Source of the DNA: a virus
DNA: 33,823 nucleotides
Strand: one strand, 5' to 3'
Virus record (IMG/VR): IMGVR_UViG_3300032516_000096
Span: 1 to 33,823 of that record
In this document: piece by piece, positions 1 through 33,823 of the stretch
Layout of the letters: each line of letters begins with the position of its first letter
How positions within the stretch are numbered: position 1 is the stretch's first letter
Translations under genes and position numbers: made by a program
The notes under the pieces: generated by a model
The model's input: the letters and a program-made list of their open reading frames with translations, nothing else
Told to the model about the DNA's origin: nothing
Databases searched by the model: none

Positions 1-61
1 TAGCCCCGTTGCCGTAACAGTGGCCTTCAAAGCCGCACCGTCCGCATCGGTAGATCGTCAT
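1..61 (-). CDS. Partial small zinc-finger protein (N-terminus only)
   Basis: The ORF starts with ATG at 61 and runs off the left edge of the window, so only about 20 codons are visible. The visible part begins MTIYRCGRCGFEGHCYGNGA and contains a CxxC pair followed by a further Cys, which suggests a zinc-binding knuckle. An AGAGG sequence about 3 nt before the ATG, with GGAGG further upstream, serves as the ribosome binding site. The gene is in line with the small genes to its right and is probably the next gene of the same transcript. The family is not recognised and the function is unknown. Confidence 0.6.
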   Translation of the reverse strand, partial: MTIYRCGRCGFEGHCYGNGA

Positions 62-89
62 AGTCCTCTGCCTCCGTTCACCAGCCTAA

Positions 90-131
90 CCTACGGATCG
101 AGAGCGACAACCTACGGGCTGCGCCCTACGG
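90..131. repeat. Three short CCTACGG repeats in the 62-150 intergenic gap
   Basis: The heptamer CCTACGG occurs at 90-96, 111-117 and 125-131, the first two preceded by AA. The third lies inside a small inverted repeat (GCGCCCTACGGTTGCGCC). This stretch lies between two genes and holds no convincing coding region. The repeats could be a binding site or chance; nothing else supports a role. Confidence 0.3.
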
Positions 132-150
132 TTGCGCCTCATCCTTGACG

Positions 151-489
151 TTAGGCCTTCAGTGCTTCATCAGCTCGCCGCCCAGCATCTAATGCCAATA
201 CGGTGAGCGTGGCGAGCACAGCTGACGTATGCGCCCCGCCTTGCAGGTTCATCGCGAGTGCTTTGGCTTCGTCTGCGTACCATTCCAGGGCGTCACCGCG
301 CAAGTAGTATCGGCGCTCGAACATTTCGGTCTGTTCATTTGCGGTCTTGAGTGCAGCGCGCAGCCTGTCGCGTTCGGCGACGAGTTCCTCTATTTTTCCC
401 GCGGCAGACAGGCACCGCGCATGCAAATCATGCGAGCCGTCGTCTGGGCTCGACATACGACAGCTTGCGAGTATGTCCATCATCGTCAT
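151..489 (-). CDS. Hypothetical protein with predicted coiled coil
   Basis: This 112-residue protein is not recognised. Residues about 30-60 are rich in Glu, Arg, Leu and Ala in a heptad-like pattern (KIEELVAERDRLRAALKTA), suggesting a coiled coil; the C-terminal third is alanine-rich and helical. The first ATG overlaps the upstream stop as ATGA. The SD (GGAGAGG) is very close to that ATG, so the ATG two codons further in (at 483) may be the real start. It is one of the small genes of the left-end operon; no function can be assigned. Confidence 0.7.
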   Translation of the reverse strand: MTMMDILASCRMSSPDDGSHDLHARCLSAAGKIEELVAERDRLRAALKTANEQTEMFERRYYLRGDALEWYADEAKALAMNLQGGAHTSAVLATLTVLALDAGRRADEALKA

Positions 490-650
490 CCTCTCCGGCC
501 CGCAGGCCTAACATTTCGTTCCAAGCGACGCTCTCCGGCTTCGCCTATCAGGTGTTGTTGCACGCACTTCGTGCAGTAGAGGCGCAGCCAGGGCGCCAGT
601 AGCAGTCCGCAATCTTTGCAGCGCTCCGGCTCCAGCCGCCCAACACTCAT
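486..650 (-). CDS. Small CxxC-CxxC zinc-ribbon-like protein
   Basis: This 54-residue protein has two CxxC knuckles (CKDCG and CTKC) about 17 residues apart, a typical small zinc ribbon, followed by an Arg-rich tail. A longer frame reaches back to a TTG at 707. ATG 650 is preferred because it has a good SD (GGTGGAG, 6 nt spacing) and its ATG overlaps the stop of the membrane micropeptide gene upstream as ATGA. The stop overlaps the next gene in the same way. The protein probably binds zinc; its target is unknown. Confidence 0.65.
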   Translation of the reverse strand: MSVGRLEPERCKDCGLLLAPWLRLYCTKCVQQHLIGEAGERRLERNVRPAGRRG

Positions 651-727
651 TGCAGGCTCCACCAGAACGTCAGCCAAAACAGAGTCGCCATCCCGGCGCC
701 GATCCAATACGCGGTAGAGAGTTTCAC
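647..727 (-). CDS. 26-residue single-pass membrane peptide
   Basis: This tiny ORF starts with GTG at 727 behind an SD (GAAGGGA, 5 nt spacing) that straddles the end of the preceding gene. Its stop overlaps the next ATG as ATGA, the same coupling used by its neighbours. After a short polar start (MKLSTAYW) the peptide is almost wholly hydrophobic and Trp/Phe-rich (GAGMATLFWLTFWW), enough for one membrane helix. It exactly fills the gap between two genes. A role in the host envelope or lysis is only a guess. Confidence 0.55.
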   Translation of the reverse strand: MKLSTAYWIGAGMATLFWLTFWWSLQ

Positions 728-729
728 AT

Positions 730-1032
730 TTATCCCTTCGTGCCTTCGTTCAACCTCGCGGCCAGTTCGCGCACGCCATCGGCGCACGTCTTGCGCCCAT
801 CGCACACGATGCCCGCCGCCTTCAGCTCATCCCACACGCGATCAATTGCGCCACGGTAGGCCGTCGCCTTGCTGTGCCACCAAGCTACGCTGTTTCCCTT
901 GTAGACCATGTTTTGGGCCAGGTCGTGGTACTGCTGCTCTATCGCGTCCCGTTCTTCCAGGCACTGGCGTATCACGTCCAGGCCTAACCCGGCGGTCGAG
1001 GCGACCTTTGCCGGCGATCCAGTTTGTCCCAT
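730..1032 (-). CDS. Hypothetical protein
   Basis: The 100-residue product is mostly helical, with a Glu/Gln-rich stretch (CLEERDAIEQQYHDLAQNM) that may form a coiled coil and two cysteines near the C-terminus. An AAGGAC SD precedes the ATG. It lies between another small gene and the membrane micropeptide, whose SD overlaps its last codons. The composition resembles helical accessory proteins common in phage early regions, but no family is recognised. Confidence 0.7.
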   Translation of the reverse strand: MGQTGSPAKVASTAGLGLDVIRQCLEERDAIEQQYHDLAQNMVYKGNSVAWWHSKATAYRGAIDRVWDELKAAGIVCDGRKTCADGVRELAARLNEGTKG

Positions 1033-1046
1033 TTCCGTCCTTTCGT

Positions 1047-1064
1047 GGCGCCGTCAAAGGCGCC
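1047..1064. other. Small GC-rich hairpin between two genes
   Basis: Two GGCGCC copies separated by six bases can form a 6-bp stem just upstream of the start of the gene ending at 730. No T-run follows on either strand, so it does not look like a rho-independent terminator. It may affect mRNA stability or translation. Confidence 0.3.
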
Positions 1065-1083
1065 TCATCCTTGTCGTTCGGCG

Positions 1084-1332
1084 TCATTGCTCACCACGGT
1101 CGGGAAACGGCCATGCGCATGCCGGGTTGAGCGGGCGCGAGGCCCTCGTCTTCGGTAGCAGCGCAGCCGCATCCATAGCCTCTAACCAGTGCGTTACTTC
1201 GGCATCAGCCATCAGAGTGTCGATGGCGGCTTTGTCGAACGCGTGCCCACCGGATGATGCAAACTCCGCTGCATGCACAACAATCGAGCCGAGCTTGCAG
1301 AGCAGTGATGCGCTGGGGTTCATGATGTCCAT
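1084..1332 (-). CDS. Hypothetical protein
   Basis: This 82-residue protein starts with an ATG behind a strong SD (GAGGAAA). It is alanine-rich and probably helical through residue 60, then ends in a short Pro/Arg-rich tail. There is no clear motif and no similarity I recognise. It follows a 66-bp gap that contains a hairpin, and belongs to the run of small accessory genes. Confidence 0.65.
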   Translation of the reverse strand: MDIMNPSASLLCKLGSIVVHAAEFASSGGHAFDKAAIDTLMADAEVTHWLEAMDAAALLPKTRASRPLNPACAWPFPDRGEQ

Positions 1333-1367
1333 AGTGTTTCCTCGTTTTTGACGCCGAACCCTTCATT

Positions 1368-1392
1368 CCACCGGACCGGGTACGGCCGGTGG
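1368..1392. other. 7-bp perfect stem hairpin in an intergenic gap
   Basis: CCACCGG at 1368-1374 pairs with CCGGTGG at 1386-1392 across an 11-nt loop. On the plus strand it is followed by CTTTTG, a weak terminator-like tail, but no plus-strand genes exist here. On the minus (coding) strand no T-run follows. It lies between two co-directional genes and may be an mRNA processing or stability element. Confidence 0.35.
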
Positions 1393-1398
1393 CTTTTG

Positions 1399-1692
1399 TC
1401 ACGGGGATTCCTTCCAATATCGGCGCGGCGGCGTAGCCGTGAACTGCATACTGTCTACGCACTGCACGACTGAAGTGCATCCTCCCGTCTGCGTCGTGAA
1501 ATACGCGCACAGGCGGCAATCTTGCTGTGAGGCGCGGTCATACAACGGCACAAATCTGTCGCCGTCCAATTCAGCGAACTCGCGTTCTTCTTCTGTCGGC
1601 GCTACAACACTGACGCGCCGCACCAAATGCTTACTTGGGTGGCGCTGTACTTTAGGCTCTAACAGCCACGCGCAAGGTTTGTTTGTATTCAC
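1399..1692 (-). CDS. Small cysteine-rich phage protein
   Basis: The 97-residue product starts with GTG behind a CGAGG SD. The C-terminal half carries four cysteines in the order CRLC...C...C (positions about 59, 62, 71 and 77), ending CVDSMQF. This resembles a small cysteine-rich family seen in proteobacterial phages and may be metal-binding. An N-terminal frame of unrelated sequence is shared with no neighbour. The exact function is unknown. Confidence 0.65.
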   Translation of the reverse strand: MNTNKPCAWLLEPKVQRHPSKHLVRRVSVVAPTEEEREFAELDGDRFVPLYDRASQQDCRLCAYFTTQTGGCTSVVQCVDSMQFTATPPRRYWKESP

Positions 1693-1742
1693 GGTCGTTC
1701 GCCTCGGTCATTTGATCTTGCAAGTGTCGTGGGTGCTCATCG

Positions 1743-1982
1743 TCATTTCTTTACCCTTGCAGGTTGCGCCCAGGCACAGTCCACCCCCAACACACTCTCC
1801 AGTACGTGGTCACGTTTGGGCATCGGACTCCAGGCTATGAAGTGCTCACCCAGCCGCCCGTACCAGCTACCGACCACGCACATGCCTCCGATGGTCAGCA
1901 CCAGCATCTTCGAGTCCGTACGCGACGGTACCTCGTACCGCCAATGAACGTCCTGGGCCGCTTCGTACGGACTGTCGTTCAT
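1743..1982 (-). CDS. Hypothetical protein
   Basis: The 79-residue product starts with an ATG overlapping the stop of the upstream gene (ATGA), with CGGGG as a weak SD. A central hydrophobic patch (MLVLTIGGMCVVGSWYG) looks like buried beta strands more than a membrane segment, because Trp/Tyr/Arg follow at once. Family and function are unknown. Translational coupling to the gene at 1979-2164 is likely. Confidence 0.65.
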   Translation of the reverse strand: MNDSPYEAAQDVHWRYEVPSRTDSKMLVLTIGGMCVVGSWYGRLGEHFIAWSPMPKRDHVLESVLGVDCAWAQPARVKK

Positions 1983-2164
1983 CGTGACCCCGGAACAGCG
2001 GGCGTTCCTCTACCACCAGTTCTCGGGGGCAACGGGCGTACCTGCAACCCCATGAGCGACGGGTACTTGTTCTTGGCCAGATACAAAGCCATTTCGTCAT
2101 CCATGGCAATAACCCTGCTCAAAATCAGGCCCTGTTGATCTAGCACTAGGTAAAATGTCTCCAT
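1979..2164 (-). CDS. Hypothetical protein, 61 aa
   Basis: The ATG at 2164 is chosen because it has a good SD (GAGGAAA, 4 nt spacing). A longer frame reaching 2272 would overlap the upstream gene by 80 bp and has Arg-rich sequence unlike the rest. The protein begins METFYLVLDQQG and has two short strands and a helix (DDEMALYLAKNKYP), then a Gly/Pro/Arg tail. The start is preceded at 13-24 nt by one copy of the palindromic 12-mer found nine times in this window, so its expression could be controlled there. Function unknown. Confidence 0.7.
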   Translation of the reverse strand: METFYLVLDQQGLILSRVIAMDDEMALYLAKNKYPSLMGLQVRPLPPRTGGRGTPAVPGSR

Positions 2165-2176
2165 CTGATTTCCTCT

Positions 2177-2188
2177 GCAATTGATTGC
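2177..2188. repeat. Palindromic 12-mer, copy 1 (intergenic)
   Basis: GCAATTGATTGC, flanked by T and A to give a 14-base interrupted palindrome. It sits between the stop of the gene ending at 2190 and the SD of the gene starting at 2164. Confidence 0.75.
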
Positions 2189-2189
2189 A

Positions 2190-2639
2190 CTACCTCTGTT
2201 TGGCCCCGACCGCCATAGCTTCCTCGGGGGTGCCCTTTCCTCCGTCCGTAAATCCGAACGGAAATCGATCAAGCGTGCTCTTTAGCACCCACAGATGGTA
2301 TTGATTGGCGGCATCCACTACCCGGGAATCAGCCGGGTACATTTCCACGCCCTCACATTCGAGCCCCACCAGTTCGTTCTTGATCTGCTGCATGTCCCGC
2401 CAGTCTCTGATCGGCTTCTTGTCCAGACGCTTGATCGACAGATGATACATGGGGGGCCACCCAGGGGCAACATGAGCGTCACTGATGTTCACCTGATAGC
2501 GGTCGTTCATGTACACCCGCTGAGCTTCCAAGCCCTCCACCAGTTGCTGAGCCCGTTCCAGGGGTACTCCTAATCTTGTGGCCACGGCCTGAACATCGCT
2601 GGCCTCTGGGGGCAATATAGCCGGTTGAAAACGTTTCAT
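2190..2639 (-). CDS. DUF7694-like phage protein
   Basis: This 149-residue protein matches, from memory, a widespread phage family annotated as DUF7694. The diagnostic region is in the second half: a short strand (YHLSIKRLDK), then the motif RDWRDMQQIKNELVG, an acidic ECEGVEMYPADSR segment and ANQYHLWVL. ATG 2639 is chosen over GTG 2648 because the AAAGGAG SD is 8 nt before the ATG but overlaps the GTG. The molecular role of the family is unknown. The DUF number is recalled and should be confirmed by profile search. Confidence 0.8.
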   Translation of the reverse strand: MKRFQPAILPPEASDVQAVATRLGVPLERAQQLVEGLEAQRVYMNDRYQVNISDAHVAPGWPPMYHLSIKRLDKKPIRDWRDMQQIKNELVGLECEGVEMYPADSRVVDAANQYHLWVLKSTLDRFPFGFTDGGKGTPEEAMAVGAKQR

Positions 2640-2669
2640 AGTACGCACTCCTTTGCGTTGGTCAGGGTC

Positions 2670-2876
2670 TTAAGTTGTGCCAATATCCGGCATCGTAGGG
2701 CTGGATAAAGGCTGCTTGGGTTGGGCTGCGACCCGCAGTATTTCTTTTTCGAGCCAAATACGGTCAGACTCCCAGGCATCCATACGCTTCTCGTCTGATG
2801 GATCACCGGTGCCAATTAGAGTACACACCCCCTCAAGGGCGTAGTTCAAAATCTGAAACCTACTGGGTCTGGTCAT
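2670..2876 (-). CDS. Hypothetical protein, 68 aa
   Basis: The ATG at 2876 has a good SD (AAGGAG, 9 nt) and overlaps the upstream stop as ATGA; a longer frame to 2960 lies wholly inside the upstream gene. The product is mainly helical (MTRPSRFQILNYALEGV) with an acidic Trp-containing segment and a Pro-rich tail. No family is recognised. Confidence 0.65.
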   Translation of the reverse strand: MTRPSRFQILNYALEGVCTLIGTGDPSDEKRMDAWESDRIWLEKEILRVAAQPKQPLSSPTMPDIGTT

Positions 2877-3049
2877 CGCGTTCCACTCCTTCGCTGCACA
2901 AGAGCACCAGGGAAAGCAAGCCCGTGAGTCCCTGTGTGCCTGTACCTGCATTTCAAGCAAGTATTGGAAACCACTGGAGGCTTGCCTTGAAATTCATGAA
3001 TAGACCATTCATGAGAGCAAAATCTTTGCTTTAGCCACAAAAATATCAT
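2873..3049 (-). CDS. Small basic protein with Cys/His zinc-knuckle pattern
   Basis: This 58-residue protein opens with MIFLWLKQRFCSHEW and has a later CLKC knuckle followed by Arg/His-rich sequence, so C11, H13, C31 and C34 could bind zinc. Similar short phage proteins begin with a hydrophobic-basic helix followed by a CxH..CxxC ribbon. ATG 3049 has GGAG about 10 nt upstream and overlaps the stop of the next zinc-ribbon gene (ATGA). It was probably translated with that neighbour. Function unknown. Confidence 0.65.
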   Translation of the reverse strand: MIFLWLKQRFCSHEWSIHEFQGKPPVVSNTCLKCRYRHTGTHGLAFPGALVQRRSGTR

Positions 3050-3249
3050 GGCTTTCTTTCTCCAACGGACGTGGTGTAGTACACCGTCCCCCCACGCCTG
3101 CAATCAAACTCGCCCTCACATTCGTAGCACGTTCTGCCTTCGGATAGGCCGTACAGCCCGAAACCAAAGTTCCACTCCTCTGCATCGTCGTGCTTGTAGC
3201 CGCAGTGTGGGCACACGGGTCGCGGTTGCAAATTCGTATCGTAGGGCAT
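3046..3249 (-). CDS. Small zinc-ribbon phage protein
   Basis: The 67-residue product has a clear zinc ribbon: CPHCG near residue 13 and CYEC near residue 41, separated by an aromatic-acidic loop (EEWNFGFG). The C-terminal VYYTTS strand is typical of a family of small phage zinc ribbons. ATG 3249 is preferred over TTG 3267 as the more conventional start, although its SD (AAGAGAA) is modest. It is coupled by ATGA to the gene downstream. It may bind nucleic acid or protein; no specific role is known. Confidence 0.7.
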   Translation of the reverse strand: MPYDTNLQPRPVCPHCGYKHDDAEEWNFGFGLYGLSEGRTCYECEGEFDCRRGGTVYYTTSVGERKP

Positions 3250-3269
3250 CACCTGATTCTCTTTCAAAG

Positions 3270-3629
3270 TCAGTTCAGGACGTTGTACCCTCTACCGGCC
3301 AAGCACTGCTTGGTAATGCTCTCCTGGGTGTACACGGCCTTAGCTCCGGCACCGGTGCCACCCGCAACCATACCGAAGGCAGCTACGTCCGTACGGTGCC
3401 CCTTGGGGGCCAACAGGGCTCCCAGTACACCCCCGGCTACAGCCCCACCTACTGCCGCCTGCCCACCACTCATTCTGGTGCTCGCATACGCCTGACACTC
3501 TTGGGTGTCCTGAACAAAAGCCTGCTGGCTCTTGCCCTTCATGTCCACCAGTGGAACGTACCTGTCGCCTCGTGGGGAAGGGGCACAGGCCTGTACAGCC
3601 ACGCAAAGCACCAAAATTGAAAGTCGCAT
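3270..3629 (-). CDS. Glycine-zipper protein with signal peptide, probable lipoprotein
   Basis: The 119-residue product begins MRLSILVLCVAVQAC, a short signal sequence with a lipobox-like VQAC, so the Cys at 15 may be lipidated. A glycine-zipper segment (GGAVAGGVLGALLAP and later GGTGAGA) follows at residues 60-95, which in other families inserts in or packs against membranes. Two further cysteines (about 44 and 109) could form a disulfide. An AGGGAG SD precedes the ATG, and a promoter lies 36 nt upstream, so it is the first gene of its operon. A role in the host envelope is likely; a spanin-like lysis role is possible but unproven. Confidence 0.75.
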   Translation of the reverse strand: MRLSILVLCVAVQACAPSPRGDRYVPLVDMKGKSQQAFVQDTQECQAYASTRMSGGQAAVGGAVAGGVLGALLAPKGHRTDVAAFGMVAGGTGAGAKAVYTQESITKQCLAGRGYNVLN

Positions 3630-3664
3630 ACTGTTCTCCCTGCAAAAATTAATGGAACGGGGAA

Positions 3665-3693
3665 ACTATGGCACAATAAAATCAGATTGTCAA
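3665..3693 (-). promoter_or_regulatory. Sigma-70 promoter for the left-end operon
   Basis: TTGACA at 3688-3693 and CATAGT at 3665-3670, with 17 bp between. It begins 7 nt after the stop of the membrane protein gene ending at 3700 and drives the glycine-zipper gene and the small genes to the left. Confidence 0.75.
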
Positions 3694-3699
3694 GGGGTT

Positions 3700-3867
3700 C
3701 TAATGCAAGAACCAAAAAAGAGTTCCACTGAGGTTCCAGAGAAAGTACACGACCTCCCACAAGAACCTGATAGAAAATACAGTGACTGCCAAAAAGGGCA
3801 GGGCCACGACCCCCTGAATCAATCTGAGGATCACCCAGTACACCAAAGTCTTTTGTACCTCTGCCAT
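3700..3867 (-). CDS. Small two-helix membrane protein
   Basis: The 55-residue product is very hydrophobic, with two likely membrane helices: roughly residues 9-32 and 36-54 (the latter rich in Phe and Trp). Start ATG 3867 follows the stop of a nested ORF by one base (TGAAATG), which suggests translational coupling; its own SD is weak. A GTG at 3915 would give 71 residues but lacks an SD. It is the last gene before the next promoter. Size and topology would suit a holin-like or superinfection-exclusion peptide, but there is no direct evidence. Confidence 0.6.
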   Translation of the reverse strand: MAEVQKTLVYWVILRLIQGVVALPFLAVTVFSIRFLWEVVYFLWNLSGTLFWFLH

Positions 3868-3868
3868 T

Positions 3869-4150
3869 TCACGGATCCAAAGGGCAATCAATTGCAGGGG
3901 GCTCAGGACTCCCACCGGGGGACTTCTGTCCGTACGTCAATACGTCCCTGTACCCCCTGCTGGTATTCACGATGGAACCGGAAGTAAACACTCCTCCGTA
4001 ACCGGTTGAGGGCCTCGGGCTTGATTTTCTGGGCACTATACCGCGTCTGCGCTTCACGAGTTTCGACCACATTACGAGCACGAACAAGCAAAATGCCAGC
4101 CCAAGCAGGAATACAGCGACTATCGAAAGCCATGTCTCCGGGGACGGCAT
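3869..4150 (-). CDS. Nested out-of-frame ORF encoding a single-pass membrane protein
   Basis: This 93-codon ORF lies in a different frame largely inside the nuclease gene at 3903-4424. Its ATG has a strong SD (AGGAG, 8 nt spacing) and its stop is one base from the next ATG. The protein starts MPSPETW and then has a clear membrane helix (about residues 7-28, LSIVAVFLLGLAFCLFVLV) followed by a basic cluster KLVKRRR, predicting N-out/C-in topology. The rest is Pro/Gly/Ser-rich. Nested membrane genes are known in phages (Rz1 within Rz). It could still be an alternate-frame artefact. Confidence 0.45.
   Translation of the reverse strand: MPSPETWLSIVAVFLLGLAFCLFVLVMWSKLVKRRRGIVPRKSSPRPSTGYGGVFTSGSIVNTSRGYRDVLTYGQKSPGGSPEPPAIDCPLDP
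3884..3895. repeat. Palindromic 12-mer, copy 2
   Basis: GCAATCAATTGC on the plus strand. It lies after the stop of the nuclease gene, 16 nt before the ATG of the membrane protein at 3867, and within the last codons of the nested ORF. Confidence 0.75.
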
Positions 4151-4424
4151 AATAGAATCTCCTGATCTGCTGGTCAAATTCCTGACGATAGGCTGGGTAG
4201 GTAAACTTCTTTTTCTTGCTATCGTTTTTCAGATCGGGGAAGTTGCACTTGACTTCTACCTCGGTCACGTACCCGCTCTTGCTCACCAGCAGCAGATCTG
4301 ACTCCCAGTTGAACACCTGCACATTTGGAAAACACTCCTCCTGAGTCCAATCAAAATGTCTTTTCAGCAACACCATCAACAACCGGTGCTCCTCGTCCCT
4401 GGGTTTTAGCATGGTCACGGCCAT
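3903..4424 (-). CDS. Predicted PD-(D/E)XK-type nuclease (MmcB/VRR-like)
   Basis: The 173-residue protein has a restriction-endonuclease-like core: NWESDLLLV near residue 40 supplies the Asp, and EVEVK at about 55-59 the ExK, followed by a Lys-rich loop (NDSKKKK). A later hydrophobic strand (IPAWAGILLV) and basic helices fit this fold. Known relatives of this shape cut or process DNA in repair or phage metabolism. The SD is weak; MAVTML offers two close ATGs. The last 250 bp are shared with a nested membrane ORF in another frame. The activity is inferred only from motif spacing. Confidence 0.7.
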   Translation of the reverse strand: MAVTMLKPRDEEHRLLMVLLKRHFDWTQEECFPNVQVFNWESDLLLVSKSGYVTEVEVKCNFPDLKNDSKKKKFTYPAYRQEFDQQIRRFYYAVPGDMAFDSRCIPAWAGILLVRARNVVETREAQTRYSAQKIKPEALNRLRRSVYFRFHREYQQGVQGRIDVRTEVPRWES

Positions 4425-4464
4425 GCCCGAGTGTACTGTCAGTCTTCGAACACCACAACTGTTC

Positions 4465-4815
4465 TCACTCCTTCGTTAAAAACTTGGTTCTGTAGAACTG
4501 AACCTGCTTTCGGTGCCACTCCAGATCACTCAAAACTGCTTGGATATCTTCCACCAAGACCGGTGGACAGCGAGGATTTTCCATCAGTTCCTTTAGCCGA
4601 CGTTCCCAGGGATTCTCCAGTATGGGGACCACCATCAGGTTCAACAGCGTCTCATGCGCCAGTTCCTGGTAGTTGTTCTCTCCCTGCCAGGGCAGTCCCT
4701 GACTATTGATTCGCCGTATACCTACAAGCATGTCCCCAACGTGCGTGATTCGCACAGTGGTATTCAGCCCGTGCCAATCCACCAACAGAACCTGATTAAT
4801 TCGGAATTCTACCAC
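4465..4815 (-). CDS. Hypothetical protein
   Basis: The 116-residue product starts with GTG at 4815; no ATG start exists before residue 29 and the SD is weak. The N-terminus forms beta strands (VLLVDWHGLNTTVRITHVGD, then MLVGIRRI) like a small barrel domain, followed by a helical Glu/Leu-rich C-terminal half with WERRLKELMENP. No family is recognised. It lies in the middle of the 6.8-3.7 kb operon. Confidence 0.65.
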   Translation of the reverse strand: MVEFRINQVLLVDWHGLNTTVRITHVGDMLVGIRRINSQGLPWQGENNYQELAHETLLNLMVVPILENPWERRLKELMENPRCPPVLVEDIQAVLSDLEWHRKQVQFYRTKFLTKE

Positions 4816-4829
4816 CCTCAGATTCTAAA

Positions 4830-5081
4830 TCATCCGGGTCCCTCAGAGCCCTGACGAATAGGATGAAAAACATTCCGTTGCTGGTTCTCAGCATGCCCCA
4901 ACAGGAGTTGATACAGATCCCCCAGGAGTTGACTCGCTTCAACCGTCTTGGCATGTAACTCCGGGGTCTGCTCAACATACTCGTTGTACATCAGGCGGTC
5001 GTCCACCATACAGCACGCCAGATGGCAGGTGTTCAGGGCCTCGCGCACGAGCACCAAAGCCTCTACGGGGGTCAGGGTCAT
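4830..5081 (-). CDS. Hypothetical helical protein
   Basis: This 83-residue, all-helical product starts with ATG at 5081 (SD GGGGA) and overlaps the stop of the upstream GNAT-like gene as ATGA. It has a central CHLACCMVDD segment and an ELHAKTVEASQLLGDLYQLL helix. Short proteins of this composition are common in phage early regions. No function is assigned. Confidence 0.65.
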   Translation of the reverse strand: MTLTPVEALVLVREALNTCHLACCMVDDRLMYNEYVEQTPELHAKTVEASQLLGDLYQLLLGHAENQQRNVFHPIRQGSEGPG

Positions 5082-5467
5082 GGGGATCCCCAGGGTCGGT
5101 AAAAGCAGGGGATACCTTCTGCACCGAATACAGTGGGTATTTCGAGCACACCCGCGCGCTTGCGCAAACTAGCTGCCAAACGAACATTCAGCACGTTCTC
5201 CAGATACAGGCCGTCAAATTCCGGGGGCGGACTTAGATCCAACCAGTCCAAAAGACTCCAGAATTTGCCCTGACCGCGCTGGCTCTCGGGCGAGTTCATA
5301 TTCGCGATGTCCAGGGTATGCCGCATATTCCCCCTCAGGTAGGGTTCCCCCCTCTGGTAAGGTTCGGTGTGGATCAGGTGACCCGCCCGACGCACGTACA
5401 GATCCATACCGTCATGGACCACCCAGGCGTTAAGCTGCTTTCCAGCAAGAAACTGCTTGAAGTTCAT
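5078..5467 (-). CDS. GNAT-like acetyltransferase-fold protein
   Basis: The 129-residue protein resembles compact phage GNAT-like proteins. It shows strand pairs (WVVHDGMDLYVRRAG, then LDIANMNSP), the acetyl-CoA-type loop SQRGQGKF at about residues 62-69 matching R/QxxGxG/A, and the downstream signature GLYLENVLNVRLAASLRKR typical of GNAT beta5-alpha4. The substrate is unknown; phage members of this group have not been linked to a reaction I can name. Its ATG overlaps the stop of the upstream gene. Confidence 0.7.
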   Translation of the reverse strand: MNFKQFLAGKQLNAWVVHDGMDLYVRRAGHLIHTEPYQRGEPYLRGNMRHTLDIANMNSPESQRGQGKFWSLLDWLDLSPPPEFDGLYLENVLNVRLAASLRKRAGVLEIPTVFGAEGIPCFYRPWGSP

Positions 5468-5751
5468 GACCTATCCTTCACGAATTGACGGAGTATTTCT
5501 TTGGTGGCAAAAGACTCTGCGACCATCAAGTTCATTCGCTGGGTGAGTGGCTGCAAAATCGCTGCCAGTTGCCGCAACTTTCCACCGTGCAAGAACCCGG
5601 ATTCGTGGAACAGCACCAGTTCCTGGGCCAAGCGCAGCGCGTGTTCCTGGGCGTAGGCCTCGGCCACGGCCTGTATTTCCGAGGGCGTGGGTGTCAAGTG
5701 GGGGCTTTCAGTTTTTCCAGTTTTTCCAGCACCCCCACCTGCATGAAGCAC
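5464..5751 (-). CDS. Hypothetical helical protein
   Basis: The product is a mainly helical protein (IQAVAEAYAQEHALRLAQEL) of 95 residues if GTG 5751 is used. That start has a good SD (GAGGGT, 5 nt) but makes the gene overlap the upstream zinc-binding gene by 58 bp. A TTG at 5697, overlapping the upstream stop, would give a shorter protein. The first 18 residues of the long form are low-complexity (GGGAGKTGKT; not a real Walker A in context). Function unknown. Confidence 0.6.
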   Translation of the reverse strand: MLHAGGGAGKTGKTESPHLTPTPSEIQAVAEAYAQEHALRLAQELVLFHESGFLHGGKLRQLAAILQPLTQRMNLMVAESFATKEILRQFVKDRS

Positions 5752-6053
5752 AACGCACCCTCAGGGGCCGGGACGTTGAACAGCCGGTCGAACGCCGATC
5801 TGCGTACGTGAGCGATGTTTCCGGTTCTGACCGCGCTTTCAAGCGTAGGTTGATCGTTCGAACACTCGACCAACGCCACGTACCCGTCATCCGCCAGCTT
5901 CTTGTGCTCCGCGCACAGGCCCCAGCCGGTGGTCGTGAACTTGTTGAATGTTGGCTTGAGTCGCATGTCCATCAACAGCGATCCCGTGTCCTCGGTCTTG
6001 CCGCACACCGGGCAGACATGCTGCTCCAGCGTCACGTAACTTTTGTCGTTCAT
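5694..6053 (-). CDS. Zinc-binding CPVCG protein
   Basis: This 119-residue protein has CPVCG at residues 14-18 and a CAEH pair at 47-50, a likely Cys3His zinc site. In between lies a segment MDMRLKPTFNKFTTTGWGL. ATG 6053 has a strong SD (GAAGGG) and the frame upstream to 6314 is clearly an antisense shadow of other genes. Similar phage proteins describe a zinc ribbon that senses or binds nucleic acid, but no function is established. The C-terminal end carries repeats of LEKL. Confidence 0.7.
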   Translation of the reverse strand: MNDKSYVTLEQHVCPVCGKTEDTGSLLMDMRLKPTFNKFTTTGWGLCAEHKKLADDGYVALVECSNDQPTLESAVRTGNIAHVRRSAFDRLFNVPAPEGALCFMQVGVLEKLEKLKAPT

Positions 6054-6256
6054 AGCAGGCCCTTCAGCCGAACGTGCAACAGGTTGGCCCAGTCCCGCAT
6101 TTCGTCGGACCCGATCTTCTGGTCTCGGAACAACCGGCGCATCAACGCCTCCAGTTCTTCGAGCATTATGCCCGGGACCACGTAGTCCTCCTCCCGGTCG
6201 AATTCGATTTGCGCCCTGGTGGACCCCAGGATCTTGATTGTTTCGCTTGGGATCAT
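6050..6256 (-). CDS. Hypothetical protein, 68 aa
   Basis: ATG 6256 has an SD (GGAG, 7 nt) and is preferred to TTG 6262. The product starts MIPSETIKILG, then has an acidic middle (EFDREEDYV) and a helical C-terminus with LEELEALMRRLFRD. Its stop overlaps the next ATG (ATGA). No family is recognised. Confidence 0.65.
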   Translation of the reverse strand: MIPSETIKILGSTRAQIEFDREEDYVVPGIMLEELEALMRRLFRDQKIGSDEMRDWANLLHVRLKGLL

Positions 6257-6258
6257 GC

Positions 6259-6438
6259 TCAATCTCCAAAGGTGAAAGGTGCTTCTTTGGTCGGATCGTA
6301 CTCGCGGTCTTCAAGAGCCGCCTTCAGGCGTTCGGCGATTTCCCAGAACGCCTCGTTCTCGTACAGAGTCCTATCTTGTGCGAATTCACGAGCACGCTGC
6401 TCGGCGTCCCGCACAGTCTGTTTTTGCTTGTTGTTCAT
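6259..6438 (-). CDS. Hypothetical protein, 59 aa
   Basis: This short ORF fills an otherwise empty 180-bp gap. It starts with ATG at 6438 behind a very strong SD (AAAGGAGG, 4 nt) and ends 2 bp before the next gene. The product begins MNNKQKQTVRDAEQRAREFA, is highly charged and helical, and ends DPTKEAPFTFGD. The organisation of its neighbours supports it as a true gene. Function unknown. Confidence 0.75.
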   Translation of the reverse strand: MNNKQKQTVRDAEQRAREFAQDRTLYENEAFWEIAERLKAALEDREYDPTKEAPFTFGD

Positions 6439-6464
6439 GCAGCCTCCTTTGCGGGTTTGGGCTG

Positions 6465-6794
6465 TTAGGCCGAGCGAGAATTGATTCGGGCGTAGATGTT
6501 GAAACGGTTGCTGGCCTTCTCCACGCCGTAGGAACTTCCGAAGATCAGCACGATGTTGTCCTTCTCCAGAACAACCAGATCAGAACTGACGTTGCCATCC
6601 GGGCTGTTGCCGCTCTTGGATTCGGACTTCACCCACCCACAGGCAAGGGCGGCGTTCATGATATCCCAGAGCTTGTAAAAGTATCCGCCCTTCTTGTTCC
6701 AGGAGTAGCCCCAGGCATCGTAGGAAGCCAATTTGCCTCCCGGGACCGGAACACCCTTCAACGCTTTTTTGAGAGCCAGTACATTCGCGTCCAT
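6465..6794 (-). CDS. Hypothetical protein, first gene of its operon
   Basis: The 109-residue product starts with ATG at 6794 behind an AAAGGAAA-type SD, 36 nt downstream of a near-perfect promoter. It has a Lys/Gly-rich start, a Trp/Tyr-rich core (DAWGYSWNKKGGYFYKLWD) and C-terminal strands (NIVLIFGSS). It looks like a compact alpha/beta protein, but no family is recognised. High early expression is likely given the promoter. Confidence 0.7.
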   Translation of the reverse strand: MDANVLALKKALKGVPVPGGKLASYDAWGYSWNKKGGYFYKLWDIMNAALACGWVKSESKSGNSPDGNVSSDLVVLEKDNIVLIFGSSYGVEKASNRFNIYARINSRSA

Positions 6795-6830
6795 CAGATT
6801 TCCTTTCGTTTAGAACCTCACCACAATTAA

Positions 6831-6859
6831 AGTATACCACTGTGACGTGAGTTTGTCAA
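6831..6859 (-). promoter_or_regulatory. Near-consensus sigma-70 promoter
   Basis: TTGACA at 6854-6859 and TATACT at 6831-6836 with a 17-bp spacer. It drives the operon from 6794 down to 3700 and lies just after the stop of the Lar-like gene at 6881. Confidence 0.85.
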
Positions 6860-6880
6860 GGAATTTGTGCTGTTTGATTG

Positions 6881-7114
6881 TCACCGGCGACGGTTCCATA
6901 CTTCTGCTGCTAGTTCGACCGTGCTACGAAAGCCACCGGCCCCTCCGCACCCGAGACGGCCGTTTGGACTGGATGCGTCGCAAACAACTTGATAACTCAA
7001 TTCATTGCTTCCGTCCCACATATCTTCGAACTGCTCTTCACTGGTCCAGAACATCGGTGCGGTCTTGCTCCCACAAAACGGACACTGACGAATTTGGATT
7101 GAGGGCTGTTTCAT
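6881..7114 (-). CDS. Lar-like zinc-ribbon protein (restriction alleviation family)
   Basis: This 77-residue protein fits the Lar family pattern: CPFCGS at residues 11-16, a central VVCD and GCGGAGG motif, then AAEVWNRR at the C-terminus. Lar of the Rac prophage modulates EcoKI restriction, but many phage members of the family have unknown roles and may simply be zinc ribbons. The ATG overlaps the upstream stop (ATGA). Assignment rests on the motif order CPFCG...C...GCGG...WNRR. Confidence 0.75.
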   Translation of the reverse strand: MKQPSIQIRQCPFCGSKTAPMFWTSEEQFEDMWDGSNELSYQVVCDASSPNGRLGCGGAGGFRSTVELAAEVWNRRR

Positions 7115-7428
7115 GGGGCCATCTCCTGTGGCCCAGCCGGAACTTCGGTGGACAGGATGCTCAGGATGTTCTTGGGCTTGAATTTCACCTTATCTCCGAT
7201 AGTCATGAACACAACCACCGGATCATTGTCAAGCACCCCGACACCCGGGCCAGTGACCTGCACCCACATACGCTCTGCGGAGATCAGGGCTCCCCTAGGA
7301 CCTGCATTGTGCTTGAAACCGATCTTCACGAAGTCACCGACCTTCACCCGGGCCTTTTCCTCCTCAGAGGGAATCTCAAAAGAATCTGGGTTCTCCAAAT
7401 TGAGAGCCACACCATCAAGCAAGTTCAT
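7111..7428 (-). CDS. DUF2314-like small beta protein
   Basis: The 105-residue product has the layout of DUF2314-type domains: a VKVGDFVKIGF strand, RMWVQVTG, GVLDNDPVVV and GDKVKFKPKNIL at the C-terminal end. These domains are widespread in phages and bacteria but have no known reaction. The ATG is behind a strong AAGGAG SD. Its first 14 bp overlap the end of the DUF6011-like gene. The DUF number is recalled from memory. Confidence 0.65.
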   Translation of the reverse strand: MNLLDGVALNLENPDSFEIPSEEEKARVKVGDFVKIGFKHNAGPRGALISAERMWVQVTGPGVGVLDNDPVVVFMTIGDKVKFKPKNILSILSTEVPAGPQEMAP

Positions 7429-8083
7429 TTTTAACTCCTTCTTTCAAAACCGCACTCGCGGCCTTCCAGTTGTCGAACAACCCGAAGTTCTTGGCACACA
7501 CCGGGCCAAATCCTGCGGCGGTGCTGTGGTCGTCCGTGAGCTTTGCGTTGCAGAAGCAACAATTGCCAGTCAATCGCCCGTACTCGCTCGCGGTCTTCGC
7601 CGGATCCTCTGACAACTGTACCAGGAGCAGGCCCACAAGCTCCATGTCCTCGACCGTAACGGACTTGCTGGGCTCCCACCGGCCATCAGAATCGACGGTA
7701 CCAAACCACCGATTATGGCCATAAGGCATGCCGTCCGTGACCATCACCTTGTTCTTGTACTTGGAATTGGGACCGGCCAAGCTAAGTTGCACCGGCTGAG
7801 ATTCAATGGCCATCGTGACCTTCGGGTATTTCAGGTTCTTGCGAGCCACCGCAAAAAGATCGAACACACCCTTGAATGACCCCACATCTACGGGTTTCAA
7901 CACCACCGGGGGGTTGTCAGCCCGCGCAATCAATTGCGCAACCCAGTACTCTTGCTTGTCGGACAGCCGACCGTACCGGTGAATGTTGTCAATCAGGCTC
8001 TGGGCGAATTCCTTGGAACTGTTGTCCAGCAGGGGAATCCGATCTTTCAGGGCCTTTACCTGCTCAAGTTGTTTGTCCAGCAT
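7415..8083 (-). CDS. DUF6011-like protein with zinc-binding C-terminus
   Basis: The 222-residue protein has a region RYGRLSDKQEYWVAQLI near residue 40, as in DUF6011 proteins, and a C-terminal zinc-binding motif CCFCNAKLTD...GFGPVCAKNFG. That CxxC..GxGPxC arrangement is typical of the family. ATG 8083 has an AAAGGAG SD; a longer frame to 8143 enters the upstream gene. The family is common in phages, often with nucleic-acid proteins, but its role is unknown. It contains one copy of the palindromic 12-mer. Confidence 0.75.
   Translation of the reverse strand: MLDKQLEQVKALKDRIPLLDNSSKEFAQSLIDNIHRYGRLSDKQEYWVAQLIARADNPPVVLKPVDVGSFKGVFDLFAVARKNLKYPKVTMAIESQPVQLSLAGPNSKYKNKVMVTDGMPYGHNRWFGTVDSDGRWEPSKSVTVEDMELVGLLLVQLSEDPAKTASEYGRLTGNCCFCNAKLTDDHSTAAGFGPVCAKNFGLFDNWKAASAVLKEGVKNELA
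7926..7937. repeat. Palindromic 12-mer, copy 3
   Basis: GCAATCAATTGC inside the DUF6011-like gene, encoding part of AQLIAR on the minus strand. Flanking C and G extend the palindrome. Confidence 0.75.
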
Positions 8084-8111
8084 CTTGCACTCCTTTGCTT
8101 GCCGAAAAACC

Positions 8112-8336
8112 TTAATCAAACCGGCAGTTGTTGATTTCCTCACGAACCACCTTGCAATACCCGTCGTTCACTGCCTTGATCGCGCCGTTCACACTCCACC
8201 TGTTGCAGACCAGCTCCTCGATATCGGCGTCGGACAAGCACTCGACCACGTAATCCCAGGCCTTCCCATCGTTGTAATGGGCATGAGCGTGACCCTTGAC
8301 CGCAGAAACCAAACTAGCCACCGGAATCCTTGCCAT
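8112..8336 (-). CDS. Hypothetical protein, 74 aa, first gene of its operon
   Basis: ATG 8336 has a strong SD (AAGGAGA) and lies 31 nt downstream of a near-perfect promoter. The longer frame to 8576 is shadow of the coiled-coil gene. The product starts MARIPVASLVSAVKGHAHAH, then an acidic helix (SDADIEELV) and a short KVVREEINN tail. No family is recognised. Confidence 0.7.
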   Translation of the reverse strand: MARIPVASLVSAVKGHAHAHYNDGKAWDYVVECLSDADIEELVCNRWSVNGAIKAVNDGYCKVVREEINNCRFD

Positions 8337-8367
8337 TTTCACTCTCCTTAAATCCCGCCACAAATTA

Positions 8368-8396
8368 AGTATAACCCCGTGCACATAGTTTGTCAA
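8368..8396 (-). promoter_or_regulatory. Near-consensus sigma-70 promoter
   Basis: TTGACA at 8391-8396 and TATACT at 8368-8373, 17 bp apart. It starts 11 bp after the terminator of the preceding operon and drives genes 8336 to 6881. Confidence 0.85.
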
Positions 8397-8406
8397 GGGG
8401 TTTGTG

Positions 8407-8435
8407 AAAAAAAAAGCCCGGGTTCTCACCCAGGC
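8407..8435 (-). terminator. Rho-independent terminator
   Basis: On the minus strand GCCTGGGT, loop GAGA, ACCCGGGC forms an 8-bp stem (one G.T pair) followed directly by nine T's. It lies 40 bp after the stop of the coiled-coil gene at 8476, and a second hairpin (TCCCC-AATGA-GGGGA) lies just before it. It ends the 9.2-8.5 kb transcript and insulates the next promoter. Confidence 0.85.
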
Positions 8436-8475
8436 CTTTTGGAATCCCCTCATTGGGGAGGCGGAGAAACTACTT

Positions 8476-8832
8476 CTAGGGAGTCGGCACCACCGGAGGC
8501 ACCACCGGGGGCACGGGTTCAGTCGCCGCTGCGGTATTGCGGGCCACGCCAGCCGCCAGATCAGCCTGGGCTGCATCCAGATCGGCCACGGCCTGCTTGA
8601 CTGCGCTCATGTCGTTCGCGGCGATAGCCTCCTTCAACTGCGCGGACAGACCGTCCATCAGGGCATTCGCACTGCCGATCACGGTCTTCGTTTCCTGGAC
8701 CTCGCGCAACAGGTCCAACATGTCTTGGTTCATCTGGGTCATCCTTTCAAGTAAAGTTGCGTTCTCGGACAAGAACCCGGTCATTCGCACGACCACCGAT
8801 GGCAAGGCCAGCAGAGCTTGGATCAGGTTCAT
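8476..8832 (-). CDS. Coiled-coil protein with Pro-rich tail
   Basis: The 118-residue protein starts MNLIQALLALPS, has a long predicted coiled coil (residues about 22-98, e.g. ATLLERMTQMNQDMLDLLRE and DMSAVKQAVADLDAAQADLA) and ends in a Pro/Val-rich stretch PPVVPPVVPTP. AGGA lies only 2 nt before the ATG, so a later Met is possible. Helix-only small proteins with this pattern occur next to phage structural or accessory genes. Function unknown. It is the last gene before the terminator. Confidence 0.65.
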   Translation of the reverse strand: MNLIQALLALPSVVVRMTGFLSENATLLERMTQMNQDMLDLLREVQETKTVIGSANALMDGLSAQLKEAIAANDMSAVKQAVADLDAAQADLAAGVARNTAAATEPVPPVVPPVVPTP

Positions 8833-8855
8833 GATCCTAGTCTACGGCACCTACG

Positions 8856-8909
8856 TTACCGGTCGGTGACTATCTGCAACGGGGCGCCTTTGAAAATGTG
8901 TGCGTACAT
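8856..8909 (-). pseudogene. 17-codon ORF, probable remnant of an N-terminal tag gene
   Basis: The ORF reads MYAHIFKGAPLQIVTDR and stops. It has a good SD (TAGGAG, 6 nt) that overlaps the stop of the preceding gene. Its first codons (ATGTACGCACAC) are identical to those of the RelA/SpoT-like gene at 12691, and MYAHIFK resembles the starts of three tagged proteins (MYAHLFK, MYAQILK, VYAALFK). After residue 7 the sequence departs and terminates. It may be a decayed copy of a tagged gene or a leader peptide. Confidence 0.45.
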
Positions 8910-8918
8910 GCTGTGCTC

Positions 8919-9131
8919 CTAGCGCAAAAGTGCCAGAACGTCCTCGTCAAGACCCATTTCGATAGCCGTTTTCAGGCTCTCAGCCCGAAGTTTCGAGTCA
9001 TCGACACCGGCCATGATCTGCTCATGCAGTTCCTGGTTTGATTCCGTGCCGTCCGGGTAGACCATGACCGTGCCATCGACTTTCGGAGTCCCTGATTTTT
9101 CGGCCTTCAACATCTGCAAATATCCAAGCAT
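8919..9131 (-). CDS. Hypothetical protein, 70 aa
   Basis: ATG 9131 is behind an AAAGGA SD and 38 nt downstream of a promoter. The product starts MLGYLQMLKAEKSGTPKV, carries a short strand pair (TVMVYPDGTE) and then an acidic helical C-terminus (EQIMAGVDDSKLRAES). No family is recognised. The frame upstream to 9185 crosses the promoter and is not used. Confidence 0.65.
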   Translation of the reverse strand: MLGYLQMLKAEKSGTPKVDGTVMVYPDGTESNQELHEQIMAGVDDSKLRAESLKTAIEMGLDEDVLALLR

Positions 9132-9169
9132 CTCAGTTCCTTTCGTAAATATGATGTTCTTATGTGGAT

Positions 9170-9198
9170 ATTTTACCACACACAAAAAGTTTTGTCAA
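9170..9198 (-). promoter_or_regulatory. Sigma-70 promoter
   Basis: TTGACA at 9193-9198 and TAAAAT at 9170-9175, 17 bp apart; the -35 box overlaps the stop of the tagged GNAT gene. It drives genes 9131 to 8476. Confidence 0.8.
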
Positions 9199-10232
9199 GT
9201 AATTTTCCGAACAGGCAGGCCCACGTACGTTCTGAGTCGATTGTAGGCCTTCAAGTCCTTCATCTCCAAACCACCGCTCCAATTATTATTGGCCATCAGG
9301 TGCTTAACCAGCGTACCAGTGCCAGGAGAAAAACGGCTCTTAAAGTGGGCGTCCAGTGCCGGGGTCTTTGCATCCACCAGCATCCACAATTTCTCGGACT
9401 TGGGTACTTTGCTGGCCCTGGCCAAGGACGAGATCAATTTGTGAATACCCGCTGCTTCTTTGTGCATCTCGGGTGTTGCAGTAGAGGAATCGACCTCAGT
9501 CTTACCAATACGAAAAACACCTAGCCTTCTCCTCGCGGTGTTAACCACTGAAGGAACCGATGCATCCGCTACCCTAAACCCGTACTTCGCCCAGGCATAC
9601 GCACCTCCATCAAGATTGGCGTACACACTCGCGCTTTTCATGCCCATACGTTCGTACAGGGGAAAACTGGCCTTGAACAACTTCTTCACTACCCCACCGC
9701 CTCTGGCGTTCAGCTGAAGTTTCAAGTAATCGTGATGCACGTCCTTACGGGGACCAAAATCAAAAGTACGTTGTATCTGTGTGACCGGCGCACCGTAAAC
9801 AAGGGAGCTTCCCCCACCAGCTACAGTGACTTTGCCCCCGGAGAAGCTGGAATTGATGGCCCCGGACTTGATCACATTTTTTGCTGTACCTACGTTCTTG
9901 TAGGAGTCTGGCCCGAACATAGCATCAATCACCAATTCTGGATCAAAGGCCCCTTCAGCCTGACCATGAATAAGGGAAGCAAGGGCTTCTGTGTCCCCAA
10001 GAGTAAGGTTGTGAGTAAGGTTGAATCCATTCTTTGCCAAGTAGCCCAACTTTTCAGCCAGTTTTTCCCGACTAATACGCACCATGCCTAATCCGGTCTT
10101 GGCCCGCATATCCTGATCTTGGCGCTGGCGGTCAAACACACCCCCGAGACTCACGAACTTCGCACCGTCCTTCGTGGCAAACCGACCTAGATGGTCGTGA
10201 TAGGGATTGGCTTTGAGGATCTGGGCGTACAT
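9195..10232 (-). CDS. Tagged GNAT-like protein
   Basis: The 345-residue protein starts with a tag-like segment (KANPYHDHLGRFATKDG, residues 8-23) shared with its neighbours. The core carries a DVHHDYLKL strand, a glycine-rich RGGGVVKKLFKASFPLYERMGMK loop-helix and a GGAYAWAKYGF segment, the pattern of GNAT-like domains found in phage polyvalent proteins. It is a paralogue of the C-terminal half of the neighbouring protein at 10232-11689, with similarity through to the end. The ATG is behind GGGAGG. The tag may target the protein to the virion; the substrate is unknown. Confidence 0.75.
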   Translation of the reverse strand: MYAQILKANPYHDHLGRFATKDGAKFVSLGGVFDRQRQDQDMRAKTGLGMVRISREKLAEKLGYLAKNGFNLTHNLTLGDTEALASLIHGQAEGAFDPELVIDAMFGPDSYKNVGTAKNVIKSGAINSSFSGGKVTVAGGGSSLVYGAPVTQIQRTFDFGPRKDVHHDYLKLQLNARGGGVVKKLFKASFPLYERMGMKSASVYANLDGGAYAWAKYGFRVADASVPSVVNTARRRLGVFRIGKTEVDSSTATPEMHKEAAGIHKLISSLARASKVPKSEKLWMLVDAKTPALDAHFKSRFSPGTGTLVKHLMANNNWSGGLEMKDLKAYNRLRTYVGLPVRKIT

Positions 10233-11689
10233 TACTTGAAACCTCCCACGTACGTCTCAAGTTTGTTTCTGGACTTCTTGTTCTTCAGATCCAAGATGCC
10301 GTCCCACCCGGAGTTAAGTAACAAGTTCTTGATCGTGGTCATCCTCTTGTCCACAGACAACTTCCTTGCAAAATGCTTGTCCAGGGCCGGGGTACGCATG
10401 TTCGTAAACAAACCCATGTGCTCCAGATCGGGTTTATCGACCATCTTTTTCACGAACGTTTTCAGGCCCTTCAGTTCTTTCTTGGCCTCGGGCGTACCCG
10501 TAATCTCTACGCTAGAGACACGGGATCCGTCACCACTCCAGTCGAGCCGAGTAATACTGTTATCGATATGGTACCCAACGTTTCTTGATTCTAGCAAGGT
10601 AATGGGCTTGAACCCGTACTTGGACCATGAATACCCTCCCCCAGTCAGACCCGCATAGGTCGTGATGGTCTTCATCCCCAGACGCTCGTACAGCGGTACA
10701 GAGTGGGCAAATAGCCTCTTAGCCGCACCCCCTCCTCGATCACTGGCAACGATCTTCAGGTAATCATGGTGCACGTCCTTGGTCTTGAACTTAAGAGTTC
10801 GGATCAGAGTCTCTACCTGCGCCCCATGAACAACAGCACCCTCAAGAAGCTCCGCAGTAATCTCCTTACTGCTGGGGCTTACCGTAAATTTCAAATACTT
10901 AGCTGATTTTCCGAGATTTTCTTTACCCACCAGCGCGGTAAAAAGCTCCAGAGGATCCAGCTTCTCCTCTGAGATGGAAGCTATGTCTTTGACCAACCCA
11001 TGCGCGTCAAACGGAGGACGGTACCCAAGCTCCGCCAACTTTTTAATGGATTTTTGTACCGCTTCTACTGAGTACGTCCTAGGCTGCTTGGCTCGTTGGA
11101 CATCGAATACCCCGCCTATGCTCACGAACTTCGCACCAGCCTTGGTGGCGAACCTGCCCAGATGGTCGTGATAGGGGTTGGCCTTGAGAATCTCGATCTT
11201 GGACAACGAGGCGTCCAGGATCTTCTTGCCCTCCTGGGGCGTGACCACCTGCACCGGTAGCTTCTTCCACCCATACTGTCTGGCTGTCGTGTACGTGCCG
11301 TTGCCGTCAACAACCACGAACTTTCCGTCTTTGGTCGGGTGGGGCATTACCGTGATCGGATCTCTACGGCCTAGCACCCCATGGTAAGCAGCAATCATCC
11401 GCTTGGCCCCGTTCTCGCCACCCTGTACGTTCTGTTCATCGGTCTTCCCGGACTCGATGTTCGAGATCTCCAAGACCTTGGCGTGCTCTAGATTGAAGTA
11501 CCGCCCATGTTCTTCTGGCAAGCTCTTGGGCTTGTCCATGTGGTCGATAACCCGCTTGGCATAGGCCTTGTCGGTCTCGCCCGTCTCCCTGGCCCCAAAA
11601 TCTGGCTTTGATCCAGACGCTTTTGTGGAAAACCTGCCCCGAAGATCATGGTTCGGATTGATCTTGAACAGGGCCGCGTACACGCTCAC
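10232..11689 (-). CDS. Tag-ParB-tag-GNAT polyvalent fusion protein
   Basis: This 485-residue protein is modular. Residues 9-23 carry a tag (KINPNHDLRGRFSTK); about 100-150 is a ParB-type domain (RRDPITVMP, VVVDGNGTYTTARQYGW); 169-183 is a second tag copy (KANPYHDHLGRFATK); and residues 300-370 are GNAT-like (KDVHHDYLK, RGGGAAKRLF, GGGYSWSKYGF). The last 320 residues parallel the protein downstream, a tandem duplication. The frame starts with GTG 11689; GTG 11683 has a better SD (GGAG, 5 nt) and matches the VYA start of its relatives. It resembles polyvalent phage proteins that may be injected with DNA. Confidence 0.75.
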   Translation of the reverse strand: MSVYAALFKINPNHDLRGRFSTKASGSKPDFGARETGETDKAYAKRVIDHMDKPKSLPEEHGRYFNLEHAKVLEISNIESGKTDEQNVQGGENGAKRMIAAYHGVLGRRDPITVMPHPTKDGKFVVVDGNGTYTTARQYGWKKLPVQVVTPQEGKKILDASLSKIEILKANPYHDHLGRFATKAGAKFVSIGGVFDVQRAKQPRTYSVEAVQKSIKKLAELGYRPPFDAHGLVKDIASISEEKLDPLELFTALVGKENLGKSAKYLKFTVSPSSKEITAELLEGAVVHGAQVETLIRTLKFKTKDVHHDYLKIVASDRGGGAAKRLFAHSVPLYERLGMKTITTYAGLTGGGYSWSKYGFKPITLLESRNVGYHIDNSITRLDWSGDGSRVSSVEITGTPEAKKELKGLKTFVKKMVDKPDLEHMGLFTNMRTPALDKHFARKLSVDKRMTTIKNLLLNSGWDGILDLKNKKSRNKLETYVGGFK

Positions 11690-11868
11690 TCCGCCTTTTG
11701 ACGTAGTGCAATCAATTGCTTGACTTCAGCCTCAGTAGATGGGAACGCCCTGGTATCCCAGTCTTCCACATTGCGCGGTACCCACTCCCCGGCCACCCAC
11801 AGTTCTTGCACAGAGTACTTGTCAATTCTGCGGGCTGGAATGTCCTCACCATAGACGTAGTACAACAT
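11686..11868 (-). CDS. Hypothetical protein, 60 aa
   Basis: ATG 11868 has a strong SD (GGAGG, 5 nt) and starts just after the stop of the RelA/SpoT-like gene; a frame to 11934 is within that gene. The product starts MLYYVYGEDIPARRID and contains short strands (LWVAGEWVPR) and an acidic helix near the C-terminus. Its last codons contain one copy of the palindromic 12-mer. Function unknown; position suggests it accompanies the tagged proteins. Confidence 0.65.
   Translation of the reverse strand: MLYYVYGEDIPARRIDKYSVQELWVAGEWVPRNVEDWDTRAFPSTEAEVKQLIALRQKAE
11708..11719. repeat. Palindromic 12-mer, copy 4
   Basis: GCAATCAATTGC near the end of the 60-residue gene, encoding KQLIAL on the minus strand. 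Confidence 0.75.
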
Positions 11869-11869
11869 C

Positions 11870-12691
11870 TCAACCTCCAGAATCTTTCCAGGCCTTGGAA
11901 TAGATAGCCACTTGACGTTCTCGCAGGTCGTCAACGGTCTTCTTCTCGTCGGCAGAGGCTGATCGGTTTTCTTTCATCAAAGTACCCATGATCGACCGCT
12001 CTTGTTCATACAGTTTGTGTGCCACGTTCTTGGCCACAAGCATCTTCTTGGTGTTAATCTGCACTTCGACCACGTGCCCGGTTGAAAGCCGGGCGTTCAC
12101 CAGCACGTCACGATAGCCTGCTTCGGTCGGCTTTTCAATCCTGATTTTCGGATCACGAGCAAGTTCGAATCCGGCCTTGTTCAGGCTCGCTAGAACCTTT
12201 GTAATGTCCTGCACCGTATCTACCGCCACCGTGCAGCGCAGGATGTCCCCGACCTTACTGTAGTCAGGCTTTCCACCGTTCTCTTTTGCGTAATCCCAGG
12301 CCTTTTCCGACACGCGCTCCTTGGTCTTCATCGGCCCGAGGATAACCAGATTTCCAGATTTCTTTCCACTCAAGGACGGACCCACATGGTCCAAGTGCAT
12401 GATCGTGGCATCCACTCCAGAGGCCAGAACCTGCAATCTTGAATCAAATTCAGATTTGGATGCATGCGCGACCTTGAACAACCCGTCTATGGTGTCCGAT
12501 TCAGGCTGTGTGAAGTTCTTGGACCTGGGCGGCTTGGGGGGTATAGCGTTAGCTTCTGCGGTGGCCGATAGAGCTTCTTTTTGGCTCTTTGCCGATGGGT
12601 TTTCACCGGTAGGAGATACCGCCCCGTCCTTGGAAGCAAATTGCCCCCCTTTGCCGTGGAACTTGTTGTACTTGAACAGGTGTGCGTACAT
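11870..12691 (-). CDS. Tagged RelA/SpoT-like nucleotidyltransferase-domain protein
   Basis: The 273-residue protein starts with a tag variant (MYAHLFKYNKFHGKGGQFAS). Residues about 115-230 match the RelA/SpoT synthetase fold: a GPMKTKERVSEKAW element, KVGDILRCTV (Asp149), the conserved GYRDVLV at 192-198 (GYRSIH in RelA) and VVEVQINT at 207-214 (like VEIQIRT), then HKLYE. This is the domain of ppGpp synthetases and toxSAS toxins; whether this copy makes (p)ppGpp or another product is unknown. It has no SD but a -10 box 6 nt before the ATG, so it may be leaderless. Confidence 0.75.
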   Translation of the reverse strand: MYAHLFKYNKFHGKGGQFASKDGAVSPTGENPSAKSQKEALSATAEANAIPPKPPRSKNFTQPESDTIDGLFKVAHASKSEFDSRLQVLASGVDATIMHLDHVGPSLSGKKSGNLVILGPMKTKERVSEKAWDYAKENGGKPDYSKVGDILRCTVAVDTVQDITKVLASLNKAGFELARDPKIRIEKPTEAGYRDVLVNARLSTGHVVEVQINTKKMLVAKNVAHKLYEQERSIMGTLMKENRSASADEKKTVDDLRERQVAIYSKAWKDSGG

Positions 12692-12697
12692 AGACAG

Positions 12698-12726
12698 ACT
12701 ATAAAGGCACCTAGGACTCCTGCAAA
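12698..12726 (-). promoter_or_regulatory. Promoter giving a probable leaderless mRNA
   Basis: TTTGCA at 12721-12726 and TATAGT at 12698-12703, 17 bp apart, just after the terminase stop. The ATG of the RelA/SpoT-like gene is only 6 nt beyond the -10 box, so transcription should start at or next to the ATG. Confidence 0.55.
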
Positions 12727-12731
12727 ATTTA

Positions 12732-14615
12732 CTAGTCCGCTTCTTTACGAGACATCATGTACTGGTACGTGCTCGGACTGGTCACAGGATTGACGTTATG
12801 GGTGGACCAAGTATCTCTGCGCATAGTCAGACCGAACACTACCCCCGCCAGGGCGTCAGCGATGTCCTTGCTACCGTGTGCCGTGTGATCTATCTTACCG
12901 CGCTTGAAATCACGCTCCAAGGTCAACAACTCTCTCTTTAACTTCGTATGCACCGGCATCGGCACACGCCCATCGTATAGCGCTGCCTTAGTGATCTGGT
13001 ACGGCACCATGGTCGTGTCCATACTCTGGTACCCGGTAGTAAACCCCTCGGTCCTCAAGATCTGCATGGTGTCCGCACTCTGGAAACTGTCCAATGTCAC
13101 CCAAGTTATGGGCAATCCCAACTTTCTTAGGGTGTACAAGATCATCCGGATTTTCGCAAACTCTATCTCACCCGAAGGTGGGGGCCGGATCTCCAACGCG
13201 CAATCAATTGCAATGATCGGCAAGGTCTCGGTCGTCTCCGAGAGCTTCACGGTCTTGAACCCCGGGCAATGTCCGATGACCAACCCCGCACTGTCGCCAG
13301 TCAATGCCAGATCCAGGTGTGCAAATCTCTTAAACCTGGGGTTCGTAATCCTTCTAGGGTACAGAATAGGCTTTTGATCTACGAAGTTAACTACTTCCTT
13401 GTCTATAACCGAGAGCCTCTTCCCAAAATTCTGAGTCACACGTTCGGTGTCGGCCATGAACGGGTGAATAGCCAAGGTCGAGCGACCGGCGATATCCCGC
13501 AAGGCCTTGATGATGTCGTCCTTGAATTCTTGTGCGAACTCCACCGGGACCTCATCCAACAGGTTCAAATCGGTAAACGGCACTTGTTCACCAGAGGCCA
13601 GCACCCGGGGCTTACGATTTTCGTCCCCAAGGAACACCTTGAATTTGTCCCCGGAGTAGCTATTGGGCTTGATGTCCCACACACGCTTGTTGTATACGAA
13701 GATCCGGGGGTTTGTTAGGGCCTCTTTCTCTTTCACGTCCGTGAACTGTCCGGGGGTCTTTTTCGAACTCACCAAGCACAAGAGACCCGGCATTACCCCG
13801 GCCCTCATAAATCGGGTCTTGCGGCGTCTGGCAATCGTGTTGTACAACTCGATGGCCTGATCGTACGTACCACCGTCAGAGGCCTGCCTACTGCTCTTAA
13901 CAACGGCCATGAAGTTCACTTCGTCGATAATCCCGCCGATCACGTTCTGCCCAATGGAGGCCGTCTCCGAGCCACTCACGGGCTCTACCTCTACTCTGTT
14001 CGGGAATATCAACTTGCTAGTCAGATCCTCTTTGTGTGGAAAATTGCGCTGAAAATAGGGACTCCCATTTATCATGCTCCTAAAGCGGTCATAGTCCACG
14101 CCCTTAGCCAGTTTCTCCTTGATGTTCTGGAAAACTATCTTAATTTCTGAGCTACTGTCCAGCCCGTAAAGATCATGGGGGTTTCTCAGGCACGACAGCA
14201 TGTACAACTGGTACGCTTGGCTGTAGAGGGCGATGGTAGTTTTTCCGCTACCAATACCCCCAGTAAGAACTGCCTCGTCATATTTTCCCGAGTTCAACTC
14301 CTCCAGGTCCAACATAACCTGAGGGTATATTTCGTGTCCCTTGTTCAGGTAGCTCTTACTCTGGATAAACTCACGAATAGGGACGAACCTACGGTGGTAC
14401 ATCTCCAGATGCTTGAGGGCCGTCTGTGGGCTCCCATTGTGGACCGATATGAGGTCTTGAATGACTTTCGCGTAGAACTCTAACCTAGCCTCTTCATCGG
14501 CTATGTCCTTACCTATGACCCACAGATGATCTGCATATTCAGGACCTACATAGGACTTAAAAATGCCTAGTATCTTCTGCTGGTTATCGAGATAGTCTTT
14601 CGCCGCTAAAACCAA
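12732..14615 (-). CDS. terL: Terminase large subunit
   Basis: The 627-residue protein is the packaging ATPase-nuclease. Walker A is GGIGSGKTT at residues 119-127 and Walker B ends in GGIIDEVNF with Asp231/Glu232. The nuclease domain has HLDLALTGDSAG (433-444, Asp435 and Asp441), VTLDSFQS (Asp509) and KDIADALAG (583-591, Asp584/Asp587), an RNase-H-like set. The start is TTG 14615, behind a strong SD (AAAGGAG, 7 nt), overlapping TerS by 32 bp. One palindromic 12-mer lies inside. It acts with TerS to cut and pump DNA into the prohead. Confidence 0.95.
   Translation of the reverse strand: MVLAAKDYLDNQQKILGIFKSYVGPEYADHLWVIGKDIADEEARLEFYAKVIQDLISVHNGSPQTALKHLEMYHRRFVPIREFIQSKSYLNKGHEIYPQVMLDLEELNSGKYDEAVLTGGIGSGKTTIALYSQAYQLYMLSCLRNPHDLYGLDSSSEIKIVFQNIKEKLAKGVDYDRFRSMINGSPYFQRNFPHKEDLTSKLIFPNRVEVEPVSGSETASIGQNVIGGIIDEVNFMAVVKSSRQASDGGTYDQAIELYNTIARRRKTRFMRAGVMPGLLCLVSSKKTPGQFTDVKEKEALTNPRIFVYNKRVWDIKPNSYSGDKFKVFLGDENRKPRVLASGEQVPFTDLNLLDEVPVEFAQEFKDDIIKALRDIAGRSTLAIHPFMADTERVTQNFGKRLSVIDKEVVNFVDQKPILYPRRITNPRFKRFAHLDLALTGDSAGLVIGHCPGFKTVKLSETTETLPIIAIDCALEIRPPPSGEIEFAKIRMILYTLRKLGLPITWVTLDSFQSADTMQILRTEGFTTGYQSMDTTMVPYQITKAALYDGRVPMPVHTKLKRELLTLERDFKRGKIDHTAHGSKDIADALAGVVFGLTMRRDTWSTHNVNPVTSPSTYQYMMSRKEAD
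13200..13211. repeat. Palindromic 12-mer, copy 5
   Basis: GCAATCAATTGC inside terL, encoding AIDC on the minus strand, a different frame from several other copies. Confidence 0.75.
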
Positions 14616-15201
14616 CTCCGCGCTCCTTTGCGATTTGATCTATCACGGCCATGGCCTGTTGGATGGCTGAGAGTTTTGACACGTCCGGATCTGTGGCTGG
14701 AATGGCGTAAGTCACGCTCTCTATCAACCCGAGGGCTCTACGTTCTTCTTGCAGACCCAGACGAAGCAACTCCATAGCCTCCCTCACAGTGAGAGTATCC
14801 GGCTGTATAGCCTGGATTTTTAGGATGGCCTTGTTCATGGCCAGCCTAGCAAATCTGGCCTGTCTCATACGGATCTCTACTTCACTAACGACCTGAAGCT
14901 CCTGACTTGCAGACGCAGATTCCTTCTGCCGTCGCATCAGTATGTCGTGCAGGACCACGTTCCATTTGTGCTTCGAGGCCTTGTTTCGAATGTACCCGTA
15001 GGTCACTCCAAAATGCTTGGACACGTCCTCAAGCGTGTACGGCCTATCCCGCTCATACAGATTCTCTTTCAGGTAGTGCTGCATATACTTATCGTATGTG
15101 GACTCCCCCAATTCTCCAGAATCTGGGCTAACCATTACCTCTGTAGAAAGAGACCCTAGATTCTCCTCTGGAGCCTTGGTCTTTATGATAGTGACCGCCA
15201 T
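14584..15201 (-). CDS. terS: Terminase small subunit
   Basis: The 205-residue protein lies directly before the large subunit and overlaps it. It has a helix-turn-helix (YTLEDVSKHFGVTYGYIRNK, about residues 55-74) and then long helices (VEIRMRQARFARLAMNKAIL) for oligomerisation, the usual layout of TerS. It should bind the phage packaging site and recruit TerL. ATG 15201 has an AGAAGG SD (7 nt). The identification rests on position, HTH and domain layout, since TerS sequences vary greatly. Confidence 0.8.
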   Translation of the reverse strand: MAVTIIKTKAPEENLGSLSTEVMVSPDSGELGESTYDKYMQHYLKENLYERDRPYTLEDVSKHFGVTYGYIRNKASKHKWNVVLHDILMRRQKESASASQELQVVSEVEIRMRQARFARLAMNKAILKIQAIQPDTLTVREAMELLRLGLQEERRALGLIESVTYAIPATDPDVSKLSAIQQAMAVIDQIAKERGVGFSGERLSR

Positions 15202-15203
15202 GT

Positions 15204-15971
15204 TCAGGCCTTCTCAGTGGTCCCTTGCAATTGATTGCAATGGGTGACCACTATGTCTGCCATCTTCGCCAGGATAGTCGGAACACTCGTAATGTTGAAC
15301 GTGTACGAGGCCTTGTCCACAGACGCCATAAGCGTTTCATACTCGTCTTGAGTGGCCAGAAACACTTCGTCCACCTGAACATTTTTCAAGAGGTCCAGAG
15401 CCTCTTTCAATAGCTTGTGCTGCAAGGGCAAGAACACCACCGTCAAAGTCTTTGCCTGGAACTCCACCTCAAGGTCCTTGGTGGTCAGCACCAGGGGTAC
15501 TTTAGGTAAGAAACTTTCCATCTGGATAAAAGCCTCTATCCTGGCCTCACTGTCCTTGATGTCGTTGAAGATCTTACTCACAAGGTCCGCATCATCCAGA
15601 CCCTGCAAACTGTTGTGGCTCAGTTGCTTAGAATGCAATCTGTCCCTGGAAATCCCCTGTACATCCACCAACACCCAGACCTCTGACATACCGGCCTTCC
15701 TAGCGGCCCGTAGTCGGTGATGTCCTGAAATAATCTCCAGCCGATCATCAATCAGAGCGCAAAGCGGCAGGCTCTCAAGCCTGCTCTCCCGCCTTATGTT
15801 CTCTGACAACTGATTGAAGGCATCCTGGGTCATAACCCGGGCATTCAACATCTGCTCCTTTGGCAGAGCTATCGGAACCCTCCAAAGCTCCAACCCATTG
15901 CCCAGAACAAACCGTTCCAAAGGCTCTACCTTCAGAACCTGTTTTTCATTGGTCTTTGGCGAGCCAGCCAT
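15204..15971 (-). CDS. ParB-like nuclease-fold protein
   Basis: The 255-residue protein has the ParB/Spo0J N-terminal signature: a TQDAFNQLSENIRRE segment, then LEIISGHHRLRAARKAG (about residues 79-94) and VWVLVD. ATG 15971 is behind AAAGGA (8 nt) and preferred to ATG 15980, which has no spacing. ParB-like domains in phages occur with DNA modification genes and packaging genes; here it lies between a methyltransferase-GNAT fusion and TerS. It could bind or modify DNA with its neighbours. The C-terminal half is not recognised. Confidence 0.8.
   Translation of the reverse strand: MAGSPKTNEKQVLKVEPLERFVLGNGLELWRVPIALPKEQMLNARVMTQDAFNQLSENIRRESRLESLPLCALIDDRLEIISGHHRLRAARKAGMSEVWVLVDVQGISRDRLHSKQLSHNSLQGLDDADLVSKIFNDIKDSEARIEAFIQMESFLPKVPLVLTTKDLEVEFQAKTLTVVFLPLQHKLLKEALDLLKNVQVDEVFLATQDEYETLMASVDKASYTFNITSVPTILAKMADIVVTHCNQLQGTTEKA
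15227..15238. repeat. Palindromic 12-mer, copy 6
   Basis: GCAATTGATTGC near the end of the ParB-like gene, encoding CNQLQ on the minus strand (opposite orientation). Confidence 0.75.
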
Positions 15972-17340
15972 GAAGCACATCCTTTGTCGATTCAGGTTTC
16001 AGGGAAGCCCGGTACACGAGCTTGAACATCCCGTTTGGCATGTTCTCTCTTTTCAACAGTTTCATCAGACCCCTAACCTTCATGATCGAGGGACTGGAGC
16101 TTAAAAACGTGGTCTGATAGTACTCAAGGACCGTACACGAACTGGTGTCTTTCTGATGGGTGGTAGATAGCTGCTCAGCTATTTCTCGCGTACACAGCAG
16201 ATGCGTCATCAGACGCCCCAATTTATACTTACTTTGTGGGAGAGTGATAGAGAACACATCCATGAACACCGGCTGTCGCTTTATGCGCCACGCTGAGTAG
16301 TGCAGACCCGTGACCCCAGCCACTCTACCATCTACGCACAAAAGCGCAAAAGCCTCAGCCCCGGGCATCCCCAGGCCCTTTATGAACAGGTCATAGTAGT
16401 ACATGGCCATGTTCTTGGCCACTGAAATAAACCGTACGTCCGAGTCCTCGGTGATGACCTGATCGTCATACACCGGGTAAACATGGGCTGGATTGCTGGT
16501 AATGGTCCTGCGGATGTACATCGGCTTATCGACAGCTTGGCTACTTAGCAGGTACCGATAAGAATAATCGGCTTTCTGCTCGACCATCAGCAAATGCCAC
16601 CCTGTATTTCCTAGTTTATTTAGAACTTTTTCCTCGACAAAGGCCAAGCTATGCAGGGGCTTTGATGGCAAAGCATTGAAGTAGTCCTTCACAGCCGTGG
16701 GGACCAACTCAGCAATCGCTGGAATTTTCCAACTGTAGATTCCATCGGCCTTGAACATCTTCGTATAACCCCCCGCATACCACGGTGGACTGAAAATCAT
16801 GCACGTACTGGGATCGTCCTCAAATTCTTTCGTATGCTCCAACATGTCCCGGATCCCATAGGTGAGGCCACTACATTTGATCTGGAACTTTGTCAGACCC
16901 TCTCGGTACTGCACGAACAGTCTCTGGATGTCCGCTTCAAATTGCAACCTCTGCCAACGAAGAAACTCATTCTTGGGGAACAACTGAGCCCATTTGATAG
17001 ACAGCAGAATAACCGCAGCCTGATCCAACTCAGTGTCCACCGGCAACTGTGCAATCAATTGCACAAGCGGGGGATCAACCGCAACAAACCCCAGAGCTTG
17101 AACGTGCTTGGTAGGATCCAACAGGTAGCCTAGAACGCTGCTGAACAACGTTATGTCAGAGGCTACTATCTGCTCGGGCTTGACCCCGGAATCGACCAGG
17201 GTCTCTACGTCCGAAAATTGACCGGCACCCGGACTGAAATACCTGGCAGACGGGTGGGTCACTATCAGTGTATGCAGGGCCTTCCGGTGTGGGCTTGTGG
17301 TTATGCCCTTAAACAACGGATCCGGAAAAAACAACGGCAT
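15946..17340 (-). CDS. Predicted antirestriction adenine methyltransferase fused to a GNAT-like domain
   Basis: The 464-residue protein has two parts. Residues 30-190 look like a D12/alpha-type N6-adenine methyltransferase: RYFSPGAGQFSD (33-44) as the SAM-binding FxGxG-type loop, IVASDITLFSSVLGY as the following strand, and MIFSPPWYAGG (181-191), an SPPW version of the catalytic DPPY. Residues 330-460 look GNAT-like: VDGRVAGVTGLHYS, VFMDVFSIT and SKYKLGRLM in the acetyl-CoA loop place. Phage members of this family are annotated as putative antirestriction adenine methyltransferases. The GNAT part could add an acyl group, as Mom does in phage Mu, but this is inference. The SD is weak (GGA). 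Confidence 0.65.
   Translation of the reverse strand: MPLFFPDPLFKGITTSPHRKALHTLIVTHPSARYFSPGAGQFSDVETLVDSGVKPEQIVASDITLFSSVLGYLLDPTKHVQALGFVAVDPPLVQLIAQLPVDTELDQAAVILLSIKWAQLFPKNEFLRWQRLQFEADIQRLFVQYREGLTKFQIKCSGLTYGIRDMLEHTKEFEDDPSTCMIFSPPWYAGGYTKMFKADGIYSWKIPAIAELVPTAVKDYFNALPSKPLHSLAFVEEKVLNKLGNTGWHLLMVEQKADYSYRYLLSSQAVDKPMYIRRTITSNPAHVYPVYDDQVITEDSDVRFISVAKNMAMYYYDLFIKGLGMPGAEAFALLCVDGRVAGVTGLHYSAWRIKRQPVFMDVFSITLPQSKYKLGRLMTHLLCTREIAEQLSTTHQKDTSSCTVLEYYQTTFLSSSPSIMKVRGLMKLLKRENMPNGMFKLVYRASLKPESTKDVLHGWLAKDQ
17051..17062. repeat. Palindromic 12-mer, copy 7
   Basis: GCAATCAATTGC inside the methyltransferase gene, encoding VQLIAQ on the minus strand; GTG..CAC flanks extend the palindrome to 16 bases. 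Confidence 0.75.
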
Positions 17341-17495
17341 AGAATTCCATGATGGAGCGGGAGTCGCTGAATCAAACAGCCCCTCAGAGGCGGAAACCCC
17401 TGCGTATCCCTTGATACTTACCCCGCGTAGGCCTCTGTAATTACCCTGTAATAGAGGGGCCAGAGGATAGCATGGAACTTCTACCCTGTGTCAAC
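17341..17495 (-). promoter_or_regulatory. 155-bp leader with weak promoter and repeats before the methyltransferase gene
   Basis: TTGACA at 17489-17494, just after the DUF488 stop, begins this stretch; a -10 is unclear (TATCCT at 17464-17469 with 19-bp spacing, or GCTATC with 17). Downstream lie two ATTACAG direct repeats 11 bp apart (17435-17441 and 17446-17452) framed by CCTCT...AGAGG. The long leader is unusual here, where most leaders are under 40 nt, and suggests regulation by a bound protein or RNA structure. No gene is evident within it. Confidence 0.5.
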
Positions 17496-18008
17496 TCATT
17501 TGTATTTTCCACCGAATTCATGCCAACCCCAGTCATCCTGGACCTTTCCAAGCAGATCCTGGTGGGACAACAGAGACCCGTCTGGCAGCACATGATTGAT
17601 TTGAAGGGGTTGATGTAGGGCCAACCACTGACTGAGCTTATACGCCCTATGACAGCCTCTGGGGGTGGGTTCTGCACATGCAAGTGCTAGGTTGTTTATC
17701 TGAGCCAGATCATGAACCTTTTTAATCTTCTCAACAAAGTTCGGGTCTTGGACTGTCAGGTGATTCATGCCGCCCAGGAACTTCCCTCCGTACAGGTACG
17801 AGATTCCTGCTTCCTCCAGGGACTCACATAATCTGGCTCGATTATGATGGGGATTGGCTTTGGAACTTGGATAAGACCGTACGTCCACGTACAGGGTGAT
17901 CCCATGAACTCTAAGTCTATCGATCAACTGCTGGGATGTATCTTTTCCATGCCCGATGGTCCATAAACCAACAGAAGGTTTCTCACTCTTCTTGATTTTT
18001 ATTGGCAT
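17496..18008 (-). CDS. DUF488-family protein
   Basis: The 170-residue protein has the DUF488 signatures: LWTIGHGKDT near the N-terminus, LYVDVRSYPSSKANPHHN, YLYGGKFLGG, and later LACAEPTPRGCHR. The conserved Arg, Cys and His residues suggest an enzyme, but the reaction is unknown. It has its own promoter and no SD; the -10 box is 5 nt before the ATG, so the mRNA is likely leaderless. Its position directly before the methyltransferase-GNAT gene suggests a common DNA modification or defence context. Confidence 0.85.
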   Translation of the reverse strand: MPIKIKKSEKPSVGLWTIGHGKDTSQQLIDRLRVHGITLYVDVRSYPSSKANPHHNRARLCESLEEAGISYLYGGKFLGGMNHLTVQDPNFVEKIKKVHDLAQINNLALACAEPTPRGCHRAYKLSQWLALHQPLQINHVLPDGSLLSHQDLLGKVQDDWGWHEFGGKYK

Positions 18009-18013
18009 TCAGT

Positions 18014-18042
18014 AATGTAACACCTGTTGATCTATTTGTCAA
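18014..18042 (-). promoter_or_regulatory. Promoter giving a probable leaderless DUF488 mRNA
   Basis: TTGACA at 18037-18042 and TACATT at 18014-18019, 17 bp apart. The DUF488 ATG begins 6 nt from the end of the -10 box and no SD exists, so the transcript should start at the ATG. Confidence 0.75.
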
Positions 18043-18110
18043 GGGTTTTTTGTAATCTTCTTGCTCTGGATGTAATCTCATTGGTCATGGCCATCCAGCC
18101 TACTATTGAT

Positions 18111-18386
18111 CTACCCCTGGGCGTCCAACATATCCGCCAGATCCAAGGCCCAAGGGGGTACATCCAGAGGATCCCAGGTGTTCAGCGCCCGACTTAGAAC
18201 CTGCCGTAGCTCTGCTAGTCTGACCGGGCCATTCACATGCAGGTCCAAGTATGAACTTTCTCGGTCGAACGACCGGCGTATCTCCACGTCCTGGTGCCCG
18301 TGCGCCCGCAACACCCTCACTTTGTGATCCTCGGGGGTGTCACTGGTACTAATTGCCGGAGTAACGTACTTGATTTCAACGGCCAT
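18111..18386 (-). CDS. Hypothetical protein, 91 aa
   Basis: The protein starts MAVEIKYVTPAISTSDTPED and has a basic His-rich strand (VLRAHGHQDVEIRRSF), then helices (LAELRQVLSRALNTW). It is the last gene of its operon, 2 bp after the Ser-rich protein, and its SD is poor. No family is recognised. Confidence 0.65.
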   Translation of the reverse strand: MAVEIKYVTPAISTSDTPEDHKVRVLRAHGHQDVEIRRSFDRESSYLDLHVNGPVRLAELRQVLSRALNTWDPLDVPPWALDLADMLDAQG

Positions 18387-18388
18387 GG

Positions 18389-19015
18389 TCAGTCGCTGCT
18401 GCTTGAACTACCGCTATCGCTGGAACTTGATCCGCTGTCACTGCTGTAGCTGCTGCCACTGTCATAGGTTGATGGTGCAGACTCTGGCGGGGGCGCCGCT
18501 GGGGGTGCTGGGGGTTCATCAAAACTTGCACTTGCCCCACCCCCACCGAAGTCCCCGCCCAGGCCGCTTTGGATCGGTGGCGGTGGTGCTGGCTCTGACG
18601 TTGATACCGGCTCTAGGGTCGGGCTGCTGCTGCCCTCGAACGCGGTCCAGGCCGGAACTGAAAACAGGTCTTCAGAAACCGGAGTCAGCTTGGCACCCCT
18701 GTAGATAAACCTGTCTGGGCCTTCCGCAGGGCCTTGCATGAAAATCATGCTGGCTTCATCGGACCACTCGACCAACAACTGCCGTTCATCGTGGTGCAAG
18801 ATCCAGTCGTCCCTCGTGCGCCACTGCCCAAGAGGATTGATAGTCAGAAAATTCCACTGGTAGACGCCACCAGCGGCATTAAACGCCCCACGTAGTACAA
18901 GGCTTCTCTCTGGAAGCCTCAAGACCACGAACTCCGCAATCTTGCTGATTTTCGCCTCGCCCACAGCCTGCAAGGCTTTTATGGCCCCTGTGCCAGTGGT
19001 CTGATAGGTGTTCAT
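18389..19015 (-). CDS. Protein with Ser/Asp-rich disordered tail
   Basis: ATG 19015 (SD GGGGGT, 5 nt) overlaps the upstream stop as ATGA and is preferred to ATG 19027. Residues 1-120 form a globular alpha/beta part with FVVLRLPERSLVLRG, YQWNFLTINPLG and HHDERQLLVEW. The rest is disordered: a Pro/Gly/Ala stretch, then a terminal tail of almost only Ser, Asp and Gly. Such low-complexity ends are unusual for a small phage protein. Function unknown; the tail may mediate binding or solubility. Confidence 0.65.
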   Translation of the reverse strand: MNTYQTTGTGAIKALQAVGEAKISKIAEFVVLRLPERSLVLRGAFNAAGGVYQWNFLTINPLGQWRTRDDWILHHDERQLLVEWSDEASMIFMQGPAEGPDRFIYRGAKLTPVSEDLFSVPAWTAFEGSSSPTLEPVSTSEPAPPPPIQSGLGGDFGGGGASASFDEPPAPPAAPPPESAPSTYDSGSSYSSDSGSSSSDSGSSSSSD

Positions 19016-19281
19016 CTTGACCCCCATACATGCGTCTGTTCGTAGTCAATACGCTCGGGCTCGCCCTCTATCGGGGAATTGGCCAGCATTGCCGCTGCGT
19101 CCAGTACTTCTATTCCCTGTGCCCACCACAGGCACCCTTCTTGGCATGCCACCCAGGCTTGCAGGCGCGACACCGAATTACGTTCCACCCCATCGATCCA
19201 CTCCTGGACGTACTCCTGAGGGGGACGGGCGCCGGTCATCATCGACACCGCCTCCACGAACCTCTCGGTCCAGGTAATCAT
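19012..19281 (-). CDS. Hypothetical protein, 89 aa
   Basis: This helical, Trp-rich protein (TWTERFVEAVSMM, EWIDGVERN, CLWWAQG) starts at ATG 19281, overlapping the upstream stop. It carries two close cysteines (CQEGC) in the middle. It is part of a chain of five overlapping genes. No family is recognised. Confidence 0.65.
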   Translation of the reverse strand: MITWTERFVEAVSMMTGARPPQEYVQEWIDGVERNSVSRLQAWVACQEGCLWWAQGIEVLDAAAMLANSPIEGEPERIDYEQTHVWGSR

Positions 19282-19583
19282 CTTGAGCTTTCTGGTGGGT
19301 GCAGGGTGTTCAGGGCCTCTGTGAACTCCTTGCGGTTCAGGCGCTCGCCCACTTCGCGCAGGTACGTCAAGGCCTCTTGAGCTTTGCCTTCATGGGCGGT
19401 CATAGGTTGCCTGATCGGCAGCACATAGAACAACGCCAGTTCCAATCTGGTGAACCCCTGACTTTCCAAGGCCGTCCACACTCCGCGCTCGGTCTCCGAA
19501 CTGCTGTCCGGTACTGGCTTGCCAGCTTTGACGGCCACAAATTGATGGTTGGACGGGGCTTTCGGGCACAGAATACTAATCAT
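19278..19583 (-). CDS. Hypothetical protein, 101 aa
   Basis: ATG 19583 has an SD (CCGGAG, 8 nt) and overlaps the upstream stop (TGATG); GTG 19592 is an alternative. The protein begins MISILCPKAPSNHQFVAV, has strands around FYVLPIRQP, and ends in helices (EALTYLREVGERLNRKEF). It is not recognised. Confidence 0.65.
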   Translation of the reverse strand: MISILCPKAPSNHQFVAVKAGKPVPDSSSETERGVWTALESQGFTRLELALFYVLPIRQPMTAHEGKAQEALTYLREVGERLNRKEFTEALNTLHPPESSR

Positions 19584-20083
19584 CAGGTCCACTCCGGTTT
19601 GTACAACAGTACCTCACGTTCGCTGATGATCGCCTTCTCCAACCTCAGGCCCTCGGCGTTCTCCAGCCTTGTTCGACGGGTTTCTAGGTCAAACCCTTTG
19701 ACCGTCCAGATGTTCTTGTTCATGATCCCCACCAATTTCAAGATCCGAGGATGGTACTTCCGTTTCCCAAAATCCTGGAGGGCGTCCAAGATCGTGTACG
19801 TGTCTGGAAATTCAGGCAGGGCCGGTAGTTTGTGGCTCTTGGACTCATTGATGGCCTTGGCAAAAGCCGCTGCCGGGGCCTGCATGTCCTCCACCAGGGT
19901 GTTCACTATCTGAGCCTGACTCGGGGCCGAGGCCAGAATTTCGGCCATGGTCACAGTCTGATCCTCTGGGGCCATCTGTTTCCCAAAGAACGAACCCTCT
20001 GGACCATCAACCGGATTGAAAACTTTCAAATCCTGGGCGATCTGCGCTAAGACCGCAGGCCGTCTGATAATGGTGATCGTCAT
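19583..20083 (-). CDS. Hypothetical protein, 166 aa
   Basis: The protein starts MTITIIRRPAVLAQ and is helical with several short motifs (QIVNTLVEDMQAPAAAFAKA, KKYHPR-like KRKYHPRILKLVG). ATG 20083 overlaps the upstream stop; its own SD is weak, so translation coupling is likely. No family is recognised and there is no catalytic signature. Confidence 0.65.
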   Translation of the reverse strand: MTITIIRRPAVLAQIAQDLKVFNPVDGPEGSFFGKQMAPEDQTVTMAEILASAPSQAQIVNTLVEDMQAPAAAFAKAINESKSHKLPALPEFPDTYTILDALQDFGKRKYHPRILKLVGIMNKNIWTVKGFDLETRRTRLENAEGLRLEKAIISEREVLLYKPEWT

Positions 20084-20478
20084 GAGGTAGAAGCCCAGCT
20101 CAACATACTCATACCAATTCGCCTCAAGAACATCGTGTGGCGAACCCCAGTAGGAACCCAGACTTTAACAACATGGCCCTCGTTGAAATTCATAGCCGCC
20201 ATGTACTTGCCCTTGAGAGGCTCCCACCGATCATCGGGATGGCACAAGCTGGTACTGAACTTCATAACGTTCTTGCGATGTATCGTGTACGCCACGACCA
20301 GACCATGCTGGGTCGAACTTCTGGGAAACATCATGAACGACAGGCTATGGATCTTAACCAGGGAGTTGACCGTATCCAAGGCCACGGCCCGATCCTGACG
20401 TTGATGCTCTACCCTCTCAGCAGCCTCAAGGGCCTTGGGATGTTGCAAGGGGAACTTGTCCATGTCATTGTTTGGCAT
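20080..20478 (-). CDS. Hypothetical protein, 132 aa
   Basis: ATG 20478 (SD AGGGGAA) overlaps the stop of the gene upstream (TAATG); a frame to 20592 is not used. The protein has basic strands (VVAYTIHRKNVMKFSTSL), a WEPLKGKYMAAMNF segment and a HVVKVWVPTG strand near the end. It may be a small beta-rich domain. Not recognised. Confidence 0.65.
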   Translation of the reverse strand: MPNNDMDKFPLQHPKALEAAERVEHQRQDRAVALDTVNSLVKIHSLSFMMFPRSSTQHGLVVAYTIHRKNVMKFSTSLCHPDDRWEPLKGKYMAAMNFNEGHVVKVWVPTGVRHTMFLRRIGMSMLSWASTS

Positions 20479-20762
20479 TACTTCCCCTCGGCCTTGGCAA
20501 TGGCGGCGCGGACCTGCTCCCATGCCGTCGTAACTCTGTTCACAGTTGGCGGGTAATATGGGTTCATACATAGTATGTCGCGGATGGTGCACAGTTCTTC
20601 TAGCGCAGCCAGCAAGTCCGGTGCAGCCACAATGAGATTTGCTTTAGCTATCTGCGCCCCACCGTCTTCGTTGGCGGGAATCTCTGCCACGCATAAGCTA
20701 CCAGCATCGATCCACATCAATGCGCCTTTGCGATGCAGCACCCAGGGTGAGCTATTGGTCAT
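20478..20762 (-). CDS. Small phage protein of the APDLLAALE type
   Basis: The 94-residue protein contains ANLIVAAPDLLAALEEL and a C-terminal VRAAIAKAEGK, a pattern seen in many small phage and prophage proteins. The N-terminus holds short strands (WVLHRKGALMWID). ATG 20762 has a TAGGAG SD (6 nt) and overlaps the upstream stop. The family has no known function. Confidence 0.7.
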   Translation of the reverse strand: MTNSSPWVLHRKGALMWIDAGSLCVAEIPANEDGGAQIAKANLIVAAPDLLAALEELCTIRDILCMNPYYPPTVNRVTTAWEQVRAAIAKAEGK

Positions 20763-20986
20763 GTCCTACTCCTAGCTGGCCAAGACTTTGGGCGATTGCT
20801 CCATTTAATGGGAGTCCCCTCGTCCCTGTGACGCGCCCAAAATGCAGCCACACGTGCACCATCGTCCGGGCGACAAAAGGCAGACCAGTTCATGCCGTTC
20901 CACCAGCGGAGATCATCCTCAGGCAAAGTCGGCCACCATCCGATTGAAGTGGGTGGACCGCTATTCCATTTCCGTTTTATGCCCAT
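20759..20986 (-). CDS. Small Trp-rich phage protein
   Basis: The 75-residue product opens MGIKRKWNSGPPTSIGWWP and has LRWWNGMNWSAF and a C-terminal IKWSNRP. Proteins with GWWP...RWW.G..WS...W..RP occur in many proteobacterial phages without known function. ATG 20986 is behind GAAGGT (6 nt). It is coupled to the gene downstream. Confidence 0.7.
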   Translation of the reverse strand: MGIKRKWNSGPPTSIGWWPTLPEDDLRWWNGMNWSAFCRPDDGARVAAFWARHRDEGTPIKWSNRPKSWPARSRT

Positions 20987-21217
20987 TTCGTCACCTTCAC
21001 TTCAAGGTAGATGCTTTGAAGATGCTGCTAGTTGGCCAAACCAGGACGGCCCCTGAATCGAACAGGACGCGTGATTACGGCTGCCCGTCTGCTCACCACC
21101 CATTCCGCCCGCAGCATCATCAAAACACCCAAATAGAAGGGGGGCGTTGGTCGGAACCGGAGCGGCCTGAGGTAATGGAGAACCTTCCTGCCGTCGCGGA
21201 CAACGCCCCCCCAAACC
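20987..21217 (-). other. 231-bp stretch without a clear gene; contains a T-arm-like hairpin
   Basis: Two minus-strand frames of 66-70 codons exist here, both with TTG starts and no SD, and they overlap each other; neither looks coding. On the minus strand CCTG-TTCGATT-CAGG (about 21053-21068) is a T-arm-like hairpin. GGGCGGA (21104-21110) could pair with GCCGTCC (21044-21050) in six of seven positions, but no anticodon arm is found. It may be a tRNA-like remnant, a regulatory RNA or chance. Confidence 0.3.
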
Positions 21218-22006
21218 TTACTCAGCAACCTCGACCGTCATGTTCACGTTCGGGAACACCTTCTCGAACAGGCCCAGGACATTTTCCAGGCCCATGGAGA
21301 TCATGGTCCCCGCCAGATCCACGGGTGCACTTGCCACAGCCGAGGCATTCGACAGGTAACCAGCACAGATCGCCGAAATCGCCACGTTGTCGAATTCCGA
21401 ACCGAGTTCACCCTTGGCCTTAGCCAAAGCGTTCTGCACGATTTCCGCTTGATCCTTGTGCAACTTGAACCCGATCTTCACCGTGTCCGTGCTCGTGCCG
21501 GCCGTGCTCTCGCCGGTGGCCGTGCCCTCGTGGGCCTTGATCATGGCCTGGAGTTCCATGACCGTCACCGGCCCGGCCTTGGCCACCCACTCGTCCACGT
21601 TCTCCAAGGTCAAGATCGGCGCCAAGTCCTTCAACTTGGTCCAACCGAGGTTCATGACCTTCTCCCACGGGATCTGCTTGTCCACCAGATTCGTGTAGAT
21701 GTTGATCAGGTAGTCGGCCTTGCGCTTGGCGAAGCCGAACTTCTCCAGCACGTACGCCTCAAACGAAGGGTAGCCGTCGAACCACTGCTCCTTCTGGATC
21801 ATGCGCAGCAAGCCACCGAGACGGAAATGGTTGGCCTCGATGTCCTCGGACAACTTGTCCGCCGCATTCAGGGCCTTGGTCTTGGACATGTGTTCGATCT
21901 CATTCGCGACATCAAACAACAGGTTGCCGGTGGGAACGATCTTGGTCTTGGCCTTGATTACGGGGGCGGCTTCAACCGCAACTGCTTCTGCTTCTGCTTC
22001 AGACAT
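21218..22006 (-). CDS. Predicted helix-turn-helix phage protein
   Basis: The 262-residue protein has an Ala/Glu-rich N-terminus and a central helical domain (FRLGGLLRMIQKEQWFDGYP, then YVLEKFGFAKRKADYLINIY) of a kind that I associate with HTH DNA-binding regions in phage proteins. The C-terminal part (FKLHKDQAEIVQNALAKAK) is a second helical domain. ATG 22006 is behind AAGGAG (9 nt), close downstream of a promoter with a copy of the 12-mer just upstream of its -35. It is thus a candidate transcription factor. Family uncertain. Confidence 0.7.
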   Translation of the reverse strand: MSEAEAEAVAVEAAPVIKAKTKIVPTGNLLFDVANEIEHMSKTKALNAADKLSEDIEANHFRLGGLLRMIQKEQWFDGYPSFEAYVLEKFGFAKRKADYLINIYTNLVDKQIPWEKVMNLGWTKLKDLAPILTLENVDEWVAKAGPVTVMELQAMIKAHEGTATGESTAGTSTDTVKIGFKLHKDQAEIVQNALAKAKGELGSEFDNVAISAICAGYLSNASAVASAPVDLAGTMISMGLENVLGLFEKVFPNVNMTVEVAE

Positions 22007-22046
22007 TTTCAGGTACTCCTTGAGAAATAGGTTAATCGACTAGGTG

Positions 22047-22075
22047 ATATTAGCACCGAGTCGGCGGCTTGTCAA
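22047..22075 (-). promoter_or_regulatory. Sigma-70 promoter with adjacent 12-mer
   Basis: TTGACA at 22070-22075 and TAATAT at 22047-22052, 17 bp apart. The -35 overlaps the stop of the MazG-like gene. A palindromic 12-mer lies 9 bp upstream of the -35. Confidence 0.8.
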
Positions 22076-22941
22076 GTGGTTTGTGCAATTGATTGCGGAT
22101 TTTTTTCGGCCTTCGCCACCTTGGGTTTCACGGTCTTGGTCTTTGCCGGGGCTTCTACAACAGCGGTTTTCATGGCCTCGATCTCTTCCTCAGTTTCCCT
22201 GGACTCGCTGTCGCTCAGATCGAAAAAGCCCTTGCCATACCGCTTTTCCAATTTCGCAATGTTCCCGACAAACACGTTCGAGGGCGTGACCTCAAACAGG
22301 TCATAGACCAGAGCCCAGAAAATGTCGCAGAACTGTTGCAGAAGCAGGATCATCTGAGCTTCCCGCTCGACCCACATCGCCTCGGTCCCAGGCAGATCAA
22401 CGTGGTAGATCTCAACCAGGGTGTCCACTAACTTGAACGAATACTCTGGCTTGTTGAACTTGTTCATAGTCCCGGTCGGAATCCTGAGGCCCGCTGCATC
22501 CACATCAAACACTTTCTTTTCCCGATGCTCTTTCAACACGGACATCTTCGGCCCGTAAAAAACCTTCTTGTTCAAGCTCAGGATGTCAGTTGACAACCGC
22601 AACAATTCCAACAACGCCGCCGTGCGCGTGCCCTTGAGTTTGACTTTCTTGCCGGACCCAGGGATCTTGGCCTTCAACTGCTTGGCCAGGGCCACTACGT
22701 AGTACCCGATGTCCCCGCACTCTTCAAAAGCATTGACCCGCATGTCGTCAGTGAACCGGCTGGCCCCACTGATGTAATCCGACAGCCCTGCGAACAACTC
22801 CCCTACCTCTGTGCTCAGGCCCACCGCCGTGTGCAGGATGTTCACCGTGCGCTGATTTTTGAGCACGTACTTGAGCCCGAGCTTGGCCGGTTTGAGACTC
22901 AAGGTCTTCAGTACATTCTTTCGATAGAGTGCGTTTTCCAT
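22072..22941 (-). CDS. MazG-like nucleoside triphosphate pyrophosphohydrolase
   Basis: The 289-residue protein has the MazG-type metal-binding pattern: GLSTEVGELFAGL with Glu45 and Glu48, and AFEECGDIGYYV with Glu73/Glu74 and Asp77. The later VGNIAKLEKRYGKGFF is typical of such proteins. These enzymes hydrolyse NTPs or dNTPs, and phage versions may shape nucleotide pools or alarmone levels. The protein is longer than single MazG domains, with an inserted middle and a Lys/Ala-rich C-terminal tail. ATG 22941 has an AAAGGA SD. Confidence 0.8.
   Translation of the reverse strand: MENALYRKNVLKTLSLKPAKLGLKYVLKNQRTVNILHTAVGLSTEVGELFAGLSDYISGASRFTDDMRVNAFEECGDIGYYVVALAKQLKAKIPGSGKKVKLKGTRTAALLELLRLSTDILSLNKKVFYGPKMSVLKEHREKKVFDVDAAGLRIPTGTMNKFNKPEYSFKLVDTLVEIYHVDLPGTEAMWVEREAQMILLLQQFCDIFWALVYDLFEVTPSNVFVGNIAKLEKRYGKGFFDLSDSESRETEEEIEAMKTAVVEAPAKTKTVKPKVAKAEKNPQSIAQTT
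22085..22096. repeat. Palindromic 12-mer, copy 8
   Basis: GCAATTGATTGC in the last codons of the MazG-like gene (QSIA on the minus strand), 9 bp upstream of the next promoter. Confidence 0.75.
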
Positions 22942-22961
22942 GGTTGTCCTTTAAGGGTTGA

Positions 22962-23441
22962 TTATCCTCGCTCCACACCTTTGAGCGCCGTTGAAAGTCC
23001 AGAAACTGACAATTCCTGAGCTATTTTTGCCAGAACATAGGCATCCACTAGATCATCCGATGGGCTGAAAAAGCCCCACTTTCCTTCTACGGCCTTTGCT
23101 ACCTCAGATTTCTTGGCATTGCCTTTACCCGTAGCAAACTTCTTAAGTACCGAGGGGGGGCAAGTATAGAAGGGAATTCCCGCTCTGTGGAGAGCCATGC
23201 GAAAAAGAATCCCTATCTCGACCATCAAAGCAAGCGTGTACTTATTCGCGTACCCATAGCCCTCGATCACTACTAGATCTGGTTGCCATTGATGCAAGAA
23301 CCCTCGAAATTCAATATCCAAGGCCTCCAGCCGGTGCAATCCTCGTTTGTCCGGATGGTTCAATACAACCATGGCTATCTTCGGATCATCGATCCACACC
23401 AACCCGGTCTTGGTACTCGGATCCACACCCAGGACTTTCAT
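22962..23441 (-). CDS. RuvC-like Holliday junction resolvase
   Basis: The 159-residue protein has the RuvC fold signatures: KVLGVDPSTKTGL with catalytic Asp7, LVVIEGYGYA with Glu60, and FSPSDDLVDAYVLAKI with Asp130 and Asp133. That set of acidic residues matches the RNase-H-like resolvases, and the size fits. It should resolve branched DNA before packaging or during recombination. ATG 23441 has a CAGGAG SD (7 nt) and overlaps the stop of the Cas4-like nuclease gene, so the two are likely translated together. GTG/ATG starts further up are less likely. Confidence 0.85.
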   Translation of the reverse strand: MKVLGVDPSTKTGLVWIDDPKIAMVVLNHPDKRGLHRLEALDIEFRGFLHQWQPDLVVIEGYGYANKYTLALMVEIGILFRMALHRAGIPFYTCPPSVLKKFATGKGNAKKSEVAKAVEGKWGFFSPSDDLVDAYVLAKIAQELSVSGLSTALKGVERG

Positions 23442-24310
23442 AGATGGGCTCCTGACCAACAGGCCGCTCTAACCGGACATCTTTTTGCGGTCTGACAGCC
23501 TACGTTATCACAGACCTTATGCACGGGAATAGTTTTATTCACACGATGGGCTTGAACTTGAGCACCGAGAGCAACATACGGGGCAACGGCCTCGTCATCT
23601 CGCTGGACAGTAAATTCTTTGAACGGCAGGATATGCCCCACGTCCTTGTTCATCTTTCCATGGCTACGACTGATGTACAACACCCGGGCTTCATCAGTAT
23701 TTACGAACTCCTTGAACGGATTTGTACTTTCAGCCACAAGTTGCAGGTACAACTGGGTCCTGGCTTTGTGCTCTCCCAAAGGGGCCACCAACTTCTCCCA
23801 GTCATCGGCCTTCATGATCTTGAGTTCAATCAACATCACCCGAGCGGCCCCAACATCCAACAACAAGTCAACGGACCCACTTATACGGTGTTCTTTATGG
23901 ATAAACGCCATTTCCTTGTAAGTCCATTCACACTTCTGCATTTTATTGCAGCCCCCCTGGGGTTTGGGTTTGAAGTACTTGGTGATCTCGCACCTGCGAC
24001 AGTACCAGTTGCCTATGGCCTTGTCCCCTGCCCACTCATTGCAAATCAGATCCGCAACAGCCTTTCCCATATCCCAAGTGGCTCTAAGGGCCGGAGGTAC
24101 GTACATGTCAGGACGCGAAATGCCAAGCACGTCCATCAACCGATATTGACGCACGCAGAATCCGCTCTTGGTAACGTCCGAAGCATGGACCGTAGTATGT
24201 GATCGCTCAGGCTGATACGTACCCATGTTCTTTACCAGGACCTCTATCACGTCCTTGGCCTTACTCTTCTGGCTCTGGTCCTCCTTGACCAACTGGATGT
24301 ACTTCAACAT
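23438..24310 (-). CDS. Cas4/RecB-like Fe-S nuclease
   Basis: The 290-residue protein has a PD-(D/E)XK core: ISGSVDLLLDVG with Asp near residue 147, MLIELKIMK with ExK near 162-165, and HKARTQLYLQLV. One cysteine (SGFCVRQYR) lies near residue 52, and a cluster CDNVGCQTAKRCPVRAACW lies at the end, giving candidate ligands for a 4Fe-4S cluster as in Cas4 and AddB. A middle loop with more Cys (CRRCE, CNKMQKC) may be an added zinc site. It probably processes DNA ends with RecA and the other nucleases. The SD is weak. Confidence 0.75.
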   Translation of the reverse strand: MLKYIQLVKEDQSQKSKAKDVIEVLVKNMGTYQPERSHTTVHASDVTKSGFCVRQYRLMDVLGISRPDMYVPPALRATWDMGKAVADLICNEWAGDKAIGNWYCRRCEITKYFKPKPQGGCNKMQKCEWTYKEMAFIHKEHRISGSVDLLLDVGAARVMLIELKIMKADDWEKLVAPLGEHKARTQLYLQLVAESTNPFKEFVNTDEARVLYISRSHGKMNKDVGHILPFKEFTVQRDDEAVAPYVALGAQVQAHRVNKTIPVHKVCDNVGCQTAKRCPVRAACWSGAHL

Positions 24311-24311
24311 G

Positions 24312-24674
24312 CTATTTGCTGTCTGTGAGATCCTGAAAATGACTCAAGGGCATCATAACCCACTGGCTCTCAGCATTGGCCTTTGGTCTGCCGTCCGGTT
24401 GTACAAAGGCCACCAGCAAAGCTGGATTCATGCCCCGGGTGTTCGCCTCTTCCGTGATCTTCACCAACCACCCCAAATCCAGACTCATGGTGCTGTTGAC
24501 TGTGGTCTTACTTTCTATCAGCCACCGACCCATGCTCATGTCGCCCTTGAAGCCCGCCACAGCCCCACTGTTGGGCGTCAGCCGAGCACTGAGTACCTTG
24601 GCCACCTTGGGCTCGTACAACTTGCCATGGGCGTTCCTGGGGGCCGTAGCACGCAACCTATTTGGATCCGCCAT
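24312..24674 (-). CDS. Hjc-like PD-(D/E)XK nuclease
   Basis: The 120-residue protein fits small archaeal-Hjc-like resolvases or related phage endonucleases: GKLYEPKVAKVLSARLTPNSGA at residues 17-38, then GFKGDMSMGRWLIESKTT, where GD and ExK (IESK) form the catalytic motif. LDLGWLVKITEEA and PALLVAF follow. It overlaps the RecA stop by 17 bp and would join the RuvC-like and Cas4-like enzymes in recombination. Whether it cuts junctions or flaps is unknown. Confidence 0.7.
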   Translation of the reverse strand: MADPNRLRATAPRNAHGKLYEPKVAKVLSARLTPNSGAVAGFKGDMSMGRWLIESKTTVNSTMSLDLGWLVKITEEANTRGMNPALLVAFVQPDGRPKANAESQWVMMPLSHFQDLTDSK

Positions 24675-25776
24675 CGGTCTTGTCTTCCAGGGGTTTTTCC
24701 GAGACCATCAACAGGCTGTGATTTTTGATCACCTGTTGCTGTAGCTTCTGTGCGAACGCATCCTCGGCCTTGTACGTGTCCTGGATGGTGACCAAGGTCG
24801 CATAGTTCTTACCAAACAACGCCCACCCACCCTTATCTGACTTGATAAGGTGACCACTGGATTGTAGGTACCCTTTGACTTTTGTAAAACTATCGGTTTC
24901 CCCGACCATCAGCCCTCCGTGCTCGACCATGCACATGTCAAACTCAAAGGACTCCTGAACCACTCCGATCTTGGCCTTTCGAATAACCGCACTCACGGTC
25001 TTCAAAACCGGAATCGCCCCACTGATTTCTTTGACCATCAAGTTCTTACCACTCAGACGCACAATCAGACTGGCCATGAACTTCATGGTCTGCCCCCCGG
25101 GCATTACCTCGGGGTTACCGAACATCACCCCGATCTTGGATCGGGTCTGGTTGATAAACACCACACACGGAGTGTGATCCCGTTTCTGTTCCTCAGACAA
25201 CGCCGTGGCCAGCTTGATACACAGACGTTTTATCAACAACGAACTTGTCCCCACGTCAACTTTCTCGGTGCTGCCTTCAACCTCCCGGATCCCTATCAGG
25301 GCCGCGAGACTGTCCAGGCCCAGGAATGCCACATCATCAGCCCGTACTAGAGCGTCAACCATGTCCACGGCCTGCTCTCCGTACGATGGTTTGGCAACCA
25401 GCAACGCATCTACATCGACCCCGAATTTCATAGCGAATGCCGGGTCGAACGTGCCCTCAACATCGACCAGCACGGCCTTATTACAGGGAGGGGGAAGGCG
25501 CTGGGCACTGGCAATGGCCTTGTACACCAAGTTCGTTTTGCAACTGCTTTCAGGGCCATACAGGATGCTGTACCTACTACAGGGGAAGCCCCCACCAGTG
25601 GCAAGATCAAATTCGAATACGCCCGTGGGCAGGCGCTTGCACTGTGGAATATCTGCCCCTCGAACAATGGACTTCGCCCCCAGTTCCTTGTGGAACTTCG
25701 TTACCGTCAAAGCCAGTTCGCTTGCCTTCGCCAAGGGCACTGGCGCGGTGTCTGTCTTTTTGATCTGGATTGCCAT
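24658..25776 (-). CDS. RecA-like recombinase
   Basis: The 372-residue protein begins with ATG 25776 and has RecA landmarks: LPTGVFEFDLATGGGFP, the Walker A region LYGPESSCKTN (72-82), VLVDVEGTFDP, FLGLDSLAAL (Walker B-like), and VVFINQTRSK...MPGGQTMKF. The usual Gly before Lys in Walker A is Cys here (codon TGC), as T4 UvsX also departs from Gly there. It should catalyse strand exchange in phage recombination-dependent replication or repair. ATG overlaps the upstream stop. Confidence 0.9.
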   Translation of the reverse strand: MAIQIKKTDTAPVPLAKASELALTVTKFHKELGAKSIVRGADIPQCKRLPTGVFEFDLATGGGFPCSRYSILYGPESSCKTNLVYKAIASAQRLPPPCNKAVLVDVEGTFDPAFAMKFGVDVDALLVAKPSYGEQAVDMVDALVRADDVAFLGLDSLAALIGIREVEGSTEKVDVGTSSLLIKRLCIKLATALSEEQKRDHTPCVVFINQTRSKIGVMFGNPEVMPGGQTMKFMASLIVRLSGKNLMVKEISGAIPVLKTVSAVIRKAKIGVVQESFEFDMCMVEHGGLMVGETDSFTKVKGYLQSSGHLIKSDKGGWALFGKNYATLVTIQDTYKAEDAFAQKLQQQVIKNHSLLMVSEKPLEDKTDGGSK

Positions 25777-26147
25777 TAGCCTTTTGCTCCCGCTACTGCT
25801 TCCGATATCTTGGTTGACACCCAATCACTGACGTACTCATAGGTGTCCTCAAGATCTGACTTGTCCACCGGTAGTTCTAGTTGGACCTCCACCCGCACGC
25901 TCTCAAAATTGCCGAGGTTGATGGTCCTGCTGCCCGCCACACGTACTCGACCTTGCCCAAGCAAACCCTTGTCGTGGACCGGGTAGTCCGTAATCCCCTC
26001 ATGAACTACCTTGGAACTAAGGGTATTGGTCTTCTGAACCGACCCGGTAACCTGGGTAAACTTCTGAACAGGGGCTTTGTACTGCCCATCTTTCAGGTGC
26101 TGAGCGTATACAGAATTCTTGGACGGAAGTTTCTTTATGGTGATCAT
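25776..26147 (-). CDS. Hypothetical phage protein
   Basis: ATG 26147 has a GGGAG SD (5 nt) and overlaps the HTH gene stop (TGATG). The 123-residue protein has the region INLGNFESVRVEVQLELPVD followed by a helix DTYEYVSDWVSTKISEAV. A similar pattern occurs in a widespread phage family near replication and recombination genes, but without a known role. It sits between an HTH protein and RecA. Confidence 0.7.
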   Translation of the reverse strand: MITIKKLPSKNSVYAQHLKDGQYKAPVQKFTQVTGSVQKTNTLSSKVVHEGITDYPVHDKGLLGQGRVRVAGSRTINLGNFESVRVEVQLELPVDKSDLEDTYEYVSDWVSTKISEAVAGAKG

Positions 26148-26557
26148 CAGCGCTCCCAATTATGATCGATCACCTGGACGATCACTGCCAGTTGATCCTT
26201 TTTGGTCCCAGCTTTCTTACGCGGGTTCTGAAGAAAAAACTCCCTAAGTAGCTCCAAAAGGCCAAGCTGATCCTCAGTAAACCGAGGGCGACCTACATGC
26301 TTTGTGGGGGCCGGGTATAGCCCTCTAAGCTTCCACTTGTTCAATGTCCAGGGACTGATACCCAGAGCAGTGCACACGTCCTCAGTAGACAAGCCCACAG
26401 GCGACGGTTTTTCTTTTCGCACGCGATCTTTGTAGTCCTTGGTCCTGGCACGAACCAACTCCTTGTACTCTGGGTCGGTTCGATAACGAACCTTGCGTGC
26501 TTCGGACAACCGTTCCCGATTGACCTCGTACCACTGTTTGAATGTAAACCCAGACAT
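26147..26557 (-). CDS. MerR-like helix-turn-helix protein
   Basis: The 136-residue protein has a basic N-terminal half (RYRTDPEYKELVRARTKD, repeatedly Arg/Lys-rich) and a MerR-type winged HTH near residues 55-100: LSTEDVCTALGISPWTLNKWKL, then a wing-like RGLYPAPTKHVGRPRF and a helix LGLLELLREFF. It is a likely DNA-binding regulator. MerR-type proteins bind interrupted palindromes, so it is one candidate for binding the 12-mer of this window. ATG 26557 has a TGGAGG SD. It precedes the RecA block. Confidence 0.75.
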   Translation of the reverse strand: MSGFTFKQWYEVNRERLSEARKVRYRTDPEYKELVRARTKDYKDRVRKEKPSPVGLSTEDVCTALGISPWTLNKWKLRGLYPAPTKHVGRPRFTEDQLGLLELLREFFLQNPRKKAGTKKDQLAVIVQVIDHNWER

Positions 26558-27900
26558 TATACCTCCACTATTGTCGATTTCAAAGAGTAATACTGCTTTA
26601 GGCGAGAAAAATATAAGTTCTTCAACACCGGATGGTCATCCACAAGATCCAGGACTACCGGGTCTTTTTTACCGGTCACAAATCGAAGGATACGACCGAC
26701 CGACTGGCGTATATCAGCCCGGGGAGTCGCCAGGACCAGGGTGTCCCAATGGGGGACGTTCGTGCCCTCGCTCGTCATCTTGTACGTGCCCAGAATCACG
26801 GGCTTGTTCTTTGACACATTCCGTTCTTGGGCGGTCATGCCACCCACGTAATACCCTATATTCTCGCCCGAAATCCCAGTGGAAACAATGTACTGAAATA
26901 GATGGTGCAAATGCCCCTCTATCAAGTCAGACAGCACCAAACACCGCCTACCGGCTTGGAATGCTTGGAACACGAACTCAGCTATCTCCGTGTTCCTGGC
27001 CACATCCGTACCCATGTCCTTGTACAGGCTCATCATTCGGCCAGGGACCACGACCATGGGCATCTTCCGCCACTGCCCTAAATCATTCCTCTGGGGAACC
27101 AAAGGCACCTTGTACCTAGTTTTTTTGACCAAAATCTTTGGATTCATGGGAATCCAACTGCCACGGACCATGATCGGTCCGATGTGGGCTCTGAACAGGG
27201 TGTCCCGACCATCCTGTCTATCTGGAGTCGCGGACAACCCGAGACGATAGCGAGCAGGAAATAACTCACAAACTTGAACAAAATGCTCGGCCCCTAGACG
27301 ATGCACTTCATCGAAAATCACAAGCCCAAAATGATGGTAGAACTCTGGGTCGTATTCTCTCTGCACCAGACTGTGGATCATCCCGATAACAAACCTACAC
27401 CCTTTGTAGTTCTGGATATCCTGTTGAACGTGGCCTATTTCAGAGGGGTTCACCCCAATCAGATGTAGGAGTGTGTTCTTCCACTCTTCCATCAGATCGT
27501 TCTTGGTCACCACGATCAGAGTACGTTGTCCCAGGCCACAAGCAACTACCGCCCCCAACCAACTCTTACCAAACCCAGTGGGAGCATCAACCACATGGTC
27601 TACCCCACTTTTCAGCAGTGCCAAGGACTTTGCGGCACATTCTTTTTGGTCGTCATTCCGAGGCCCGATCTTTGCAATCAATTGCACGACCGGGGCGACC
27701 ACACGATGGTCGTGTTCGACCAGTTGGGTGTTTATCAGCCCCCTCGGAATGTGGGCGTAAGGTTGCCCATGCACGTGCTTGAACATCTCGTAGGTGTTCC
27801 CGAACCGGTCTTGCTTCGTGAGCAAAGTTCGAACCTCAAAATTGAATGGCACCAAGGCCATCGCTCCGAGACTCTTTACAGGCAGTTCGCGCAAGGGCAT
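26557..27900 (-). CDS. SF2 DNA/RNA helicase
   Basis: The 447-residue protein shows SF2 helicase motifs in order: DDQKECAAKSL (Q-like), DAPTGFGKSW (Walker A, residues 105-114), LIVVTKNDL, VIFDEVHRLG (DEVH at 197-200), GLSATPDRQDG and, in the second domain, LGTYKMTSEGTNVPHWD, LVLATPRADIRQSVGRILR. This set resembles UvsW/DEAD-like repair helicases. ATG 27900 lacks a strong SD; ATG 27861 is another option. It likely unwinds recombination intermediates with the SSB and RecA around it. One palindromic 12-mer lies inside. Confidence 0.85.
   Translation of the reverse strand: MPLRELPVKSLGAMALVPFNFEVRTLLTKQDRFGNTYEMFKHVHGQPYAHIPRGLINTQLVEHDHRVVAPVVQLIAKIGPRNDDQKECAAKSLALLKSGVDHVVDAPTGFGKSWLGAVVACGLGQRTLIVVTKNDLMEEWKNTLLHLIGVNPSEIGHVQQDIQNYKGCRFVIGMIHSLVQREYDPEFYHHFGLVIFDEVHRLGAEHFVQVCELFPARYRLGLSATPDRQDGRDTLFRAHIGPIMVRGSWIPMNPKILVKKTRYKVPLVPQRNDLGQWRKMPMVVVPGRMMSLYKDMGTDVARNTEIAEFVFQAFQAGRRCLVLSDLIEGHLHHLFQYIVSTGISGENIGYYVGGMTAQERNVSKNKPVILGTYKMTSEGTNVPHWDTLVLATPRADIRQSVGRILRFVTGKKDPVVLDLVDDHPVLKNLYFSRLKQYYSLKSTIVEV
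27674..27685. repeat. Palindromic 12-mer, copy 9
   Basis: GCAATCAATTGC inside the SF2 helicase gene, encoding VQLIAK on the minus strand. Confidence 0.75.
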
Positions 27901-27904
27901 TGGA

Positions 27905-28687
27905 TTACAATTCTTTGCTGTAATCCGACTTGGATTTAGCCCCTCCTGGAAACATCTCCTTGCCCTTGCCCCCACCGGGATTCATGGTAGTGATCACGGC
28001 CTTGCCCAGACCCATAGCCTGTAGTTCCTCACCAGTGCGGTACACGACCTCCTGCTCATAGTCTGGGGCAACGAAATACGAAACCATTTTCTTCACCCCC
28101 TTCTCCTCGACCTCATGCACGTACTCTTGTTGCAGGGTCTCGATAGGGTTCTTCTCCAGGAAATCGAACATCGAACCGACACTCGCACTATTGTCCCCCA
28201 TGCGACTGACATCGAACGTGCACCCGGCCAGACCCCCGCGCTTGAGTGCGATCTTGGTCAGCATTTCCATGGTGATTGGTTTGGCAACCAGCAACCGAGC
28301 TTGATCGACGTACACCTTGTCGTTCTTGCCCGTGTACGAACGATGGTCGATGATCGTGAACAACGCCACCAACGTTGACCGGTCCCCCGCAGAACACAGG
28401 GGGCACTTGTCCCCGGCCTCTGGACTGGTCTTCTCCGGGCAAACAAAGTTGGTCCACTTTCCACCCAAGTTCACGGTGTGCTCGTAGTACCTGGGGGGAG
28501 CCAGAACCGTGCCGCCTTCGGTCTTCTGAAGGTCACCGTCCACGAACGTGATCTTGGCCTCTTCTTTTTCTTTCAGCCAGAATCGGAACATCTTACCCGC
28601 ACCATCCTTGCGGGCCTGTGCCTCAACTTCGTCTTGTTTTGCAGCGCTTACTGACTGAGCACCGGTCTTGATCCAACTTACTGCCAT
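27905..28687 (-). CDS. Single-stranded DNA-binding protein, gp32-like
   Basis: The 260-residue protein resembles phage SSBs of the gp32 type: MAVSWIKTGAQSVS, a RFWLKEKEEAKITFVDGD strand region, and a zinc site with H70, C83, C95 and C98 (FVCPEKTSPEAGDKCPLCS). The C-terminus is disordered and Gly/Lys-rich, ending SKEL. ATG 28687 has a GGAGG SD and follows a near-perfect promoter by about 54 bp, so it is the first gene of the recombination operon and probably strongly expressed. Confidence 0.8.
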   Translation of the reverse strand: MAVSWIKTGAQSVSAAKQDEVEAQARKDGAGKMFRFWLKEKEEAKITFVDGDLQKTEGGTVLAPPRYYEHTVNLGGKWTNFVCPEKTSPEAGDKCPLCSAGDRSTLVALFTIIDHRSYTGKNDKVYVDQARLLVAKPITMEMLTKIALKRGGLAGCTFDVSRMGDNSASVGSMFDFLEKNPIETLQQEYVHEVEEKGVKKMVSYFVAPDYEQEVVYRTGEELQAMGLGKAVITTMNPGGGKGKEMFPGGAKSKSDYSKEL

Positions 28688-28741
28688 TGTGGGCCTCCTG
28701 CGGTCAAACGTGACCTCGCTGTGTCGAACTGACACGAGCGC

Positions 28742-28770
28742 AGTATAACCCGAAGTTATATGATTGTCAA
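28742..28770 (-). promoter_or_regulatory. Near-consensus sigma-70 promoter
   Basis: TTGACA at 28765-28770 and TATACT at 28742-28747, 17 bp apart. It follows the primase stop directly and drives the SSB-RecA operon from 28687 leftward. Confidence 0.85.
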
Positions 28771-28773
28771 GTG

Positions 28774-29769
28774 TTATATCAATCCGATTTCAGACAGGGC
28801 CTTCTGAACCCAACCAACCCCCAGGGAGTCTGGGTCGGTCTTCGTCTTGCCATCCCATGGTAGCAGGATCGTAAGAGTACTCACCCCCAGCTTATGAAGG
28901 GCACGTTCGAACTTCACTGTGGCCTCGCGTCCAGTGTCATCCCCATCCAGCATCAGAATCACGCCCTCAGCGTACACCAATTTCTGGAGCTTCTCGGCCA
29001 CGGGCTTGGCCGTAAAATTTGCGACTACCACCGGGTAGACTTCGTGCACGCGCATGCAGTCGAATGGCCCCTCGACTACCACCACTGGTCCAGTGTTCTG
29101 TAAAACCGGCTCATTGAACCATGTGATCCCTCCGTTATTCACATTCAATAGCGTGTAATCATGGTGCTTGACCTTCGGTGGGGGCTCACCCGGAATCTCG
29201 ATAGCTCGACCACGGATACCAGCTAGTTGCCCATGCACATTCCAGTACGGGAACAACAGCATATCCCGCTCTGGATCGTATCTGAACTTCCAGTGCTCCA
29301 CCATCACGGACACCGGTAAAAAGTCCCTGCGGGCTAGATAGTACCGAGCGCGATCACTGTGTAAGGCCAAGGGGAATTGGCTAAGCCACCATTCTGGCTG
29401 CTCTTGGAACTGTTTGTTTACAGCCGGAGCAAACTCCAGGTACTCAGGTAGCGGCTGTACCTCTAACTGCTCGGCCTCAACAATAGCCCTTGCAGTGTCC
29501 AGGTTACCGGTGAACAGTCCTGGATTATTTTGTCTGCCGAACTCAATAAGTTGGAACAGGGTGGTAAGGTCTCCGGACTCGCACGCGAAGCAATGAAAAT
29601 GTGCGGCAGTATCCGGACTTACATAGATGCCGAAACTCGGATGACTGTCTTTTCCAGATCGATGTCTGAACGGAGCGAGAGGACAGGATCCGCGCACCCA
29701 CTTCTTGTTCGTACTGTCGTACTTGCTTCCGAGAGCGGAAAGCAGAGCCTTGGCTTGCTCATGGTTCAT
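28774..29769 (-). CDS. DnaG-like DNA primase (CHC2-TOPRIM)
   Basis: The 331-residue protein has an N-terminal CHC2-type zinc finger with C29, H36, C60 and C63 (GSCPLAPFRH, then HFHCFACESGD). The TOPRIM catalytic core follows: VVVEGPFDCMRV with Glu233 and ILMLDGDDTG with Asp275 and Asp277. It is a compact, single-chain phage primase without the DnaB-binding C-terminal domain of bacterial DnaG. It should prime synthesis with the DnaB-like helicase encoded upstream. The SD is weak and the start overlaps the previous stop. Confidence 0.9.
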   Translation of the reverse strand: MNHEQAKALLSALGSKYDSTNKKWVRGSCPLAPFRHRSGKDSHPSFGIYVSPDTAAHFHCFACESGDLTTLFQLIEFGRQNNPGLFTGNLDTARAIVEAEQLEVQPLPEYLEFAPAVNKQFQEQPEWWLSQFPLALHSDRARYYLARRDFLPVSVMVEHWKFRYDPERDMLLFPYWNVHGQLAGIRGRAIEIPGEPPPKVKHHDYTLLNVNNGGITWFNEPVLQNTGPVVVVEGPFDCMRVHEVYPVVVANFTAKPVAEKLQKLVYAEGVILMLDGDDTGREATVKFERALHKLGVSTLTILLPWDGKTKTDPDSLGVGWVQKALSEIGLI

Positions 29770-30014
29770 TCTCTGCCAAGATCAATGAGAGCCTGGGAGA
29801 GCATGTCCGGAACAACATCCTGCCGGAGATCTTTTCCAGCATCAAGCATTGTGCAAAAATATGCACTGGCCCACCCAAGCGCAGAGATACGTTCGTCATG
29901 AACTAGGGCCTCAAGCTCGTCAAACGTTCTTGTGGTCGGGTAAATGCCCTGTTCATCAGGATTGTCTAACATCTGACTGATGATGGCGCAGATGGCTGTA
30001 CGGTCCCTGTTCAT
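29766..30014 (-). CDS. Small hypothetical phage protein
   Basis: The 82-residue helical protein contains ELEALVHDERISALGWASAYFCTMLDAGKD and a PDMLSQALIDLG end. Proteins with this GWA...LD.G.D pattern are frequent in phage early regions. ATG 30014 is 4 bp from the upstream stop; its stop overlaps the primase ATG. No function is known. Confidence 0.65.
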   Translation of the reverse strand: MNRDRTAICAIISQMLDNPDEQGIYPTTRTFDELEALVHDERISALGWASAYFCTMLDAGKDLRQDVVPDMLSQALIDLGRE

Positions 30015-30017
30015 TGC

Positions 30018-30341
30018 CTAGTCCGTGTGCTTGAGGATATGAATTTCCTGGGTGGTCAGCACCTGGGCACAGATGTCAGCATGTACGGTCTCGGCCTGAT
30101 CCCAGGTGTGGCTACGACGCACGGTCCCATCCAGAGGCCCACCGAACACCATGGTCTCGAACATGGCCGACACCGCAGCATGGTAGGAAACACCCAGAAA
30201 CACTGTGCTCACCCAGGTCTCCCCTACGAGGGTTTCCTTCACCCGACGATTTTCGGCGTTCATGAGCCAACTGGTCCATTCCAGCACACTTGAGCATGGA
30301 ACGGGCTTTTGCTCCTGGAGAGTAAAAAGCATTCTGATCAT
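30018..30341 (-). CDS. Small hypothetical phage protein (FGGPLDG type)
   Basis: The 107-residue protein has the layout SSVLEWTSWLM, VSTVFLGVSYH, FETMVFGGPLDG, TWDQAETVHADI. I recognise this as a common phage family whose function is unknown. ATG 30341 has an AGAAGG SD (7 nt) and starts directly at the upstream stop. It may be cotranslated with its neighbours. Confidence 0.75.
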   Translation of the reverse strand: MIRMLFTLQEQKPVPCSSVLEWTSWLMNAENRRVKETLVGETWVSTVFLGVSYHAAVSAMFETMVFGGPLDGTVRRSHTWDQAETVHADICAQVLTTQEIHILKHTD

Positions 30342-30626
30342 CTACATCACCTTCTGATTTGGATCTACTGGGGCGCTGGAATCAAATTTGCCTTTCCTGA
30401 ACTCGTACTGATCTTCTCCCACGATCTTCGCACAAGACAGATTGTGCAGCGCACACAACATCTTGACTCGTTCATACGAAATCACCCGGGAATCGAGTCT
30501 CACCCCCTGATGGCCAAGTTCCAGCAGGGCCAGAACCTGTTTCTCTTCAAAAGTCAGGGACACGTTCAGCTTGGGCTTCAAGAACGGGTATGTCTGCTCC
30601 GGAACTGAGGAGTCTGATTCGGCCAT
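30342..30626 (-). CDS. Hypothetical protein, 94 aa
   Basis: The protein starts MAESDSSVPEQTYPFLKPKL and has helical segments (LTFEEKQVLALLELGHQGV, YERVKMLCALHNLSC) that may form a small DNA-binding or protein-binding fold; a C-terminal strand follows. ATG 30626 has an AAAGGA SD. A 70-bp gap before it holds only a weak promoter-like sequence (TTGCGG-N18-TAGAAT). Not recognised. Confidence 0.65.
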   Translation of the reverse strand: MAESDSSVPEQTYPFLKPKLNVSLTFEEKQVLALLELGHQGVRLDSRVISYERVKMLCALHNLSCAKIVGEDQYEFRKGKFDSSAPVDPNQKVM

Positions 30627-30697
30627 GATCTTCCTTTCAAGGGTATGAGACTGGATTTGATTCTAGTACCTTGAGGGGCTGGGCCGCAACTTCATAC

Positions 30698-31225
30698 CTA
30701 GGCCATATTCAGTTGTGCAAATCCGGCTCGCAGTGAAGCCTGCGCTGTTTTCCACAGCATAGGATCGCCCTTACCCAGAACTTGCAACAGCGCCTCTTTT
30801 TCTCGCAGATACACCCGAGCAAACTTTGGGTCATGTTCAACAATGCTTATAGTGTTGTCGATCAAATCCGCCAACTTGATGGTCTGCGCCGCTCCCGGAG
30901 CCCGAGCCATACGTTCCCGATCCAGGGCCTTGCGCTTGGTCCGGTTCTCCAGAACATTGGTGTCCGTCAACCAGTACACGTACTCATAGACCAGAGAGCC
31001 CGCATGCCTTCGAATATCAAGCAAAGACACCCCACAGTCCTCGACAGTATCGTGCAACCATGCTGCGGCCAGCATCTGCCAACTGTGAGGCACGCTCTTT
31101 ACCAGTTCTACCACCGCCTGGGGGTGCAGGATGTACGGCTCACCCGTGTACTTTCGACGGTGATCGATAGCACCATGGGCTCTTCGAGCAAAATCCTCGG
31201 CCCACACTAAGCGGGAAGTACGCAC
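30698..31225 (-). CDS. SpoT-like HD-domain hydrolase (small alarmone hydrolase-like)
   Basis: The 175-residue protein matches stand-alone ppGpp hydrolases (MESH1/SAH type): ARRAHGAIDHRRKYTGEPYILHP (His17, His34), AAAWLHDTVEDCG with HD at 58-59 and ED at 62-63, and TIKLADLIDNTI with Asp120 and Asn124. In this family, these residues hold Mn2+ and cleave the 3'-pyrophosphate of (p)ppGpp. It starts with GTG 31225 (SD GAGG). It could also act on related nucleotides or neutralise a RelA-like toxin; the phage also encodes a RelA/SpoT-like protein at 11870-12691. Confidence 0.8.
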   Translation of the reverse strand: MRTSRLVWAEDFARRAHGAIDHRRKYTGEPYILHPQAVVELVKSVPHSWQMLAAAWLHDTVEDCGVSLLDIRRHAGSLVYEYVYWLTDTNVLENRTKRKALDRERMARAPGAAQTIKLADLIDNTISIVEHDPKFARVYLREKEALLQVLGKGDPMLWKTAQASLRAGFAQLNMA

Positions 31226-31232
31226 TGAGACC

Positions 31233-31796
31233 TCAAGAGGTTACGGGGGTAATGGACAGCAGGCGGCGACTACCGGGAACAGTTTTCGAAATCTCCCCAA
31301 GCTGGATGGCGGACAGGTACTTCTTGATGTCCCCGATGTTGAACTTGGCAATCGCCATGGTCGTTTCCGGACCCAAGAGCTTGATCATCTTGGCCTGATC
31401 TTCGATCACCGTGGTGTTTGAGCAAGAACTGAACTGCACATCCCCCTCCGAGGTATGGAAGATGTAATCCTTGGCAGGGTCCGCTCCACTCTCAGAGATA
31501 ACGGATTGCAAGGACTTTTTCAGCGCATCAATTCGCGTGACCATTTCGTAGGCTTCGGCCTCTTTCATCCGGGTATCCAGATCGATCAACTCCTTGGCCC
31601 AGACCACCGCCTGGGATTCTGCCTGGGCAACGGCCTTGGGCAGAGGCTTCAACTTCGCGGCAACCGCGACCTTGGCCTTGTCCGTTGCAACTGCACTGAA
31701 CAACTTCTCAGCCGCCGCCTTTTGGGAGGGCGTCATGCCACCCGCCTGAGGTTTTGCCACACCCGCTACAGTCTTGGGAACGAACTTGATAGACAT
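31233..31796 (-). CDS. Hypothetical Ala/Lys-rich protein, first gene of its operon
   Basis: The 187-residue protein starts MSIKFVPKTVAGVAKPQAGG with a disordered basic N-terminus, then helices (KAAAEKLFSAVATDKAKV, LIDLDTRMKEAEAYEMV) and a C-terminal alpha/beta part (KDYIFHTSEGDVQFSS). ATG 31796 has a strong SD (AAAGGAG, 5 nt) 27 nt after a near-consensus promoter. It is likely abundant early protein; function unknown. Confidence 0.7.
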   Translation of the reverse strand: MSIKFVPKTVAGVAKPQAGGMTPSQKAAAEKLFSAVATDKAKVAVAAKLKPLPKAVAQAESQAVVWAKELIDLDTRMKEAEAYEMVTRIDALKKSLQSVISESGADPAKDYIFHTSEGDVQFSSCSNTTVIEDQAKMIKLLGPETTMAIAKFNIGDIKKYLSAIQLGEISKTVPGSRRLLSITPVTS

Positions 31797-31822
31797 CTTC
31801 ACTCCTTTGATTTGATGACGGT

Positions 31823-31851
31823 ACTATAACACAAGAAATTTAGATTGTCAA
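31823..31851 (-). promoter_or_regulatory. Near-consensus sigma-70 promoter
   Basis: TTGACA at 31846-31851 and TATAGT at 31823-31828, 17 bp apart. It begins 8 bp after the helicase stop and drives the 31.8-28.8 kb operon. Confidence 0.85.
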
Positions 31852-31859
31852 GAAAATTT

Positions 31860-33143
31860 TCAGATGTAATCCAGGGGCGCATGCTTATCATCTTCGCTCT
31901 CTACGATCTCGGAGAAGTCCATGGTATTGAAGTTCCAGTGCACCTGAAACTGCCCCACTTCCCCATTCCGACCTTTTAGAACTCGGATTATTCTACTGTT
32001 CATGGTCTCTACCGACTCGTCCTGGAACAATCCCAGCACGATGGAACTGATTTGCCCTATGCCATCTGAAAAAGCAATGTCTTCCAGCCCTGCTTGTTGC
32101 TTGTCCTGGCCCTTGTTCTTAGTCGTTGCCGTGCGAGCAAACTGATAACTCGCGATGGTCGGTACCTCTGCATTTGAGGTCCCTTTCTTTATCAGTTCAA
32201 TGTTCTCCGCTACTCGGGTGTACCTATCCAGCCGCAGGTTCGGATGGCGCAGCAAATACGCTCCGTCGATATACACCTGATCGCATTTCAATTGCTGGGC
32301 CAGGGCGTAGATGTCCTCGACAGACGCTGCCAGATTACCGTCTACAACATAGAACGGTTTCTCCATCTTGCCCATGGCCACCATACTCTGACTGAATTTC
32401 TTGAGCGTGCCCGTGGCATACCCACCGAGCTTCAACTGACTGACGTTCGTGTGCGCGTACATGGCCGTCAACCGGGTGATTATCGGCAAGGGCGACATCT
32501 CCATGCTCACCAACAGGATGGACTTACCCTTGTACCAATTACTCAGAGCCACGTACAACATCTTGAACGTCTTACCCGCTGCGGGTCGGCCAATGAACGT
32601 CACCACGTCCCCAGGCATTAATCCCCCACTGGTCTTGTCCAACGAGGGCCAACCAAACTGCCCAGCACTTTCCTGGGTGGTCATCTGATGGTAGGCCGTG
32701 AGCACTAGCTCAGACCCGTCCTTGGCAAGATCCACGATCTTCATCCGGTACCGATGGGCGGTAATGAATGCCAGGGTGTCTTGCAGGACCTTCTGGGCCT
32801 GACCGATGTTCTTGTGGGGGTCTTCCTTCAACATCGTCTGACTGGCTAGGTTCGCCTCATTCAGGCGTTCGTAATACAGACGATTCTCCAGATGCTCGAC
32901 ATAGTACGAACAGGGCTCTGGGATGGGTAGCTGTTGGATGTTCGGGAACTGGCTATCCAGGGTCTCTACCTGAGGCAGAGCATGGTGCTTGAGCACAAAG
33001 GCCTGCACCCAGTCGTACACAGGCTGCTCGACCGGTTTGAACATCTCCGGCACGAGCTTGGCCTTGTACCACGTGATCATCTTCTGGTTAGCGCATAGGC
33101 TTTTCAGGGTCTTTAGACCCAGGCCAAACTGCAATCCACTCAT
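31860..33143 (-). CDS. DnaB-like replicative helicase
   Basis: The 427-residue protein is an SF4 helicase. Walker A is IGRPAAGKTF at residues 184-193; LLVSMEMSP is the typical H1a-type strand (Glu); DQVYIDGAYLL is Walker B. Helix-rich residues 1-130 form an N-terminal domain unlike host DnaB. It should unwind DNA at phage forks with the CHC2-TOPRIM primase. ATG 33143 has no SD; a promoter-like TATAAA lies about 11 nt upstream. The C-terminal end is acidic (EIVESEDDKH). Confidence 0.9.
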   Translation of the reverse strand: MSGLQFGLGLKTLKSLCANQKMITWYKAKLVPEMFKPVEQPVYDWVQAFVLKHHALPQVETLDSQFPNIQQLPIPEPCSYYVEHLENRLYYERLNEANLASQTMLKEDPHKNIGQAQKVLQDTLAFITAHRYRMKIVDLAKDGSELVLTAYHQMTTQESAGQFGWPSLDKTSGGLMPGDVVTFIGRPAAGKTFKMLYVALSNWYKGKSILLVSMEMSPLPIITRLTAMYAHTNVSQLKLGGYATGTLKKFSQSMVAMGKMEKPFYVVDGNLAASVEDIYALAQQLKCDQVYIDGAYLLRHPNLRLDRYTRVAENIELIKKGTSNAEVPTIASYQFARTATTKNKGQDKQQAGLEDIAFSDGIGQISSIVLGLFQDESVETMNSRIIRVLKGRNGEVGQFQVHWNFNTMDFSEIVESEDDKHAPLDYI

Positions 33144-33151
33144 TTGTAGGT

Positions 33152-33682
33152 CTATTTATAATGGTTGGACAAATGCGAGGCAAAAGCCGTACCGTATGCC
33201 GTTCGTAGACCCATCATGGACTCAACCGCCACGACCGTTGGCTTGTTCGAAGTGAATCGATTCAACAACAGGTCATACACAGCTTGTATTTTCCAGGCGG
33301 GCAAGCTCTTGCCAACACTCGAAACAAACAAATTCGGAATGATCAATACCGTGGGATCTGGAACAGTCCCGTCCTCCACGGCACGCAGCAAAGAATTCAG
33401 AGGAAGCAACCGGGTGTCGATAAAGTTCCGGAGCAGCGCCCCACCGATAGCCATACACCGGCTCTCGGAGTTCTCCATGCCCGTAAGCAGCAGCCCAGCG
33501 TACGCATCTCGGTACACTCGGAAATTCACGACAAAATCAATTTCCTGCGCGTCACAGTACAGCTTCATGGACTGATTGACGTACACCCGGGGAATGCCCG
33601 CAACCGTACAAACATGATTCATATCCGCTATCAAGCGGGCATGCTTCACATTGTCCAGTACGCTGTCCATCACGGCACTCAT
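33152..33682 (-). CDS. Helicase-loader-like protein lacking a Walker A
   Basis: The 176-residue protein precedes the DnaB-like helicase. It contains a MAIGGALLRNFI helix, then LIIPNLFVSSVGKS at the Walker B position, a WKIQAVYDLLLNRFTSNKP helix, PTVVAVESMM and a YGTAFASHL tail, the order seen in DnaC-like AAA+ loaders. No GxxxxGKT is present, so it does not bind ATP in the standard way. It may recruit the helicase. ATG 33682 has an AGGA SD. The assignment is tentative. Confidence 0.55.
   Translation of the reverse strand: MSAVMDSVLDNVKHARLIADMNHVCTVAGIPRVYVNQSMKLYCDAQEIDFVVNFRVYRDAYAGLLLTGMENSESRCMAIGGALLRNFIDTRLLPLNSLLRAVEDGTVPDPTVLIIPNLFVSSVGKSLPAWKIQAVYDLLLNRFTSNKPTVVAVESMMGLRTAYGTAFASHLSNHYK
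33155..33183 (-). promoter_or_regulatory. Possible promoter for the DnaB-like helicase
   Basis: TTGCCT at 33178-33183 and TATAAA at 33155-33160, 17 bp apart, in the end of the loader-like gene; the helicase ATG is 11 nt from the -10 box. The -35 matches the consensus at four of six positions, so this is weaker than the other promoters. Confidence 0.4.
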
Positions 33683-33694
33683 TGTGGATCCTAA

Positions 33695-33823
33695 CTACTC
33701 CGTTTTCAAACCCTTGACCAGCGCCAGAGCTTCCAGAACATCCGCCTCTGACGCTACCTCAGTATTATCCACAGTTTCTGGTACTTTTGCAACAGGGGCA
33801 TGGGTTAATACCGTGGGCATGAA
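33695..33823 (-). CDS. C-terminal end of a gene cut by the window edge, or a 41-aa gene
   Basis: An open frame enters from the right edge and ends with TAG at 33695. The visible part includes an internal ATG at 33820 (MPTVLTHAPVAKVPETVDN), then an acidic helix and VKGLKTE at the end. It lies 12 bp before the loader-like gene and in the same direction. The sequence looks like a disordered C-terminal tail of a longer protein. The function cannot be told. Confidence 0.5.
   Translation of the reverse strand, partial: FMPTVLTHAPVAKVPETVDNTEVASEADVLEALALVKGLKTE

Follow-up and report, generated by a model that had tools for sequence, protein, structure and literature searches.

What does a phage gain from a protein that joins a methyltransferase-like domain to a GNAT-like domain, encoded between a DUF488 gene and a ParB-like gene just ahead of the terminase genes? 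The question arises from a 33.8-kb viral record (IMGVR_UViG_3300032516_000096, positions 1 to 33,823), the whole of which was analysed and is referred to here as the window. The DUF488 gene (17496–18008; 170 aa) is the first of the cassette and is separated by 155 nt from the fusion gene (15946–17340; 464 aa); from the fusion onward, genes overlap or nearly overlap, with the ParB-like gene (15204–15980; 258 aa) sharing 35 nt with the 3′ end of the fusion and followed by a probable terminase small subunit (TerS, 14584–15201; 205 aa) and the terminase large subunit (TerL, 12732–14615; 627 aa). All five are encoded on the minus strand, and the three cassette reading frames lie exactly where the original prediction had placed them. 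One promoter-like and one terminator-like site near the cassette did not exceed chance expectation. We propose, with a probability of roughly 0.5, that DUF488, fusion and ParB-like proteins together form a phage DNA-modification cassette, probably protecting phage DNA from host restriction.

The fusion comprises a DNA adenine methyltransferase-like domain (aa 10–235; 16636–17313, minus strand) matching DAM-like-phage1 (PF22555, 97.6 bits, E 1e-27) and a GNAT-like domain (aa 300–463; 15952–16443, minus strand) matching GNAT-phage-like (PF22559, 75.6 bits, E 5.3e-21), against cut-offs of 27, and the protein also matches phrog_7858 (5.9e-36). Both Pfam domains were present in all 39 aligned relatives. 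An AlphaFold2 model built from the window fusion and 38 relatives (mean pLDDT 80.6) was compared with the PDB using Foldseek, where the top match was DpnM with bound SAM (2dpm; E 5.4e-5, probability 1.00), albeit with modest TM-scores of 0.27/0.44, alongside many CoA-bound GNATs (probability 1.00, E 1e-4 to 1e-3). The model thus contains a DpnM-type class-I SAM methyltransferase fold and a GNAT fold, and the methyltransferase–GNAT fusion that had been proposed is borne out by domain families and by structure. The accompanying D12-like label holds for the fold, with DpnM as best PDB match, but fails by sequence: PF02086 did not match the window fusion and was found in only one of 39 relatives, at E 0.13. 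Sequence searches of the PDB with the fusion, a profile of its alignment and DUF488 returned no usable solved relative. PF22555 and PF22559 were themselves named from sequence, and we found a tested function for neither family.

Motifs within the methylase-like half are unorthodox. The SPGAG (aa 36–40) and SPPW (aa 184–187; 16780–16791, minus strand) noted previously were confirmed, the former within a motif I of SPGAGQF (aa 36–42; 17215–17235, minus strand). Across 39 non-redundant relatives the family consensus is EPCxGxF for motif I and NPPT for motif IV, and the acidic residue of SD in motif II is invariant; NPPT is replaced by NVP, SLP or SVP in some relatives, with several members one proline short. 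At the motif I position of the last G of GxG in D12 enzymes, the fusion family has F. The SPPW of the window fits the catalytic pattern [DNS]PP[YFW], whereas the family consensus NPPT does not carry the aromatic residue. A cofactor pocket is suggested by motif II together with the greater part of motif I. Methyl transfer by most family members appears doubtful because the aromatic residue of motif IV is missing in most of them; the domain may serve partly for DNA binding or base flipping. A SAM synthetase gene upstream of the cassette fits with a SAM-using enzyme, though it was found at a minority of loci (10/59). Values of dN/dS were about 0.03–0.43 in both fusion domains for all pairs with computable dS, many pairs being saturated. 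Both domains are therefore under purifying selection, and the GNAT half is not decaying.

These data bear on a simpler explanation, in which the fusion would be a plain adenine or N4-cytosine methyltransferase used for antirestriction, with a GNAT half that acetylates proteins, either of the host or in self-regulation. The DpnM match, the co-occurring SAM synthetase and the workable SPPW of the window all agree with it, as does the common use of GNATs as protein acetyltransferases. On the other hand, the motif IV of most relatives would be unusual for an active methylase, and the GNAT domain was never found apart from the methylase domain in scanned genomes, fragments aside: among 200 Streptomycetaceae genomes, 11 matched PF22555, 11 matched PF22559 and 10 matched both, with unpaired matches explained by fragments. 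We consider this explanation unlikely.

Proteins or small molecules, rather than DNA, are the usual substrates of GNATs. In the fusion family, neither the canonical tyrosine of GNATs nor the CoA-loop motif Q/RxxGxG/A was evident by eye; R376 and L377 are invariant instead. Phage Mu Mom had been offered as precedent for a GNAT-type enzyme acting on adenine in DNA, but as worded the analogy is not upheld: the profile–profile signal behind it is specific but weak. A profile of the GNAT domain matched that of 14 Mom proteins at E 1e-4 over 74 columns, compared with 0.25–0.84 for control profiles, but these controls were unrelated profiles and included no non-Mom GNATs, so the signal may represent general GNAT kinship. 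Membership of the Mom family was rejected, since neither the window fusion nor any of 38 relatives matched PF25680 even with E values of up to 10 allowed (Mu Mom itself scored 253 bits). Catalysis by Mom involves its conserved His-Tyr and Asp; HY and S-x-A-D were conserved across the 14 Mom proteins, whereas the fusion family has no equivalent conserved set, and the nearest candidate, His321, is a lysine in the window. That the fusion works like Mom is possible from these comparisons; that it is a Mom is not supported. We see an even chance that the role is DNA modification, broadly understood, while true acyl hypermodification of a base is improbable.

If the fusion acts on DNA, it presumably does not do so alone. 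Among 85 distinct fusions, a ParB-like gene lay downstream in all 82 that could be tested (at least 900 nt of sequence past the fusion), so the arrangement in the window is not chance. In our first set of relatives the ParB-like gene overlapped the 3′ end of the fusion at 78 of 78 loci uncut by a contig end; two loci (L118 and L120) had an additional 1.1–1.5 kb between the two genes. The reciprocal search from the ParB-like side recovered the fusion upstream at 50 of 50 loci with upstream sequence, identifying the ParB-like protein as an obligate partner in both search directions. A same-strand DUF488 or DUF488-N3a-like gene was located no more than 4 kb upstream at 63 of 69 testable loci (91%), usually in the DUF488-N3a-like form; canonical DUF488 was found in the window and in two relatives, L112 and L136. 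In Microbacterium phage ValentiniPuff, DUF488 (gp112) and DUF488-N3a-like (gp111) genes end the record and the fusion (gp1) starts it, so that they would adjoin if the record ends join. The nearest relative, L112, has the exact five-gene order of the window, with 39% identity in the fusion and 58% in the ParB-like protein. With the ParB-like gene never missing and DUF488 so frequent, the cassette appears to be a module of two or three proteins rather than the one-protein enzyme initially envisaged, and the flanking ParB-like and DUF488 genes that had been remarked upon reflect tight linkage that recurs across relatives.

Relatives are widely but sporadically distributed. Searches with tblastn identified Faecalibacterium phage Brigit and ValentiniPuff and, via Brigit, eight Mycobacterium phage records, and scans added several tens of viral contigs; when the window fusion was the only query such a scan returned nothing, and alignments were needed to detect relatives. 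A further 30 loci came from bacterial genomes, mostly with Firmicutes and Streptomyces labels but also from Synergistales, Mailhella and Prevotella MAGs. The fusion is thus carried by phages or prophages whose hosts are very different bacteria, among them Firmicutes and Actinobacteria. Within the Gemmiger order, one of 295 genomes exceeded the cut-off, and this was the seed genome, indicating sporadic occurrence as for phage genes generally.

The ParB-like protein scored 25.0 bits against ParB_N (PF02195, E 1.9e-5), slightly under the cut-off of 26.3, but matched phrog_7405 (4.9e-54) and carries the box-II motif SGHHR (aa 85–89; 15714–15728, minus strand), invariant in the ParB-like alignment and including the arginine, all of which identifies a ParB/Srx fold. 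This arginine is required for NTP binding in ParB-fold proteins elsewhere (PMC12704722). A 2025 survey reported ParB folds fused to methyltransferases (ATP-binding), an acetyltransferase (GTP-binding) and DUF488-HTH (CTP-binding), so that every type of partner in our cassette recurs elsewhere as a ParB fusion (PMC12704722).

The DUF488 protein of the window matched PF04343 (51 bits against a cut-off of 22.2; E 2.8e-13) and carries the motif C111-x-E113...C119-H-R121 (17646–17678, minus strand), invariant in a six-sequence alignment and retained as C-x-[ED]...CHR in 66 of 66 DUF488-N3a-like relatives. A low-confidence DUF488 model (pLDDT 69) gave weak matches to PTP-phosphatase-like folds (best E 0.01), which we treat as a hint only. 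Many of the DUF488-N3a partners end in a tail resembling a sliding-clamp-binding peptide: the motif Q[LMIT][SDTN][LMI]F occurred within the last 30 residues of 25 of 64 distinct DUF488-N3a tails, compared with 5 of 1876 (0.27%) other ORFs at the same loci, and a looser form in 48 of 64 against a background of 2.6%. In a shuffle control QxxLF averaged 0.6 of 66 tails, compared with 29 observed, and the clamp-like motif was found in none of the tails of ParB-like or fusion proteins. QLxLF is the published beta-clamp-binding consensus and is usually C-terminal (PMC4549789). The canonical tail was concentrated in one broad clade: of 30 clusters formed at 70% identity, 8 contained it. The DUF488 protein of the window has no such tail.

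Such tails might also belong to a module for conflict with the host or with other phages, in which DUF488 would target the host sliding clamp or nucleotides and the fusion and ParB-like proteins would be partners or provide immunity; the window DUF488 also matches a candidate defence family of PADLOC, PDC-M45B (2.8e-29). However, most phages have the cassette next to late packaging genes, the catalytic motif kept in 66 of 66 relatives suggests an enzyme over a binding inhibitor, and the DUF488 of the window lacks a clamp-like tail, making this explanation very unlikely.

The position of the cassette was originally taken to mean that DNA is marked just before packaging. TerL next to the cassette is supported by weak PHROG matches (phrog_2, 2.6e-5; phrog_17415, 3.7e-5); TerS, between the ParB-like gene and TerL, is assigned by position and synteny only, since its own ORF had no terminase family match in Pfam or PHROGs. 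Terminase genes of shared TerS/TerL families were found downstream at 42 of 59 loci, and both L112 and L136 retain the order ParB-like, TerS, TerL. This linkage would suit a packaging regulator, with the methylase-like and ParB-like proteins marking or binding pac or cos so that terminase acts at the correct place and time, and there is a parallel in phage P1, whose pac cleavage is Dam-dependent. In contrast, mycobacteriophage Jeon encodes its DUF488-N3a-like protein, fusion and ParB as gp65, gp68 and gp69, whereas its terminase is gp2, far off even with the ends joined; the cassette, and not its linkage to terminase, is the constant. The clamp-like tails likewise point to replication, and a role in packaging regulation is accordingly quite improbable. 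Taking the tails and the layout of Jeon together, we favour DNA marking around replication over marking at packaging. As a whole, the original prediction is partly supported: its fusion and its neighbours stand, whereas its single-protein working, its timing and its Mom analogy are not supported in the form given.

We therefore return to a DNA-modification cassette and suggest how it might work. The methyltransferase-fold half would bind phage DNA and flip out or mark a base, using either SAM or only the fold, and the GNAT half would pass an acyl group from acyl-CoA either to the flipped or marked base or to some target close by. For the fusion's partners, the ParB-like protein could provide nucleotide-driven loading onto DNA or a regulatory switch for the fusion, and the DUF488 enzyme would contribute a third activity, in many relatives tied to the replication sliding clamp, a tie that would direct marking to newly made DNA. 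The most elaborate version is a clamp-tethered three-protein machine, in which the methylase fold flips a base for the acyltransferase of the same chain to yield a new acylated phage base, with loading gated by a ParB NTP switch; in this full form we think it unlikely. Weighing against the cassette as a DNA modifier are its irregular methylase motifs, the inconspicuous GNAT motifs, the absence of a clamp-like tail on the window DUF488, the restriction of the canonical tail to a minority of clusters and the usual substrates of GNATs.

The fusion's domain families are already named in Pfam; among open-licence papers, searches on the domain set, DUF488 function and the phages concerned turned up no account of the conserved cassette or of the clamp-like tails. 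If our reading is correct, a widespread strategy for marking phage DNA has been overlooked as ‘hypothetical protein’ in isolated Faecalibacterium, Microbacterium and Mycobacterium phages, one in which a ParB-type switch and, for many phages, also the replication clamp of the host are linked to a DNA-modifying enzyme. Laboratory phages carry the cassette, making the base product directly testable by mass spectrometry of virion DNA.

Comparison with known systems places the cassette among several families without merging it with any. PF22555 and PF22559 (PHROG 7858, unknown function) have an identical two-domain architecture, and the window fusion scores far above both curated cut-offs; within these families it is divergent, with SPGAGQF and SPPW in place of EPCxGxF and NPPT, and its closest known relative (L112) is 39% identical, the others about 30% at most. 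With DpnM and D12 enzymes the fusion family shares the motif order I–insert–IV and the invariant acidic residue of motif II, but differs in its motif I and motif IV patterns and in leaving the D12 Pfam model unmatched. Mu Mom (PF25680), a DNA-adenine modifier with a GNAT fold, resembles the fusion in that fold and, weakly, in its profile across the N-terminal half of the GNAT domain; Mom lacks a methylase part, however, and its HY...S-x-A-D...Y pattern is not conserved in the fusion. In some phages a Mom gene adjoins a ParB-like gene, as in Appa (gp46–47). ParB-CTPase-fold fusions similarly combine ParB with methyltransferase, acetyltransferase or DUF488 domains, and the window protein retains SGHHR, though it is encoded by a separate, overlapping gene and its NTP binding is putative (PMC12704722). 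Finally, although the cassette showed neither a TGT nor a DpdA homologue and the chemistry would be different, the Dpd 7-deazaguanine system likewise sets a ParB-like NTPase, DpdB, beside a DNA base-modifying enzyme (PMC12839542).

Searched as a whole, the DAM-like/GNAT-like fusion (464 aa, 15946-17340, minus strand) found its best viral structure match in BFVD A0A8S5SJK3 from Siphoviridae sp. ct4Uy2 (E 3.9e-21), a protein of 695 aa with which it shared 479 aligned columns. The match, which carries the database label 'Amidoligase enzyme', is probably a related fusion under a misleading name.

In related loci the DUF488 partner is usually DUF488-N3a-like, and many of these proteins end in a peptide (QLSLF and variants) whose sequence resembles a sliding-clamp-binding motif. 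This putative motif was enriched ~140-fold over background at their C-termini, with tailed proteins at loci including L007, L025, L051, L057 and L147, among others. The canonical DUF488 of the window (17496-18008) has no such C-terminal peptide. It matched the PADLOC candidate defence family PDC-M45B (2.8e-29), yet is located in a phage cassette.

Upstream of the cassette, 10 of 59 loci (L002, L007, L009, L016, L022, L051, L064, L067, L072 and L076) carry a phage-borne S-adenosylmethionine synthetase gene. The corresponding side of the window encodes a phrog_17202 protein of unknown function (21218-22006), judged by eye to resemble one encoded in the matching region of L112 (2259-3176), the nearest relative found, and replication and nucleotide genes, all on the same strand (22072-33143), for a MazG-like pyrophosphatase, exonuclease, UvsX/RecA-like recombinase, helicase, probable SSB, primase and DnaB-like helicase.

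In Microbacterium phage Appa (L093, 3469-4621), the ParB-like gene gp46 overlaps gp47, which resembles Mom, the GNAT-fold DNA-adenine modifier of phage Mu; this is an independent pairing of ParB with a GNAT-type DNA modifier.
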